NCBI GenBank assembly: GCA_902578805.1
Contig: CACHEH010000007.1
Span: 1 to 56,501, forward strand
Direction of reading: 5' to 3'
Length of the DNA: 56,501 nt
DNA from: an uncultured SAR116 cluster alpha proteobacterium
GTDB taxonomy: Bacteria > Pseudomonadota > Alphaproteobacteria > Puniceispirillales > Marisalimonadaceae
The first letter of the stretch is position 1. Every line of letters begins with the position of its first letter. This document shows, one piece after another, positions 1 through 56,501 of the stretch. The notes beneath the pieces are model-generated. The model ran no database searches and was not told the origin of the DNA. It saw nothing but the letters and a program-made list of their open reading frames with translations. Both the position numbers and the translations under genes were made by a program.

Positions 1-22
1 AGTGTAAATTTTTCCATAAGGA

Positions 23-553
23 TTATTTTCCTGTTATCTGATTTATTTTTATTGCGAAAGTATAAAAACAGCAAATTGTTAGAAGAAAGAAAGAGGCTAT
101 AACTGGAATAAAAGGTAGCCAAATCGGAAACGCTAGCAGCATAGTTTCTTCTTGATAAAGATACATGTCCTTAGCTCCTAAAATCATACGAGAACTAAAA
201 AACAAAGCAACTAGTCCAAATATGAGGGAACTGATAGAGTCTAACAAATTTATTTTATTTTTTGATAATTTAGCTGTTATGAAGTCCACTATAACATTAC
301 CCTCTTTGAGATGGCATAATGGTAAAAAAGATCCAATTGCAACTGCACAAGCTATTTCAACTAATTCAAAATCACCTAGAATTGGGGATGAAAAGACCAC
401 TCTTCCAAAAATAGAAAAAATACTAATTAAAGCAGCTATTAAAAGTATAAAGCCACCAAAAATTGCAAAATATCTAGAGATCAAATGTAAAATACGTCCA
501 AATTTATTATTTGGACGTATTTTAAACGTAAAGATTTTTTTCCCAAAATTCAT
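23..553 (-). CDS. dctQ: TRAP transporter small permease (DctQ family)
   Basis: This 176-residue protein has four hydrophobic spans (about residues 28-50, 66-84, 105-125 and 141-165), the layout of the DctQ subunit of tripartite ATP-independent periplasmic transporters. DctQ pairs with the large DctM permease to import an organic acid, driven by ion gradients, after capture by DctP. The gene lies 11 bases after the dctP-like gene on the same strand, so the two form an operon. The expected dctM gene would lie to the left, outside the window. The Phe-Glu-Leu-Val-Glu stretch before the second span is typical of the family. The substrate cannot be read from sequence. The divergent aromatic gene set suggests an aromatic or phenolic acid (inference). 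Confidence 0.88.
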   Translation of the reverse strand: MNFGKKIFTFKIRPNNKFGRILHLISRYFAIFGGFILLIAALISIFSIFGRVVFSSPILGDFELVEIACAVAIGSFLPLCHLKEGNVIVDFITAKLSKNKINLLDSISSLIFGLVALFFSSRMILGAKDMYLYQEETMLLAFPIWLPFIPVIASFFLLTICCFYTFAIKINQITGK

Positions 554-564
554 TTCTAGGATAA

Positions 565-1599
565 TTACATCATTTTTTCATATTTTGAAATCAAAGACTT
601 CGCAGTATCGTAAAGTTTTTGTCCGTCAAGACCTTTACTGTTAGCATCTTTAATCCAATCTTGAATGACTTGATCAGCAGCTTTTTTTATATCAGCTAAA
701 GGAGCTCCGCTTAAAGTGTGAAATTCACCTCCAGCTTTAACTGCTAATGCACGAGCAGGTCCTTCAAAGTCATCCCACAATACACCTGCTTGTCTGGCTA
801 ATGACATGCCTGAATTATTATCAATAACTTTTTTATGGGCTGGTGATAATGAATCGTATTTTGCCTTGTTCATCACAAAAAGAAATGGTGTTGTATAAAG
901 CCCTCTATTTCCTGCAACATTAGTATGCGACTTAGTTAGTTCTTGGAGTTTAAAAGATGGCATTATTTCCCAAGGAACAACCATCCCTGTAATGACTCCT
1001 TTTGACAAGGAAGGTGCAACTTTTGGTATTGGCATACCAACGGGTGTGGCTCCTAACTTTTTTAATAAACTTGTTGCTGAGCGTGTTGGGCCTCTTAGCT
1101 TAAGACCTTTAAAGTCACTTACTGATTTAATTAATGTTTTTTTAGTGTGTATCATACCTGGGGCATGAACATGAACTGCAAGAATTTTATAATCTTTAAG
1201 ATCTTCAGCTCCAGCAGTTTCAACAAATTCTTGAACAGCCTGAGCAGTTATTTTTGCACTTGTTGGCATGAAAGGTAATTCAAAAACTGATAATCTTGGA
1301 AATCTTCCAGGAGTATATCCTGCAACAGTCCAAACAATATCTACAACACCTTCACGAGCTTGGTCAACTAGTTGTGGTGGTTTTCCTCCAAGCTGCATTG
1401 AAGGATACATTTCAGTAATAATTTCACCATTACTTTCTTTTTTTACCTTGTCAGCCCATGGTTTAACAAATTTAGCATTTGAATTTGCTGGCATTGGTAC
1501 CATAGTGTGAAATTTTAGAGTAACCTTATCAGCTAATGCTGAAAATGATAATCCAGCACTTATAATTGTTGTCGCTACTACGCCAATCAATTTATTCAT
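565..1599 (-). CDS. dctP: TRAP transporter substrate-binding protein (DctP family)
   Basis: This 344-residue periplasmic solute receptor has a clear signal peptide with an Ala-Leu-Ala cleavage site near residue 23. The mature part starts DKVTLKFH. The family signature around residues 164-172 (GLKLRGPTR) contains the arginine that usually clamps the substrate carboxylate. The WADKVKKESNG and 'MYPSMQLGG' stretches are also typical. It is the first gene of a minus-strand dctP-dctQ pair. It diverges from a plus-strand aromatic-degradation set across a 197-base gap with inverted repeats, so shared control is plausible. Function as a TRAP receptor is secure; the ligand is unknown. Confidence 0.93.
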   Translation of the reverse strand: MNKLIGVVATTIISAGLSFSALADKVTLKFHTMVPMPANSNAKFVKPWADKVKKESNGEIITEMYPSMQLGGKPPQLVDQAREGVVDIVWTVAGYTPGRFPRLSVFELPFMPTSAKITAQAVQEFVETAGAEDLKDYKILAVHVHAPGMIHTKKTLIKSVSDFKGLKLRGPTRSATSLLKKLGATPVGMPIPKVAPSLSKGVITGMVVPWEIMPSFKLQELTKSHTNVAGNRGLYTTPFLFVMNKAKYDSLSPAHKKVIDNNSGMSLARQAGVLWDDFEGPARALAVKAGGEFHTLSGAPLADIKKAADQVIQDWIKDANSKGLDGQKLYDTAKSLISKYEKMM

Positions 1600-1704
1600 T
1601 AATATTCCTCCATTTAAAATTTTAAATAATTTTAATTTATGTAATCTAAATCATTAACTAGATATTTAGATAAATCAAATTCTATTTTTTAAAAAATTCT
1701 TATA

Positions 1705-1723
1705 ATTATCATTATTTGATAAT
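1705..1723. promoter_or_regulatory. Inverted repeat, candidate operator
   Basis: ATTATCA, five bases, TGATAAT: a perfect 7-base inverted repeat in the gap between the divergent dctP and dioxygenase genes. An IclR regulator is encoded three genes into the plus-strand set, so this could be its site. No experimental support; AT-rich background raises the chance rate. Confidence 0.35.
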
Positions 1724-1746
1724 TTAATTATAAAATAATTGTTTTA

Positions 1747-1773
1747 TTATCAAAATAATATATTCTTTGATAA
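1747..1773. promoter_or_regulatory. Inverted repeat, candidate operator
   Basis: TTATCAAA, eleven bases, TTTGATAA: a perfect 8-base inverted repeat 24 bases before the dioxygenase ATG. It shares the TTATCA/TGATAA half-sites with the repeat at 1705-1723, which makes a common regulator more likely than either repeat alone would. Confidence 0.38.
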
Positions 1774-1796
1774 AAATATTTACAGAGATTTATTTT

Positions 1797-2771
1797 ATGT
1801 CCATCAATGCACTTAGTTATATTGGGGTAAATTCAGATAAAATTGAAGATTGGCAAGACTTTGCCATTAAGAATCTAGGAATGCAAAAAACTGATCATTC
1901 CACAAAATCTTTATTTTTTCGTATGGATGATCAAAAGCAAAGGTTCATAATCTCTGGTGAACCCGGTGACAAACTTGCTTTTCTTGGATGGGAAGTAGAA
2001 GAAAAATCGGATCTTGAAAAATATGCTCAAAAGTTAGAAGACACAGGAATTGATATTTCGGAAGGGGATAAAAACCTTACTGATATGAGGTTTGTTGATG
2101 AATTAATATATTTTGATGATCCAGTAGGGAATAGAATTGAACTTGTTTATAAGCCTCATATTGATAATAGTCCATTTATTCCAGGAAGGCCAATTTCTGG
2201 ATTTAAGACTGACGTTTGCGGACTAGGTCATGCAGTTTTACACGTATCTGATGTTGATATGTTAATTCCTTTTTACAAAGATATCTTAGATTTCAAAATA
2301 AGTGATTATAGTTTTGATCCAATTTCATTATGTTTCTTTCATGTGAATGAACGCCATCACAGTTTCGCTCTAATTGGTAGTGGTAAAAAAGGATTTCATC
2401 ATTTCATGGTAGAATATAAAAACTTAGATGATGTTGGGCAAGGATATGATTTACTTAAATATAACCATAAAAATGGAATAGCTTATACCTTGGGACGACA
2501 TACAAACGATTATATGACCTCTTTTTATGCACATACTCCTTCAGGTTTTTTTATTGAAAATGGTTGGGGTGGTAGAATTATTGATCCTACTACTTGGGTT
2601 CCTCATGAAACAAATGAGGGACCAAGTTTCTGGGGACACGAAAGATTATATTTGCCTTATGATGAAAGACTAAAGTTTAGAAAAAAACGTATCGAAACTG
2701 CCCAGCAAGGTAAAAGATCACCTATGATAATTGATTGTCCTTGGTTATATCAAAATATTCGAAAAAAATGA
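1797..2771 (+). CDS. Type I extradiol ring-cleavage dioxygenase (BphC/HsaC-like, VOC fold)
   Basis: A 324-residue enzyme with two vicinal-oxygen-chelate domains (about 1-120 and 140-290), the build of BphC and HsaC dioxygenases that open a catechol ring next to the hydroxyls using Fe(II) and O2. The second domain carries the expected iron ligands: His145 in GLGH, His202 (or 201) in GFHHF and Glu254 in SGFFIENGWGG. An active-site His is also present near 187-188 (NERHHSF). I chose the ATG at 1797, which follows an AGAG ribosome site, over an upstream TTG at 1767. It overlaps the next gene by ATGA, so the two are translationally coupled. The substrate is probably a 2,3-dihydroxyphenyl compound made by the FAD hydroxylase next door (inference). 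Confidence 0.88.
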   Translation: MSINALSYIGVNSDKIEDWQDFAIKNLGMQKTDHSTKSLFFRMDDQKQRFIISGEPGDKLAFLGWEVEEKSDLEKYAQKLEDTGIDISEGDKNLTDMRFVDELIYFDDPVGNRIELVYKPHIDNSPFIPGRPISGFKTDVCGLGHAVLHVSDVDMLIPFYKDILDFKISDYSFDPISLCFFHVNERHHSFALIGSGKKGFHHFMVEYKNLDDVGQGYDLLKYNHKNGIAYTLGRHTNDYMTSFYAHTPSGFFIENGWGGRIIDPTTWVPHETNEGPSFWGHERLYLPYDERLKFRKKRIETAQQGKRSPMIIDCPWLYQNIRKK

Positions 2772-4234
2772 GTACTATAGATTTTGATGTTGTTATAATT
2801 GGATTAGGACCTACAGGAGGAACATTAGCTAATCTCTTAGCTATGAATAATTTATCTGTTCTAGTTTTAGAAAAAGAAGCTGGTATATACAATCTACCAA
2901 GAGCAGTTCATTTTGACGATGAAGTAATGAGAGTATTTAATACTATTGGCATAACTAAGAGTTTAAAAAAAAAAATAATCATTAATAAAGGCACAAAATT
3001 TGTAAATGAAAAAGGCGAACTGCTTCTTGATTGGCCAAGACCAAAAGTAATTACAGAAAATGGCTGGTATCCAAGTTATCGTTTTCATCAACCTGACTTA
3101 GAAAGAAGTCTACGTCATAAATTAAAAAGATATGAAAAGGTAGTTATTTCTCAAAATTCCGAAGTTTACAAAACTATTAACTATAAAAATCACTCCATTA
3201 TTCAATACAAAAATATAAAAACTAACCAGATTTTTTCTGTAAAGTCTAAATATGTAATTGGCTGCGATGGTGCTAACTCTTTTCTAAGAAAGCAAATAAA
3301 AAGTGAGATGGAACATCTTGGCTTTGAACAACGTTGGGCTGTCATTGATTTAATTTTAAAAACTAAAAAACCAAATTTGCCAGATAGAACAATACAATAT
3401 TGTAACTCAAAAAGGCCAGCTACGTACTGTCGAAATGTAGGAAAAAGAAGAAGATGGGAAATAGCTTTAAAAGCAGAAGAAAGTGTAGAACAATTTTTTG
3501 ATAGCAAAAAACTATGGAAATTTCTAAGTCAATGGGTGTCGAAAGATGAGGCAATAATTGAAAGGAAAACTGTTTACACATTTCAATCAGCAATTGCAAA
3601 CAAATGGAGAAGGGGCCGTCAAATTTTAGTTGGAGATGCTGCTCATTTGACACCGCCATTTATGGGGCAAGGGATGTGTGCTGGAATTAGAGATGCATCT
3701 AATTTAGCTTGGAAAATTAGCATATGTTGTAAAAAAGGACACAATGAAAGATTACTCGATACCTATCAAAGCGAGAGATCATCAAATGTGAAAGATTATA
3801 TAAACACCGCAATGAAAATGGGTGAATTACTTAATTCAATTGGTGGATCTAAGGTATCAGACACTGTTTATGTAGAGAAAGATGGTACAATTAAAATGAA
3901 CAGTATAAAGCCTGAACTTGGAAAAGGATTAGGTAAGTTAAATGATAAAAATAGAGGTAAAATTTTTCCATCTCTAAAAATTAATTTTAACAAAGAATTT
4001 GATGATTTATTTTCATGTTATCCAATCTTAATTACAAATAATAACGAGAGTGAAAAGAAATTAAAAATTAGAACTTATAGATCAATTGATATACCAGAAA
4101 TAAAAATAATATTAAAAAAATTCAATTCAAACAGTTTAATAATTCGACCCGATCGATTCGTTCTTGCTAGTACAGATAAAAGTGACTTAAAAGAGTTCTC
4201 TCATTTTTGTCATAATGATATTTATGCTCTATAG
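2768..4234 (+). CDS. FAD-dependent aromatic hydroxylase (MhpA-like)
   Basis: A 488-residue flavoprotein of the class A aromatic monooxygenases, closest in look to MhpA, which hydroxylates 3-(3-hydroxyphenyl)propionate. The N-terminus has the Rossmann motif GLGPTGG at residues 12-18, followed by the family's PRAVHFDDEVMR stretch. The mid-protein GCDGANS motif and the GDAAHLTPPFMGQG motif bind FAD and NAD(P)H. The start is the ATG at 2768, in a 4-base ATGA overlap with the dioxygenase stop. It probably makes the catechol that the neighbouring dioxygenases cleave. The last 90 residues diverge from what I recall of the family, so substrate assignment is open. Confidence 0.88.
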   Translation: MSTIDFDVVIIGLGPTGGTLANLLAMNNLSVLVLEKEAGIYNLPRAVHFDDEVMRVFNTIGITKSLKKKIIINKGTKFVNEKGELLLDWPRPKVITENGWYPSYRFHQPDLERSLRHKLKRYEKVVISQNSEVYKTINYKNHSIIQYKNIKTNQIFSVKSKYVIGCDGANSFLRKQIKSEMEHLGFEQRWAVIDLILKTKKPNLPDRTIQYCNSKRPATYCRNVGKRRRWEIALKAEESVEQFFDSKKLWKFLSQWVSKDEAIIERKTVYTFQSAIANKWRRGRQILVGDAAHLTPPFMGQGMCAGIRDASNLAWKISICCKKGHNERLLDTYQSERSSNVKDYINTAMKMGELLNSIGGSKVSDTVYVEKDGTIKMNSIKPELGKGLGKLNDKNRGKIFPSLKINFNKEFDDLFSCYPILITNNNESEKKLKIRTYRSIDIPEIKIILKKFNSNSLIIRPDRFVLASTDKSDLKEFSHFCHNDIYAL

Positions 4235-4242
4235 AGACAAAG

Positions 4243-5025
4243 ATGTCTGGTTTCTTAAGGTATAAAAAAATCTTAGATCTCTTTTCAGAAGAGAGAAGTT
4301 CATGGACTGTTTTGGAAATTTCAAAAGCACTTAAAAAGCCATCTAGTACAATATATAGAATTATCCGAGAAATGGTTTTAGCTGAATTTCTTGAAAGTGC
4401 AGCAGGATCATATTTTAGATTGGGGCCGGCATTCATAAAATTTAATAGAATAATTAATTTTTCTGATCCTTTGGTAAGAGCAGGGCAGCCATTTCTAAAA
4501 AAACTAGCTGATGAAAATCCTATAACAAGTGTTAACGTGTTAGCAAGACTTTATGGTAACAAAGTAATGTGTGTTGCTGATTACAAAAGCCCATCTTTTA
4601 AAAAAAATACAAGTTATCAAAGGGGAAAATTAATGCCTTTAATATATGGTGCAACTTCCAGGGCAATAATTATGCAAATTACAAACAGAAAGCTACAAGA
4701 TTTAATTAATTTGGAAAACTTTAAATCAGATGAAGACAAAAATAATTTTTTGAAGGATTTAAAAAATGACAGAAAAAAAGGTTATTGCATTACAGAAGGT
4801 CAAGTAGATAAAGGCCTCATTGGTTTTGCAGTATCAATCAGTAACAAAAAACTGGGCATTGAAGCATCTTTAAGTTCAATTTTCGATTTAGATGAATTTC
4901 TTTTAGAGCATGAGCCTATAATATATGCTAATCTTACGTCATATGGATTATTAGTAGAAAAATACATTAATGAAATTTTTGAAGATATTCAAAATTATCA
5001 TCATGAAACAAATTCAATAAGGTAA
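4243..5025 (+). CDS. IclR-family transcriptional regulator
   Basis: A 260-residue protein with an N-terminal winged helix-turn-helix (about residues 1-65; SWTVLEISKALKKPSSTIYR) and a C-terminal IclR effector domain (about 75-250). It starts 8 bases after the hydroxylase stop and ends 4 bases before the second dioxygenase, so it is embedded in the aromatic operon. IclR proteins often control aromatic-acid catabolism with the pathway substrate as effector. Autoregulation and control of the divergent TRAP genes through the TTATCA/TGATAA repeats is a reasonable inference but unproven. Confidence 0.9.
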   Translation: MSGFLRYKKILDLFSEERSSWTVLEISKALKKPSSTIYRIIREMVLAEFLESAAGSYFRLGPAFIKFNRIINFSDPLVRAGQPFLKKLADENPITSVNVLARLYGNKVMCVADYKSPSFKKNTSYQRGKLMPLIYGATSRAIIMQITNRKLQDLINLENFKSDEDKNNFLKDLKNDRKKGYCITEGQVDKGLIGFAVSISNKKLGIEASLSSIFDLDEFLLEHEPIIYANLTSYGLLVEKYINEIFEDIQNYHHETNSIR

Positions 5026-5029
5026 ATAA

Positions 5030-5872
5030 ATGTCTCTAGATGCTGTTCAAGCTAATATTTCATTACACCATTTAGAAATTAACAGTCGTGACCCAAAAAG
5101 GTTAGCTGAATTTTATTCAAAAGTAATGGATATGAAGATAAACAGGCTGACAAGTCAAAAGTTTTTGTGCGAGGGACCCAGTCGAAAAATAATAATAACA
5201 ACAGGAAAAAACAAGACACTCGGTTATGCAGGAATGGTTTGTAAAAATGAAGAAAATTTTGAAAGGTATAAAGAATTTTTAAAAATAAATAAATGTAAAT
5301 TTAAAGCTTTTGTTTCAGAGTTTTATCAATCAGGATCCTTTTCATTACAAGATCCTGATAACAATATGATTTGTTTTGGAGTTCTAAAAAAAGAAAATTA
5401 CTTTTTTTCAAAAGGAATTTATGCACCATTACAGCATATAACTTTTGCAACTGAGGACGTTGAGAAGTTTGAAAATTTCTATCAAAGAAAACTTGGATTT
5501 CAAGTAACTGACAGAGTAGTAAAAGGTACTGGTGAACTTACAACTTCTTTCACTACATCCAATCACGAACATCATACAATTGCGTGTTTTAAGTCTTCAC
5601 AAAAGGGGGTGGATCATCACTCATATGAAGCTGGTGAATGGAATAATATAAAAATATGGTGTGATCATTTTGCTCAAAATAATATAAAGTTAATGTGGGG
5701 GCCTGGTAGACATGGTCCAGGAAATAATTTATTTGTATTTATTGAAGATGTTGATGGAAATTGGATAGAAATATCGGCTGAATTGGAAACGGTAATTGGT
5801 CGACCGCCAAAAAACTGGCCTCAAGAAGAAAATACCCTAAATTTGTGGGGAAATGCAATTATGAGATCTTAA
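5030..5872 (+). CDS. Two-domain extradiol-type dioxygenase (VOC family)
   Basis: A 280-residue protein with two vicinal-oxygen-chelate domains (about 9-120 and 132-260), like catechol 2,3-dioxygenases. Candidate Fe(II) ligands are His136 (LQHITF), His196 or His197 (GVDHHSYE) and Glu247 (NWIEIS). The GPGRHGPGNN stretch at 225-233 resembles the active-site loop of type I extradiol enzymes. It differs strongly from the dioxygenase at 1797, so it is not a recent duplicate. It lies 4 bases after iclR and 15 bases before the FAH-family gene. It could act on a different catechol or on the same pathway at another step. Confidence 0.82.
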   Translation: MSLDAVQANISLHHLEINSRDPKRLAEFYSKVMDMKINRLTSQKFLCEGPSRKIIITTGKNKTLGYAGMVCKNEENFERYKEFLKINKCKFKAFVSEFYQSGSFSLQDPDNNMICFGVLKKENYFFSKGIYAPLQHITFATEDVEKFENFYQRKLGFQVTDRVVKGTGELTTSFTTSNHEHHTIACFKSSQKGVDHHSYEAGEWNNIKIWCDHFAQNNIKLMWGPGRHGPGNNLFVFIEDVDGNWIEISAELETVIGRPPKNWPQEENTLNLWGNAIMRS

Positions 5873-5887
5873 AAAGAGGAAAAAAAT

Positions 5888-6745
5888 ATGAAACTATTAA
5901 GCTTTACAAGATTAGGAAAACCAGGTTTCGGAGCAGTTTCAAATAATGGAGTAATCGATTTGACTGGAAAGCTTGATCCTGAGATCAATACTATAAAAGA
6001 TTTAATCACCTTAAATATGGAAAATGACGCTGAAGAATACATAGCAGGAAAAACTGAAGAACTTTCTTTATCAGACATTACTTTTTTACCAGTAATTCCA
6101 AATCCAGAAAAAATTATGTGTATTGGTTTAAATTATTTAGAACACAAAAAAGAAACCGGAAGACCTGACGTAGATAATCCTACAATTTTTACTAGATTTG
6201 CTGACTCTCAAGTTGCTCATTTACAACCTTTGATAAAACCAGACAAATCTGATCGTTTTGATTATGAAGCTGAAATGGCAATCGTTATAGGAAAAGGTGG
6301 TAGGTTTATATCTGAAAAAGATGCATTAAATCATATTGCTGGTTACTCGTGTTATAATGATGGTAGTGTAAGAAATTACCAAAGGCATACTTCTCAATTT
6401 ACTCCAGGAAAAAACTTTCCTGGAACAGGTGGTTTCGGGCCTTATTTAGTTACACCAAGTGAAGTTGGTGATTATAGAAAGTTACCAATTGAATTAAGAT
6501 TAAATGGAAATGTAATGCAGAAAGCCACATTAGATGATCTTATTTTTCCAATACCAAGATTAATAAGTTATATTTCAGAATTTACAGCATTATCATCTGG
6601 GGATGTCATTGTGACTGGCACCCCTGGTGGTGTTGGAGATAAAAGAAATCCACCTTTATACATGGTCCCAGGAGATATTGTTGAAGTTGATATTGGGTTG
6701 TTAGGAGCTTTAAAAAACCCAGTGATTGCAGCACCAAAGTTGTAA
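5888..6745 (+). CDS. Fumarylacetoacetate hydrolase-family protein
   Basis: A 285-residue enzyme with a short N-terminal domain and the FAH C-terminal domain (about 73-283). The metal site is visible as FDYEAEMAIVIGKGG, and the family landmark GYSCYNDGSVRNYQ is present. The end GDVIVTGTPGGVG is diagnostic. Members split or hydrate acyl-pyruvates and other ring-cleavage products using Mg2+. Here it most likely processes the meta-cleavage product from the upstream dioxygenases. A good GAGGAAAAA ribosome site lies 6-14 bases before the ATG. No separate MhpC-type hydrolase, MhpD hydratase or MhpE aldolase gene is present, so this enzyme may carry the carbon-carbon cleavage step alone (inference). 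Confidence 0.88.
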   Translation: MKLLSFTRLGKPGFGAVSNNGVIDLTGKLDPEINTIKDLITLNMENDAEEYIAGKTEELSLSDITFLPVIPNPEKIMCIGLNYLEHKKETGRPDVDNPTIFTRFADSQVAHLQPLIKPDKSDRFDYEAEMAIVIGKGGRFISEKDALNHIAGYSCYNDGSVRNYQRHTSQFTPGKNFPGTGGFGPYLVTPSEVGDYRKLPIELRLNGNVMQKATLDDLIFPIPRLISYISEFTALSSGDVIVTGTPGGVGDKRNPPLYMVPGDIVEVDIGLLGALKNPVIAAPKL

Positions 6746-6768
6746 ATTGAGTTTATGAGGATTTATAA

Positions 6769-7464
6769 ATGATAAATAAATCTCTAATAACAAATCTATT
6801 TTCAATATTAATTATAATTGTGGGTTATTTTTATCAAGATAAGTATTCATTCATTATTATTACAGGAGTATTTGCTTTATCGGGAAGTATAACTAATTGG
6901 TTAGCTATTCATATGTTGTTTGAAAAAGTACCTCTGTTATATGGATCAGGTGTTATACTAGATAAATTCGAAGATATAAAGTTGGGAATTAAAAATCTTA
7001 TTTTACAAGAATTATTTACTGAAACACAGATTAATAATTTTTTATTAGATAATAAAGTTAGTACTTCGGAAACAATTATTAATAAGATTGATTTTGACAA
7101 GGTTTTTATAGGTTTAGTGGAGGCTATAGAAGGTTCACAATTAGGCGGTATGCTTGCAATGGTAGGTGGTAGAAAGGCTCTTGATCCTCTCAAAGAGCCT
7201 TTTACTAAGAAATTAAAAATTATCATAGAAGACTTTGTAAATGAAAATACTTCTGGCGATAATAACTCTGAGACTACGTCTTCCTTATTATTAAAGATTG
7301 AAAATATATTAGACGCTAGATTAGCTGATTTATCCCCAGAAGATATTAAAATCATTATTCAAAAAATGATAAAGGAGCATCTAGGCTGGCTTGTTGTTTG
7401 GGGTGGTTTTTTTGGTGGTTTTTTAGGTTTAACACTTAGTCCTATTGGATTTAATATTTTTTAA
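6769..7464 (+). CDS. DUF445-like membrane protein
   Basis: A 231-residue protein with hydrophobic spans at about 9-25, 29-48 and near the C-terminus (about 205-228). The segment GSITNWLAIHMLFEKVP followed by a Gly-Ser-Gly-Val-Ile turn is the hallmark of DUF445 proteins, which are predicted membrane-anchored proteins of unknown role. The middle is hydrophilic and helical. It follows the FAH-family gene by 23 bases and is closed by a hairpin terminator. I see no functional tie to the aromatic genes beyond position. Confidence 0.7.
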   Translation: MINKSLITNLFSILIIIVGYFYQDKYSFIIITGVFALSGSITNWLAIHMLFEKVPLLYGSGVILDKFEDIKLGIKNLILQELFTETQINNFLLDNKVSTSETIINKIDFDKVFIGLVEAIEGSQLGGMLAMVGGRKALDPLKEPFTKKLKIIIEDFVNENTSGDNNSETTSSLLLKIENILDARLADLSPEDIKIIIQKMIKEHLGWLVVWGGFFGGFLGLTLSPIGFNIF

Positions 7465-7471
7465 ATAGATA

Positions 7472-7498
7472 AAGAAGAGTATAAAATTTACTCTTCTT
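7472..7498. terminator. Hairpin terminator between convergent genes
   Basis: AAGAAGAGTA, seven-base loop, TACTCTTCTT: a perfect 10-base stem lying between the DUF445 stop and the SDR stop. A- and T-rich flanks on both sides suit a bidirectional rho-independent terminator. Confidence 0.75.
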
Positions 7499-7506
7499 AA
7501 TTATTT

Positions 7507-8211
7507 CTATGAAATTAGCCAGCCACCATCAATATCAATTGTTGTTCCAGTGATGAACTCATTTTCAATCGCAAAAATTATTCCAGTTGCAACTTCATCA
7601 GGAGTTCCTGCTCTAGGAATTAAGTTATTGTTTGTTGTGTTTTTATAATAATCTTCTCTTTCTTTACCTTGAAGAGGACTCATAGGGGTATCAATAATTC
7701 CAGGCGATACTACATTAATTCTTTTTGGGGCTATCTCAGGAGCTATACCTCTTGCAAATGCTTCTACAGCACCGCCTACTGATGAAATGGCAATTTGCCC
7801 AGGTCTACATTTTCTGGCCGGAGAACCACTAACTAAGACTATGTTTCCATTATCCTTAAGAAATTTAGTACCATATCTAACCACATTAGTATATCCCCAC
7901 AATTTATCAAATGACGCTCTGTAACCGTCTAAATCCATGGATAAAAACGGACCAACAGCTCTAGCGCCACCTGTTGCAGAATTAACTAAAATATCATACT
8001 CGCCTATTTCTGCAAAAAATTGTTCTAATGCATCCCTATCTAATACATTCATTTTTTTGGTTTTAACATTTTTGGGTATGTTTTGTAATTTCTCAGGGTT
8101 TCGGCTAAGTGCTACTACATGAGCCCCTCTATCTGATAACATTTGAGTTGCTGAGAGCCCTATTCCAGATGTGCCTCCAAAAACAATAGCCTTCTTACCA
8201 TCAATATCCAT
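7507..8211 (-). CDS. Atypical short-chain dehydrogenase/reductase-like protein
   Basis: A 234-residue Rossmann-fold protein of the SDR superfamily. The nucleotide-binding loop FGGTSGIG and the late SPGIIDTP and DIDGGW motifs are clear. However, where SDRs carry the catalytic YxxxK, this protein reads AISSVGGAVEAF: Ile142 and Gly146 replace Tyr and Lys (numbering from the chosen start). The NNAG motif is also altered to NSATGG. I chose the ATG at 8211, preceded by AAGGAT, over a TTG at 8226. It may bind NAD(P) without normal SDR catalysis, as in known divergent SDR subfamilies. Its role is unknown. Confidence 0.85.
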   Translation of the reverse strand: MDIDGKKAIVFGGTSGIGLSATQMLSDRGAHVVALSRNPEKLQNIPKNVKTKKMNVLDRDALEQFFAEIGEYDILVNSATGGARAVGPFLSMDLDGYRASFDKLWGYTNVVRYGTKFLKDNGNIVLVSGSPARKCRPGQIAISSVGGAVEAFARGIAPEIAPKRINVVSPGIIDTPMSPLQGKEREDYYKNTTNNNLIPRAGTPDEVATGIIFAIENEFITGTTIDIDGGWLIS

Positions 8212-8271
8212 TTTATTATCCTTCAAATTTATTTACAATTTAGCAAATTTTTATAACATTCTAATTTAAGA

Positions 8272-8283
8272 TTTGTTAACAAA
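8272..8283. promoter_or_regulatory. Palindrome in divergent promoter region
   Basis: TTTGTTAACAAA, a perfect 12-base palindrome midway between the divergent SDR-like and alaX genes. It is a candidate regulator site, with no further support. Confidence 0.25.
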
Positions 8284-8309
8284 GTCTAGGATATATTAAA
8301 GGTAATAAA

Positions 8310-9002
8310 ATGACAATTGAGTTATTCAGAAACGATTCATATTTGAAAGAGCATAATACAATTATATCTGAAATTGTATCTGAAGGTTTAATTCTAAATG
8401 AAACTATTTTTTATCCTGAAGGTGGAGGGCAGCCTGGAGATGATGGTTCAATAACAGTAGATAAACAAAGGATTAACATTAATGGAACTAGATATATTGA
8501 CAATAAATTAGTTCATTTGGTTGAAAATACTGATGGTTTTAATAAAAATGAAGAGGTCAAATTAAATTTAAACTGGGTTAAAAGATATAGTCACATGAAA
8601 GTGCATACTTCACTTCATCTGTTATGTTCAATAATACCTTTTCCTGTTACAGGAGGATCTATAGGCGATGGAAGAGGTCGTCTAGACTTTGATCTTGAAA
8701 GTAAGCCTGACAAAGAGGAAGTATTAAATAAAATTAATCAATTAATTGATAAAGACTATTCAATTTATATTTCAAGCTTCACAGATAAAGAGTTAGACGA
8801 AAACCCAGAATTAGTCAGAACTATGGCAGTAAAACCGCCAAGAGGATCTGGACAAATAAGAATGATAAAAATTGGAGATAATATTGATTTTCAGCCATGT
8901 GGCGGAACACATGTAAACAAAACATCTGAGATTGATTACGTTAAATCTGTAAAAATAGAAAACAAAGGTAAAATGAATAAAAGAATAATTTTGAATTTTT
9001 AG
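8310..9002 (+). CDS. alaX: Alanyl-tRNA editing protein AlaX
   Basis: A 230-residue stand-alone editing domain that hydrolyses mischarged Ser- or Gly-tRNA(Ala). It shows the PEGGGQPGD loop at 36-44, the zinc-binding HxxxH at His99 and His103 (HTSLH), and the CxxxH at Cys197 and His201 (CGGTH), exactly as in the AlaRS editing domain and AlaX. Its length matches AlaX-M proteins. It converges on a methyltransferase gene with a 9-base gap. Confidence is high. Confidence 0.93.
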   Translation: MTIELFRNDSYLKEHNTIISEIVSEGLILNETIFYPEGGGQPGDDGSITVDKQRININGTRYIDNKLVHLVENTDGFNKNEEVKLNLNWVKRYSHMKVHTSLHLLCSIIPFPVTGGSIGDGRGRLDFDLESKPDKEEVLNKINQLIDKDYSIYISSFTDKELDENPELVRTMAVKPPRGSGQIRMIKIGDNIDFQPCGGTHVNKTSEIDYVKSVKIENKGKMNKRIILNF

Positions 9003-9011
9003 GTTTTAAAA

Positions 9012-9836
9012 TTATTTTTTACATACAATTTCAAATGGTAATGTACGTTTTTCTCTAATAGACTTCATTGAGTTAATAGATCTTTGTTTCATTGTAGATC
9101 CTCCTATCACGTGAATTCCAAGAATAGGGTTATCTTTTTTAGATTTAGTATTGATCATTTTTTCATAGCCTGAGATATATTTCTCAGTTGTTTCAATAAT
9201 TTGAATATCATAAAATCCAATTTCTTTTAATAAGGATATGGTACTTTCAGGAGACAATAAAAAACTCATCTCAGATGTATCTGCCCACGGTAATGGGAAA
9301 ATTGGGTTTCCTTTGGGTCCTAATCCGTGTTCTGAAAAAGCAAAAAAAGTTCCTTTTTTTAAAACTCTATATGCTTCTAAAAAAAAATCTTTTCTATTTT
9401 TGATATTCATAGTTACATGTTGTGAATATCCACCGTCAAAAGTTTCATCTTCAAAGTTTAAAGTTTCACCATTTCCTATTTGAAGTGATACTTGCTTGGA
9501 CATTGAGGTAAGATTGTTAAACTTATTACCAATTTCTATAAAGCTAGGTGTTATGTCTATTCCTGTTATTAAACATTTAAATTGTTTTGCAAAATATCTT
9601 GCAGGTCCTCCAAGTCCACATCCAATATCTATGATTCTTTGATTTTCAGATATTGGCATCCTTTTCCCGAGATCTACAGTTGCTGCAATCCCTCGAGCGT
9701 GATACTGATCAATAGGAAATAAATCTTCAACTTTTAATTTTTTATTATTTAAACCTGCATCTAACATTGCTTGATGCACTCTTGAGTGAACATCTCCCCT
9801 AGTCCAAAAATTTTCAATTTCAGATCTATTAACCAT
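9012..9836 (-). CDS. Class I SAM-dependent methyltransferase
   Basis: A 274-residue methyltransferase with motif I IIDIGCGLGG near residues 68-77, an acidic GIDITPSFIEIG strand-2 end and a GGYSQHVTMNI motif IV region. The layout (N-terminal helix cap, Methyltransf_11-like core and aromatic-rich C-terminal cap) resembles glycine/sarcosine/dimethylglycine or phosphoethanolamine N-methyltransferases, but the substrate cannot be fixed. It lies 2 bases after the GMC oxidoreductase gene, so the two are co-transcribed. If the oxidoreductase acts on choline-like alcohols, a methylamine link is conceivable (inference). Confidence 0.85.
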   Translation of the reverse strand: MVNRSEIENFWTRGDVHSRVHQAMLDAGLNNKKLKVEDLFPIDQYHARGIAATVDLGKRMPISENQRIIDIGCGLGGPARYFAKQFKCLITGIDITPSFIEIGNKFNNLTSMSKQVSLQIGNGETLNFEDETFDGGYSQHVTMNIKNRKDFFLEAYRVLKKGTFFAFSEHGLGPKGNPIFPLPWADTSEMSFLLSPESTISLLKEIGFYDIQIIETTEKYISGYEKMINTKSKKDNPILGIHVIGGSTMKQRSINSMKSIREKRTLPFEIVCKK

Positions 9837-9838
9837 TT

Positions 9839-11434
9839 TTAATTGTTCAATATAAAGTCAGCACAACGTTCCCCAATCATCATGCATGCAGCATTAGTAT
9901 TTCCTGACACTAAAGTTGGCATAATCGAAGCATCTGCAATACGAAGACCTGTTATTCCATGAACTTTTAAATTTTTATCAACAACAGATTCTTGGTCAAA
10001 TCCCATTTTGCATGTACCAACTGGGTGATAAACAGTTTCTGCTTTGTCTCTAATAAACTGAAGTATTTTTTCATCTGAATTAAAATTTTCTCCAGGTTGT
10101 ATCTCTTCACCACAGAATTCTTTCATTATTTCTGATCCCATGATTTTTCTTATTAATCTAACACCTTCAACTAGCGTATCTCTATCTAACTGAGATGAGA
10201 GAAAATTATACTTGATTTTTGGAGGATCATCTGGATCGTTTGATCTTATGTGAATACTACCCTTACTTTCAGGTAAATTTTGATTTACAGTACAAGTAAT
10301 TCCTGGTTCTTCACCTAACTTTCTTTTTCCATTCTCCAAAACAACTTTATAAGGTATGAAATGAACCTGTATATCTGGAGCTGCCAATTCTTTTCTGGTT
10401 TTGAAAAAACCTACAACAGGCGCTGATGGCAAAGTTAAGAAACCATCTCTTTTAAATACATAGTTAGCAACTTGTTTAACTAAATTAATACCTCTTGCCT
10501 TGTCATTGTATGCTATTCCTGGTTTTGTAATTTTATAAACCATTCTAGGTGCAATATGATCCCTTAAATTTTCTCCAACACCATTTAGTTCATGTATAAG
10601 TGGTATATTTCTCTCTTCCAAAACATCTCTTTTACCAATGCCTGATAGTTCCATAATTTGAGGAGAGTTTATTGCTCCACCAGATAGAATTATTTCTTTA
10701 GAAACAGAATACTTAATTATCTTATTTTTTTTCTTTACTTCAAGGCCAATACATTTCTTGCCATCAAAAAGTAATTTTTTAACTAGACTATTTGTAATTA
10801 TAGTAAGATTTTTTCTAGATTTTATTGGCCTTAAATAAGCAACTTCTGCACTCATTCTTTCACCATTAAAAATTGTGGTTTGAGTGTAACCTATACCTTC
10901 TTGATCATCTCCATTATAGTCTTTGTTGAAAGGTATTTTTATTTCTTCTGCGGCTTTAAATAATCCCTCATAAATTGGATTTCTATCCGATACTTCAGAA
11001 ACTTTTAAAGGGCCATTTGTTCCTCTTAATTCTGATACGCTTCCTTGATAGTTTTCCATTTTTTTAAAAAAAGGTAAGACATCGTCATATGACCAACCTG
11101 TATTTCCCATTTGTGCCCATGTATCGTAATCAAGCTTATTCCCTCTTACATACACCAATCCATTAATCGAACTTGAGCCTCCAAGAAGTTTGCCCCTTGG
11201 TATTGGTATTTTTCGATTTGAAGTATTTTCCTCTGGTTCTGATCGATACCTCCAATTTGCTAATGGATTATCAATTAAAAGAGCAAAACTTGCTGGAAGT
11301 CTTGATAACGGATGCGATGACCTACCAGCTTCGATTAATAGAACATTGTTATTTATGTTTTCAGATAATCTATTAGCTACGGCACAACCCGCTGAACCTG
11401 CCCCAACAATTATATAATCAAATATTTCATTCAT
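9839..11434 (-). CDS. GMC-family oxidoreductase (choline dehydrogenase-like)
   Basis: A 531-residue flavoprotein of the glucose-methanol-choline family. The FAD loop VGAGSAGCAVANRLSE is at residues 10-25, GMC signature 1 is at the GGSSSINGLVYVRGN segment, and signature 2 is GGAINSPQIMELSGIG. The C-terminal active site has YHPVGTCKMG, with the catalytic His, and SGNTNAA with the Asn. Such enzymes oxidise primary or secondary alcohols. Choline dehydrogenases are a little longer (about 550 residues) and the betaine genes betB and betI are absent here, so a different alcohol is likely. It forms a pair with the downstream methyltransferase gene. Confidence 0.92.
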   Translation of the reverse strand: MNEIFDYIIVGAGSAGCAVANRLSENINNNVLLIEAGRSSHPLSRLPASFALLIDNPLANWRYRSEPEENTSNRKIPIPRGKLLGGSSSINGLVYVRGNKLDYDTWAQMGNTGWSYDDVLPFFKKMENYQGSVSELRGTNGPLKVSEVSDRNPIYEGLFKAAEEIKIPFNKDYNGDDQEGIGYTQTTIFNGERMSAEVAYLRPIKSRKNLTIITNSLVKKLLFDGKKCIGLEVKKKNKIIKYSVSKEIILSGGAINSPQIMELSGIGKRDVLEERNIPLIHELNGVGENLRDHIAPRMVYKITKPGIAYNDKARGINLVKQVANYVFKRDGFLTLPSAPVVGFFKTRKELAAPDIQVHFIPYKVVLENGKRKLGEEPGITCTVNQNLPESKGSIHIRSNDPDDPPKIKYNFLSSQLDRDTLVEGVRLIRKIMGSEIMKEFCGEEIQPGENFNSDEKILQFIRDKAETVYHPVGTCKMGFDQESVVDKNLKVHGITGLRIADASIMPTLVSGNTNAACMMIGERCADFILNN

Positions 11435-11580
11435 ATTTTTAACTTTCGTTGAGCATTAATAATAAATATTTATCTTTTCATATCAATATAAATTCTATCA
11501 ATTACTTTGTTAAACATTGTGATATAATTGATAAATCGTCTAAACAATGGTACTTAGCCGTTGTTAACTGGAGATTTATT

Positions 11581-12189
11581 TTGTTAGAGTGGATAGTAGA
11601 TGTTACTCAGATTATAATAGCTGATATTGTGCTATCCGGAGACAATGCTCTAATAATTGGAATGGCGGCCGCGGCAGTTCCTGAAGAGTTTCGTAAAAAA
11701 GTAATATTCATTGGCTTGATGGCTGCTGCTGTTCTAAGAATTTTATTTGCTCTTGTTGCTTCCTATTTAATAAGTATACCTGGATTACTTTTGTTAGGTG
11801 GATTATTACTTTTTTGGGTTTGTTGGAAATTTTACAATGATATAAAAGAATTCTCTTCATCAAATGAAGAAAAAGAAAAACTCCAAAAAGATGTGTCAGG
11901 CAAAGGATTAAAAGGAGCGCTGATAACCATCATTATAGCTGATATTTCGATGTCTCTTGATAATGTTATAGCCATTACGGCAATAGCAAGGGATAATAAA
12001 ACCCTCTTAATTTTAGGAATAGCCTTTGCCATTTTAATAATGGCTTTGTTTGCAACAGCTATAGTTAAATTATTAACCAAGTTTAAGTGGTTATCATATT
12101 TAGGTCTTGCTTTTTTAGTCTACCTCTCATCTAAAATGACTTTAGATGGTTGGTTGCAAATTTATCCTTATATCAATAACTATCTATGA
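11581..12189 (+). CDS. TerC-family integral membrane protein (YjbE type)
   Basis: A roughly 202-residue membrane protein with about seven spans. The two inverted TerC signatures are clear: DIVLSGDNALIIGMA near the start and DISMSLDNVIAITAIA in the middle, with acidic residues that fit a metal path. The family is linked to Mn2+ export and to tellurite resistance. I chose the TTG start at 11581 because GGAG lies 7-8 bases upstream and it gives the family's usual length. The longer frame from 11449 would add about 44 polar residues not seen in relatives. The gene ends in a 6-base tail-to-tail overlap with the TRAP permease gene. Confidence 0.88.
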   Translation: MLEWIVDVTQIIIADIVLSGDNALIIGMAAAAVPEEFRKKVIFIGLMAAAVLRILFALVASYLISIPGLLLLGGLLLFWVCWKFYNDIKEFSSSNEEKEKLQKDVSGKGLKGALITIIIADISMSLDNVIAITAIARDNKTLLILGIAFAILIMALFATAIVKLLTKFKWLSYLGLAFLVYLSSKMTLDGWLQIYPYINNYL

Positions 12190-14241
12190 ACCAAGCCACT
12201 TTGGGAACCAAAGAGCAATGTCTGGATAAAACATAACTAATAACATTCCTGTTATTTGCAGGGCTATGAATGGGAGAACAGATACAAAAATTTCTTGTAA
12301 GGTGATATCTGCTGGTGCAACCGATTTTAACCAAAAACAAGCAGGTCCAAATGGTGGTGAAAGAAAATAAATCTGAATATTCATAACAAATAACACACCA
12401 AACCAAACAGCTGCCCACTCAGGCTCTAATCCTAATTCTGGTGCCATTCCAACGACAACAGGAGCAAATACAGGAACTGTTATAAACGCAATTGCTATCC
12501 ACTCCATAAATGTTCCAAGGATAACTAAAATCCCCATCATAACGAAAACTATTCCGATAGCAGGTAATCCTAATCCTGAAAACAAGGACCTCATAAAATC
12601 TGCGCCACCTATAAGATTATAAATTCCAACAAATGCTACTGCTCCTAAAATTAGCCAAATAATTGTTCCAACAGTGGACATTGTTCCAGCAAGAGCTACT
12701 TGCAATAAATTCCAACTGTATGAGTTTCTAAACCAAGCAACAAAAATAGCACCTAAAACTCCAACTGCTGCAGCTTCGGTTACCGATGCAATTCCACCAT
12801 AAATTGAACCCATGACGCAGAATATCAAAAAGATACTCAAGAAAACTGCATATAGTTTATCTTTAGACATTTTCATTTCTTTTTTTCTTGCTTTTGCTAC
12901 TTCTTCTGCCGTAGGTGCCATTGCAGGGTTAATATTACATCTGGCTAGTACATAGATGGCATATAACCCAGCAAGCATTAAACCAGGAACAGCTCCAGCC
13001 ATAAAAAGATCTCCAATAGCTACTTGAGCAGATAAGCCATAAATAATCATGATGATGCTAGGCGGAATAAGGGTTGCTAATGCACCAGAAGCACAAATTA
13101 AACCAATAGACATTTTTCTGTCATAACCCAATCTCAAGAGTTGTGGTAAAGCTACTAAACCGAGCATAACAATTTCTCCACCCATGACACCTGACATTGC
13201 TGCTAACACAACTGCAACGGCAATTGTTTGAATTGCAACACCTCCTCTAAGTTTTCCAGCAAAAATTGACATAGCATCAAATAAATCCTCTGCTACGCCA
13301 GCTCTTTCTAGAATGGATGCCATTAATACAAATAGCGGTACTGCAATCAATGGATATTTTTCTAAAAGGCCAAAAGCATTGGTTGAGACTAAATAAAGTC
13401 CTCCATAACCAAAATAACAAAGAGCACTAAGAACTGACACAAATAAGGTAACAACCCCAAGTGGCATACCTGTCATCATCAATACCAGCATTAACACGAC
13501 AATTAATATGCTTGCAGTACCTATATTCATATCCTGCATGTTAAGGTAATCTTGTGGATTAATATGACTTCCGACTGCTGCATAGATGGAGTTTATATAT
13601 CCAGCGAAACTCTCTTCTCCTATGAAGTGGACTATTATAACACAAGTGATTCTCAAAATTATCAAACCACAAATTCCTAAAACTATTTTTTTTGCAATGT
13701 TAGAACTAAAATGCCTGTATAGGTTTATCATTAATTGAATTATGTAAGTTGTTGCACCAATGGTAAGCATAGACTTTAAAATCATTGGCTGTGGAGAATT
13801 CCAAGCACTTCCAGCCTTTTCAAGCATCATTACTGAATCAAGAGCACGAATGACTGAATCATCAATTAGTAACCACAGAGCAATTATGCCAACCACATAC
13901 GCAATAAGATCAAGCCACCATTTACCTCTATCCGATGCCATTATATAAAAGACTGTTATTCCAATATGACGTTTGTGCAAAGTTACGTAAGCAGCTGACA
14001 ACATCCATGCTGTTGCAGCTAAAACCATTACAACTTCAAATACCCACTGAGTAGGGGCATCAAACACGTATCTTGATATAACTTCGTATCCTGTCACAGC
14101 AGCACATATTAAATAAAGTTGTGCTACAGCTAGCCCAGAAAACTTACTGAAGTGGTCAAAAAAGGCGAAACGATCTTTCCCAGTCTCAAAATTTTCCATA
14201 TTATCCAAGTCTAAATTTTGCTTTTGGACTGTTTCTGCCAT
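12184..14241 (-). CDS. TRAP transporter fused small-large permease (DctQM)
   Basis: A 685-residue permease with both membrane subunits in one chain. Residues about 35-215 hold the four-span DctQ part (STPTQWVFEVV-type region), and about 240-680 hold the twelve-span DctM part (GMPLGVVTLFVSV, GGEIVMLGLVALPQLL, GALATLIPPSIIMIIYG). The start is the ATG at 14241, preceded by GGGGGAAA; an upstream ATG at 14274 lacks such a site. It diverges from a plus-strand dctP and a mini-gene across about 110 bases, so the three likely make one transporter. The substrate is unknown. The tail overlaps the terC stop by 6 bases. Confidence 0.93.
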   Translation of the reverse strand: MAETVQKQNLDLDNMENFETGKDRFAFFDHFSKFSGLAVAQLYLICAAVTGYEVISRYVFDAPTQWVFEVVMVLAATAWMLSAAYVTLHKRHIGITVFYIMASDRGKWWLDLIAYVVGIIALWLLIDDSVIRALDSVMMLEKAGSAWNSPQPMILKSMLTIGATTYIIQLMINLYRHFSSNIAKKIVLGICGLIILRITCVIIVHFIGEESFAGYINSIYAAVGSHINPQDYLNMQDMNIGTASILIVVLMLVLMMTGMPLGVVTLFVSVLSALCYFGYGGLYLVSTNAFGLLEKYPLIAVPLFVLMASILERAGVAEDLFDAMSIFAGKLRGGVAIQTIAVAVVLAAMSGVMGGEIVMLGLVALPQLLRLGYDRKMSIGLICASGALATLIPPSIIMIIYGLSAQVAIGDLFMAGAVPGLMLAGLYAIYVLARCNINPAMAPTAEEVAKARKKEMKMSKDKLYAVFLSIFLIFCVMGSIYGGIASVTEAAAVGVLGAIFVAWFRNSYSWNLLQVALAGTMSTVGTIIWLILGAVAFVGIYNLIGGADFMRSLFSGLGLPAIGIVFVMMGILVILGTFMEWIAIAFITVPVFAPVVVGMAPELGLEPEWAAVWFGVLFVMNIQIYFLSPPFGPACFWLKSVAPADITLQEIFVSVLPFIALQITGMLLVMFYPDIALWFPKWLGS

Positions 14242-14351
14242 TAAATTTCCCCCATACGAATTTTTAACTTGCAATTGTCTTAGAATTAAGAACTATAATA
14301 GTATCTATTAGAGACATTAATTTTAGTATGTCAAGAACCAAGGAGGAAATT

Positions 14352-14474
14352 TTGGCTAAACCTGTTAGAAGCGATCATGTAGATACTTACGGTCCCTGGG
14401 CGTGGATTGCTGGATTTGCTTTCGCGGTTTTAATTACATGGATGATGTTTTATATAGCTGATGGTTTCAGCTAA
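14352..14474 (+). CDS. 40-residue single-span membrane protein next to TRAP genes
   Basis: An unannotated short gene beginning with TTG, directly after a strong AAGGAGG ribosome site (5-base spacing), and ending 22 bases before dctP. The product starts MAKPVRSDHVDTYGPWAW and has one hydrophobic span (about residues 17-36) with a C-terminal ADGFS. An in-frame ATG at 14328 would give 48 residues but has no ribosome site. Its place between the divergent fused permease and the receptor suggests a small accessory subunit or a stabiliser of the TRAP permease (inference). I do not recognise a named family. Confidence 0.65.
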   Translation: MAKPVRSDHVDTYGPWAWIAGFAFAVLITWMMFYIADGFS

Positions 14475-14496
14475 TTTTCACAAAAGGAGGAATATA

Positions 14497-15513
14497 GTGA
14501 AAAAATATTTAATAAGTGCTTTAATCGTAGCTGGCCTTACCTTTACAGGCGCTGCTAGTGCGAAGAAGCTTAAGTTTCAAATGAGTTCCAAAGCCGGTGA
14601 CTGGGCTCACACTTATATGGGTGAAAAGGCAAAAATATTATCAGATCTTACTGATGGCAAATTGCAAATTGAAGGATTACCAACAAAGTCTGTTGTACCT
14701 CACAGAGAAACAATTGATGCGGTTGCAAACGGTATCCTAGACGGCGATTTCAATGCTATTGCATACTTTGCAGGAAGAGATCCAGCTTTTGCAATTATGG
14801 GAGACTTGATTGCAGGTTACGATACACCAAAACAATATCAAGAATATTGTATGCACGGTGGTGGAAAAGAAATGCTTCAAAAAATATATGATAGCGTTTT
14901 ACCAGGTAAAATTCTTGTTCTAGGTTGTGGTCCTTACGGAAAAGAAGCTCTTGTTTCAAAGGTTCCAATCAATGGCGTAGCTGATCTTAAAGGTGTTAAA
15001 ATTAGATCACCTGAAGGTTTAGCTGCTGATGTTTTTAGAAGGGCAGGTGCTTCACCTTCTTCAATTCCTTTCTCTGAGGTTTATACTTCTCTAGAAAAGG
15101 GTATTGTTGATGCCGCAGATGCTTCTGTTTATATAAACAATCATGCTAGTGGTTTCCATAAGATTGCAAAGTACCCACTTTACCCTGGTATTCACTCAAT
15201 GGCGAACCTACAAACTATTATTAACAAGAAAGTTTTTAATAAGTTGAGTAAACAACATCAAACTGCCCTAACAGTTTGGACCTACATGACCTGGACAGCT
15301 AAGCTTAGAGATGCTGGCCTTGACGGTAGAGCTCAAGTTGCAAAAGATAAGGCAGCTGGTGACTTAACAATCATTGATTGGCCAGTTAGTGAGAGAGCAA
15401 AGTTCAGACAAATCGCTGTTGAAGCGTGGAATTCTGCTGCATCAAAAAGCCCACTCGCAAAAGAGGCTTTAGAGTCAAATCTTTCTTACATGAAGAAAAT
15501 AGGTTTACTTTAA
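14497..15513 (+). CDS. dctP: TRAP transporter substrate-binding protein (DctP family)
   Basis: A 338-residue periplasmic receptor starting with GTG at 14497, six bases after AAAGGAGGAA. The signal peptide ends near Gly-Ala-Ala-Ser-Ala (about residue 22). The family region GVADLKGVKIRSPEG includes the carboxylate-binding Arg. Its sequence is distant from the dctP at 565, so the two serve different ligands. The receptor belongs with the divergent fused permease. A strong hairpin terminator follows. Confidence 0.92.
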   Translation: MKKYLISALIVAGLTFTGAASAKKLKFQMSSKAGDWAHTYMGEKAKILSDLTDGKLQIEGLPTKSVVPHRETIDAVANGILDGDFNAIAYFAGRDPAFAIMGDLIAGYDTPKQYQEYCMHGGGKEMLQKIYDSVLPGKILVLGCGPYGKEALVSKVPINGVADLKGVKIRSPEGLAADVFRRAGASPSSIPFSEVYTSLEKGIVDAADASVYINNHASGFHKIAKYPLYPGIHSMANLQTIINKKVFNKLSKQHQTALTVWTYMTWTAKLRDAGLDGRAQVAKDKAAGDLTIIDWPVSERAKFRQIAVEAWNSAASKSPLAKEALESNLSYMKKIGLL

Positions 15514-15528
15514 ATATATAAATAATTT

Positions 15529-15557
15529 AGCTTGCTGACTTCTCTAGTTAGCAAGCT
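15529..15557. terminator. Rho-independent terminator
   Basis: AGCTTGCTGACT, five-base loop, AGTTAGCAAGCT: a 12-pair stem (one G-T pair) followed by TTTTCTTTTTC on the plus strand. It closes dctP. The stop and last codons of the convergent amidase gene lie inside its right arm, so the two genes share the element. Confidence 0.88.
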
Positions 15558-16860
15558 TTTCTTTTTCTAAAATATACTTACATATTTCCAATAATTTTAA
15601 ATCTTCACTCCAATTTGCAATAAATTGAATGCCAATTGGTAAATCATCTTTACCTTTTAAAAAAGGAAGGCTGATTGCTGGAACTCCCATCATAGTCCAA
15701 TATCCGTTAAAGATTGCATTACCAGTATTCATTAGATCGCGAGGTGCTTGTCCTGGTGCTGCAGGAGTAATAATAGCATCATATTTAAGAAAGAATTGTC
15801 TTAAAGTTTGTTCCATTTTTTTTGCTTTTTCAATTGCTGAAACGTAATCACTTGCTGATACTGGTATTCCTGCTTCTATTCTTTTAACTGTAAATGGATG
15901 AAGGTTAGATTTATCAGCTTGATAATAATTTATTAGAGAGTTTGCAATAGATCCGTTCATTATAATTTCGTGTGCATTAGCCGCATCTTCAAAATCTTTT
16001 CCAAGGTCTAAATCTTCAATATCAAGTTGTGAATTTTTTACAAACTCTTCAATTCCATTTTTCATATCTTCATCACCAAAATTCCAAACAGGTCCTCTAA
16101 CAAACCCAAATTTAAGTGACTTATTTAAATTGAGATCGTTTTTATATTGGTAATTTTGGATCATATCTAAGTCTTCACTGTCATATGATAAAATCACTGA
16201 GGCAACTAAGTCTATGTCTTCAACACAATTTGCATAAATACCTGGGTGGTCTAATCTTTGCGAAATTGGTGACATTCCAGATCTTGATATTGTTCCAAAT
16301 GTTGGTTTAAATCCTAATATACCTGTAAAAGATGCGGGTCTTAAAACAGAGCCACCTGTTTGTGATCCAATTGCTAGCGGTACCATATAGTCTGATACAG
16401 CAGCAGCAGAACCCGATGAAGAGCCACCGGGGGTACATTCTAAATCTTTTGGGTTTTTTGTTTTACCAGGACCTGATAAAGCAAACTCGGTTGTAACACA
16501 TTTACCCAGAATAACAGCACCCTCGTCTCTCAGTAATCTTACTAAATGAGCGTCTGTAGATGGTTTTCTGTTTTTACATAAGAGAGATCCGTTTTGTGTA
16601 GGCATATCCCTTGTATCGATGATGTCTTTAATGCCAATTGGGAGGCCGTTCAATTTACCTGCATTTTTATCTTTCCATCTTTTATCAGCTTCTCTTGCTT
16701 GCTCTAAAGCAAGTTTAGGATCTAAAAAAATCCAAGCACCAACTTCATCTTCCCGTAATTCTATTTGTTTTAAAAATGCTTCTACATACTCTTCAGATGA
16801 AAGACTATCTTCTTCCATCATTTTTAATGCTTCATTAGCGCTTAGTTTAATTAACTCCAT
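15544..16860 (-). CDS. Amidase signature-family hydrolase
   Basis: A 438-residue amidase with the Ser-cisSer-Lys triad: Lys78 in GLPIGIKDIID, the Gly/Ser-rich GGSSSGSAAAV stretch at 145-155 with the cis-Ser, and Ser171 in QTGGSVLRPA. It hydrolyses a carboxamide; the family spans many substrates. GatA would be longer and would sit with gatC and gatB, so this is a catabolic or detoxifying amidase. The RidA-like gene lies 13 bases upstream on the same strand, making an operon for nitrogen-containing compounds plausible. Its last codons overlap a shared terminator. Confidence 0.9.
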   Translation of the reverse strand: MELIKLSANEALKMMEEDSLSSEEYVEAFLKQIELREDEVGAWIFLDPKLALEQAREADKRWKDKNAGKLNGLPIGIKDIIDTRDMPTQNGSLLCKNRKPSTDAHLVRLLRDEGAVILGKCVTTEFALSGPGKTKNPKDLECTPGGSSSGSAAAVSDYMVPLAIGSQTGGSVLRPASFTGILGFKPTFGTISRSGMSPISQRLDHPGIYANCVEDIDLVASVILSYDSEDLDMIQNYQYKNDLNLNKSLKFGFVRGPVWNFGDEDMKNGIEEFVKNSQLDIEDLDLGKDFEDAANAHEIIMNGSIANSLINYYQADKSNLHPFTVKRIEAGIPVSASDYVSAIEKAKKMEQTLRQFFLKYDAIITPAAPGQAPRDLMNTGNAIFNGYWTMMGVPAISLPFLKGKDDLPIGIQFIANWSEDLKLLEICKYILEKEKLAN

Positions 16861-16873
16861 CTAACTCTCTTTC

Positions 16874-17260
16874 TTATTGTAATTTTGTAAAAATTGCTTC
16901 AGCTTCAATTTCAACTTTCATTCTAGGGTCTACAAGAGCAGATACTTCTAATAAAGTTGATGCGGGCTTATGCTCTCCAAAATACTCAATTCTTTTTGGA
17001 TTAATGACAGATCTATCGTTAATGTTAGTTAAAAAAACTCTCACTTTCACTACATCATTTGAAGAGCTACCAGCCGCATCAAGACAAGTATTTAGATCTC
17101 TCATGGCAATATCAAACTGATCTTTTGTGCTTTCTGGAATTGTGCCGTCAAAATTCATTCCGACTAATCCTGAAACCCAAACTACACCATTTGCTTCAAC
17201 AACATGACAATAGTGACTTACAGGTTGAAGTATATCTGGTATTAATATTCTATTAATCAT
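16874..17260 (-). CDS. RidA/YjgF-family protein lacking the usual arginine
   Basis: A 128-residue protein of the YjgF/YER057c/UK114 fold. SHYCHVVEANGVVWVSGLVG, the Asp-Leu-Asn-Thr-Cys-Leu helix and the KVEIEAEAIF end match. True RidA enzymes carry Arg in the PxRS motif to hold the enamine/imine acid; here the segment is KPASTLLEVSALV, without that Arg. It is therefore probably not a canonical 2-aminoacrylate deaminase. I chose the ATG at 17260, with GAGGAT upstream, over 17272. It is likely co-transcribed with the amidase downstream. Confidence 0.85.
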   Translation of the reverse strand: MINRILIPDILQPVSHYCHVVEANGVVWVSGLVGMNFDGTIPESTKDQFDIAMRDLNTCLDAAGSSSNDVVKVRVFLTNINDRSVINPKRIEYFGEHKPASTLLEVSALVDPRMKVEIEAEAIFTKLQ

Positions 17261-17376
17261 TTTAATCCTCATAACTATTAATTAATTCAATATATTATTA
17301 TCCTATAATAGTATCTCGAAAAATATACTTTAAAAAATAGTTTCAATTACTTTGCATGAATTTAGAAAATGAATAT

Positions 17377-17399
17377 CATATCAGAGTGTTTTTGATATG
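17377..17399. promoter_or_regulatory. Inverted repeat upstream of 2-hydroxyacid dehydrogenase
   Basis: CATATCA, nine bases, TGATATG: a perfect 7-base inverted repeat ending 8 bases before the ATG at 17408 and touching the ribosome site. It could be an operator for the divergent RidA-like and dehydrogenase genes. Support is limited to symmetry and position. Confidence 0.3.
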
Positions 17400-17407
17400 A
17401 GGATAAT

Positions 17408-18427
17408 ATGCCTACAATAGTTTACCTTGATACTTTACCTGCCCAAAATGGTTTAGATATTTTACATTCTCAATCTAAAGTTGAAATATTAAAAATTAAT
17501 AGTTCTGATAATGAAGAAAAGTGCATGTCAATTTTGCAAAAAGCTGATGCATATCAAGTCGGGGCAGCAAGAGATGAGGTCCCAAAATATTTACAAGTTG
17601 ATAAACAATTTTTAAGCAAAGTACCTAACTTAATTGTTGTCTCTTCTTCTGGTGCAGGCTACGACACTATTGATGTTGAGGCATGTACAGATGCAGGCGT
17701 ATTAGTAGTTAATCAAACTGGCGGAAATGCTGAAGGTGTTGCAGAGCACGCAGTAGGTATGATTTTGAATTTATTTAAAAGAATTGGTGAATGTGACCAC
17801 GCTCTGAGAAGAGGTTGGAACGAGCCAAGAGTGAGTTTAATGGGTAAGGATCTTTTAAATAAAAATGTTGGAATTATAGGTCTTGGAAATACAGGTGGCA
17901 GAGTTGCAGAAATATGTAAAGTTGCATTTAATTGTAATATTTTGGCTTATGATCCTTACTTATCTGAAGAAACTTTTAAAAAGAAACATGCAAGCAAAAC
18001 CGAATTAGATATTTTATTATCAGAAAGTGACGTTGTCTCTGTTCATATACCCTTAAATAAAGAAACAAATAATATGATTAATAAAGATTGGTTCAAGAAA
18101 ATGAAAAAAGGAAGTTATTTTGTTACTACTTCTCGAGGATCAATCCATAATGAAGACGATTTATATAATACACTTATAGAAGAACATTTAGCAGGAGCAG
18201 GTTTAGATGTATGGGAGTTTGAGCCACCTCCGTCAACGCATAAACTTTTAAAACTTGAAAATGTAATAGCTAGCCCTCATACAGCAGGTATTACAAGAGA
18301 TAGTCGAAATAAAATGTCTGAATTTGTTGCAACACAGCTTTTAGATATTTTTGATGGGAAGGATCCACCAAGGCCAGTGAATTCAGAAGTATTAGGAATT
18401 TTTCGAGAAAAATTTAAAAAAATCTAA
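17408..18427 (+). CDS. D-isomer specific 2-hydroxyacid dehydrogenase
   Basis: A 339-residue NAD(P)-dependent enzyme that reduces a 2-keto acid or oxidises a D-2-hydroxy acid. The dinucleotide fold GIIGLGNTGGRVAE is at about 156-169. The three catalytic positions are present: Arg in TTSRGSIHNE, Glu in GLDVWEFEP and His in ASPHTAGIT. GAGGA precedes the ATG. It is followed 17 bases later by an SDR gene. The exact substrate (glyoxylate, hydroxypyruvate, phosphoglycerate or other) cannot be fixed; the C-terminal ACT domain of SerA is absent. Confidence 0.92.
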   Translation: MPTIVYLDTLPAQNGLDILHSQSKVEILKINSSDNEEKCMSILQKADAYQVGAARDEVPKYLQVDKQFLSKVPNLIVVSSSGAGYDTIDVEACTDAGVLVVNQTGGNAEGVAEHAVGMILNLFKRIGECDHALRRGWNEPRVSLMGKDLLNKNVGIIGLGNTGGRVAEICKVAFNCNILAYDPYLSEETFKKKHASKTELDILLSESDVVSVHIPLNKETNNMINKDWFKKMKKGSYFVTTSRGSIHNEDDLYNTLIEEHLAGAGLDVWEFEPPPSTHKLLKLENVIASPHTAGITRDSRNKMSEFVATQLLDIFDGKDPPRPVNSEVLGIFREKFKKI

Positions 18428-18444
18428 TAAAAAAGGAAATATCA

Positions 18445-19179
18445 ATGAAAAATATTCTAATTACAGGAGCAAGCCAAGGCATTGGAAAGGCTACTGCAAT
18501 TGAAGCTGCTAAAGCACAAATGTTTGTAGGAATTAACTATAATCAAAATTCAAAGGCGGCAGAACAATGTCTTAAACTAGTTAGAGATTCAGGTGGTGAC
18601 GGAATTATCTTACAATGTGACGTAGCTAATAATAAATCTGTCAAAGGAATGTTTAATGATTTCTTAGATAAAGCTGGAACAATTGATGGTATTTTTAACA
18701 ATGCAGGAATAACAGGACCAATTTCACCAATACAAGATCTTAGTCCAGACGACTTGAAGATGGTCGTAGATACAAATATATCAGGAGCCTTTTATGTAGC
18801 TCAAGAGTCAGCAAGAGTTATGATTTCTCAGAAATCTGGAACAATAGTTAATATGTCTTCAATTGCCGCAGATATTGGTGGTGGGGGAGAATTTGTTCAC
18901 TATGCAATGTCAAAAGGTGCTATTCATTCTCTTACTTATGGGATGGCAAAAGAACTTGGAAAATTTGGAATAAGAGTTAACGCTGTTGCACCAGGTTTGA
19001 TTGATACTGAAATTCATGCCAAAGCAGGTGATGCGTCTAGGGTTGATAGATTAATGCCGTCAGTTCCACTTGGAAGGATAGGTAGTGCAGAAGAAGTTGC
19101 TAAAACGGTCATGTGGTTATTAGGTGACAAATCAAGCTATATTTCTGGTTCAGTTGTACCTGTTTCTGGAGGTCGTTAA
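18445..19179 (+). CDS. Short-chain dehydrogenase/reductase (classical, FabG-like)
   Basis: A 244-residue classical SDR with intact motifs: TGASQGIGKA at 7-16, NNAGITGP near 88, the catalytic Ser in NMSSIAAD, YAMSK with Tyr and Lys, and the closing PVSGGR. It will reduce a ketone or oxidise a secondary alcohol with NAD(P). AAAAGGAAA lies before the ATG. It likely forms an operon with the 2-hydroxyacid dehydrogenase. A fatty-acid role is unlikely because no fab genes are nearby. Confidence 0.9.
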   Translation: MKNILITGASQGIGKATAIEAAKAQMFVGINYNQNSKAAEQCLKLVRDSGGDGIILQCDVANNKSVKGMFNDFLDKAGTIDGIFNNAGITGPISPIQDLSPDDLKMVVDTNISGAFYVAQESARVMISQKSGTIVNMSSIAADIGGGGEFVHYAMSKGAIHSLTYGMAKELGKFGIRVNAVAPGLIDTEIHAKAGDASRVDRLMPSVPLGRIGSAEEVAKTVMWLLGDKSSYISGSVVPVSGGR

Positions 19180-19181
19180 AG

Positions 19182-20096
19182 TTATAAATTTATATTTGTA
19201 TTAGTACTCAACTGTTCTTTCTTTTTTGCTTGTCTTATACCTATATATGTTGAAGCCCCAAGTATTAGCGCAGACCCAAGCCATAAACCAACATGTGGTA
19301 TTTCGTTAAAAAATATAAAACCTAGTGATACTGACCAAATTAACCTTAAATAGTCTAGTGGAAGAAGTGCAGTAATGTCAGCTCTCTTGAGAGCTTCATT
19401 TAAAAACCAGTGAACTAAAGTTCCAGCTATAGCAATAAATAAAAACATTATTAGCTGTTCAAAAGTAGGCCAAACCCAAACTTGTATGGCAAGTATGGAT
19501 GTTGCAGGTATGAGACCTGCTGCTTGCCAAAATGTTATACTTACAGTTGTATCTGTTTGTGTAAGTTTCTTTGCCATTAACATAGAAGAAGACCACATTA
19601 ATGAAGCACATAAAATTAGTAATGGCCCAAAACCTAATTCAACATCTGGTCTTAAAACAATTAATGCTCCTATAAATCCCACACACATTGCAAGCCATCT
19701 TCTTATTCCAACAATCTCTTTGAGAAAAATAATTGCTAATATTGTTGCAAAAATAGGAACAGTAAACATAAGCGCAGTTGCTTTTGCCAATTCTGTTATA
19801 CTAAGACCATAGAACATACATAACATAGCTATACTGCCAACAACTGCTCTAAATGATTGTAATTTAACATTATTTGATTTAAGCGATACCATACCATTTT
19901 TTATAACTACAGGAAGAAAAATGAGTAGAACAAATATTGTTCTAAAAAAAGCAACTTCAAATGGATGATTATCCTCAGTTGCAAACCTTATTAAACAATG
20001 CATAGTTGTTGCAAAAATGCCTGATAAAACCATAAAGAGTACAGCTAGCAATGCAGGAGATAATGTTTTTATTTCTTTTGATTTATCTTTATTCAT
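19182..20096 (-). CDS. DMT-superfamily EamA transporter
   Basis: A 304-residue membrane protein with ten predicted spans and two EamA repeats (about 12-150 and 160-295). The conserved first-repeat end LKEIVGIRRWLAMCVGFIGALIV is cut here to its core WLAMCVGFIGAL. The second repeat ends ALLPLDYLRLIWSVSLGF. Relatives export amino acids, metabolites or drugs, but no substrate can be read from sequence. It converges on the SDR gene with only 2 bases between the stops. Confidence 0.9.
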   Translation of the reverse strand: MNKDKSKEIKTLSPALLAVLFMVLSGIFATTMHCLIRFATEDNHPFEVAFFRTIFVLLIFLPVVIKNGMVSLKSNNVKLQSFRAVVGSIAMLCMFYGLSITELAKATALMFTVPIFATILAIIFLKEIVGIRRWLAMCVGFIGALIVLRPDVELGFGPLLILCASLMWSSSMLMAKKLTQTDTTVSITFWQAAGLIPATSILAIQVWVWPTFEQLIMFLFIAIAGTLVHWFLNEALKRADITALLPLDYLRLIWSVSLGFIFFNEIPHVGLWLGSALILGASTYIGIRQAKKKEQLSTNTNINL

Positions 20097-20217
20097 TTGG
20101 CTGAAAAGATCTGTGATTAAAACTCAAAGATTTCTTATTTATTTTTTAAGTAGATTAAATTTCAGTTTTAAGAATACTTATTAGATATATTTAACATATT
20201 AATTGATTGGAGGCAAA

Positions 20218-20943
20218 ATGTTAAAAGTTAAAGCACTTTTGTTTGATGTATTTGGGACTGTTGTTGATTGGAGGACTGGTATAGCCAGAGAAGTAGAGAG
20301 TGTTGCAAAGAAAAACGATATTTCATTAGATCCTTTTGATTTTGCCGACGCATGGAGAGCAGAATATCAACCAGCTATGGAGGAGATAAGAAAGGGAAGA
20401 AGATCATTTACTATACTTGATATTTTACACACGGAAAATTTGAAAAAAATTGCTTCAAAATTTAATTTGCATAATCTATCAGATGAAGATTTTAAAATAC
20501 TCGTAAAAGCTTGGCATAGACTTCCTGGTTGGCCAGACAGCAGCGAAGGTCTTAATGCCCTAAAGAATAAATATATCCTTGCCACCCAATCTAATGGAAA
20601 TATAGCCTTAATAGTTAATATGGCAAAATTTTCAAATCTTAATTGGGATGTCATTTTAGGAGCAGAAGTAATTGGTCATTATAAACCTGAGCCAGAAGCT
20701 TACTTGAAAGCTTGTAGTTCTCTTGATTTAAAAACAGAAGAATGTTTGATGGTTGCAGCTCACGATGATGATCTAAAAGCGGCTAGCCTTCAGGGTATGA
20801 AAACTGCTTATGTTCACAGACCTTTTGAGTACGGCAAGGATAAGTTGTTTGATATTGCTGAAGTAAATGATTATAAAGGTGATAGAAAATGGGATATTGT
20901 TTCAAGAGATTTAAACGACTTAGCAAAACAACTAGGTTGTTAA
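20218..20943 (+). CDS. Haloacid dehalogenase, type II (HAD superfamily)
   Basis: A 241-residue HAD hydrolase with the nucleophile Asp10 in LLFDVFGTVVDW, the second motif Ser/Asn in TQSNGN, Lys in HYKPEPEAY and the acidic motif VAAHDDDL. The FGTVVDWR segment matches L-2-haloacid dehalogenases and their close relatives, which release halide from 2-haloacids. The ATG at 20218 follows TGGAGG, which rules out the upstream in-frame ATG at 20203. A phosphatase role for a related HAD cannot be excluded. Confidence 0.88.
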   Translation: MLKVKALLFDVFGTVVDWRTGIAREVESVAKKNDISLDPFDFADAWRAEYQPAMEEIRKGRRSFTILDILHTENLKKIASKFNLHNLSDEDFKILVKAWHRLPGWPDSSEGLNALKNKYILATQSNGNIALIVNMAKFSNLNWDVILGAEVIGHYKPEPEAYLKACSSLDLKTEECLMVAAHDDDLKAASLQGMKTAYVHRPFEYGKDKLFDIAEVNDYKGDRKWDIVSRDLNDLAKQLGC

Positions 20944-20980
20944 TTAAAAATTTAAAATAACAGAAAGTTTCAAATAAATC

Positions 20981-21748
20981 ATGTCTTCAAATAAACCAAT
21001 AATTGGTATATCAACTAATGAAATTATTAATTTTGGTGGTAGGCAAGTCTCTCATTCAACAGGTCTGAGGTATGTAAATGCAGTATCTAAATTTAGTAAC
21101 GCAATACCAATTTTAATTCCCTCATATATAAAAGGTAAAGACCTAGATCTACTCCTAAAAAAAATCGATGGTATAGTTTTAACTGGAGGAAGAGCAAACG
21201 TTGAGCCGCATCATTTTGGAGGTAATCCATTCCCGCCAGATGAGCCAATTGATGTTGGAAGAGACGAGATTGTTTTAGAAATGATACCTAAATGTGTTAG
21301 CTTAGGTATTCCAATTTTTGGAATTTGTAGAGGCATCCAAGAAATGAATGTAGCCTTTGGTGGAACATTGCATTATCGGGTACATTTGCTGGATGACAAA
21401 AATGATCATCGTATGCCCAGAGGAGATGATGTAACGGTTGAGCAAATTTTTAAATTGAAACATAGAATTGATTTTGTAAAAAACAGCTATTTTTCAAAAT
21501 TACTTAAAAAGGACTCTTGTTTAGTTAATTCACTTCATGGTCAGGCTATCGATATTATTGCTAATAATTTAAGAATAGAAGCTTTTTCAGATGATGGAAT
21601 TATTGAAGCAGTTAGTATTCCTGATCATTCTTCATTTGCAATAGGCGTTCAGTGGCATGCCGAATATGAACCTGAAAAAAACGAATTAAACAGATGTTTG
21701 TTTGCTGAGTTTGGATCAGCATGTTCAATTTATTCAAAAAGAAAGTAA
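20981..21748 (+). CDS. Class I glutamine amidotransferase-like (PuuD-type gamma-glutamyl hydrolase)
   Basis: A 255-residue peptidase C26 protein. The nucleophile elbow FGICRGIQEMN holds the catalytic Cys. The His-containing GVQWHAEYEP segment near residue 230 completes the site. Members such as PuuD split gamma-glutamyl-GABA in putrescine use. It has no synthase domain, so it is a hydrolase rather than part of a biosynthetic amidotransferase. It follows the HAD gene by 37 bases. The other Puu pathway genes are absent, so the substrate may be another gamma-glutamyl amide. Confidence 0.88.
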   Translation: MSSNKPIIGISTNEIINFGGRQVSHSTGLRYVNAVSKFSNAIPILIPSYIKGKDLDLLLKKIDGIVLTGGRANVEPHHFGGNPFPPDEPIDVGRDEIVLEMIPKCVSLGIPIFGICRGIQEMNVAFGGTLHYRVHLLDDKNDHRMPRGDDVTVEQIFKLKHRIDFVKNSYFSKLLKKDSCLVNSLHGQAIDIIANNLRIEAFSDDGIIEAVSIPDHSSFAIGVQWHAEYEPEKNELNRCLFAEFGSACSIYSKRK

Positions 21749-21754
21749 AACAAT

Positions 21755-22687
21755 TTAAATTGGTGAGTTTGGACCTAAAGGTATAATTCTATATGGATTT
21801 ATATGTTCGTGAGAATAATAATAATGTCTTTTGATATGATCAAAATTTGTTGTTGTATTTATAGCTGGATTGTTAAACATTCTTTTTACATAAGAACTAA
21901 TATTCTTAAACTCATTTATTTTTTTCAGATTACATTTGAAATGAACATAATAAACGCTATCAAATCTTAATAATGTAGGAATTAATCTGATATCTGCTTC
22001 AGTTAGCACATTTCCAACTAAATATTCTTTATCCTCTAGGATTTCATCAATCATTTCTAATGATGAAAATAATTTTGTTACTGCATCTTCATACGCTTCT
22101 TGAGTTCTTGAAAAACCAGATTTGTAAACACCATTATTAATGTTCTCGTAAATTACTTTATTAATTTTATCAATTTCAATTCTTAAATTTGATGGATAGT
22201 AATCATCATAATTTTTTGTAATATAATTGAATGCACTATTCATTATCCGGATTATTTCAGCAGACTCATTATTTACAATTGTATTAGTTTTTTTATCCCA
22301 TAAAATAGGAACTGTTGCTTTCGAAGACACGTTTTTATCTGAAATTTGATAGATTTCATGTACATACTTTTTACCATACAAGCTATCGCCTGTTGTTTTT
22401 GGAAAGTTTTTCGAAAAGGACCAACCATTTTCAAGCATATCTGGATGCAGATAATCCACAGAGATATGGTTCTCAAGTTTTTTTAAAAACCTAAATATTA
22501 ACGTTCTATGAGCCCATGGACATGCATAACTTACATATAAGTGATATCTATTTGTTTCAGGTTTATAAATTTGGCCATTAATACTTATTTTATTTCTGAA
22601 AACACTATCTACTCTTTTAAAACTTCCATCTTTTTGATTGTTTGAAACTGAGCTTTTTGTCCAAACGCCACTGACCAATTGTCCCAT
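21755..22687 (-). CDS. Glutathionyl-hydroquinone reductase (Xi-class GST, YqjG/ECM4 family)
   Basis: A 310-residue glutathione transferase of the Xi class. The catalytic Cys lies in YVSYACPWAHR, and the thioredoxin part is followed by a helical C-terminal domain with YLVGNVLTEADIRL. Xi enzymes reductively remove glutathione from glutathionyl-hydroquinones, often in aromatic or chloro-aromatic breakdown. The length fits the family (about 310-330). It converges on the C26 hydrolase gene with a 6-base gap and diverges from the dehydrogenase at 22823. Confidence 0.9.
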   Translation of the reverse strand: MGQLVSGVWTKSSVSNNQKDGSFKRVDSVFRNKISINGQIYKPETNRYHLYVSYACPWAHRTLIFRFLKKLENHISVDYLHPDMLENGWSFSKNFPKTTGDSLYGKKYVHEIYQISDKNVSSKATVPILWDKKTNTIVNNESAEIIRIMNSAFNYITKNYDDYYPSNLRIEIDKINKVIYENINNGVYKSGFSRTQEAYEDAVTKLFSSLEMIDEILEDKEYLVGNVLTEADIRLIPTLLRFDSVYYVHFKCNLKKINEFKNISSYVKRMFNNPAINTTTNFDHIKRHYYYSHEHINPYRIIPLGPNSPI

Positions 22688-22712
22688 AAATTAATCCCAA
22701 AAATTAAATTTA

Positions 22713-22727
22713 GTGATAAATTATCAC
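22713..22727. promoter_or_regulatory. Palindrome GTGATAA-A-TTATCAC, candidate operator
   Basis: A perfect 15-base palindrome in the divergent gap between the glutathionyl-hydroquinone reductase and the lambda-crystallin-like dehydrogenase. Its half-site TGATAA/TTATCA is the same as in the repeats at 1705 and 1747, but in the opposite spacing. A regulator site is likely; the regulator is unknown. Confidence 0.42.
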
Positions 22728-22822
22728 GATTTTCAAAATATAAATAAATAATTTAAGTTATTCTATTAGTTAAATTATAAATAACGTAATAATTAATAGA
22801 AATTAACTCTAAAGGAATTTTC

Positions 22823-23755
22823 ATGAAAAATATTGGTATAATTGGTGGTGGATTAATTGGTTCGAGTTGGGCGGCAATATTTTCTAAAAGTGGTTTTAAT
22901 GTTTTTGTTTATGACCCATATCCTGAAGTTTTTAATGGTTATGAAGAAAGAGTTACTTTGTTTCTTGAAGAATTAAAAGCTATAGATGACAAAGTTGATG
23001 TTGATAAATGTTTAAATAAAATTTCTAAAAATGTAAGACTTGAAGAATTATGCGCTAAAGTCGAGTACATCCAAGAAAGTGCACCTGAAATTTTATCTGT
23101 TAAACAAGAACTATTTGCAAAGTTAGATAACTTATCACCTCAAAATGTTGTGATAGGATCTTCATCTTCAGCGATACCAATTTCAAAAATAACACAAAAC
23201 CTAAGAGGACAACATAGATGCCTGATAGCACACCCTGCTAATCCACCGCACCTAATACCATGTGTGGAAATCTGCCCAGGTGAAAACACATCAACAAAAG
23301 CTATCGAAAAAGCAAAAGAAATTTTTAAACTCTCAGGTTCATCTATTGTAACCGTTAATAAAGAAATTGATGGCTTTATACTAAATAGATTACAAGGTGC
23401 ACTTTTAAATGAGGCTATGCGATTATACTCAGAAGGATATGCGAGTTCACAAGATATTGATGCAACTATAAAAGACGGATTAGGTCTGAGATGGGCATTT
23501 ATGGGACCTTTTGAGACAATTGATTTAAATGCACCAGGTGGAATCAAAGATTATATGGCTAGATATGGCTCTATATTTATTGAAATGGCTAAATCACAAA
23601 CTAAAATACCAGATTGGTCAGAAAATGCTGGTAAAAAACTTGAGGTAGAACGAAGAAAGGTTCTTAATGAAGATGATTTAGAAAAAAGAGCCAAAAAAAG
23701 AAATTTCTTATTAAAACAACTTAGAAGATTAAAAATTGAAAATGATGAAACATAG
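22823..23755 (+). CDS. 3-hydroxyacyl-CoA dehydrogenase-family protein (lambda-crystallin-like)
   Basis: A 310-residue NAD-dependent dehydrogenase with the N-terminal loop IGIIGGGLIGSSW at 4-16, the helical dimer domain with GFILNRLQGALLNEAM, and the conserved His in AHPANPPHLIP. The short single-copy build fits L-gulonate 3-dehydrogenase/lambda-crystallin or carnitine-dehydrogenase-like proteins more than the beta-oxidation FadB class. It starts a tight plus-strand set with a CoA transferase (19-base gap) and an amidohydrolase, suggesting a CoA-linked acid pathway (inference). Confidence 0.88.
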   Translation: MKNIGIIGGGLIGSSWAAIFSKSGFNVFVYDPYPEVFNGYEERVTLFLEELKAIDDKVDVDKCLNKISKNVRLEELCAKVEYIQESAPEILSVKQELFAKLDNLSPQNVVIGSSSSAIPISKITQNLRGQHRCLIAHPANPPHLIPCVEICPGENTSTKAIEKAKEIFKLSGSSIVTVNKEIDGFILNRLQGALLNEAMRLYSEGYASSQDIDATIKDGLGLRWAFMGPFETIDLNAPGGIKDYMARYGSIFIEMAKSQTKIPDWSENAGKKLEVERRKVLNEDDLEKRAKKRNFLLKQLRRLKIENDET

Positions 23756-23774
23756 AAACTAGGAATTTTAAATT

Positions 23775-24959
23775 TTGTTACCACTTGAAAATATTAAAAT
23801 TTTGGATCTGTCTCGTTTGGCCGCTGGTAATATGGTAAGTCATATGTTTGCTGATTTTGGAGCAGATGTAGTCAAGATAGAAAAACTAGGAAAAGGAGAC
23901 GACCTAAGAAATTGGAAAATAAATGGTATATCCCACTGGTGGGCTGTTTATTCTAGGAACAAAAGAAGTATTTCGATAGATCTTAAAAAAGACGAGGGTT
24001 TAGAGCTTTTAAAGGAGTTGGTAAAAACAGCAGATGTTTTTATCGAAAACTTTGTGCCTGGTACCTTAGAAAAATGGGGAATTGGTCCAGAACTATTAAA
24101 TGAGTTAAACAAAAATTTAATTATTTTAAGAATTTCAGGTTGGGGACAAACTGGGATATTTAAAAATGCTCCAGGTTTCGGATCTCTTGTAGAAGGTATG
24201 AGCGGATTTGCAGCAATGACTGGTGAAGAAAAACAAGCTCCTCTTTTACCTCCCCTAGCTCTTGCTGATATGGTTGCTGGATTAACAGGATTTGGTGCCA
24301 TTTTGATGGCTATTTTAGCTTCTAAAAAAAATAATACTGGTGGTCAAGTAATAGACCTGTCTCTTTTTGAGCCTTTTTTTTCAATTTTAGGTCCGTGGGC
24401 CGCAAGTTATAAAATTTCAGGTGAGGTACCTAAAAGAATAGGAAATAGAAGTAATGTGGCTGCACCAAGAGGGATATATAAAACAAAAGATAATAAATAT
24501 GTTTCTTTGTCAGCATCAATGCAGTCAATGTGGGAAAAACTGGCCTTAACAATAGGTTCAAGTGATTTGATTAAGGATCCAAGGTTTTTGACTAATAGTG
24601 ACAGACTAAATAATCAAGATGATTTGGATAAACCTATTTCAAAATTTATTAAAAAATATAACAGAAAAAAAGTCTTAAATATCTTCTTAAAAGAAGGAAT
24701 TACGGTTGGACCTGTTCTAGATATATCGGAAATTATAGAGCATCCATATATACAAGACAGGGCAGTCCTCATTGACCATTTTAATAAAGAATATGGAAAT
24801 GTTTTAATGCATCAGGCTTTTCCAAGATTAAGCAAAACTCCAGGAAAGATAAGACAGTCTGCACCATCTTTGGGAGGTGATACAGATGCAGTACTTAAAG
24901 AGATTGGTATATCAAAAAAACAGATACAGATGCTAAGGAAAAATAAAATTATTAATTAA
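23775..24959 (+). CDS. CaiB/BaiF family CoA transferase
   Basis: A 394-residue class III CoA transferase that moves CoA between carboxylic acids. The opening MLPLENIKILDLSRLAAG and the GADVVKIEK strand are typical. The catalytic Asp is expected in PLALADMVAG, around residue 158-168. It starts with TTG after an AGGAA-like site and follows the dehydrogenase gene by 19 bases. Acceptor and donor acids cannot be read from sequence. Relatives include formyl-, carnitinyl- and succinyl-CoA transferases. Confidence 0.92.
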   Translation: MLPLENIKILDLSRLAAGNMVSHMFADFGADVVKIEKLGKGDDLRNWKINGISHWWAVYSRNKRSISIDLKKDEGLELLKELVKTADVFIENFVPGTLEKWGIGPELLNELNKNLIILRISGWGQTGIFKNAPGFGSLVEGMSGFAAMTGEEKQAPLLPPLALADMVAGLTGFGAILMAILASKKNNTGGQVIDLSLFEPFFSILGPWAASYKISGEVPKRIGNRSNVAAPRGIYKTKDNKYVSLSASMQSMWEKLALTIGSSDLIKDPRFLTNSDRLNNQDDLDKPISKFIKKYNRKKVLNIFLKEGITVGPVLDISEIIEHPYIQDRAVLIDHFNKEYGNVLMHQAFPRLSKTPGKIRQSAPSLGGDTDAVLKEIGISKKQIQMLRKNKIIN

Positions 24960-25040
24960 TTACTAATAAGCAAATTAAAATGATTTATTGACATCAAATA
25001 ATTTAAATAACAAAATATTTATATTAGGGGGTATTTATTC

Positions 25041-26798
25041 ATGGATGGCTTAAATAGAGAAATAAATGATTTTGACTTAATTATTAAAAACGGTACTCTA
25101 GTTGATGGAACAGGAGCCAAGTCAAAACAAGGTGATATAGCTATTAAAAATGGTATAATTGAAGCTATAGGGAATTTTTCGGGTAAAGCCAATCAAATTA
25201 TCGATGCAACTAACTTAGTTGTTACCCCAGGATTTGTTGACATTCACACTCATTATGACGGCCAGGCGATTTGGGACAGCCAACTAAAACCTTCATCAAT
25301 TCATGGTGTAACTACTGTTGTTATGGGTAATTGTGGAGTAGGTTTTGCTCCTTGCAAACCAGAAGATAGAGTTAAGTTAGTTGAACTTATGGAGGGTGTC
25401 GAAGATATTCCTGCTCCTGTTATGCATGAGGGTTTAAACTGGCAATGGGAGACTTTTGAGGAATACATTAAGGCTCTTGAAAAAAATAAATTAGACATAG
25501 ATATATGTGCGCTTTTACCTCACGCAGCATTAAGAGTTTATGTGATGGGAGAAAGGGCAATTAAGCACGAAGTTGCAACTGAAGAAGATATGCAAATAAT
25601 GAGAAAACTTGCAAAGGAAGCTGTTGAGTCAGGGGCTTTTGGTTTTTCAACATCACGCACAATCAGTCATAAGAGTTTGAAAGGAGAATACACTCCAACT
25701 TTGAGAGCTCATGAAGATGAGTTAACTGCTATTGCAATGGGTTTATCAGATGCAGGTGCAGGATTTATGGAAATAGTTTCAGATTGGAATGAACCTGATC
25801 CAGAAACAGAATTTGAAGTTTTAAAGAGAATTGTGAAAACTTCAGGGAGACCAGTTGTCTTTAGTTGCACTCAAAGACATGACAGGCCTCACTTCTGGGA
25901 AGATCTTATGGCAATGGCAAGACAGGCTCAAAAAGAAGGTTTGCCTATTAGACCAGTTGTTACTCCAAGACCTATTGGTTTGTTATTAGGATTAAATGGA
26001 AGTCAAAATCCATTTTCTGGAACAGATACATATAAGTCTATTTCAGATTTGCCATTAGATAGACGCGTAATTGAAATGAGGAAAGATGAAATAAAAAATA
26101 AAATTTTGTCTGAAGATCCAATCAAGGGGAGTACTTTCCCACTAATAAATAGGATTGGATATACTCAAATGTATAGATTTGGTTCACCACCTAATTATAA
26201 TCCTAAGCCAGAAGAGTCTATCGAAGCAATGGCAAAAGAAAAGGGAGTGACGGCAGAAGAACTAGCATATGAAATTCTTATAGAAAATGAAGGTAATAAC
26301 TTTATTTATGCCCCATTGGTAAACTATGCCGATCATACATTTGGTGTATGTAAAAAAATGCTTGATGATAAAAATGCAATAATGGGACTTGGTGATGGGG
26401 GAGCTCATGTTGGTTTTATTTTAGATGCAGGTTATCCTACTTGGCTTATATCATATTGGTCAGTGAAGCAAAAAGTATATTCTATGGAAGAAACAGTAAG
26501 AAGATTAACTTCTGACACAGCAAATGCAGCTGGTTTGAATGACAGAGGCCTTTTAAAAGTCGGTTTAAAAGCTGATATCAACATAATTGACTGGGAAAAT
26601 GTAGGTTCTTCTGATCCATTTATGACACAAGATTTGCCTGCAGGCGGAAAAAGATTAATGCAGTACACCAATGGATATGTAACTACAATTGTATCGGGTA
26701 AAGTTACGTACAAAAATGGTAAATTTACCAAAGAACGACCTGGTACTGTTGTTAAGTCAGTTAGGGATGAAGAAAAGACATTAGAATTTATAAATTAA
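25041..26798 (+). CDS. Amidohydrolase family (N-acyl-D-amino-acid deacylase-like)
   Basis: A 585-residue metal-dependent hydrolase. The strand-1 HxH is in DIHTHYDGQ, followed by HGVTTVVMGNCGVGFAPC, a stretch shared with D-aminoacylases and related enzymes. A late GDGGAHVG supplies the metal-site Asp. The length, about 100 residues longer than D-aminoacylase, fits the group annotated as N-acyl-D-amino-acid deacylases of marine alphaproteobacteria. AGGGGGT precedes the ATG by 12 bases. It probably hydrolyses an amide for catabolism; substrate unknown. Confidence 0.88.
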   Translation: MDGLNREINDFDLIIKNGTLVDGTGAKSKQGDIAIKNGIIEAIGNFSGKANQIIDATNLVVTPGFVDIHTHYDGQAIWDSQLKPSSIHGVTTVVMGNCGVGFAPCKPEDRVKLVELMEGVEDIPAPVMHEGLNWQWETFEEYIKALEKNKLDIDICALLPHAALRVYVMGERAIKHEVATEEDMQIMRKLAKEAVESGAFGFSTSRTISHKSLKGEYTPTLRAHEDELTAIAMGLSDAGAGFMEIVSDWNEPDPETEFEVLKRIVKTSGRPVVFSCTQRHDRPHFWEDLMAMARQAQKEGLPIRPVVTPRPIGLLLGLNGSQNPFSGTDTYKSISDLPLDRRVIEMRKDEIKNKILSEDPIKGSTFPLINRIGYTQMYRFGSPPNYNPKPEESIEAMAKEKGVTAEELAYEILIENEGNNFIYAPLVNYADHTFGVCKKMLDDKNAIMGLGDGGAHVGFILDAGYPTWLISYWSVKQKVYSMEETVRRLTSDTANAAGLNDRGLLKVGLKADINIIDWENVGSSDPFMTQDLPAGGKRLMQYTNGYVTTIVSGKVTYKNGKFTKERPGTVVKSVRDEEKTLEFIN

Positions 26799-26808
26799 TC
26801 TTGAAAGA

Positions 26809-28218
26809 TTGGTTTTGAATAAAAAAAAAAATTCTAATGAACTAATTGAATTACCATTTAATAAAATTTTTTTTAAATTAGCTATACCAAATATATGTGC
26901 AACCTTTCTATCTGCGAGTGCTGTTATATTTGATCTTTGGTATATAGGTAAAATAGGCATTTCTGAATTAGCTGGTGTAGCTTATATCTTTCCAATTTTT
27001 ATGTTAACAAGCATGCTATCCAATGGAGCGTTTGGTGGAGCTATAAGTGGCGCTACTGCAAGAGCTTTTGGAAGCAAAAACTTACACTTAGCAGAATGTA
27101 TCTTTAGGTCAGCAATATTAATTTCATTGTTGGGAGCACTACTTATGATGTTACTTTTTTTTTCCATTTCAGAAAGATTTTTCATCTTTATGAAAATAGA
27201 TAAAGAGGTTAGCAACGCAGCTTTAAGTTATGGTAACATTTTATTGGGTGGAATTTTTTTGATTTGGTTATTTAATATTATTATTTCTATAACTAGAGGG
27301 TCAGGTAATACAATAATGCCAGCTTTTAGTTGGCTGATTGTTCTATCTTCTCATGTTTTACTTGCAAGTTTAAATTTTAATTATCTTGATGGAAATTTTG
27401 TTTTAAAAAATAATGTAGTTTTTTTTAGTGAAAATTATTTATTTAATTCTTTAGAATGGTCTGCCATATCATTATTGTCTGGATATTTTTTTGGATTAGT
27501 ATTTATATTAGGTTTTTATTTTTTTGGAAATCATTCTTATACATTTAAATTTTCAAAAATTTTGCAATTAGATGGATTTTTAAAGTTAATTAAATCAGGT
27601 TCATTAGCAAGTTGTCAGTCTTTAATGACAATTTCATTAGCATTATTCTGTACAGCAGTGATTGGAATTTTTGGATCACATTGGACAGCAGGATTTGGTA
27701 TTGCAATTAGGTTAGAATTGCTTTTGATCCCTATTATTTTTGGAGTAGGTGGTGCACTTATAGCAATAGTAGGGGCAAATGTTGGTGCAAATAAATTAAA
27801 AAGAGCTATACAAATTACTTGGAAGGGTACAGCTTTTTCTGTTTTCATTGTCGGGATTACAGGATTGTTTTTTTCATTTTATCCTGAACTCTGGTCCAAT
27901 TTTTTTACACATAATCCACAAGCTATAGATGCTGCTGAAGTTTATTTGAAGGTAGTTGCTCCTTTTTATGCATTTTTTGCTCTTGGTCTTGGTCTTTATT
28001 TTGTATGTCAAGCATTCAACACTTTGTTTTGGCCAGTTGTAGGAACCTTTTTAAGATTGATTTTTGTTGTAATTTTAACTTCATTCTTTTTGTATAATAA
28101 TGTAGCTAGTCCGTATTTATTATTTATTACTATGTCGTCTGGTTTGATAATTTATGGCTTATTTATTAGTCTAAGCTTACACTATGGGCCTTGGAAATCG
28201 CATTATAAACAGAATTGA
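26809..28218 (+). CDS. MATE-family efflux transporter
   Basis: A 469-residue protein with twelve predicted spans in two six-span halves, the MATE build. AVSTFCASLSA-like and GNTIMPAFSW segments match the two repeats; GSGNTIMPA follows the conserved Arg-Gly motif. MATE proteins expel cationic drugs or metabolites with Na+ or H+. The start is uncertain: a TTG at 26809 is used, with no convincing ribosome site. It lies 10 bases after the amidohydrolase and may be co-transcribed with it. Confidence 0.88.
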   Translation: MVLNKKKNSNELIELPFNKIFFKLAIPNICATFLSASAVIFDLWYIGKIGISELAGVAYIFPIFMLTSMLSNGAFGGAISGATARAFGSKNLHLAECIFRSAILISLLGALLMMLLFFSISERFFIFMKIDKEVSNAALSYGNILLGGIFLIWLFNIIISITRGSGNTIMPAFSWLIVLSSHVLLASLNFNYLDGNFVLKNNVVFFSENYLFNSLEWSAISLLSGYFFGLVFILGFYFFGNHSYTFKFSKILQLDGFLKLIKSGSLASCQSLMTISLALFCTAVIGIFGSHWTAGFGIAIRLELLLIPIIFGVGGALIAIVGANVGANKLKRAIQITWKGTAFSVFIVGITGLFFSFYPELWSNFFTHNPQAIDAAEVYLKVVAPFYAFFALGLGLYFVCQAFNTLFWPVVGTFLRLIFVVILTSFFLYNNVASPYLLFITMSSGLIIYGLFISLSLHYGPWKSHYKQN

Positions 28219-28227
28219 TTTGAAGAT

Positions 28228-29277
28228 TTAAGGTATGATAACGCCTTTCCCATCGGATTGCTTGTCAAATATTTTATAGGCTTCTTCTGCTTGGTTTAGT
28301 GACCACGTGTGTGTAAATAAATTATCAACATTTAGTTTTTTATTTACAATAAAATCAGCACATTGGGCTTGTCCATATTTTGAAAATGTCCAACTTCCTA
28401 TAAGTGTAACTTGTCTCCTTAATAGATCATTACTAACATCTAAAGTAACATCTCCACCTTCACCTACAAAGCATGCTTTGCCCCATGTTTTCACAATCTT
28501 TACTGCCAATGAACGTGCCTCGGATGAAGATGACGCTTCTAATGATGCATCGACTCCGGTACCTTTTGTTAAATCTTTTATTTCTTCTAATAAGTTATTG
28601 CTTTCGTTAGGATTTATTAATATGTCTGCGCCAAATTCAACAGATCTCTCTAACCTTTGTTTATTTATGTCAATTGCAATAACTCTAGACCCCATCTTGT
28701 TAGCTAACATGACAGCTGACAATCCAACGGGTCCCATGCCAAAAATCGCTATAGTTTGACTTGCTTTTAAATTTAATCTTTCTAAAGCTCCCCATGCGGT
28801 CCCAGTTCCACATGATATTGCTGCACCAGCTACAAATGATATTTCATCTCTCAAAGGAACTAATGTGCTAGCAGGACACTTCATATATTTAGAATGCGCA
28901 CCGTGTCCAGTAACACCAAAAACGACTTTAACTCCATCAATACAAAGTTGTTGCCATCCTGTGGAACAGTGTGAACAGGTGCCACAACCTTCATAATGAT
29001 GTTGCATTACACGTGTGTCTAATTGAAATTTTTTTTTTTGTACGTTAGACCCTATTTCTACAATAGTACCACATGGTTCATGCCCAGCAATAACTGGTTT
29101 ATCATCACCTCCAAGACCTAGAGATGATGGACCATTATTTGCTCTGTAAAATTTGAGATCACTTCCACACATTCCTGAAGCTTTGATCTCAATAATCACA
29201 TCATCCGGCCCTGGTGAAGGGTCGTCAAAATCCTGAATTTCTAATTTTTTATCTCCTAGAAATACAATTCCTTGCAT
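28228..29277 (-). CDS. Zinc-dependent alcohol dehydrogenase (medium chain)
   Basis: A 349-residue MDR enzyme. Catalytic zinc ligands are in CGSDLK (Cys) and AGHEPCG (His, Glu). The structural zinc lobe is EGCGTCSHCSTGWQQLC with four Cys. The NAD fold is GMGPVGLSAV at about 174-183, and the following acidic residue in VIAIDINKQR points to NAD. It resembles threonine or sorbitol dehydrogenases. It converges on the MATE gene. The substrate is unknown. Confidence 0.92.
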   Translation of the reverse strand: MQGIVFLGDKKLEIQDFDDPSPGPDDVIIEIKASGMCGSDLKFYRANNGPSSLGLGGDDKPVIAGHEPCGTIVEIGSNVQKKKFQLDTRVMQHHYEGCGTCSHCSTGWQQLCIDGVKVVFGVTGHGAHSKYMKCPASTLVPLRDEISFVAGAAISCGTGTAWGALERLNLKASQTIAIFGMGPVGLSAVMLANKMGSRVIAIDINKQRLERSVEFGADILINPNESNNLLEEIKDLTKGTGVDASLEASSSSEARSLAVKIVKTWGKACFVGEGGDVTLDVSNDLLRRQVTLIGSWTFSKYGQAQCADFIVNKKLNVDNLFTHTWSLNQAEEAYKIFDKQSDGKGVIIP

Positions 29278-29300
29278 AATGCTATACCTTTTAATATAAT

Positions 29301-29750
29301 TTAATTTCTAAACTTTTGGTGACATCCTTTACATGTTCCAGCAAGGGTTCGGAAAGAATCCACTGTATTGTCAAAGTCTTTTTCTTTAGAATTATTAATT
29401 AATTTTAAAGATGCTAACTCAAAATTGTTAACTGCTTTTTTAAAACCTTTTGGATCTAACCAAATATCTGCAGAGGCTTCAGAAGGAGCTCCGTCACTTC
29501 CTTCTGGGAAATATTTCATCATTTCTTTACTCCAATTATATAGAGTAGTTGCGGATTTTTCTATTGTTTCAAAGTCTTCATTTTGAATGGATTTATGAAT
29601 AGTTTGCATCATTTTTTTGCTTATCTTAAATTTGTCCATTCTTTCTTTAACTACTCCCTGAGCACCTCCATTAGCATGTAAAGGCGTTATAGAAACAATA
29701 CTGGAGATTAATAAGAAGCTTATATAAAATATTACATTTTTAATTTTCAT
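29301..29750 (-). CDS. Cytochrome c' family protein
   Basis: A 149-residue periplasmic haem protein with a signal peptide ending near His-Ala-Asn (about residue 27). The haem motif CKGCH is at residues 140-144, close to the C-terminus, as in class II cytochromes c'. The rest is a four-helix bundle with MDKFKISKKMMQTIH at the first helix. Cytochromes c' bind NO or act in nitrosative stress; the role here is unproven. It lies 23 bases after the alcohol dehydrogenase start, on the same strand upstream of it. Confidence 0.92.
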   Translation of the reverse strand: MKIKNVIFYISFLLISSIVSITPLHANGGAQGVVKERMDKFKISKKMMQTIHKSIQNEDFETIEKSATTLYNWSKEMMKYFPEGSDGAPSEASADIWLDPKGFKKAVNNFELASLKLINNSKEKDFDNTVDSFRTLAGTCKGCHQKFRN

Positions 29751-29824
29751 ATTTAATCCTCTGTTAAGCTTAGTTATTTAGTAGTATAAAATCATAGAAT
29801 AAAATAAATTGAGACTACTTAATA

Positions 29825-31027
29825 GTGAAAAAAAATAATAAAATAAAAATTGAAAATTTAGATATTTTTCTCTCCTTTCTATTATTAGGCTTTACTTCCT
29901 TTGGAGGACCAATAGCCCATATTGGTTATTTTCGGAACTTCTTTGTAAAACAAAAAAAATGGTTAGATGAAAGACTTTATGCTGATTTTGTTTCTCTTTG
30001 CAATTTTCTGCCAGGTCCATCCTCTAGTCAGGTTGGTATATCTATTGGATATTACTTCAAAGGTGTAAAAGGAGCTATTTTAGCTTGGGTGGGTTTTACA
30101 ATGCCTTCAGTAATAATTCTTATGATATTTGGTTATGCAATTTTAAATTATGACAATTCAATTCCTCAAGGTATTTTAAAAGGTTTGAAAGCAATTGTTG
30201 TCATAATTGTATTTCAAGCAATATTAGGGATGAGTAAAAATTTATTAAAAGACAACGTTGGATATTTAATTACATTTTTCACAGTTTTGTTTTTAATAAT
30301 TTTTCCATCATCATTAAATCAATTAATGTGTTTGATTCTAAGTGGTCTAATTGGGGTGTTTGTATACAGAGAAAAAAAAAGAAAAGGAAAAAAACAAAAG
30401 TTTTCTGTTAAAATAAGTTTTTGGAAGATTTTCCCAATAATTTTATTTTTTGTTTTTTTAATAATGCTCCCAATTACTAATGAAATTTTTAATTCTAATC
30501 TTTTAAATTTAGCGAATAGTTTCTTTAAAGTTGGTTCCTTGGTTTTTGGAGGAGGGCACGTTGTATTACCATTATTAAATGAAGAATTTGTTGCTAGTGG
30601 TATGATAGAAAATAATTTATTCTTGGCAGGTTATGGCGCGTCACAAGCTATACCGGGTCCTTTGTTTACATTTTCATTCTATTTAGGGATATTTTTAAAA
30701 AGTGAAATCAATACTTTTTTAACAGGAATTTTTTGTTTGTTTTTTATTTTCCTGCCTTCATTTCTTTTAATTATAGGTACTTTATCTATATGGAATGAAT
30801 TAAGAAAAGTTGATTTAATTATTAGTGCTTTTAAAGGGGTTAACGCTAGTGTCATAGGATTATTAATTGCTGCCTTGTATGACCCTATAATCATTACTAG
30901 TATAAAAAGCTATTATGATTTTGCTCTTATCTTAATTTCTTTTATAATTTTATTTTTTATCAAAATACCTCAGTGGGCAGCGGTTATTTTTATATCATTT
31001 TGTGGTTGGATATTTACATTTATATAA
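29825..31027 (+). CDS. chrA: Chromate transporter, long-chain CHR family (ChrA)
   Basis: A 400-residue membrane protein with two CHR domains. The first has FLLLGFTSFGGPIAHIGYF and LPGPSSSQVG; the second has KVGSLVFGGGHVVLPLL and QAIPGPLFTFSFYLG. This is the standard long-chain ChrA build of ten or more spans. The family exports chromate, but many marine members have unknown ions. The start is a GTG at 29825. It diverges from cytochrome c' and converges with the MOSC gene, with one base between stops. Confidence 0.93.
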   Translation: MKKNNKIKIENLDIFLSFLLLGFTSFGGPIAHIGYFRNFFVKQKKWLDERLYADFVSLCNFLPGPSSSQVGISIGYYFKGVKGAILAWVGFTMPSVIILMIFGYAILNYDNSIPQGILKGLKAIVVIIVFQAILGMSKNLLKDNVGYLITFFTVLFLIIFPSSLNQLMCLILSGLIGVFVYREKKRKGKKQKFSVKISFWKIFPIILFFVFLIMLPITNEIFNSNLLNLANSFFKVGSLVFGGGHVVLPLLNEEFVASGMIENNLFLAGYGASQAIPGPLFTFSFYLGIFLKSEINTFLTGIFCLFFIFLPSFLLIIGTLSIWNELRKVDLIISAFKGVNASVIGLLIAALYDPIIITSIKSYYDFALILISFIILFFIKIPQWAAVIFISFCGWIFTFI

Positions 31028-31028
31028 T

Positions 31029-31520
31029 TTATTCTTCGATTTGAATGATTTGATCACCTTTTCTAATTACTCCTCCTTTAACTATCGAGCAATTTAGACC
31101 AGATCTATTATACAATGGCAGAACCAGTGGTTTTTTTAGAAGATCCGCAAGATATTTACATGGAAAGTTAAGTCTTCCACCAAATAAAATAACATCCCCA
31201 ACCTTAAACTTTTTTCCAACAAGATAATTAAGTGGAACACCTGATGTAGTTAAATTTCTTCTATGTTCTATTGGTTTCAAAATAATAGGTTTTTCTTGAA
31301 GTGGTGGTTGGTTAACTGCCAATGCCTCAAGTACTTCATTTTCTATTAGAGTTATATCTCTAATGTCAGGTTTAGGCGAATAAGTACCTGTTTTATTATA
31401 ATAACGATCATTGATAATACCTTTGCCTTCAACTAATTCTGCTTCTTCCAATTCTATCATGTCAGCTGAAGCCTCAGGGGCAATATGTATATGCAATAAC
31501 GTCCCACTTTCCCATTTCAT
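31029..31520 (-). CDS. MOSC domain protein
   Basis: A 163-residue single-domain MOSC protein. The opening HIHIAPEASADM, the ELVEGKGIINDRYYNKTGTYS segment (the Gly-Asp/Arg-Tyr turn of the family) and RRNLTTSGVPLNYLVGK are diagnostic. MOSC domains handle sulfur or molybdenum cofactor and occur in molybdenum cofactor sulfurases and YiiM. The conserved Cys appears in NFPCKYLADLL. It stands alone, and its substrate is unknown. Confidence 0.9.
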   Translation of the reverse strand: MKWESGTLLHIHIAPEASADMIELEEAELVEGKGIINDRYYNKTGTYSPKPDIRDITLIENEVLEALAVNQPPLQEKPIILKPIEHRRNLTTSGVPLNYLVGKKFKVGDVILFGGRLNFPCKYLADLLKKPLVLPLYNRSGLNCSIVKGGVIRKGDQIIQIEE

Positions 31521-31646
31521 AAAAACACTCCTATTAATAATTAAAAATACTCTAAATAAATTTTGAAATTTAGAAAATAAATTTTGACAAATTACATAAA
31601 AAATTTAATAGAAAAAAAATTATTATTTTGTTTTAATGTGGACGTA

Positions 31647-31772
31647 ATGGAAGATAAAAATATTAGCGTTATTGCTAGCCACACAAATGACTCTAAGTCC
31701 TCTTTAATTGGGAGTTCTTTGACAAAAGCTGGTAGATTAGCAATGGAATTATCACACGAGAAAAAAGACTAA
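31647..31772 (+). CDS. Small hypothetical protein (41 residues)
   Basis: A short frame opening MEDKNISVIASHTND and ending LSHEKKD. A TTG at 31584 would give 62 residues, but the extra part looks non-coding. I do not recognise it. Its last codons hold a run of six A. A one-base backward shift there would join it to the next frame, whose upstream part is open and charged. So it may be the N-terminal half of one longer protein. Confidence 0.45.
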   Translation: MEDKNISVIASHTNDSKSSLIGSSLTKAGRLAMELSHEKKD

Positions 31773-31780
31773 AGCAAGAG

Positions 31781-32053
31781 TTGAAAGAACTTCAAACTGA
31801 GTATGATGAAATTAAACCTTCAACTCCAACAGGTACCACGGACTGGTACGTAAAGTGGATTTCTATGCTTTTAGAAGTTGCAGGCATTTTTTTAATAAGT
31901 GCATCTTTTATTCTTCATGGACAGATAGCCTATATAGTTAGTTGCATTGGTTGGATTTATGTAGGAATGCAATGGGGAGACAGGGCAATAATGATTAGTT
32001 CTTCTGTAAGTTGTACAGCGATAGCTATGAATTTGGTTAATACTTTATCTTAA
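31781..32053 (+). CDS. Small membrane protein (90 residues)
   Basis: A protein starting with TTG after CAAGAG. It has a charged, helical first 15 residues, then DWYVKWISMLLEVAGIFLIS and two further hydrophobic segments (about residues 30-48, 50-64 and 70-88). The WYVKW...GWIYVGMQWGDRA pattern looks like a conserved mini-membrane family, but I cannot name it. It begins 8 bases after the previous short frame and may be fused to it by frameshift (see findings). Confidence 0.6.
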   Translation: MKELQTEYDEIKPSTPTGTTDWYVKWISMLLEVAGIFLISASFILHGQIAYIVSCIGWIYVGMQWGDRAIMISSSVSCTAIAMNLVNTLS

Positions 32054-32055
32054 TT

Positions 32056-32259
32056 TTAATTTTTGTTCTTTGTTTTGAAAAAGAAACTCTTTAATGAAAA
32101 TTGTGTATTTTTATTATTTTTAATGAGATAATTACTTATTAGAATTGTGAACAAAATAATTATTATAATAGTCGCAAAGATACTTAATTGAGACTCCTTT
32201 ATCAAATACGCTAACGCAAACGGAATTAAAAAACATAATATTAAAATGAATAATTTCAT
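32056..32259 (-). CDS. Small two-span membrane protein, hypothetical
   Basis: A 67-residue frame with hydrophobic stretches at about 3-19 and 26-45 and a lysine-rich tail. It converges with the 90-residue membrane protein with a 2-base gap. There is no recognisable family and weak coding evidence beyond its composition. Confidence 0.4.
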   Translation of the reverse strand: MKLFILILCFLIPFALAYLIKESQLSIFATIIIIILFTILISNYLIKNNKNTQFSLKSFFFKTKNKN

Positions 32260-32301
32260 CTCATAATAATAGTATTTTTTGTGAGAGAAAAAAACTTTTG
32301 A

Positions 32302-32826
32302 TTATGTATCCAATTTACATTTAAAAATGTCAGCAGTTACACTTGATAGGAGATTAGTCTGTTTCATGAATGCGTAACGTACATCTAAACTGTTCTCTAC
32401 CTCAATTTCTTGATTAGCGTAGGTTATTTCCTTTTTTTCATTTAAATCGAGAATTCCAATAGCATTACCACCCATAGTAAATGCCCTTTTTTTAAGTTCA
32501 TACATTAATTCATCATAGCTCAAACTACCAAGAACTTTGACTCTAATTATACTAATACAATTACGATCACCTTTTAGAAATTTGCTAGAAGAAAATTCAA
32601 TATTTTGAAATTTATTAGAATAGCTTATTTCATTTTTTAGTAAAGATCCACTGGGCTTATTAAGATTTGTTAATTTTTGATCAGAAATAGTTTTGATTTT
32701 TTTTACATTCTTTTCTGCTTGGTTTGGATTTAATACAATACTTTGACCATATTTACTTATGAATGATGTTTCTTGAAAACAACCAGATAAAAAAATGAAT
32801 AATAATGTTAAAAAGAATAATCTCAT
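32302..32826 (-). CDS. Predicted lipoprotein, RcsF-like
   Basis: A 174-residue lipoprotein. The signal peptide ends in the lipobox LSGC, with lipidated Cys16 when started at the ATG at 32826. The C-terminal half contains CISIIRVKVLGSLSYDELM and a MGGNAIGILDL turn, followed by a closing Cys. This resembles the RcsF/YbjQ-like fold, where RcsF senses envelope stress. Rcs phosphorelay genes are not in the window, so only the fold is suggested. A linker of about 70 residues separates lipid anchor and domain. Confidence 0.65.
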   Translation of the reverse strand: MRLFFLTLLFIFLSGCFQETSFISKYGQSIVLNPNQAEKNVKKIKTISDQKLTNLNKPSGSLLKNEISYSNKFQNIEFSSSKFLKGDRNCISIIRVKVLGSLSYDELMYELKKRAFTMGGNAIGILDLNEKKEITYANQEIEVENSLDVRYAFMKQTNLLSSVTADIFKCKLDT

Positions 32827-32938
32827 AATTAACAATTCTGAAATTGAGTACTCATTTATTACGTCAAATAAAATAGAATCTTTAACATTTTTAAAAATTA
32901 TTTAAATAATACTACAAGATAATTCTTCTATAAAAAAG

Positions 32939-33515
32939 CTAATTTGTCATAAATATATCATAACGTATAGTTTTTCCTATAATCTGGTGAGAGCATTTTC
33001 TAATCTTTTCAATTGGATCAGCATATCTAGGTTGTTTGAGAACTACTCTGTTTTTTGCACAATTTAAAGCTACTTCTAGAAGTTCAATGTAATCAGAATC
33101 AGGGCCTACAATTTCTCTAACTAGTCTCATATTATTTTTTACAAGAGCAGTTTTCTTTCTGTCTTTATACATGGTATCGATCATAATAACTTCAGGTGAC
33201 AGCTTTGGTAAAACATCTTTAGAGTCTCCAAATAATAACTCCATTCTATTTATTATTTTCTTAATTTCTCCACCAAATGATACTCCTTCATTAAAACCCT
33301 TTTGCAGTATTTCGAACATTTTTTCTGATCGTTCAATTAATGTGACTTTGGCTCCAAGAGAGGCTAGAATAAATGAGTCATATCCAAGTCCTGCTGTTGC
33401 ATCTATTATATTTCTATTTTTGTTAGATTTCATACCTACAGCTTTAGCGAGGTTTTGACCTCTACCTTTACCATATTTTAATCTATGTAAAATTGGACCT
33501 TCAATAAAAGAACAT
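32939..33515 (-). CDS. rsmJ: 16S rRNA m2G1516 methyltransferase RsmJ-like, 5' end frameshifted or with unusual start
   Basis: The core has the RsmJ landmarks: IIDATAGLGYDSFILASLGA (SAM motif I), the acidic LIERSEKM, MIDTMYKDRKKTALVK in place of the usual YLDPMFP-KSALVK, VGPDSD and VLKQPRYADP. RsmJ methylates G1516 of 16S rRNA. The first in-frame ATG is at 33433, but the frame continues upstream and encodes EGPILHRLKYGKGRG, which matches the family's conserved GGAMAHRRKFGGGRG region. An ATG at 33515 is one base out of frame: removing one T from the TTTT run after it would restore a start. Otherwise an ATT at 33523, right after the rhodanese stop, could serve. The E. coli-type N-terminal extension of about 65 residues is absent. 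Confidence 0.8.
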
Positions 33516-33523
33516 TTTAAAAT

Positions 33524-34411
33524 TTAATCATTCTCCATTGGTAAGGTTTGACTTATAGCTGCCCATTCATGAAGGGAATTATCATAAATTGTGATATTTT
33601 CAAAACCTAATTGATATAGTACAAATGCTTCTAAAGATGCGGCGATACCACCTCCACAATAATTTAAAATGCAACAATCCCTAGATACGTCATTAGCTTG
33701 AAAAATTTTTGATAATTCATCAAATTTTTTAAATTTCCCTGTTTCAACATCAAGTAATTCATGAAATGGTATATTGATACTTGTAGGGATCCTACCAGGT
33801 CTTCCATATCTTGGATTTTCACCATTATGGATATCGGCAGTTAATGAATTTAATATTATAAACTTTGGATTACCTATGGCTTCAAGGACTGCATCTTTAT
33901 TTACAAAAATATTATCTCTTGGTGAAAAAACAAAATCAGATTTTGAGAAAGTTAAATTACCTTTTGAAGTAGGTAAGTTCATTTTTTCCCACTGATTAAA
34001 TCCACCATCCAATATGCTTGCTCGATCAAATCCAACTGCTCTTAACATCCACCAAATACGTGCAGACCATTGTACTCCATTCCTTGAGTAGAGAATTACA
34101 TGATAATGGCTTCCAATTCCTTGTTTCTTGAAACTATCAGCAAGAATTTTAAGATTTGGCAAAGTAAATCTAAACGGACTGTCTTTATCTGATAAATCTA
34201 AATCAAGATCTAAGAAACTAGAGTTTTGAATGTTACAAAGTTCATATTTTTCTCTTCCACTTTCTACAATGTAGGGTAAAGTGGGATCATTATCTCTATA
34301 ATGCAGATAAGTTGTACAGTCATATATTCTTATATTATTGTTATTAATATTTTGACTTAACCACTCACAGCTAACAATTGCTTCAGGGTTTTTCCAAGTA
34401 TCTAATTTCAT
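33524..34411 (-). CDS. Sulfurtransferase (two-domain rhodanese, SseA-like)
   Basis: A 295-residue protein with two rhodanese domains (about 12-140 and 170-290). The active-site Cys is in NYCGGGIAAS, the six-residue loop CGGGIA of 3-mercaptopyruvate sulfurtransferases (CG[ST]GVT in SseA). The inactive first domain has DGGFNQWEKMNLPT. It transfers sulfane sulfur to thiols or cyanide. Its stop is directly followed by the rsmJ frame on the same strand. Confidence 0.9.
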   Translation of the reverse strand: MKLDTWKNPEAIVSCEWLSQNINNNNIRIYDCTTYLHYRDNDPTLPYIVESGREKYELCNIQNSSFLDLDLDLSDKDSPFRFTLPNLKILADSFKKQGIGSHYHVILYSRNGVQWSARIWWMLRAVGFDRASILDGGFNQWEKMNLPTSKGNLTFSKSDFVFSPRDNIFVNKDAVLEAIGNPKFIILNSLTADIHNGENPRYGRPGRIPTSINIPFHELLDVETGKFKKFDELSKIFQANDVSRDCCILNYCGGGIAASLEAFVLYQLGFENITIYDNSLHEWAAISQTLPMEND

Positions 34412-34444
34412 AATTTTTAATTTTCTATATTTACAAAGACTTTA

Positions 34445-35419
34445 TTAAGGCTCCAAATATATACTTCCACCACCTCTTCTAGATTCTAACATATTATGAG
34501 CTAAGTTAGCATCTTTAAGTTTGAAAGGCTGAAATTCTGGCAATGTTAATTTATTATTTTTCAATGCTTGGAAAACTGAATCAGCCATATTTTTGTATAA
34601 AGCTAAGTTAGAAATATAATCAAACAAAATTGGTCTTGAAATTGTAAGAGATTTCCCAGCTAAAATTGACATTGAAATTGGGTCAAGAGGTCCTGATGAT
34701 TGTCCAAAATTTATTAAATGTCCACAGACTTTAATACTCTTTAACGAATTTTCAAATGTATCTTTGCCAACTGAATCAAAAATTTTATCTACACCTTTAC
34801 CATTTGTTAGTTCCAATACTGTTTCTACAAAATCTTCTTGATGATAAGTAAGTGTATGATCACACCCATAAGATTTTGCTGTAATAATTTTCTCTTTACT
34901 TCCAACAGTACCAATAACAAAAGCTCCTTTTGCTTTAGCCCATTGAGAAAAAATTCTTCCAACACCGCCTGTGGCTGCTGTAATTAAAATTGTATCAGAA
35001 GCATTTAATTTGGTAACCTCTTCAATTAACATTTGTACTGTAATTGCTCTTGAGAAATTTGTTGCAATCATTTCATCTGAAATAAAATTAGGAATTTTAA
35101 CAGCTAGATCTTTATCTAAGATTCTGTGGCTTGAATACGCTCCATAATTTTTTGTAATGTATGCTATTTTATCTCCTTTTTTAAAGTCTTCTATACTTGC
35201 TCCTGTTTCTTCTATAATACCAACTGCTTCAAGGCCTGGTATTCCAGGTAGCTCAAGTGTTTTGTAAAGCCCTGATCTAACATAAATATCATGGAAATGA
35301 ACGCCTATTGCTGTTTGTCTTATAAGGAGTTCATTTTCTTTAGGTTTTTTGATTTCAATGTCTTCTAATTTTAAAACATTAGAATTACCGTGTTCTCTTA
35401 AGATTATTGCTTTGGCCAT
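34445..35419 (-). CDS. Quinone oxidoreductase (zeta-crystallin/QorA-like MDR)
   Basis: A 324-residue zinc-free medium-chain reductase. IGVHFHDIYVRSGLY near residue 36 and the NADPH loop ITAATGGVGRIFSQWAKAKG at about 145-164 are standard for NADPH:quinone reductases. It reduces quinones one electron at a time or acts on related alkenals. It lies 33 bases upstream of the rhodanese gene on the same strand. Confidence 0.9.
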   Translation of the reverse strand: MAKAIILREHGNSNVLKLEDIEIKKPKENELLIRQTAIGVHFHDIYVRSGLYKTLELPGIPGLEAVGIIEETGASIEDFKKGDKIAYITKNYGAYSSHRILDKDLAVKIPNFISDEMIATNFSRAITVQMLIEEVTKLNASDTILITAATGGVGRIFSQWAKAKGAFVIGTVGSKEKIITAKSYGCDHTLTYHQEDFVETVLELTNGKGVDKIFDSVGKDTFENSLKSIKVCGHLINFGQSSGPLDPISMSILAGKSLTISRPILFDYISNLALYKNMADSVFQALKNNKLTLPEFQPFKLKDANLAHNMLESRRGGGSIYLEP

Positions 35420-35516
35420 TTATACCCCAATACTTTAATTACATAAAAAATTTCAAACTTCAGTAGTATAATATAAAATATTTGATTTTCTTGTAATCAG
35501 TTTATAGAAAATTTTT

Positions 35517-35812
35517 ATGTCTATAATGAGAATAACAGTTAGAACATTCCAAAACAAACAACATGCTGAAATATTTTTTGCTATTTTCAAAAGATTTATG
35601 AAGATGCGCTTAAAGAAAAACTTAAAGTAAATTTTTCGATGATACAAAATAACTAACTTAAAAAACAAGTGACGAGTATCTGGAAATATGACGATGAAAA
35701 ACATTTGAAGGAAATTAGATCTTATTCATCAAAACACAATTCCATACCAAATTCTTTATTCCCCAAAGAAGATGTTTATAGCGGTTAGGTTATAGTTGAA
35801 GCAAATTCTTAA
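35517..35812 (+). pseudogene. Decayed small gene (about 97 codons) with frameshift and two stops
   Basis: Reading the plus strand from ATG 35517 gives MSIMRITVRTFQNKQHAEIF and so on for about 24 codons. The frame then shifts: adding one T before CAAAAG near 35589 continues as QKIYEDALKEKLKVNFSMIQ, then hits a TAA. After it the same frame runs through VTSIWKYDDEKHLKEIRSY and FPKEDVYSG, meets a TAG, and ends VIVEANS with TAA at 35812. The amino-acid text is protein-like across all breaks, which the opposite-strand open frame here (35453-35704) is not. The size and opening weakly recall ferredoxin-like ABM-type proteins. It is most likely a dead gene. Confidence 0.7.
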
Positions 35813-35816
35813 ATTC

Positions 35817-36197
35817 TTATAAAAAGTTAAAACTCATTATTATTAAACATATAAGAGAAATGGCCCAAATGCCTGTCCTTACATAGTTTATTCCAACAAT
35901 ATATACTGGAACATAAATTATTCTTGCAAATAACCACATCATTGCTAGCAAAGAGTTATCTACATCATTAATAATTGATAAAAGCATTAATCCAATAAAT
36001 ATTGGTAGTGTTTCAAATAAATTTTTTAATGACCTATTAGCTCTATCTATATATTTTGAAGTATTTGCTGCATTATCTCTGGAAGAGAATAAATAAGATA
36101 ATTTTACATTATTTGTAAATAGGCTTATTAGTACAGGAATGGTAATTTGGATTAGGACTAATAAAAAAGATAATAAAAGAATACTCGTTAGCGTCAT
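35817..36197 (-). CDS. MAPEG-family membrane protein
   Basis: A 126-residue protein with four spans. The segment RANRSLKNLFETLPIFIGL, with the Asn and Glu of the family, and ARIIYVPVYIVG identify MAPEG (membrane-associated proteins in eicosanoid and glutathione metabolism). Bacterial members are mostly uncharacterised. GGAG lies before the ATG at 36197. A 55-residue coiled-coil gene ends 13 bases upstream, probably in the same transcript. Confidence 0.85.
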   Translation of the reverse strand: MTLTSILLLSFLLVLIQITIPVLISLFTNNVKLSYLFSSRDNAANTSKYIDRANRSLKNLFETLPIFIGLMLLSIINDVDNSLLAMMWLFARIIYVPVYIVGINYVRTGIWAISLICLIIMSFNFL

Positions 36198-36210
36198 TTT
36201 TGTCTCCAGG

Positions 36211-36378
36211 TTACTGTTTTGATTGATATAACTTCAATTTGTTAATAAGAACATTTATATATTCCTTAGTTTCAGCTAATTCATTTTTTAGTCTCCTGTT
36301 TTGTTCTTCAAGAAAATAATTTTGTCTTTTTAGCCACTCATCTTGGCTAATTTCTTTTGGATAATCTCTTTTGGTCAT
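36211..36378 (-). CDS. Small coiled-coil protein (55 residues)
   Basis: An overlooked short frame: it opens MTKRDYPKEISQDEWLKRQ and continues with a heptad-rich, charged helix (EEQNRRLKNELAETKEY) ending YQSKQ. It is free of hydrophobic spans and very likely a coiled coil. It sits between a two-span mini-protein gene (37-base gap) and MAPEG (13-base gap). The protein-like composition and the good downstream ribosome site support a real gene. Function unknown. Confidence 0.6.
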   Translation of the reverse strand: MTKRDYPKEISQDEWLKRQNYFLEEQNRRLKNELAETKEYINVLINKLKLYQSKQ

Positions 36379-36415
36379 TTCGGTCTCGAATTTAAAATTT
36401 CTTTAAATTTAAATG

Positions 36416-36598
36416 CTAATTAGATTTAAATTCATTATCTTCTTCATTTGGATCTTTAGTAAGGTAAACTCCAAAGCAGAAGCCACCAATAGCAAAAAAA
36501 TTTATTACAAAATTGGGTTCAACTAAATCTATCCATCTTAATATGCCCCATATCAATGCAGATACAACAATAATACAGCCAATAATTTGTTTTTTCAT
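36416..36598 (-). CDS. Small two-span membrane protein (60 residues)
   Basis: The frame MKKQIIGCIIVVSALIWGIL has a first span at about 4-22, a second at about 30-46 (NFFAIGGFCFGVYLT), and an acidic tail DPNEEDNEFKSN. It is the first gene of a minus-strand set with the coiled-coil protein and MAPEG. No family is recognised. Confidence 0.5.
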   Translation of the reverse strand: MKKQIIGCIIVVSALIWGILRWIDLVEPNFVINFFAIGGFCFGVYLTKDPNEEDNEFKSN

Positions 36599-36704
36599 TT
36601 TTTTCCAATATATTTAAGTTTTATTAAATCAAAAAATTGATAAACTTTTATTACAAATAAAATTAAGTCAATTATCATTATAAAACGTAATTTTCTTATT
36701 TAGT

Positions 36705-37245
36705 ATGAATATTTTAAATTTATTTTTTTTTCTTAATTTTAATCCAAGAAGCATTAGGTAATACTATATTTAAAGAAAATTTTGATAATCCAAAAAAGTG
36801 GCAATTTATTTCAGATCAAGTTATGGGTGGTATGTCTTCGGGTAAAGTTGAATTTTTTAATGAGAACAATAATTTGTATGCACGTTTGACTGGAAATGTT
36901 TCCACGGAAAATAAGGGAGGTTTCATTCAGATTAGAAGAAAACTTAAAAAAGCAAGTTTAAAGGGCGCAAAATTTATTGAGATGACTGCAAAAGGTAATA
37001 ATCAAAATTATTTTATTCACCTGAGAACATCTAGAACTTTACTACCGTGGCAATATTATCAAATTAGTTTTAAAGTTGTTAATGATTTCAAAATATTTAA
37101 ATTACCAATTAATGAATTTAAAAGGTCTAGTGTTTTCTTATCTAAACAAATTAATCCTGAAAATATTACATCTGTAGGAGTTGTTGCATTTGGGAGAAAT
37201 CATTCAGCAGATATTTATATTAAAGAAATTAATTTTATAGATTAA
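36705..37245 (+). CDS. CIA30-family exported protein, broken by a 9-T tract
   Basis: The main frame carries the CIA30 landmarks WQFISDQVMGGMSSGKV, a GFIQIRRKL strand and YFIHLRTSRT, a galactose-binding-like fold found in complex I assembly factor CIA30 and in bacterial exported relatives. The first in-frame ATG (36823) falls inside the conserved DQVMGGMS motif, so it cannot be the start. The frame is open back to 36718 and encodes FFFLILIQEALGNTIFKENF, half of a signal peptide. An ATG at 36705 is one base out of frame, with a run of nine T (36723-36731) between. Removing one T joins them into MNILNLFFFLILIQEALG. So the gene is frameshifted, misread, or rescued by slippage. Confidence 0.72.
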
Positions 37246-37256
37246 ATCTAATATAT

Positions 37257-37451
37257 TTATTTTAGTAACGTTGCTCTTTTAAATTCTACGTGCTTTGGTC
37301 TAATCGTAAAAAATCTAGAAATTCTGTGTTGTTCGAATGCTTCATCAATTATACTCTGAAGATTGCCCAATTCTCCCTCTATAGGTTGGCTATTCCATTC
37401 TCTATTATCTACTAAAAGCGTAATAATATATTTTTGTTTTTTATTAGTCAT
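37257..37451 (-). CDS. Small hypothetical protein (64 residues)
   Basis: A 64-residue soluble, mixed alpha/beta-looking protein (YIITLLVDNREWNSQPIEG ... FFTIRPKHVEFKRATLL). It begins 2 bases after the zinc protease stop on the same strand, so it is probably co-translated. I do not recognise the family. Its balanced composition and spacing support a real gene. Confidence 0.55.
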   Translation of the reverse strand: MTNKKQKYIITLLVDNREWNSQPIEGELGNLQSIIDEAFEQHRISRFFTIRPKHVEFKRATLLK

Positions 37452-37453
37452 AA

Positions 37454-38131
37454 TTATCTAATTCTTGAAAGTAATAACCAAATAAATCTTAGAGACACAA
37501 AGTTTCTTATAACTCCAATAACATAGGTAAAAGCAGCAGCTTTCAGAATAGATTGACAAGCATCGTGATACTCTTCTGGAACTTTACTTTTAATTATAGG
37601 CAAAGCTCTATTAAAACTAGCATCTAATTCAACTTCTAAAGTTATTAAATGAATTATTACACCTATTATAAGTGATAAAAATACTAATATTAGACAAACT
37701 TTAATTAATGAATAAGAACCAGTTGCAAAGATTGTAGGTATACCCATTAGTAATAAACCGCTACCTAACTGTGAGATCCATGCTGTATTCTTAACAAGGC
37801 TTGTCCTCTGTTCAAGTGGTTTATATTTTTCATGATGTTGCATTGCATGGCCAATTTCGTGGCAGACAATTGATATTGCAGTAAGACTTTTTCGAGAAAG
37901 ACGATTTTCTGAAACTTTTACTTTTTTTTCATTAAGATCATAATGATCTATACTTAAAGATTTTTCAATTTTAACATCATTTAAGCCAAGCTCATTAAGA
38001 ATAATTTTGCCAAACTCTAATCCAGTAAAAGGCATATTTACTAGAACTTTGTCATTTTTAGTAAATACGTAATTTAGCCATATCATTGGAGCGATTGATA
38101 GTATTAGCAATAATGTTATATAAAATATCAT
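37454..38131 (-). CDS. Zinc metallopeptidase, YugP family (neutral zinc peptidase type 2)
   Basis: A 225-residue membrane protease. The zinc motif HEIGHAMQHHEKY is preceded by AISIVC. The N-terminus has one span (about 2-20), and three more spans follow the active site. EVELDASFNRAL carries the third zinc ligand expected in the family. Its role is thought to be membrane-protein quality control, but targets are unknown. It is followed by the 64-residue gene. Confidence 0.9.
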   Translation of the reverse strand: MIFYITLLLILSIAPMIWLNYVFTKNDKVLVNMPFTGLEFGKIILNELGLNDVKIEKSLSIDHYDLNEKKVKVSENRLSRKSLTAISIVCHEIGHAMQHHEKYKPLEQRTSLVKNTAWISQLGSGLLLMGIPTIFATGSYSLIKVCLILVFLSLIIGVIIHLITLEVELDASFNRALPIIKSKVPEEYHDACQSILKAAAFTYVIGVIRNFVSLRFIWLLLSRIR

Positions 38132-38219
38132 TTTGTAGAGTATGGCAGATGTTTTAATTTCCTTATAAATTAGATATTTGGTAATTTTTTTATTTTATTC
38201 AACTATCAACCAAAATTTA

Positions 38220-38642
38220 TTAGTCACATTTAATTTTTTGTTCTAATATTTCTTTTTTCCTTAAGGTCATTTTGTCTACAATATTATAAATTTTTTTTAA
38301 TAATGAAATATCAGATGAGTATGATTTTATTTGACCGTCATAACCAATCAACCACATTCCATATTTGTTTTTAAATTTTTCTGAAATATTATATTTTTTT
38401 ACTTCATCACCTACTATTCGAATATACTTTAAATTTCTACTATCATTCTCACACCTGTTTTTTTTAAAAAAATTATCGGTTTCATTTATGAAATAAACGT
38501 ATTTTGATTTTGAAATAAAAAGGACTATCCTTTTTTCCCATGCAAAAGAATTGATATAATCTTCCAAGATTATTTTTTCAGAAGCATAACTCATTGAAAT
38601 AGACATAAACGAAATCATTAAAGAAGTAGATATTTTTTTCAT
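38220..38642 (-). CDS. DUF4174-like exported protein
   Basis: An exported protein of about 140 residues. The signal peptide is MKKISTSLMISFMSISMSYA if started at 38642; an ATG at 38657, just after the cutA stop, is an alternative. The body WEKRIVLFISKS, then GMWLIGYDGQIKSYSS and VDKMTLRKKEILE, fits DUF4174, a thioredoxin-like domain of unknown role with strongly conserved R-R/K-x-E ending. It overlaps or abuts cutA, so the two are co-expressed. Confidence 0.72.
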   Translation of the reverse strand: MKKISTSLMISFMSISMSYASEKIILEDYINSFAWEKRIVLFISKSKYVYFINETDNFFKKNRCENDSRNLKYIRIVGDEVKKYNISEKFKNKYGMWLIGYDGQIKSYSSDISLLKKIYNIVDKMTLRKKEILEQKIKCD

Positions 38643-38658
38643 ATATAATTTATACATC

Positions 38659-38991
38659 TTAATCAGATAGATTTACAGATGTTTCAACCCATTTTAAAAA
38701 ATCTTTATGCCCCTTAGAAACATCTATCTTTAGTATACATGGTGTTTCGTATACGTGATTTTTGATTATTAACTTTTCAAGTAAATTATATTTATTATCT
38801 AATGTTTTTAAAAGTAAAACTGTTTCTTTTTCCAATTTAACTTCTCCTTTCCATTCAAACATAGAATGAGACTCTGGAAAAATATTTGCGCACGCAACTA
38901 ATTTGTCTTTAATCGCAAGTTCGGCAATTAGCTCTGCTTGCTCAAAATTTTCAACTGTTACATATACAAAGCAAAATTTATCTTTTATCAT
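38659..38991 (-). CDS. cutA: Divalent-cation tolerance protein CutA
   Basis: A 110-residue trimeric CutA1 protein. The family landmarks are present: FVYVTVENFEQAELIAEL, LVACANIFPESHSMFEWKGE and KNHVYETPCILKIDV. CutA is linked to copper tolerance, but its real function is debated. The start is the ATG at 38991; the TTG two codons earlier is less likely. It lies just upstream of the DUF4174 gene. Confidence 0.92.
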   Translation of the reverse strand: MIKDKFCFVYVTVENFEQAELIAELAIKDKLVACANIFPESHSMFEWKGEVKLEKETVLLLKTLDNKYNLLEKLIIKNHVYETPCILKIDVSKGHKDFLKWVETSVNLSD

Positions 38992-39087
38992 ATGCAAATC
39001 TTAAACTGATTAATAGCTTAACGTAAAGAGTAATAAAATTTTCAAGTTTTAATTTATTTTAAGAACTGACATACGGTAAGGTAATTT

Positions 39088-39282
39088 ATGAATAAAGAAA
39101 ATGATAAGCTTAATAAATTTAAAGCTGAAGTAAAAATAAAATCCAAGAAAAGTGATTTCTTTAACTCTTATCTGGAAAAAACTAATAACATTGATGATAA
39201 AATTGCATTAATAAAATTTAAGTATAAAGACGATAATCAACAAGTTTTAAATAGCATTAAAAATTTATTGAAAAAAAAATAA
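39088..39282 (+). CDS. Small charged hypothetical protein (64 residues)
   Basis: A lysine-rich, soluble frame (MNKENDKLNKFKAEVKIKSK ... NSIKNLLKKK) with likely helices. TACGGTAAGGTAA precedes the ATG at a usable distance. No family is recognised. It stands alone between cutA (minus) and a small minus-strand membrane gene. Confidence 0.45.
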   Translation: MNKENDKLNKFKAEVKIKSKKSDFFNSYLEKTNNIDDKIALIKFKYKDDNQQVLNSIKNLLKKK

Positions 39283-39308
39283 TTTAATAAATTAATTTTG
39301 TACATATA

Positions 39309-39325
39309 TATGCATATTATGCATA
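39309..39325. promoter_or_regulatory. Twin TATGCATA palindromes
   Basis: TATGCATA, one T, TATGCATA: two copies of a self-complementary octamer side by side, in the gap between convergent short genes, 24 bases after one stop and 24 bases before the other. It could be a regulator site or a weak hairpin; nothing else supports it. Confidence 0.2.
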
Positions 39326-39348
39326 AAAATACGTTATACTATATTTAT

Positions 39349-39522
39349 TTAATCATCTTCAGATTTTTTTAGTTGGGTAACATAAATTGAATAGCAAAAT
39401 CCAAAAATAGCTGCAGCGTCTACCCAATTAAAAGTTTCATCCGATCCACCTATAACTCTATAAATTCCATAAACAAAGCAAACAATTCCAAGTAACCAAC
39501 TTTGAGCATATTTAAAATCCAT
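39349..39522 (-). CDS. Small membrane protein (57 residues)
   Basis: A short frame starting MDFKYAQSWLLGIVCFVYGI and ending VTQLKKSEDD, with two hydrophobic segments (about 8-24 and 35-50) around a GGSDETFNWVD turn. The composition and the acidic end after the last span look protein-like. It lies 47 bases downstream of the DUF2784 gene on the same strand. Unrecognised family. Confidence 0.52.
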   Translation of the reverse strand: MDFKYAQSWLLGIVCFVYGIYRVIGGSDETFNWVDAAAIFGFCYSIYVTQLKKSEDD

Positions 39523-39569
39523 ATTAATCTCTTATTTTTTAAAGTTTTTAATCCAATATTAATTATAAA

Positions 39570-39947
39570 TTATTTTAAATAACTATCCTTAAACTTTGGA
39601 GGATAAATCTTCCACATCAATAATGTCCATCCTAAAAATACAAAATATAAAAACATAAAAAAACTAGTTGAAAAGTCCCAGTAAATAAACTTTTCAATCC
39701 AAAAAGAAATAAAAGATTTACTATTATTTATTCCTCGAAGATAATTTTCAATAGAGGTTAATGGACAAGTTATGCCAACAAGAGTTTCGAATGTCACTAA
39801 AAACATTAGACCAAAATGAAATAATCTTAATTTAAAGTTTTTTATCCAACTCCAATCATAATAATACCCAATAGGTATTAATAAAAAACCAACAGTAATA
39901 AAAATTACAACAAGAAAATGTAAAATTAAAATAATATCAGCAAGCAA
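39570..39947 (-). CDS. DUF2784 domain membrane protein
   Basis: A 125-residue four-span protein. The first span carries LHFLVVIFITVGFLLIP, and VGITCPLTSIENYLRG is the diagnostic DUF2784 motif (CPLTxxEN). It then reads FIEKFIYWD, in place of the usual His-Tyr motif, followed by a closing span. The function of DUF2784 is unknown. Confidence 0.85.
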   Translation of the reverse strand: MLADIILILHFLVVIFITVGFLLIPIGYYYDWSWIKNFKLRLFHFGLMFLVTFETLVGITCPLTSIENYLRGINNSKSFISFWIEKFIYWDFSTSFFMFLYFVFLGWTLLMWKIYPPKFKDSYLK

Positions 39948-40055
39948 AGGTTAAACCTAGAACAACATAAACATTAATTTTAAAATATTTAATATAATTA
40001 TTAATTAATTTTTTTTTGTTTACTAGTTTTGAATAAAATAAGTTATTCTATTCAG

Positions 40056-40598
40056 ATGTGTGGAAGATTTGTTATTTCGTCAAAAAATGCATTCAATTTA
40101 GAATATGAAGTATCGTATAATGTATGTCCGTCACAATTAGTTCCAGTAAAAACCAAAGAAAAATCGCTGTTAATGAAATGGTCATATTCTCCATTATGGA
40201 AACAAGATATGAACCTAATTAATTGTCGTTCTGAAACTATGAATGAAAAGCCATCATTTAAAAATGCAAAGAGATGTATAATTTTTAACAATGGTTGGTA
40301 TGAGTGGCAAAGAAAAGATAATAAAAAAATACCTTATTATCACTTTTCCCAAACTAATTATTTTGCTGGTCTATATAATGAGATTGGTTGTTTAATATTG
40401 ACAAGAAATTCCGTAGATCAAATAAATCATATACATCACAGACAACCTGTCTTGTTAGAAGAGTCTGAAATTACGTCATTTCTTTTAGGAAAAGATATAT
40501 TTAATAGTAATGCAAACAATAATATAAATTTTTATCGTGTTTCTGTGAATGTAAATAATCCAAAAAATAATAATTCATCACTTACAGATATTTATTAA
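40056..40598 (+). CDS. SRAP-family abasic-site sensor (HMCES/YedK)
   Basis: A 180-residue SOS-response-associated peptidase-like protein. I chose the ATG at 40056 because the family needs Met-Cys-Gly-Arg-Phe: after Met removal Cys2 forms the thiazolidine crosslink to abasic sites in single-stranded DNA. Further landmarks are YNVCPSQ (Asn), NCRSETM (usually NARAET), NNGWYEWQ with the active Glu, and HHRQPVLL with the active His. The protein is shorter than E. coli YedK (about 220 residues). The longer frame from 40029 would bury Cys2 and is rejected. Confidence 0.92.
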   Translation: MCGRFVISSKNAFNLEYEVSYNVCPSQLVPVKTKEKSLLMKWSYSPLWKQDMNLINCRSETMNEKPSFKNAKRCIIFNNGWYEWQRKDNKKIPYYHFSQTNYFAGLYNEIGCLILTRNSVDQINHIHHRQPVLLEESEITSFLLGKDIFNSNANNNINFYRVSVNVNNPKNNNSSLTDIY

Positions 40599-40680
40599 TT
40601 ATAAAAAATAGTAAATTAAAAATGTTTAATTTTTTAAATACAACTTGAAAAACATTTATTCTTGAATTAGGGTTTATGTT

Positions 40681-40827
40681 ATGTGTATTGGTTCAACGAC
40701 AAGTTTATTATCTACTTTTATTTTAGCTTTAGTTTCATTTGTGTGTATTTGGAATTACTCTAAAATTAAGGATAACATAAGAAAAATATTTACTAACCAT
40801 TTTTCAAAAAAACCAAACCTACAGTAA
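40681..40827 (+). CDS. Single-span mini-protein, MCIG family copy 1 (48 residues)
   Basis: A short frame opening MCIGSTTSLLSTFILALVSF, then VCIWNYSKIKDNIRK and a basic tail ending KKPNLQ. One membrane span (about 8-26) with Cys at position 2 and a positive tail. A clear paralog lies at 48428 with the same MCIG start, S-x-LS-x-F-x-LAL core and IWNYSKIK. The conservation between two distant copies is strong evidence that both are genes. Function unknown. Confidence 0.68.
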   Translation: MCIGSTTSLLSTFILALVSFVCIWNYSKIKDNIRKIFTNHFSKKPNLQ

Positions 40828-40845
40828 AAAGCAAAAACCTAATAA

Positions 40846-41091
40846 ATGTTAAAACTTATAATCTTTTTAGTTATCATTTTTTCGATTGCTTACTTTTTAT
40901 TTAATTCATTTATGTCCAAAAGAGAGCATAGAAGTACTAAGTTCATCCTTCCAATAATATTAACATTTTTGATTGTAGTAATGATATTTTTTATTTTGCC
41001 AAGATTTGGAATTAATCCTATAGCTCTATTTCAAAATTTTGTTTCTAAAATAATTCCGTTTATTTCAATGTTAAGAGGAATTGTAAGCTAA
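40846..41091 (+). CDS. Small two-span membrane protein (81 residues)
   Basis: A frame MLKLIIFLVIIFSIAYFLFN with a first span at about 2-20, a basic SKREHRSTKF loop, a second span at about 33-53, and a hydrophobic end. It follows the MCIG mini-gene by 18 bases, so the two may be co-transcribed. I recall similar unnamed proteins in marine alphaproteobacteria but cannot assign a family. Confidence 0.55.
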   Translation: MLKLIIFLVIIFSIAYFLFNSFMSKREHRSTKFILPIILTFLIVVMIFFILPRFGINPIALFQNFVSKIIPFISMLRGIVS

Positions 41092-41112
41092 AATTAAGTT
41101 AGTAATTTTTTT

Positions 41113-41694
41113 TCAAATTTTACTGCTAACTTTTTTATTGTTTTTGAAATAACCAGAATAATCTTCATATAAATAACCAGATGGAGAAAAATACTCCCAA
41201 TAACCATCCTTGGTACCGTTTTTATAATTCCCTTGATATTTCAATTGTCCATTATAATAGAAAGCAACCCAAGATCCTGATTTTTTCCCATTCTCAAACT
41301 TACCTTTGTAGCTTATTTCACCATTTTCAAATAGACGTATCCAGTGACCATCTTCAAGATCATTTTTGTATTGACCCTTTTCTATTAAATGACCTCTATT
41401 GTTGTAAGTAATCCAGGCACCATTTTTTCTACCAGTTTTATAATTTGATACAGAAAATAATTGTCCATTAGTGTAATATCTTACCCATGTACCTTCTTTC
41501 ATTCCATCTTGGATCTGGCCTTTAATGTTTCCATTTATCTCTCCACTGAAAGGAATATTGGTATTTTTTTTATAATAAATTCCTTTTTCCCAAATTAAAT
41601 CATCCATGGTTTCACTATGAATAGAACGAACTATAAAAAAGATTAGAAATGTAAAAATAATCATCCAAATGAATTTTATATAAACTGAAATCAC
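41113..41694 (-). CDS. MORN-variant repeat protein (YwqK-like)
   Basis: A 193-residue protein with an N-terminal membrane or signal segment (about 6-25) followed by five to six MORN_2-type repeats of about 23 residues, such as GTWVRYYTNGQL, GAWITYNNRGHL, GHWIRLFENGE, GSWVAFYYNGQL and GYWEYFSPSGYL, joined by G-x-Y-K-N/D. Such repeats form a beta-hairpin ladder. The family includes the B. subtilis YwqK antitoxin, but no toxin gene is adjacent here. It is probably an exported or anchored structural protein. Confidence 0.85.
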   Translation of the reverse strand: MISVYIKFIWMIIFTFLIFFIVRSIHSETMDDLIWEKGIYYKKNTNIPFSGEINGNIKGQIQDGMKEGTWVRYYTNGQLFSVSNYKTGRKNGAWITYNNRGHLIEKGQYKNDLEDGHWIRLFENGEISYKGKFENGKKSGSWVAFYYNGQLKYQGNYKNGTKDGYWEYFSPSGYLYEDYSGYFKNNKKVSSKI

Positions 41695-41697
41695 TTT

Positions 41698-42060
41698 TTA
41701 AATCCACTCATCATTAGGAGCTGTTAAATCTCCTTTTACATTGCCGGTATTTAATATTCCTTTAGGTTCTACTAACATGATTTGACATTCTTCTTCTGAG
41801 GTTGGCTTATGATCTACCCCTTTAGGTACTACTATCATTTCACCTTCATTTATTTCTATGATTTCTGAATCAAATTCTATTTTCATACTACCTTTAATTA
41901 CTATAAAAACTTCATCTGTATCTGAATGATTATGTTTAATAAATTCACCTTTTATTTTAACTAATTTAAATTGATAATTATTCATCTCAGATATTACTTT
42001 TGGAGACCAGTAATCATCAAATTTATTAAATTTAGAATATATGTTAATTGGTTTTGTCAT
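41698..42060 (-). CDS. Cupin-domain protein
   Basis: A 120-residue small beta-barrel. The metal motif is KHNHSDTDEVFIVIKGSMKIE (here GEFIKHNHSDTDE, with two His and a Glu), and the second motif is VVPKGVDHKP with its His. It matches the mannose-6-phosphate isomerase-like or phosphoglucose-type small cupins. The partner reaction is unknown. It lies 3 bases before the MORN gene on the same strand. Confidence 0.88.
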   Translation of the reverse strand: MTKPINIYSKFNKFDDYWSPKVISEMNNYQFKLVKIKGEFIKHNHSDTDEVFIVIKGSMKIEFDSEIIEINEGEMIVVPKGVDHKPTSEEECQIMLVEPKGILNTGNVKGDLTAPNDEWI

Positions 42061-42123
42061 GCAGGTAATTTAAACAAATTTAAAATTAGAGGTAAAGATT
42101 ATTTAATATTTTTTTGAATAGGA

Positions 42124-42333
42124 TTAAAAAATACTTCTTTCTTTTCTCGATTTTAACAAACCGATTGAAACAAATTTTCCAGATTTTGATTTAAAAGTTT
42201 TTCTAAAAATCTTGCTACACTCAAATGCACATTTGGCACATAGAAAAAAATAATCACTATCATTTTTTTCGTATTTACAATTATACAACTTTTTAGAAGG
42301 AATATTACATCTTGAACAATAAAAATTTTTCAT
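42124..42333 (-). CDS. Small zinc-ribbon-like protein, family copy A (69 residues)
   Basis: A cysteine-rich protein: Cys6 and Cys9 (CSRC), Cys19 in LYNCKY, and Cys32 and Cys35 (CAKC), followed by a basic tail. The spacing C-x2-C-x9-C-x12-C-x2-C recurs in the proteins at 42659, 46457 and 48126. The two CxxC pairs probably bind zinc. The first line of the protein also resembles small CxxC proteins common in marine bacteria and phages. Function unknown. Confidence 0.65.
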   Translation of the reverse strand: MKNFYCSRCNIPSKKLYNCKYEKNDSDYFFLCAKCAFECSKIFRKTFKSKSGKFVSIGLLKSRKERSIF

Positions 42334-42365
42334 TACTTGATAATATTTAATTGTTTGCTTTAAAT

Positions 42366-42650
42366 TTAATTTTTTTCTTCATTTTCAAAAATATAGTGAG
42401 ATCCTCCAGAACCTATCATAATTGCTATTATTAATTCTGTATAACCATTTAAAATCAAGGTTTGAATAAGCAACCAAGGGATTATTATTAGAGCACTTAT
42501 TGGTAATATAATTAATATTTTAATTTTCAGATCAATATGTTTGTAGCATAATTTCGTTTTTTCAAAAATCCATTTTAACAAACCGAAAATTAATACACCC
42601 AAAATTATAAACATACAAAATATAAATATTTTAAAAATTATATGTTCCAT
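42366..42650 (-). CDS. Small membrane protein (94 residues)
   Basis: A protein with three hydrophobic segments (about 5-25, 45-66 and 68-82), a central lysine-rich CYKHIDLKIK loop and the end GSGGSHYIFENEEKN. It lies between two members of the zinc-ribbon-like family, with a gap of 8 bases on one side, so it may be part of their transcript. No family is recognised. Confidence 0.5.
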   Translation of the reverse strand: MEHIIFKIFIFCMFIILGVLIFGLLKWIFEKTKLCYKHIDLKIKILIILPISALIIIPWLLIQTLILNGYTELIIAIMIGSGGSHYIFENEEKN

Positions 42651-42658
42651 ATTATTTG

Positions 42659-42892
42659 TTATTTTAATTCATAAAATGGAAGTTCTAATTTTTTTAACAA
42701 AAGTCGACACTTAATAAGAGATTTTATGTTTTGGAATTGAGATCTAAAATTTTTGCCATTTATATTTTTAAAATATCTTATGCAATTCCCACAAAGGTAG
42801 ATCCAATTTTTTTCGGAAAAGTGTTTTTTACAGCTCCAAATTATTTTATGTGGATCAAAACATTCTTTACAAAAACTATTCAACTTAAACAT
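42659..42892 (-). CDS. Small zinc-ribbon-like protein, family copy B (77 residues)
   Basis: The sequence has CKEC at Cys8 and Cys11, Cys21 in IIWSCKK, CGNC at Cys34 and Cys37, then a basic helical tail with SQFQNIKSLIKCRLLL. It shares the C-x2-C-x9-C-x12-C-x2-C pattern with copies A, C and D, and its tail matches copy D (QIENIKRMIRCKL). It probably binds zinc; nucleic-acid binding is possible given the basic tail (inference). It begins 3 bases after a possible 30-residue membrane peptide gene. Confidence 0.65.
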   Translation of the reverse strand: MFKLNSFCKECFDPHKIIWSCKKHFSEKNWIYLCGNCIRYFKNINGKNFRSQFQNIKSLIKCRLLLKKLELPFYELK

Positions 42893-42895
42893 CTT

Positions 42896-42988
42896 TTAAA
42901 AACTCCACTGATTAATCCAATAAGACATAGTTGGAAAAAATACAAAAATTACAAATAAAATTAATAAAATAATTCCTAATTTACTCAT
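42896..42988 (-). CDS. Possible 30-residue membrane peptide
   Basis: The frame MSKLGIILLILFVIFVFFPT ending YWINQWSF encodes a single hydrophobic span. Its stop lies 3 bases before the copy B zinc-ribbon gene. Evidence is only the position and the tidy span-plus-aromatic end. Confidence 0.3.
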   Translation of the reverse strand: MSKLGIILLILFVIFVFFPTMSYWINQWSF

Positions 42989-43111
42989 TACTGATCCCCA
43001 ACTCCAAAGATAATATTAATAATCTCTTCAATAAATAATTTAATTTGTCAGTTTAATTTAAAACTTAAAAGCATTGTACTTTATTTATAAAATTATTATT
43101 AGTTTAAACGT

Positions 43112-43927
43112 TTATATTTTCTTTGAATCAACTGATTGAAAAATAGACATTAACCATTTTTTACATTCTTTATCATTTTTAGGTTTGGCAACAAACTCTT
43201 GGCCGCGTCCAACAATGTCAACTGTATTTTCGTTCCATCTGCTGAGATTTTTGTGATATGACATGCCACAACCACCATGTTTAGGATTTAACCACTTAGG
43301 ACAAATCCATTTAGATTTTTTGACTAGAGGGTTAAAGCTTAGATTTGTAATCTTAGTCGCTTTAAATTTTCCAAACCCTGGAAAATTTTTTAACTCAAAA
43401 CCTTCCAGATTTTTTTTTGCAATGTAAAGAGTATTATTTTTTTTCCATTTACCAATGGTGTGTGGGTGCGAACTTGGGTTTGGTTTCTCTCTTGAATACC
43501 AACTTGGGTCATCTCCAAGTTTTATAATTTTTCCAATCTGAAACCAACCAAACATTCTATAGTGACCAGGGTCTGTTTTAACAAATAAAATTTTTCTTTC
43601 GATTCTTATAGTTTCTCTAAACCATCCCCAAAAGAGAAATAAATCACCCTTTCCAACCTTATTATTTTCTAAGTGAGTTTGTGCGGCGCCAACTTGTCCA
43701 AAATGACCAGTAACTAAATTTGGATCATAGTGACAAGTGTCTGTAGGTCTAATTTTATTTTTAGACAACTGCATTACATCTTTTCCTAAACTGAGATGAT
43801 TGTAGGTAGTTAATGTATTTTTTTTATATGGTATTGGAAGACTTTGAAGGTTACTTCCACTTTTTATACTTGGAATTCCACCTGCAGTGCTATCGAAACC
43901 TTTTCTACTAAATATAATCTTCATCAT
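43112..43927 (-). CDS. Nmad3-like protein (nucleotide modification associated domain 3)
   Basis: A 271-residue protein beginning MMKIIFSRKGFDSTAGGIPS, then LQSLPIPYKK. This opening, and the later TDTCHYDPNL, GQVGAAQTHL and DLFLFWGWFR, match my recollection of the Nmad3 family, predicted in genome-context studies to act with DNA base hypermodification. The C-terminal part has GGCGMSYHKNLSRW and GRGQEFVA. No DNA methylase, hydroxylase or restriction gene is adjacent, so it stands alone here. Length is normal and the frame is intact. Confidence 0.72.
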   Translation of the reverse strand: MMKIIFSRKGFDSTAGGIPSIKSGSNLQSLPIPYKKNTLTTYNHLSLGKDVMQLSKNKIRPTDTCHYDPNLVTGHFGQVGAAQTHLENNKVGKGDLFLFWGWFRETIRIERKILFVKTDPGHYRMFGWFQIGKIIKLGDDPSWYSREKPNPSSHPHTIGKWKKNNTLYIAKKNLEGFELKNFPGFGKFKATKITNLSFNPLVKKSKWICPKWLNPKHGGCGMSYHKNLSRWNENTVDIVGRGQEFVAKPKNDKECKKWLMSIFQSVDSKKI

Positions 43928-44121
43928 TTATAAAATTAATCAAAATAAGTGTTAAAGGTAAAGACTTATAATAGTATACCAAATTACATTTATAGATTAT
44001 GATAAATGATAAGAAAATAACTGATATAGGTTTTTTTATAATGAACTTTTATTATACTTGAAAATAAAAGTAAAAGTGAGAGTTAATTTATTAAAAATAA
44101 TAATAAAATATAGAATTAATA

Positions 44122-44868
44122 ATGAACCAAAATTTTTATCGTTATATTTCTTTTTTTGGGTTGTCTTTTTTAAGAGAACAGAACCTTCAACAATTGAGAA
44201 TGCTTGAAAAAGACATTTATTTATTATTAGAAGATTTAGCAATAAAAAATGGAGCGGATCCTAAGAATATTAAAAGTCAGATATGCCAAGATATTTTTGT
44301 ACTTTACACGCTAAATTGGAAACGTAATGGTTTTTTTGTTGAATTTGGTTCTACAAATGGTATTGACTTAAGTAATAGTTATTTACTTGAAAAAGATTTT
44401 GGATGGAAGGGTATTTTGTGTGAACCTGCGTCCATTTGGAAAGAAGAACTAAAAAAAAATAGAAATTCAATTTTAGATTTTAGATGTGTATGGAAAACTT
44501 CAGGTGAAACTCTTGATTTAATTATTCCAAGTAATCCTGAGTTTTCTCAAATTTCGATTTTAAAAAATCAAAAAAAATTTAGTGTGGATCAATCAGAAAA
44601 AGTCGAAACTGTTTCTTTAATTGATTTGTTAAATAGTTACAATGCACCAAAAAACATAGATTATTTATCTATTGATACTGAAGGAAGTGAATATGAGATC
44701 TTGGAAGCATTTGATTTTTCAAGATATCGGATATCAATCATAACTTGTGAACATAATTTTTCAAAAAAAAGAGAGAAAATATTTAAATTATTAAATAAGA
44801 ATGGTTATCAGAGAGTCTTTCAAGGTTTGTCAAGATGGGATGACTGGTATATTAAAACTAATAATTAG
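44122..44868 (+). CDS. FkbM-family SAM-dependent methyltransferase
   Basis: A 248-residue protein whose core GFFVEFGSTNGIDLSNSYLL is the FkbM motif I (usually FVDVGA-DG), followed by WKGILCEPASIW with the acidic ribose-binding residue. YLSIDTEGSEYEILEAFDF is the diagnostic FkbM motif (DTEGSE). FkbM enzymes O-methylate sugars or small molecules. It stands alone at the left edge of the relic island. About 45 N-terminal residues precede the fold. Confidence 0.88.
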   Translation: MNQNFYRYISFFGLSFLREQNLQQLRMLEKDIYLLLEDLAIKNGADPKNIKSQICQDIFVLYTLNWKRNGFFVEFGSTNGIDLSNSYLLEKDFGWKGILCEPASIWKEELKKNRNSILDFRCVWKTSGETLDLIIPSNPEFSQISILKNQKKFSVDQSEKVETVSLIDLLNSYNAPKNIDYLSIDTEGSEYEILEAFDFSRYRISIITCEHNFSKKREKIFKLLNKNGYQRVFQGLSRWDDWYIKTNN

Positions 44869-44950
44869 TTATTCTAGTTTTAGCATTATAATAAAAATAT
44901 TAAGAATACTCTTTTGTTGTGAAATTTATTAATTTTCAAATAGTTAAATA

Positions 44951-45061
44951 TTATTTTTTTTTGTTATTTATTTTTCGATCAAATTTATTATGAAGTCTCT
45001 TTGTAAAAATTCTCCATCTAGACAATTTAATTTGAGTGTTCCAAGAATAACCTCTTTTTTT
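44951..45061 (-). pseudogene. Integrase N-terminal fragment, remnant copy 1
   Basis: The minus strand reads KKRGYSWNTQIKLSRW, then RIFTKRLHNKFDRK, and soon a stop. It aligns with the better-kept copy at 48642 (KRGKSWNAQVRISGWRSFTK). Both resemble the arm-type DNA-binding domain at the start of phage-type tyrosine integrases. The catalytic domain is missing, so it is a relic. Confidence 0.55.
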
Positions 45062-45152
45062 TCACATCCCATAGTTTGACACCTTTTACTGTCTCAAATC
45101 TATTTCAAAATTGAGTATTCTCTGAGGTGTGTTTGGTTTCTATTCTTTTGAC
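45000..45152. repeat. Diverged long direct repeat, copy 1
   Basis: This stretch matches 48742-48894 in the same orientation over about 150 bases. The best-kept part, 45075-45130 against 48818-48873, covers the region before the integrase fragment, including TGAGTATTCTCTGAGGTGT. A third short copy of the ACTGT-TCAAATCTGTGTCAAAA part sits at 45305-45330. The repeats bracket the relic island. Confidence 0.7.
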
Positions 45153-45176
45153 TAATTGATATTAACAAGAAAAAAC

Positions 45177-45245
45177 TGGTGAGTTCGAGTAGATTAAAAC
45201 TCCTGACCCATAGCTTCGTAGTCTAGTACTCTAACCAGTTGCCCC
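45177..45245 (-). pseudogene. Degenerate tRNA-like sequence, tRNA-Arg(ACG) remnant
   Basis: The minus strand shows AACTGGTTAGAGTA, like a D-arm, then GACTACGAAG with a loop CTACGAA that places anticodon ACG, a GGGTC variable loop, a damaged T-arm (AGGAGT-TTTAATC-TACTC) and a closing CACCA. The anticodon stem has only three pairs and the acceptor halves do not pair. It is probably a tRNA relic next to the integrase remnant, as at an attachment site. Confidence 0.45.
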
Positions 45246-45345
45246 TTTTAAACCCATATTTTCTCCCAGATTTATTATTAAATTAGTTTTCATTTTACAG
45301 CGTTACTGTGTCAAATCTGTGTCAAAATCTGAGGGTATTTAATTA

Positions 45346-45726
45346 TTACTTAGGAAAAAAGAAAGCAGAACTGAATTTTATTTTCCATTTATTGTCTTCT
45401 TTAATAAAGATATAAAATGAACTTATTTCTTCAAGTGGTTCATTATTAACCTTAACTCTCAATGCCTCTTTTAAAACTAAATGTGCTTTTTCTTTACTTA
45501 TTTCTACCACATCAATACTAAGTGCAATTGTGTCTTTGTAACCTCTATTTTTTAATTCATTTAGGTTAGAATGAAACTCATTATATTCTTTTATTTCACC
45601 ATCGAGAAATCTATAGTTAGGAAAACTTAAATAGTTTTCAACTTCTTTTGTATCTCCTTTTATGAATGCTTTTACATAACCGTCATAAGCTTCTAAGACT
45701 TCTTGTTTAAGAATTAACTTATTCAT
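45346..45726 (-). CDS. NTF2-like (SnoaL-type) protein
   Basis: A 126-residue cone-shaped alpha-beta fold candidate: an N-terminal helix with AYDGYVKAFIKGDTKEVENYL, then LSFPNYRFLDGEI, and late strands WKIKFSSAFFFPK. These match small NTF2-like proteins, many of unknown role and some with hydrolase or isomerase activity. It overlaps the GFA-like gene by 8 bases, so the two are translated together. It starts the gene content of the relic island. Confidence 0.72.
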   Translation of the reverse strand: MNKLILKQEVLEAYDGYVKAFIKGDTKEVENYLSFPNYRFLDGEIKEYNEFHSNLNELKNRGYKDTIALSIDVVEISKEKAHLVLKEALRVKVNNEPLEEISSFYIFIKEDNKWKIKFSSAFFFPK

Positions 45727-46345
45727 TATGAAGTTCCTCTAAATTATCACCCCTTATTAAATCCAAGACTTTAATCTTTCCAATTTTTGAAATGATTTCT
45801 CTAATTGTTGTTCCTTTAGCAGGAGTTTTTGGTGGAGTAAGATACTCAGAAATTGGTTCAATAGATAGAAATCTTTTTCTTTCTTGAGGATATTTTCTTG
45901 AATGAAAAACAGGAATAGTATCAGAGCCTAGTTCAGCAAATTCCCCAGGATAATCTTGTAAATTAAGGACTGCTAATGGTGGTATTTGTACATTAAAATT
46001 CTGCTTACAATAATCAGGTTGAATCATAAACACATTATTTTGATAGTTGACATGGTCAACGGCAAAACAAGAAAAACATTTCTTACAATATATCCTCGTA
46101 GAACTTGCATCCCCTCTTAGTTGAGTTGCAATCATATTCTCAATACCACTATAACTTTGAATATCTGAACGGAAATATACAGAATAGAGTATGTCTTTAG
46201 GTTTTTTGCCTCCATTTACCTCTGCCCATCGCAATGCCTGCCTACAATCTTCACATGCACACATTACTGAATATTTAGGTAATGAGTCATTAAGAAATAA
46301 TTGGCATGAACCACATGAACAAGAAATTTTATTTTTTTTATCCAT
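45719..46345 (-). CDS. GFA/CENP-V-like zinc protein (DUF6151-like)
   Basis: A 208-residue protein with a zinc-binding layout: CSCGSC at the start, CACEDC near residue 30, and YCKKCFSCFAVDH near 100. This fits the GFA domain (glutathione-dependent formaldehyde-activating-like) fold with two structural zinc sites. The C-terminal half (about 110-205) lacks cysteines after Cys113 and may be a separate regulatory part. Whether it has enzyme activity is unknown; many GFA-fold proteins do not. Its stop overlaps the downstream NTF2-like gene's start. Confidence 0.75.
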   Translation of the reverse strand: MDKKNKISCSCGSCQLFLNDSLPKYSVMCACEDCRQALRWAEVNGGKKPKDILYSVYFRSDIQSYSGIENMIATQLRGDASSTRIYCKKCFSCFAVDHVNYQNNVFMIQPDYCKQNFNVQIPPLAVLNLQDYPGEFAELGSDTIPVFHSRKYPQERKRFLSIEPISEYLTPPKTPAKGTTIREIISKIGKIKVLDLIRGDNLEELHNE

Positions 46346-46456
46346 AAATATAGTCTAATCAAAATATTCTGTTAAGGTAAAGAGTAATTGCTATTTCTCT
46401 GTGGATACTATCGTGGTTTATAGATTACAGTTTTGGTTGTCAGTTTCAGGGGTAGA

Positions 46457-46637
46457 TTATTTCTTTTTACTCTTCCAAGTGCCACCATATTGATAAGTAA
46501 CCCTCGAATTCGGTTTTAACCTTTCGCAGACACTTTCCACATAGAAACACCCAATCCTTAAGTTCTTTATATCTACAACGATAAAGAACCTCTTTCTGGT
46601 CTTTGCATTTAAAACAATCCTTTGTTCTAACTCTCAT
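46457..46637 (-). CDS. Small zinc-ribbon-like protein, family copy C, C-terminus frameshifted
   Basis: From ATG 46637 the frame reads MRVRTKDCFKCKDQKEVLYR, then Cys21, WVFLCGKCLRKVK, with the pattern C-x2-C-x9-C-x11-C-x2-C. As it stands it ends LSIWWHLEE at 46467 (56 residues). One base out of frame, the DNA encodes YQYGGTWKSKKK with a stop at 46457. The YGGTWK end is, as I recall it, the conserved tail of small CxxC proteins in marine bacteria and cyanobacteria. Removing one T from the TT in GTTACTTATC joins the two. So the tail is frameshifted or misread. Confidence 0.65.
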
Positions 46638-46691
46638 AAGTCTAATAATGATTTGGTTTTTTAATAAATCAAAAAAGATAACTGAAATAAA

Positions 46692-46713
46692 AAGAGAGTC
46701 CGAAGACTCTCTT
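46692..46713 (-). terminator. Rho-independent terminator without an annotated gene
   Basis: On the minus strand AAGAGAGTC-TTCG-GACTCTCTT has a 9-base perfect stem with a stable UUCG-type loop and is followed by TTTTATTTC. No annotated minus-strand gene lies upstream in the 46714-47067 gap; only a 13-codon frame (MFKINGTKIALIL) ending 14 bases before the terminator stands there. On the plus strand the same bases lie in a 24-codon frame from 46648. The 46638-47067 gap holds nothing else I can support. The hairpin may end an unannotated small RNA. Confidence 0.7.
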
Positions 46714-47067
46714 ATATCTTAAGGTAGGAAAATTACTTACAAAATTAATGCAATTTTCGTACCATTTATTTTAAACATTTTATATTTGTTAAAATAGAGA
46801 CAAGAAATTTTAAATGAGAAAGGGGCTTAAAACATTTTAAAAAGTTGTGAGTATAGAAACTCTTTACTGGGTTTTTTAATTCTTGGAACTTTATATTTTT
46901 TCTAAAAATTTATCACACAAGAAAATCTGATCCAAATAAGAATCAACAATAAAAAAATAATTACTTAAATTTAATTCAATAAATTTTTAAATATTTTGTT
47001 TCAAATAATTTGTGTTTTGTTAAGGTTAACTATCTACATTAATAATTTTAAATTTTGAGGTTTTTTT

Positions 47068-47556
47068 ATGAAAATAATATTAATTATTTTAAGTTTTTTA
47101 TTTGTTAATTTTAGCACCTATGCAGATGGACATTCTGGAAAAATACATCTTGAGGGTTTTGGTGCATGGTCTTTAAATATTATGAATGCTGGTAATGGTA
47201 ACCTTTCAGTAACATATGACGGTTTATATAGTGGTGTTGCTATGAACGGAACTAAATTTGGAAATAACTCATCTGTTCAATGTGTGGGTGGACTTACTAC
47301 ATCAAAAGGTAAATTTAATGACGAAACTGGTATGTGTAAATTTTTATTTGCTAATGGGGATACTGCTTTTATAAAATATAAAGGTTCAGGAGAAGTAGGT
47401 AAGAGTGGTTCAGGAACTTTTGAATTCATCGGAGGTACTGGTAAATATAAGTCTATATCAGGAACAGGGACTGTGACACGAGTTCAAATACAAGCGGCAA
47501 AAAAAGGGTTTACACAAAGTAAGAATATATTCAAGGGAAGTTATAAACTAAACTAA
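47068..47556 (+). CDS. Exported beta-rich protein, hypothetical
   Basis: A 162-residue exported protein with a signal peptide cut before DGHSGK (about residue 20). The body has Gly- and Thr-rich strands, including FEFIGGTGKYKSISGTGTV, a pattern shared by small lipocalin-like or allene-oxide-cyclase-like barrels. Two cysteines (near 72 and 91) may pair. AGG precedes the ATG weakly (TTGAGG). It sits inside the relic island, and a 17-base perfect inverted repeat begins 44 bases after its stop. Confidence 0.6.
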   Translation: MKIILIILSFLFVNFSTYADGHSGKIHLEGFGAWSLNIMNAGNGNLSVTYDGLYSGVAMNGTKFGNNSSVQCVGGLTTSKGKFNDETGMCKFLFANGDTAFIKYKGSGEVGKSGSGTFEFIGGTGKYKSISGTGTVTRVQIQAAKKGFTQSKNIFKGSYKLN

Positions 47557-47599
47557 TCCAAGTTCTTAAAATTCTTTAAAGTCGTATGTATATAACTTA

Positions 47600-47645
47600 G
47601 ATTTAGTAACTAATTATGAAAATTAAGTTAATTAGTTACTAAATC
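47600..47645. repeat. Perfect 17-base inverted repeat with 12-base loop
   Basis: GATTTAGTAACTAATTA and TAATTAGTTACTAAATC pair fully. There is no T-run on either side, so it is not a classic terminator. It could be a weak terminator for the gene ending at 47556, a small-RNA hairpin, or a recombination site. Confidence 0.6.
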
Positions 47646-47845
47646 ATTACCAAGTAAAAATGATATTATTTAAGATTGATGAGCAACACTGTGTGTGCGA
47701 TTGAGTAAGAGCAATTTATAAAAGATAACTAAAATAAAAAGAAACACCGAATACGCTCTAATATTTGAGTGCGGAAAATATTTTTATTATTTATGTAATA
47801 TTCAAGCAATTTTTGCATAGTATTCATAATCAGTTTTCACAGGGT

Positions 47846-47959
47846 TTAAAACCTCATTGGGTTAAGGTACATAGCAGGGTTTATATTAAAAAATATATAA
47901 CCTTTTAACAAAACTAAAAAACTTGCAATTCCCAAAAATATCTTAAAATCTTTACTCAT
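47846..47959 (-). CDS. Possible 37-residue membrane peptide
   Basis: The frame MSKDFKIFLGIASFLVLLKG, then YIFFNINPAMYLNPMRF, has one hydrophobic segment. It follows the 48-residue gene at 47983 by 23 bases on the same strand. Support is from position and composition only. Confidence 0.35.
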   Translation of the reverse strand: MSKDFKIFLGIASFLVLLKGYIFFNINPAMYLNPMRF

Positions 47960-47982
47960 AATATTTAACTACCTTTTAAATC

Positions 47983-48129
47983 TTAAACTATAAAAAAGTG
48001 ATAAACTAACAATCCTACTAAAATACCCTTGATAAATGATATCCAGGCAACTCCATGGTCGGAAACACCAAGTTTTTCTTTCCACCAATCTATTTGTTTT
48101 TTTTCCCAGTTTATATAATTTTGTATCAT
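47983..48129 (-). CDS. Small membrane protein (48 residues)
   Basis: A short frame MIQNYINWEKKQIDWWKEKL, then GVSDHGVAWISFIKGILVG and a hydrophobic end (about residues 30-48). Its ATG overlaps the stop of the copy D zinc-ribbon gene as ATGA, a sign of translational coupling. Amphipathic, Trp-rich start followed by one span. Unrecognised. Confidence 0.55.
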   Translation of the reverse strand: MIQNYINWEKKQIDWWKEKLGVSDHGVAWISFIKGILVGLLVYHFFIV

Positions 48130-48348
48130 ATTTCTACCTTAAATAATTGAATATAAATTTTTGTTGGGTTCAACTTACATCTTATCATTCGTTTAATGTT
48201 TTCAATTTGACTAATAAATCTAATTCTTACGCTTCTTATATCTCTAATACAGTTATAAACAAATAGATACCCATTCTTTATGATGACCATATTTACATCT
48301 CCATAAAGTCTTGAATGGGTATTCACATTTCATACAAAAATGACTCAT
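48126..48348 (-). pseudogene. Small zinc-ribbon-like protein, family copy D, frameshifted
   Basis: From ATG 48348 the frame reads MSHFCMKCEYPFKTLWRCKY, then HKEWVSICL and a TAA. In the next frame it goes on as NCIRDIRSVRIRFISQIENI, KRMIRCKLNPTK and ends at 48126. Joined by removing one T of a TTT run it gives the full C-x2-C-x9-C-x11-C-x2-C pattern (ICYNCIRD). It then aligns with copy B along its whole length, including the tail (SQIENIKRMIRCKL against SQFQNIKSLIKCRL). The stop is in ATGA overlap with the next gene. Confidence 0.65.
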
Positions 48349-48427
48349 TTTTTAAATCCTTTAAACTCACTTTATTTTTCTCCACTTTTTTTTTATCTTG
48401 AAATCACAGACTAATTAAGTAGATAAT

Positions 48428-48571
48428 ATGTGTATAGGTTTTTCATCTAGTTTTTTATCTAAATTTTTGTTAGCACTAGCGTGCTTCAATGGAATATGGA
48501 ATTATTCTAAAATCAAAAATTATGTAACCAAACAATATATAAGATATTTTCCCCAGAAATTTAAAATTTAA
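48428..48571 (+). CDS. Single-span mini-protein, MCIG family copy 2 (47 residues)
   Basis: The frame MCIGFSSSFLSKFLLALACF, then NGIWNYSKIKNYVTKQ, matches copy 1 at 40681 (MCIG, S-x-LS-x-F-x-LAL, IWNYSKIK). It has one span (about 8-26) and a basic, aromatic tail. The two copies are about 7.7 kb apart in the same orientation; this one sits in the relic island. Their DNA differs at many sites while the protein core is kept, which points to selection. Confidence 0.65.
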   Translation: MCIGFSSSFLSKFLLALACFNGIWNYSKIKNYVTKQYIRYFPQKFKI

Positions 48572-48641
48572 TTCAATTATTTTCCAATTATATAACTAGA
48601 GAACTATATTTCCGCATAAATTTTTTAAAACTTTCCGCATT

Positions 48642-48836
48642 TTATAAACTTTTAACATCTTTTTCTGGAATTGGTTTTGACCTAAGTTCTTTTTCAAAAT
48701 TAACAACCCATTCAGTTGCATCTAATTTAGTCTTAAATATTTTTGTAAAACTTCTCCATCCAGATATTCTTACTTGAGCATTCCAAGATTTTCCTCTTTT
48801 ACGAACATAACCCCTAATTTGACGCCTTTTACTGTT
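48642..48836 (-). pseudogene. Integrase N-terminal fragment, remnant copy 2
   Basis: A 64-codon open frame without a usual start codon: NSKRRQIRGYVRKRGKSWNA, QVRISGWRSFTKIFKTK, then LDATEWVVNFEKEL and a stop after EKDVKSL. The pattern RKRGKSWNAQVR...F-T-K-x-A-x-W is the arm-binding N-terminal domain of tyrosine integrases. The rest of the integrase is missing. It has tRNA-3'-end-like sequence on its upstream side. Confidence 0.62.
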
Positions 48837-48894
48837 TCAAATCTGTGTCAAAACTGAGTATTCTCTGAGGTGTATTTAATATTCGTTCTTTTAA
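48742..48894. repeat. Diverged long direct repeat, copy 2
   Basis: This matches 45000-45152; see that entry. It holds the integrase fragment's first 30 codons and its upstream region with TCAAATCTGTGTCAAAA. The two repeats lie 3.7 kb apart in the same orientation. Confidence 0.7.
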
Positions 48895-48916
48895 GTATAT
48901 GATATTTAAAAAAAAT

Positions 48917-48955
48917 TGGTGCGCTCGAGATGAGGTGTGATGCCTAACCAGAGCA
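48917..48955 (-). other. tRNA 3'-end-like remnant
   Basis: On the minus strand the sequence runs GCTCTGGTTAGGCATC ... ATCTCGAGCGCACCA. The CTCGAGCGCACCA end looks like a tRNA T-arm and acceptor end with CCA, and it is followed by a T-run, as in copy 1 (ACTCGAACTCACCAG). A full tRNA cannot be folded. It probably marks an old attachment site. Confidence 0.35.
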
Positions 48956-48961
48956 ATGGTT

Positions 48962-49185
48962 TTATCTAAACTCCAACAATATTAATAGCTTAGCAAATAC
49001 AGTGAGTCCGTCAATCATAAAAAGCTTGTCTACAACTTTGTCTACAGTAGACACAGCCCATGGGTCCGGGGTTACTGCACCCTTTCCCCAATCAACTTTA
49101 GTTAATCATTAAGGGAGGTCGGCGCATTGATCGTGGTCCATGGAACACTGACCAGGGTTCAATGATGGGTTTGAAATAAGATTGA
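48962..49185 (-). other. Locally GC-richer patch with protein-like fragments
   Basis: The patch at about 49030-49180 stands out from its AT-rich surroundings. On the minus strand an open stretch 48962-49105 reads KVDWGKGAVTPDPWAVSTVD, then KVVDKLFMIDGLTVFAKLL, with no start codon. Just upstream another frame ends NPGQCSMDHDQCADLP. These look like ends of genes brought in from elsewhere. I cannot identify them. Confidence 0.4.
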
Positions 49186-49456
49186 TTTAGTAAACTATAA
49201 GTTAATTTTAAATTACAAATTTTCTGTACAATCAAAATCCAATTATAAATAATTAGCAATTTATTTTAAATTAAATTTGACCAAAAAATAATCAATTTCA
49301 AATTGGACTAATTTTAATTGAATTTCAAATAATTGATATAATTGAATAAAATTTAAATTTCAAATCTCAACAGACGTGGGTTCTAATATTTGCAATTCAT
49401 AAAAATAACTCATCAATATTTACTGTTCTTATTTAATTCGAGAAAGGTGAAATATT
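49186..49456. other. Very AT-rich upstream region of the urea transporter operon
   Basis: About 270 bases with no supported gene. It is full of AATTTCAAAT-like short repeats (for example near 49288 and 49320) and ends with the ribosome site GAGAAAGGTG before urtA. It should hold the urt promoter and regulator sites, but I cannot place a -10 or an operator with confidence. Confidence 0.5.
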
Positions 49457-50728
49457 ATGAGATTATTAATTACTATATTGTTTTTATGTTTTAGCAGTCT
49501 AGGTTTTGCAGATGGACATAAGAAGCCAATAAAAATTGGAATTTTACATTCATTATCTGGAACAATGGCTATTTCAGAAACTACATTAAAAGATACAATG
49601 TTGATGTTAATTGAACAACAAAACAAAAAAGGTGGCATCTTAGGTAGAAAAATAGAGCCCGTAGTTGTTGATCCCGCCTCAAATTGGCCCTTATTTGCTG
49701 AAAAAGCGAGAGAACTTTTAACAGTTCAAAAAGTTGATGTTTTATTTGGGTGTTGGACTTCTGTCTCAAGAAAATCTGCACTACCAGTTCTTGAAGAGTT
49801 AAACGGTTTACTTTTTTATCCAGTACAATATGAAGGAGAAGAGAGCTCTAAAAATGTTTTCTATACAGGCGCATCTCCAAATCAGCAGGCTATCCCAGCA
49901 ACAGATTATTATTTAGAAGAGCTTGATGTTAAAAAGTTTGCTTTATTAGGAACTGACTACGTATATCCTAGAACAACTAATAAAATCTTGAAACAATATC
50001 TTATAGATAAAGGAATACCAGAAAGTGATATTTTTGTAAATTATACTCCATTTGGGCATTCTGATTGGTCTAAAATTGTTTCAGATGTAGTTTCTTTAGG
50101 AGCTGATGGTAAAAAAGTTGGAGTTATTTCTACCATTAATGGAGATGCTAATATTGGATTTTATAAAGAGTTAGCTGCTGCAGGTGTTAAAGCAGATGAT
50201 ATCCCAGTAGTTGCCTTTTCAGTTGGTGAAGAAGAATTATCTGGATTAGATACAACAAATTTAGTTGGTCACTTAGCAGCATGGAATTATTTTCAGTCAG
50301 CTGAATCTGATCTTAATTCAAGTTTTATAAAAGATTGGAAAGCTAAAATGGGAAATAAAAGAGTTACAAACGATCCTATGGAAGCTCACGTTATTGGATT
50401 TAACATGTATGTTAAAGCCGTTGAAAAGGCCGGAACTACAGATGTTGATGCTGTTAGAAAAGCTATGTATGGTATTAAAGTTCCAAACTTGACTGGTGGT
50501 ACGGCTGAAATGTTGCCAAATCATCATTTATCTAAGCCTGTCTTAATTGGTGAAATATTGGAAAATGGCCAGTTTGACATTATAAGTCAAACTAAAGAAG
50601 TGCCAGGAGATGCATGGACAGATCATTTACCTGAATCTGCTGTTTTAAAATCTGATTGGAAGTCCCTTGGTTGTGGTATGTACAATACTAAGACAAATAC
50701 TTGTATTCAACTCAAGTCAAATTATTAG
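49457..50728 (+). CDS. urtA: Urea ABC transporter substrate-binding protein UrtA
   Basis: A 423-residue periplasmic receptor with a signal peptide cut before DGHKKP (about residue 20). IKIGILHSLSGTMAISE and LLTVQKVDVLFGCWTSVSRK are diagnostic for UrtA as against the amide receptor FmdD. It ends SLGCGMYNTKTNTC with two Cys. It binds urea for import by UrtB-E. AGAAAGGTG precedes the ATG. It is the first gene of a complete five-gene operon. Confidence 0.95.
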   Translation: MRLLITILFLCFSSLGFADGHKKPIKIGILHSLSGTMAISETTLKDTMLMLIEQQNKKGGILGRKIEPVVVDPASNWPLFAEKARELLTVQKVDVLFGCWTSVSRKSALPVLEELNGLLFYPVQYEGEESSKNVFYTGASPNQQAIPATDYYLEELDVKKFALLGTDYVYPRTTNKILKQYLIDKGIPESDIFVNYTPFGHSDWSKIVSDVVSLGADGKKVGVISTINGDANIGFYKELAAAGVKADDIPVVAFSVGEEELSGLDTTNLVGHLAAWNYFQSAESDLNSSFIKDWKAKMGNKRVTNDPMEAHVIGFNMYVKAVEKAGTTDVDAVRKAMYGIKVPNLTGGTAEMLPNHHLSKPVLIGEILENGQFDIISQTKEVPGDAWTDHLPESAVLKSDWKSLGCGMYNTKTNTCIQLKSNY

Positions 50729-50783
50729 ATAAACTATATTGAGGATAATGCTATGGTTTCCATAGCATTATCAATATTAATTT

Positions 50784-52796
50784 ATGAAGTACTTATTAAT
50801 TATTTTATTTTCATTATTAAGTTTCAATTCTGCATTTTCAGAAGAGAACTTTGACAATTTTTTATTTAAAAACTCTAAACTGATTATAAATAGTTCTTCA
50901 AAAACAGTTGGAACATTTTTAGAAAAAATAAATGTTTATGATCAAAATACCGTATCAAGATTTTTAAATCTCTGGAAAAATAAGAAATTATTTTACATAA
51001 AAGAAACAAAAAAAATTGTACTAATTTCCAAGTTTGATAATAAAACATATTACGCAATTGATATTTTTTCCAACGCTAAAATTGGAAAAAAGAAAAAAAA
51101 AGATTTCAAAAAAATAAAACCGAATAGTGGTGTAAGGGCAAAGATTGCAACTGCACTTGTGAACTTTCAAATATTTAGTAATGATAAAAATAAAAGGATA
51201 AATAGCATAAATGCTCTTGAAAAAAAAATATTACCTGAACATTTAAAACTCCTTAGAAAAGCATTTTTATTAGAGGAAGATGATAGGTTAAAAATTAAAA
51301 TAAAAAAATTATTACAATTTGCAATTTTACAACATGGAACTGACGATAAAGAGAAAATTAAAGTTCTGAATGAATTAAAGACTAATACTTCAATAGAAGT
51401 AAGAGCAGTTTTGTCAAAACTCCTAAGGACATCTGAAATTAAAGTTACTAGAAATATTGAAGATTTAAATAATTTAAATATTGCTCAAATAATTAAACCA
51501 GAAGTAATTAGTAAAAAACAATTCGGTGAAGTTATAAAAAGTTTTTTCTATAAAGAAAAATTAAAACTTAGTGTTATTGATGCTTACAAAATAGCACAAA
51601 AAAATGGATTTTTAGATAAGAGAGTCAGTTTAAATGAATTAAAAATAATTTTAGAAAATAACATTGTCGACAATAAAATTTTAGGAATTGATATAAAGGA
51701 ATTTAATGAAAATTCTAAAAGAATCGAAGTTTATAATAAATTAGCCAAGATAAAAAATCTTAATATTTATCGAGATGAAACAGAATTATTAAATGATTTA
51801 AAACAACTACATTTTTACAAAATTTACATTGAGAAAAATAAATACATAACAAACAAGACTAAACAAGTTTTAGATTCAATTAATTTTAAAGTTAAATTCT
51901 ATAAATATTTAGATTTATTTATTGATGGTCTTAGTCTTAGTTCTATATATTTTCTTGGTGCTATTGGCTTGGCAATAACATTTGGAGTCATGCGTGTGAT
52001 TAATATGGCTCACGGTGAATTTATAATGATGGGAGCTTATACTGGCTATGTTGTTCAATCATATATTACTAATCATACATTATCTCTGATAATAGCTTTT
52101 CCTCTCGCTTTTATAATTACTTTTATTGCAGGGGTTATAATGGAAAGGTTGGTGATAAAACATTTATATAAAAATCCTCTTGATACTTTGCTAGCAACTT
52201 TTGGTATAAGTATAGCTCTTCAACAACTTGCTAAAAATATTTTTGGTACTCAGGCTAGACCTTTAACATCACCTTCTTGGTTAGATGGATCTTTAATAAT
52301 AAATGATGATCTTTCGATAAGTTACATCAGGATAGCTATATTTGTTTTGGGAGTTTTATTTTTTTTAATATTATTATTTGTAATGAAAAAAACTAGATTT
52401 GGATTAGAAACTAGATCCGTAACTCAAAACCCTGTAATGGCATCGAACATGGGTGTTAACACTGAAAAAATAAATATGTTAACTTTTGGTTTTGGGTCAG
52501 GCATTGCTGGTGTTGCTGGTGTTGCTATAGGTTTGTTTTCCAAGGTCACATCTGAACTTGGCTCAGAATACATTGTTCAAAGTTTTATGACAGTTGTAGT
52601 TGGTGGTGTAGGAAGTATTTGGGGTACACTTGCAGGCGCTTCATTAATTGGCTTTTTACAAAAGTTTATAGAATGGTTTAATCCTTCTAATACATTAGCT
52701 GCTCAAACATATATGATTATATTTATAATTTTATTTATTCAATTTAGACCAAGGGGATTAATTGCCTTAAAAGGGAGAGCAGCAAATGATAACTGA
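50784..52796 (+). CDS. urtB: Urea ABC transporter permease UrtB
   Basis: A 670-residue permease with a signal peptide (cut near residue 19), a long periplasmic part of about 340 residues rich in Lys and helices, and a C-terminal LivH-like membrane domain of about eight spans (about 375-660; GAIGLAITFGVMRVINMAHGE here shown in part as FGVMRVINMAHGE, later GGVGSIWGTLAGA). UrtB proteins commonly have an N-terminal periplasmic extension, but many are 520-550 residues, so this extension is on the long side. The next gene starts inside its last codons. Confidence 0.93.
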   Translation: MKYLLIILFSLLSFNSAFSEENFDNFLFKNSKLIINSSSKTVGTFLEKINVYDQNTVSRFLNLWKNKKLFYIKETKKIVLISKFDNKTYYAIDIFSNAKIGKKKKKDFKKIKPNSGVRAKIATALVNFQIFSNDKNKRINSINALEKKILPEHLKLLRKAFLLEEDDRLKIKIKKLLQFAILQHGTDDKEKIKVLNELKTNTSIEVRAVLSKLLRTSEIKVTRNIEDLNNLNIAQIIKPEVISKKQFGEVIKSFFYKEKLKLSVIDAYKIAQKNGFLDKRVSLNELKIILENNIVDNKILGIDIKEFNENSKRIEVYNKLAKIKNLNIYRDETELLNDLKQLHFYKIYIEKNKYITNKTKQVLDSINFKVKFYKYLDLFIDGLSLSSIYFLGAIGLAITFGVMRVINMAHGEFIMMGAYTGYVVQSYITNHTLSLIIAFPLAFIITFIAGVIMERLVIKHLYKNPLDTLLATFGISIALQQLAKNIFGTQARPLTSPSWLDGSLIINDDLSISYIRIAIFVLGVLFFLILLFVMKKTRFGLETRSVTQNPVMASNMGVNTEKINMLTFGFGSGIAGVAGVAIGLFSKVTSELGSEYIVQSFMTVVVGGVGSIWGTLAGASLIGFLQKFIEWFNPSNTLAAQTYMIIFIILFIQFRPRGLIALKGRAANDN

Positions 52797-53955
52797 CATG
52801 AATAAATCTGTAAAAAAACATTCGCTGATTTTTTTAATAACTATTTTTTTATTTACGTTGTTAGTCACCTTTTTAAGTGAACCTTTTGGTATAAACTTTA
52901 TATCAACAAGCTTTGTAAAAGTCCTTGGAAAAACTCTTTGCTTATGTATTGCTGCAATTGCTATGGATGTTGTGTGGGGGTATTGTGGTATTTTATCCTT
53001 AGGTCATTTTGCTTTTTTTGGCTTAGGTGGATACATGATAGGCATGTGGTTAATGTATGAGAGAACGTCTATTATTGTATTGAATTCTTTAGATGACTCA
53101 CAATTACCCTTTACTGAGATAGAATTACAAGAAGCGATAGGTAATCAAATTTTTGGTGTTGTTGGAGGAACAGAAATACCACTTATTTGGACATTTGCAG
53201 ATAATTTATATTTTCAAATAATTTTTGTTATTTTAATCCCTGGTTTAATAGCATTTATTTTTGGTTGGCTAGCTTTTCGTTCAAGAGTAACTGGAGTATA
53301 TTTGTCAATTTTGACTCAAGCAATGACCCTAGCTTTATCTTTATATCTATTTCAAAATGATAGCGGGTTAAGAGGAAATAACGGATTGTCTGGATTGCAA
53401 AATATTCCTCATCTTGAAAACTTAAGTCAATCTACAATTTCAATATTATTTTTATGGTTAAGTTCAATCGGACTTATATTTTCATTTGTAATTTTTAATT
53501 ATATAATTCAAAGTAAATTTGGATCAGTAATTACCGCTATCAGAGACAATGAAACGCGTCTTCGTTTTTTTGGATACAATGTAGAAATATACAAACTTTT
53601 TATATTTGTTATCACAGCCATAATTACTGGATTAGCAGGAGCTATATATTATCCTCAAGCTGGTATAATAAACCCAGCTGAGATTGCTCCTATTGCCTCA
53701 ATATATTTAGCTGTCTGGGTTGCTATTGGTGGACGAGGAAAATTGTATGGTGCAATTTTAGGTGCAGCGTCTGTTTCTTTGCTATCTTCTTGGTTTACTG
53801 GAGGAAATGCTCCAAATATTCCCCTCGGTTTTTTTACAATTGAATGGGTGAATTGGTGGACTGTATTTTTAGGAATTGGTTTTGTGGCAATAACAATTTT
53901 TAGTAAGGGTGGTTTAATTGGTATGCTAAATACATTATTGGTTAAAATCAAATGA
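52786..53955 (+). CDS. urtC: Urea ABC transporter permease UrtC
   Basis: A 389-residue LivM-type permease with about ten spans. CGILSLGHFAFFGLGGYMIG and the cytoplasmic coupling loop IRDNETRLRFFGYN are typical. It overlaps urtB by 11 bases from the ATG at 52786; a second in-frame ATG at 52798 follows the urtB stop directly. With UrtB it forms the membrane channel for urea. Confidence 0.94.
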   Translation: MITDMNKSVKKHSLIFLITIFLFTLLVTFLSEPFGINFISTSFVKVLGKTLCLCIAAIAMDVVWGYCGILSLGHFAFFGLGGYMIGMWLMYERTSIIVLNSLDDSQLPFTEIELQEAIGNQIFGVVGGTEIPLIWTFADNLYFQIIFVILIPGLIAFIFGWLAFRSRVTGVYLSILTQAMTLALSLYLFQNDSGLRGNNGLSGLQNIPHLENLSQSTISILFLWLSSIGLIFSFVIFNYIIQSKFGSVITAIRDNETRLRFFGYNVEIYKLFIFVITAIITGLAGAIYYPQAGIINPAEIAPIASIYLAVWVAIGGRGKLYGAILGAASVSLLSSWFTGGNAPNIPLGFFTIEWVNWWTVFLGIGFVAITIFSKGGLIGMLNTLLVKIK

Positions 53956-54692
53956 AAACGTTGTTAGAAGTTGATAATGTTTCAATCTCTTTTGACGGTT
54001 TTAAAGCAATAAAAAATTTAAGTTTTTCAATAGGGTATAATGAATTACAAGCCATTATTGGACCAAATGGCGCAGGGAAAACTACTTTTATGGATATAAT
54101 TACAGGTCAAACAAAGCCAGATAATGGACATATTTTATGGGGAGAAAAAAGCATTGATCTAATCAGAAAAACAGAATCAGAAATAGCATTACTTGGTATT
54201 GGACGAAAATTTCAAAAACCTACGGTATTTGAAAATAAAACAATTATTGATAATTTAATTTTATCTCAGAAAAAAAATAGAAATCCATTTAAGGTTTTAT
54301 TTCAAAAAAATACAAAATCTGAGCTTACAAGCATTGAAAAAATTTTAAAAGATATAAATCTTTACATGATTAAAGATAGAATTGCTGGTGAGATTAGCCA
54401 TGGTCAGAAGCAATGGTTAGAGATTGGGATGCTTTTAAGCCAAAATCCAAAATTAATGCTCATTGATGAACCTGCTGCAGGCATGACACCAACTGAGAGA
54501 AATCAAACAGTTAGTATTTTAAAAAATATTGCAAAATCTAGTTCAATTATTGTGGTTGAACATGATATGGAGTTTGTACGTAGTTTAAATTGTCGAGTAA
54601 CAGTACTTAATGAAGGTAGCATTCTTTCTTCTGGTTCAATTGACTTTATAACTCAAAATGAAAAAGTCATAGAGGTTTATTTAGGAAGATAA
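53952..54692 (+). CDS. urtD: Urea ABC transporter ATPase UrtD
   Basis: A 246-residue ATP-binding protein with Walker A GPNGAGKTT near residues 37-45, the signature ISHGQKQWLEIGM (usual LSHGQKQWLEIGM in UrtD) and Walker B LMLIDEPAAGMTP. It overlaps urtC by ATGA. It drives urea uptake with UrtE. Confidence 0.95.
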   Translation: MKTLLEVDNVSISFDGFKAIKNLSFSIGYNELQAIIGPNGAGKTTFMDIITGQTKPDNGHILWGEKSIDLIRKTESEIALLGIGRKFQKPTVFENKTIIDNLILSQKKNRNPFKVLFQKNTKSELTSIEKILKDINLYMIKDRIAGEISHGQKQWLEIGMLLSQNPKLMLIDEPAAGMTPTERNQTVSILKNIAKSSSIIVVEHDMEFVRSLNCRVTVLNEGSILSSGSIDFITQNEKVIEVYLGR

Positions 54693-54694
54693 TT

Positions 54695-55390
54695 ATGCTT
54701 GATGTTAAAAAAATAAATTTAAATTATGGCTCTTCTCAAATCTTGTTTGATGTTTCAATAAAAGCCAAAAAAGGCAATATAACATGCTTAATGGGATCAA
54801 ATGGCGTAGGTAAAACTTCTTTACTTAAATTTTTGTCTGGAATACAAAATGCAAAAAATGGAACTTATTTCTATAATAACAATGATATATTTAATCTTCC
54901 ATCTTACAAACTGGCAAAATTAGGAATTGGATACGTTCCTCAAGGAAGAGATATATTTCCCCTTTTAAGTGTTAAAGAAAATTTAGAAATTGGATTTGCA
55001 TGTTTGAATAAAAAAAATTGGTTTATCCCTGATGAAATATTTAACTTATTTCCAATATTAAAAAAAATGCTTCATAGGAGAGGTGGAGATTTGTCTGGAG
55101 GACAACAACAACAGTTGGCTATTGCGAGAGCACTTGTTGCAAAACCAAGTTTATTATTGATGGATGAGCCTACTGAGGGTATTCAACCGAATATAATTAA
55201 ACAAATAGGCGAGGTAATCTTATATTTAAAAAAAGAAAAAAAAATTACAATATTTTTAGTCGAACAATATTTTGATTTTGCATTTAATCTTTCTGATTAT
55301 TTTTATGTAATGCAAAGGGGGAAAATAATTATAGAAGGAGATAAAGAAAAACTAGGTAAAAAATTACTTAAATCTCAATTAAGATTTTAG
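54695..55390 (+). CDS. urtE: Urea ABC transporter ATPase UrtE
   Basis: A 231-residue ATP-binding protein. Walker A is GSNGVGKTS, the signature is LSGGQQQQLAIARAL, and Walker B is LLLMDEPTEGIQPNII, whose TEGIQP is the UrtE mark. It starts 2 bases after urtD. Its last 12 bases overlap the tail of the convergent LysR gene. No urease genes (ureABC) follow in this window. Confidence 0.95.
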   Translation: MLDVKKINLNYGSSQILFDVSIKAKKGNITCLMGSNGVGKTSLLKFLSGIQNAKNGTYFYNNNDIFNLPSYKLAKLGIGYVPQGRDIFPLLSVKENLEIGFACLNKKNWFIPDEIFNLFPILKKMLHRRGGDLSGGQQQQLAIARALVAKPSLLLMDEPTEGIQPNIIKQIGEVILYLKKEKKITIFLVEQYFDFAFNLSDYFYVMQRGKIIIEGDKEKLGKKLLKSQLRF

Positions 55391-56266
55391 TTGGCCAATT
55401 TCGTCAATCAAAAATTTTTTGAAAGCCTTTAATCTTTGGTCATCTTTTAAATGATATTTATAACATAATGAAATATTTAATTTTGGACCTTTTAATTCAG
55501 ATAATATTTCTTCTAAATTAATAAAACTTTCCATCCAACTAGGTAAAGAAGATATACCTACCGAGTTTTGAGTAGCTTCTACAATGCCGTGAATATTTGA
55601 AATTTCTAATATTGGATTTCTAATATTATTTTTTTCTCTTCCAATATTTAGCAACCAATTTAATCTATTTCTGTTTAGAGGTGGTTGAGCAGTTTCTCCA
55701 TAGGCAATTATTTTGTGATAATCTAATTCATCTACTGTTTTAGGAACTCCAAATTTTTTTATATATTCTTTAGAAGCATATATTTTATATCGGAATTCTG
55801 AAATTTTGATTTGAACGTCATCTTGTGAATTACTTTCTGTCATCCTAATTTCTAAGTCAGAGGCGTAGTGTAAAACTTTAGGCTCAGAATCTCTTAAGTT
55901 TAATGCAATTTGTATTTTAGGATATTGTAATAAAAATTTATTTATCCTTGGTGTAATCCAAAGCGCGCCAAAAGCATTTGTTGCAGCAATCTTTAGCTTT
56001 CCAATTGGTTCGGTTGAACAAGAAAAGTTTCTTAAATTTTCAATTTGTGAAGAAATTTTATTTACTTCTTTATATAATTCCTGACCTTCTGGTGATAATG
56101 ACAAACCTTTTGAATTTCGAAAAAAAAGTTTTGTTTTAATTTCACTTTCTAAAATACTAATTTGTCGGCTTAGGGAAGAATGACTTATATTCATAATTTC
56201 AGAAGCTCTTTTCAAATTAAGAGTTTGAGAAACAATATGAAAATATTTTAAACGATCCCATTTCAT
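55379..56266 (-). CDS. LysR-family transcriptional regulator
   Basis: A 295-residue regulator with an N-terminal winged helix (about 1-60; LKRASEIMNISHSSLSRQIS) and a LysR effector domain (about 88-290). KWDRLKYFHIVSQTLNLKRA is typical of the GcvA/AmpR-like branch. It is convergent with urtE, with a 12-base tail overlap, so it is not in the usual divergent position of a LysR regulator of that operon. Its targets may lie to the right, outside the window. Confidence 0.92.
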   Translation of the reverse strand: MKWDRLKYFHIVSQTLNLKRASEIMNISHSSLSRQISILESEIKTKLFFRNSKGLSLSPEGQELYKEVNKISSQIENLRNFSCSTEPIGKLKIAATNAFGALWITPRINKFLLQYPKIQIALNLRDSEPKVLHYASDLEIRMTESNSQDDVQIKISEFRYKIYASKEYIKKFGVPKTVDELDYHKIIAYGETAQPPLNRNRLNWLLNIGREKNNIRNPILEISNIHGIVEATQNSVGISSLPSWMESFINLEEILSELKGPKLNISLCYKYHLKDDQRLKAFKKFLIDEIGQLKS

Positions 56267-56387
56267 ATTTAAACATCTCTAATATTTGAAATTCTTCAAT
56301 TCTAATTAATGCAACTCTGAATGTATTAATCAGAGATTCAAAATAGTTTGAAAATAGTTTATTACTAAAATTGTCCTCCCCCTATTA

Positions 56388-56418
56388 AGAGCATATTCTG
56401 TTTTACAGAGTATGCTCT
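56388..56418. terminator. Long hairpin, probable terminator
   Basis: AGAGCATATTCTGT, three bases, ACAGAGTATGCTCT: a 14-pair stem with one G-T pair. No strong T-run follows on either strand, so it may be a terminator for a gene beyond the window or another kind of RNA hairpin. Confidence 0.5.
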
Positions 56419-56501
56419 AATAAAATTAAAATGAAATTATTTTAAAAAACTATTAAATTTATATTATAAGTGAACATCTTTTAATCATTTGATTTTTATA
56501 A

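Follow-up and report, generated by a model that had tools for sequence, protein, structure and literature searches.

A tRNA-Arg(ACG) island of decayed integrative elements in a SAR116 bacterium, with a junction repeat as candidate joint for cargo exchange

The window, meaning the whole stretch of 56,501 nucleotides analysed from an uncultured SAR116 bacterium (family AAA536-G10), carries part of a tRNA-Arg(ACG) island at 43957–56501, which continues past the contig end. The left boundary was set at 43948–43956, beyond which the sequence no longer resembles the conserved flank that lies downstream in relatives; the flank at 39813–43948 was 89.7% identical to that of G008, and the window flank and island end were syntenic with G008, G016, G038 and G007. 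A sequence-only reading had described a relic island at 44951–49185, bounds that cover only part of it: the island also includes an FkbM-type methyltransferase gene on the left (44122–44868, + strand; PF05050, E = 1.5e-16) and a urea-transporter cassette on the right. Among 16 islands compared by tblastn, the FkbM-type gene was found solely in the present genome.

Direct repeats of about 150 bases, said in that reading to hold integrase N-terminal fragments beside tRNA-3′-end-like sequence, were confirmed at 44978–45172 and 48720–48915 (identity 77% and 79% in two blocks, spacing 3742–3743). Both consist of the leader and N-terminus of a tyrosine integrase, and each adjoins a decayed tRNA-Arg(ACG) end. 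Both fragments matched the intact integrase of the same genome: copy A, a leader plus N-terminal pseudogene delimited by repeat and integrase comparison (44975–45152, − strand), at residues 2–33 (44975–45070, 50%, E = 4.8e-5), and copy B, an N-terminal pseudogene (48615–48812, − strand), at residues 2–67 (80%, E = 3.8e-30), with one internal stop in each. Nucleotides 13–77 of tRNA-Arg(ACG), the attachment core of element B/A, were found at 45177–45241 (− strand; 85%, E = 6.8e-14); beside copy B the match to the tRNA 3′ end was limited to 17 bp (48917–48933; E = 0.53 taken alone), in register with the copy B leader. Because neither ARAGORN over the window nor Rfam over 44800–49500 (E ≤ 1) returned a tRNA or other match, these pieces were treated as tRNA remnants and not as genes. 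The third repeat noted at 45305 exists (25 bp at 45303–45327, − strand, with further copies at 45086 and 48829), but it is a pair of arm-like sites (TTTGACACAG twice, at −85/−74 here) lying distal to the core and not a third integrase end. Repeat comparison placed another arm-like pair within the copy B leader (48829–48853, − strand). An element-end module, defined by comparison with G010, runs from 48917 to 49067 (+ strand) and contains a reversed tRNA-Arg 3′ end and tandem arm-like repeats (49025–49047); it was identical to G010 at 159/160 positions, whereas identity over the adjoining 300 nt on the left was only 82%.

The GFA-like, NTF2-like and exported-protein genes of the sequence-only reading are present, but the first two labels lie below Pfam cut-offs (GFA-like, 45719–46345, − strand, GFA E = 0.012; NTF2-like, 45346–45726, − strand, DUF4440 E = 5e-4, SnoaL_3 E = 0.0033). 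Together these two genes usually make up the distal end of tRNA-Arg elements. The exported protein gene (47068–47556, + strand) had no Pfam or NCBIfam family. A small Cys-rich protein gene (46467–46637, − strand) recurs in other islands (tblastn, 33–86%), and a repeated leader of ~103 bp (46343–46462, − strand), recognised by sequence comparison, stands upstream of several differing cargo genes, with 33 distinct matches in the loci examined.

Intact integrases with the same N-terminus were found in the own genome and in relatives. Contig C20 carries an intact tRNA-Arg(ACG) followed by a 327-aa integrase, used as query; full-length relatives at 84–91% occur in seven genomes of the genus (the G037 copy with an internal stop), and all eight full-length integrases at 84–100% adjoin tRNA-Arg(ACG). 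The gene beside the target tRNA is thus intact in C20 and relatives, and the window keeps N-terminal stubs only. A clade at 72–74% lies beside tRNA-Arg(TCG) in 4/6 loci, the other 2 being incomplete. Intact elements of 5.0–9.5 kb in five relatives consist of tRNA, integrase, cargo and a 66-bp partial tRNA, and their attachment cores could be defined as partial tRNA nt 12–77, an extent shared by the window remnant, with paired arm-like sites flanking both sides. The arm pairs stood at +68/79 and −84/−73 (one base off in places) in 7/7 elements, two of them without an intact integrase.

Cargo at this locus varies among relatives, as the sequence-only reading had expected. In the 13 genomes, out of 40 searched, with both ends on one contig, the distance from tRNA-Arg(ACG) to the Nmad3 flank lay between 27 bp in G032, whose site is empty, and about 19.7 kb in G021; in the twelve genomes other than G032, 1.9–19.7 kb separated the conserved flanks. 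The empty site of G032 and the one-element site of G018 have identical sequence after CCA. Island content differed among genomes, with G001, G009 and G021 having much of theirs in common. The own contigs C20 and C7 are linked by synteny only and not by assembly, in a genome that is 70% complete. The locus and its relatives combine an integrase at a tRNA, a far-end tRNA 3′ repeat, an empty site and variable content. The integrase stubs, tRNA remnants, intact relatives and empty site support the original interpretation as largely right: this is a relic island built by repeated insertion of tRNA-targeting elements and later eroded.

The end module reaches as far as a junction repeat of ~105 bp (JR; 49068–49171, + strand; nhmmer E = 1.4e-28), with a GC content of 51% in a window of 30%. 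Across family AAA536-G10, JR is located where attachment modules meet operon-sized cassettes. It was detected in 20/25 genomes by blastn, which missed partial JRs in G007 and G016 that were found by profile, and contig C4 of G035 holds seven. A tRNA 3′ end motif occurs at a fixed distance to the left of 36/69 distinct copies (Ser, 22 at 105–113; Arg, 9 at 139–142; Met, 5 at 18–20; random-stretch control, 119/5000), and 33/69 have none of the three motifs upstream. Nutrient cassettes at JR include those for urea, an iron-type ABC transporter with CobW, and LysR with pirin. DNA folding of 49050–49180 gave nothing unusual (z = 0.59) and RNAalifold of 22 copies a weak consensus (−12.0 kcal/mol), and therefore JR is not claimed to be a structured site. 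A literature search over titles and abstract openings yielded no repeat like JR.

To the right of JR lies the urt cassette (49172–56501, + strand), with urtA (49457–50728), urtB (50784–52796), urtC (52786–53955), urtD (53952–54692) and urtE (54695–55390) on the + strand and a LysR gene (55379–56266) on the − strand; its right JR would lie beyond the contig end. The window cassette was 99.3–99.4% identical to those of five other species. Across the six species the cassette was 99.3–99.8% identical, against 87.1–93.7% for core DNA (a single 1.24-kb locus, 10/15 pairs measurable) and 83.9–87.3% for the cassette flanks. It occupies three different tRNA islands, and in other species it stands in tRNA-Met and tRNA-Ser islands with JR on both sides. 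The JR of the window is a mosaic, with the switch inside JR. A 3.4-kb cassette was 99.6% identical against 93.4% for core in one pair. Other cassettes were not clearly closer than core (G022–G018, 94.0 against 92.9; copper cassette of G003–G008, 92.2 against 93.2; G008–G002, 92.8 against 91.1; G003–G002, 95.2 against 91.1), and recent movement is therefore shown chiefly for urt and the one 3.4-kb cassette. An orf382–orf640 cassette is common to G035 and G012 at 98.9%; its presence in G019 was rejected, as the DNA fails to align there. Judged from these sequence comparisons, gene blocks such as the urea-uptake block appear to have moved between species recently.

The window very probably represents the distal end of a tRNA-Arg(ACG) landing site with repeated insertion of small elements, whose cargo is most likely exchanged through JR. 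Small integrative elements would enter the chromosomal tRNA-Arg(ACG), the integrase presumably joining the partial tRNA of the element (nt 12–77) to the chromosomal tRNA, so that a whole tRNA would be kept on one side and the 66-bp partial tRNA left at the other. Elements without an intact integrase may be mobilised in trans, because arm-like sites flank both ends even in these. Repeated insertion built a tandem array in which copies B and A are two elements with integrases decayed to N-terminal stubs. Next to copy B lies another element, equipped with an end module that belongs to it (48917–49067), which carries the urea-transporter cassette via JR. JR copies most likely recombine with each other through homologous recombination and gene conversion, a route to which the mosaic JR points, and cargo would therefore be swapped between elements of differing tRNA specificity. 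The near-uniform orientation of neighbouring JR copies and the recurring inter-JR lengths, given in the next paragraph, count in favour of this reading as well. Passage of elements between cells is likewise presumed. The modular JR layout is the novel part, and the mode of JR recombination is unproven. We advance more tentatively, as somewhat short of an even chance, that JR is the functional joint of a cassette system new to description in SAR116, in which tRNA attachment modules and operon-sized nutrient cassettes are joined at ~105 bp and cargo could switch integration specificity and cross species without an integrase of its own.

The best-surviving alternative, though on balance unlikely, is that JR serves as a genuine target of site-specific recombination by a dedicated recombinase, integron-like but with operon-sized cassettes. 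Neighbouring JR copies had a common orientation in 43/44 pairs (27 contigs, picked for carrying at least two JRs), and inter-JR lengths recurred almost exactly (7395–7397 in 5 contigs; 6542–6544, 3373–3375 and 1336–1338 in 3 each). Split JRs (1–85 or 1–86, then 46/47/60–105) flank cassettes of 1.3–3.4 kb, with a common stretch around GACCGTAGTCCAT, and in cassettes of 3374 and 1337 bp the breakpoints cluster at almost a single position of JR. At six loci (L207, L209, L211, twice in G035C4, and G037C1) JR is directly followed by the C-terminal remnant of an integrase of the tRNA-Met type, but this enzyme is a candidate only. Against this alternative, urt breakpoints vary by copy inside JR, and G038 and G013 share the same two cassettes at 99.7% while the JR that separates these differs clearly, a pattern as from gene conversion. 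Integrons likewise have cassette arrays in one orientation with a repeated site between cassettes; in contrast, JR cassettes measure 1.3 to over 8 kb and hold several genes on both strands. The attC boxes of integrons are RYYYAAC and GTTRRRY; JR ends in GGGTT, but judged by eye the following bases are not consistently RRRY. The own intact integrase is not an integron integrase, scoring 29.9 bits with model TIGR02249 (cut-off 265).

That JR serves integrase-less elements as a cis-acting signal for transfer or packaging, comparable to oriT, pac or cos, and is only secondarily a recombination hot spot, appears improbable. Its conservation across elements that differ in arm repeats, tRNA targets and cargo fits such a role, as does its raised GC content. 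However, JR had no match in 50,697 phage and 72,556 plasmid records, so that the reading of it as a phage or plasmid sequence was dropped, and three exact JR patterns gave 0 matches in IMG/VR. Relaxase family PF03432, the one family searched, was found in 0/40 genomes (control matched in 1/14), and the consensus fold, as given above, is weakly supported. Phage satellites are small and helper-dependent (PMC11389934, in outline), as are the PICMI among them; the SAR116 elements resemble such satellites (PICI, PICMI) and integrative mobilizable elements in being small and in that they would need a helper. Pfam scanning of 20 cargo proteins, of 30 listed, revealed no phage- or satellite-type genes, and relatives of the integrase in IMG/VR were two and distant (29% and 28%).

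Local segmental duplication, by which the two repeats would not be separate insertions, would account for the leader and integrase stub common to both, but is very improbable given that copies B and A diverge independently from the intact copy (80% and 50%) and that relatives carry this same element with a tRNA at one end and a partial tRNA at the other. Cross-contamination among single-cell genomes as the source of the near-identical urt cassettes is scarcely credible: JR records come mostly from single amplified genomes of one collection, but the cassettes are 0.2–0.7% apart and their neighbours differ on the same contigs.

Classical tRNA-targeting genomic islands share with the present island the tRNA target, adjoining tyrosine integrase, direct repeat and empty site; the present one is set apart by its tandem arrays, JR module and integrase-less members with all arm-like sites kept. 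The founding paper on tycheposons reportedly describes a deep-branching recombinase clade and hallmark genes. Dispersal in vesicles or capsids is a further tycheposon trait, on which the IMG/VR results above bear. Tycheposons are summarised elsewhere as tRNA-bordered islands of 4–200 kb with a tRNA-Met border, xerD and nutrient cargo (PMC10872708); on that summary, the SAR116 islands share with those of Prochlorococcus and other marine plankton the tRNA border, tyrosine recombinase and nutrient cargo, and are set against them by paired arm-like sites, a partial tRNA of 66 bp, the many elements that lack an integrase, and JR joints. In the additive flexible genomic islands of Methylophilaceae, the last 20 bp of tRNA-Lys are repeated at successive insertions, so that there too tRNA-end repeats mark insertions in series; the excerpt of that source used here describes no common inter-module repeat like JR (PMC10872708).

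These findings give an anatomy for the gain and loss of nutrient operons in streamlined marine bacteria that show no obvious plasmids or prophages, with named parts: integrase, attachment sites, empty site, and joints for cargo exchange. Should JR indeed act as a joint for exchange, cargo would be uncoupled from the integrase and tRNA target, and gene flow in SAR116 would therefore be predictable from one short sequence, testable in metagenomes.

Repeat search of the window found direct-repeat blocks of 110 and 81 nt (identity 79% and 77%, spacing 3742–3743) and a 25-nt repeat family with three members. In copy A, an integrase stub with its leader (44975–45152, minus strand), the stub corresponding to residues 2–33 of the integrase on C20, another contig of the same assembly, at 50% identity with one stop, lies beside a tRNA remnant (45177–45241, minus strand) matching nt 13–77 at 85%. 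In copy B, the stub (48615–48812, minus strand) corresponds to residues 2–67 of that integrase at 80%, also with one stop, and only 17 bp of tRNA end remain (48917–48933). The sequence-only reading placed a relic island at 44951–49185 between two ~150-bp repeats that both hold an integrase N-terminus next to a tRNA end; the repeats, stubs and tRNA remnants hold, and the bounds take in only part of the island. The DNA right of 49128 is shared, at 99.1–99.6% identity over up to 7.3 kb, with five species of the genus. The locus is indeed the remnant of a stack of tRNA-targeting elements, which is a known kind of structure.

C20 carries a third copy of the repeat sequence; there an open reading frame for a 327-aa tyrosine integrase (PHROG integrase, E = 2.8e-50) comes after a functional tRNA-Arg(ACG). 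Intact integrases with the same N-terminus, which the earlier reading proposed to look for, comprise this gene and seven full-length relatives at 84–91% (one with an internal stop), all adjoined by tRNA-Arg(ACG). Integrase matches at E ≤ 1e-20 were present in 23/40 genomes of the genus. Six integrases at 72–74% were adjoined by tRNA-Arg(TCG) in four cases, with no tRNA in the fetched stretch in two, and more distant integrases had tRNA-Val(GAC) or tRNA-Pro(TGG) alongside, or no tRNA within reach.

The window at 39.8–43.95 kb is the conserved downstream island flank in the relatives' genomes G008, G016, G038 and G007, and the tRNA-side flank sits on C20; the window therefore most probably represents the distal part of this tRNA-Arg(ACG) island, where it ends, with adjacency of C20 and the window's contig suggested by synteny only. 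Site lengths were taken from the 13/40 genomes with tRNA and flank on the same contig, and the cargo between conserved flanks proved variable, as had been anticipated, from 27 bp (G032) through 1.9 kb (G006), 3.0 kb (G018), 3.1 kb (G020), 7.2 kb (G002), 7.8 kb (G003), 13.0 kb (G016), 13.7 kb (G008) and 15.6 kb (G007); for G009 (13.6 kb), G038 (14.8 kb), G001 (17.3 kb) and G021 (19.7 kb), which lack a match to the Nmad3 end of the flank, the following conserved stretch served as the end point. Identical sequence follows the tRNA CCA in G032 and the partial tRNA in G018, which are an empty and a filled site. Other islands carry a copper operon, a solute-binding protein, methyltransferases, a LAGLIDADG protein and an HNH protein; content is largely common to G001, G009 and G021.

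Both ends were present in five tRNA-Arg(ACG) elements (G016, 6.8 kb; G021, 5.0 kb; G008, 6.1 kb; G038, 7.2 kb; G007, 9.5 kb), each running from the full tRNA through the integrase and the cargo to a partial tRNA (nt 12–77). Paired TTTGACACAG-like sites lie 68/79 nt past the full tRNA (69/80 in two) and again 84/73 nt ahead of the partial tRNA in 7/7 elements, a count that takes in G018, which has no match to the integrase, and G014, which has only a stub of it; the window retains the distal pair at −85/−74 and one proximal site of copy A. Arm sites are a feature of lambda-type integrases, and by analogy these pairs are putative arm sites. GFA-like and NTF2-like genes stand directly ahead of the partial tRNA in G018, G016, G008, G038, G007, G014 and the window; in G021 the partial tRNA has no such pair ahead of it. 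A ~103-bp leader (window 46343–46462, and 33 places in fetched loci) lies ~100–136 nt ahead of the start of differing cargo genes, namely a GFA-like gene, one for an exported 183-aa protein and those for proteins of 110 aa and 113 aa, which would suit a promoter or 5′ region common to them. Small Cys-rich proteins with a similar pattern are encoded at three places, 42124–42333, 42659–42892 and 46467–46637, the last found again in several islands.

The stretch right of 49128 is also 94–97% identical in two genomes of another genus, and the DNA left of it is unrelated in each matching genome; the ~105-bp junction repeat (JR; 49068–49171, plus strand) is the junction between the shared right and unrelated left sides. 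In a first search JR matched 20/25 genomes of the genus and 0/16 from other families of the order; with a G038 junction sequence as query, 50/58 family genomes matched, six of them outside JR only. An exact JR pattern occurred in 31 stretches of GTDB 220 species genomes, titled SAR116, SCGC AAA536 or, once, uncultured Alphaproteobacteria. An excerpt of PMC8547437 places the AAA536-G10 family within the SAR116 clade, and the window probably belongs to this family.

A tRNA 3′ end lay upstream at a tRNA-typical distance in 36 of the 69 distinct JR copies whose left end is intact (Ser, 105–113 nt, 22 copies; Arg, reversed, 139–142 nt, 9; Met, 18–20 nt, 5), and the other 33 had none of these motifs; any of the three was found in 119/5000 random stretches of the same loci. 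Orientation was the same in 43/44 neighbouring JR pairs on 27 contigs picked for at least two JRs, the sole opposed pair being at 7234–8543 of fetched locus L218 (G002:C5). Seven consecutive JRs follow tRNA-Met on contig G035:C4, and inter-JR lengths recur (7395–7397, 6542–6544, 3373–3375 and 1336–1338). The gene for the tRNA-Met type integrase holds, at its 3′ end, a stretch like the tRNA-Met anticodon region (L219 15146–16238, L064 4509–5617), so that the gene end may include part of an attachment core. C-terminal stubs of this integrase occur within ~60 nt past JR in L207, L209, L211, G035:C4 (two places) and G037:C1.

The 160 bp of the window that run from the reversed tRNA core and reach into JR agree with G010 at 159 positions, and the 300 nt left of the core at only 206/251; beyond JR on the right, the entire sequence corresponds to the urt (urea-transporter) cassette (49172–56501). 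The middle of the window JR matches neither, resembling JRs of G006 (98%) and G003:C1 (94%). Two joined cassettes are near-identical between G038 and G013, and the intervening JR has ~14 differences in ~104 bp by manual count. These comparisons suggest that JR copies undergo exchange and gene conversion within the repeat. The 3374- and 1337-bp cassettes speak against this, since their breakpoints fall at nearly one place, as a site-specific reaction would give.

The urt cassette sits in the tRNA-Arg island in the window. In G003 and G038 it has tRNA-Met remnants on one side and a full tRNA-Met on the other, and in G020 and G022 it lies downstream of tRNA-Ser(GGA). Its identity was 99.3–99.8% in 15/15 pairs from six species, whose core identity was 87.1–93.7% (10 pairs measurable); longer flanks were 83.9–87.3% identical, and a truncated copy in G013 was 99.6% identical. 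A 3.4-kb cassette shared by G003 and G022 was 99.6% identical versus 93.4% for the core. Other shared cassettes were near core identity, and evidence of recent movement therefore comes chiefly from the urt and 3.4-kb cassettes. The tRNA-Met type integrase and the next 4.3 kb were 97% identical between G003:C12 and G038:C6, above flank identity. UrtB (50784–52796) is 670 aa, and the UrtB model spans residues 379–665 only. The contig end at 56501 is close to the expected place of the cassette's right-hand JR and would fit an assembly break at this repeat. JR-jointed modular cargo, of which no description was found in the literature searched, is a variant of stacked tRNA-targeting elements.
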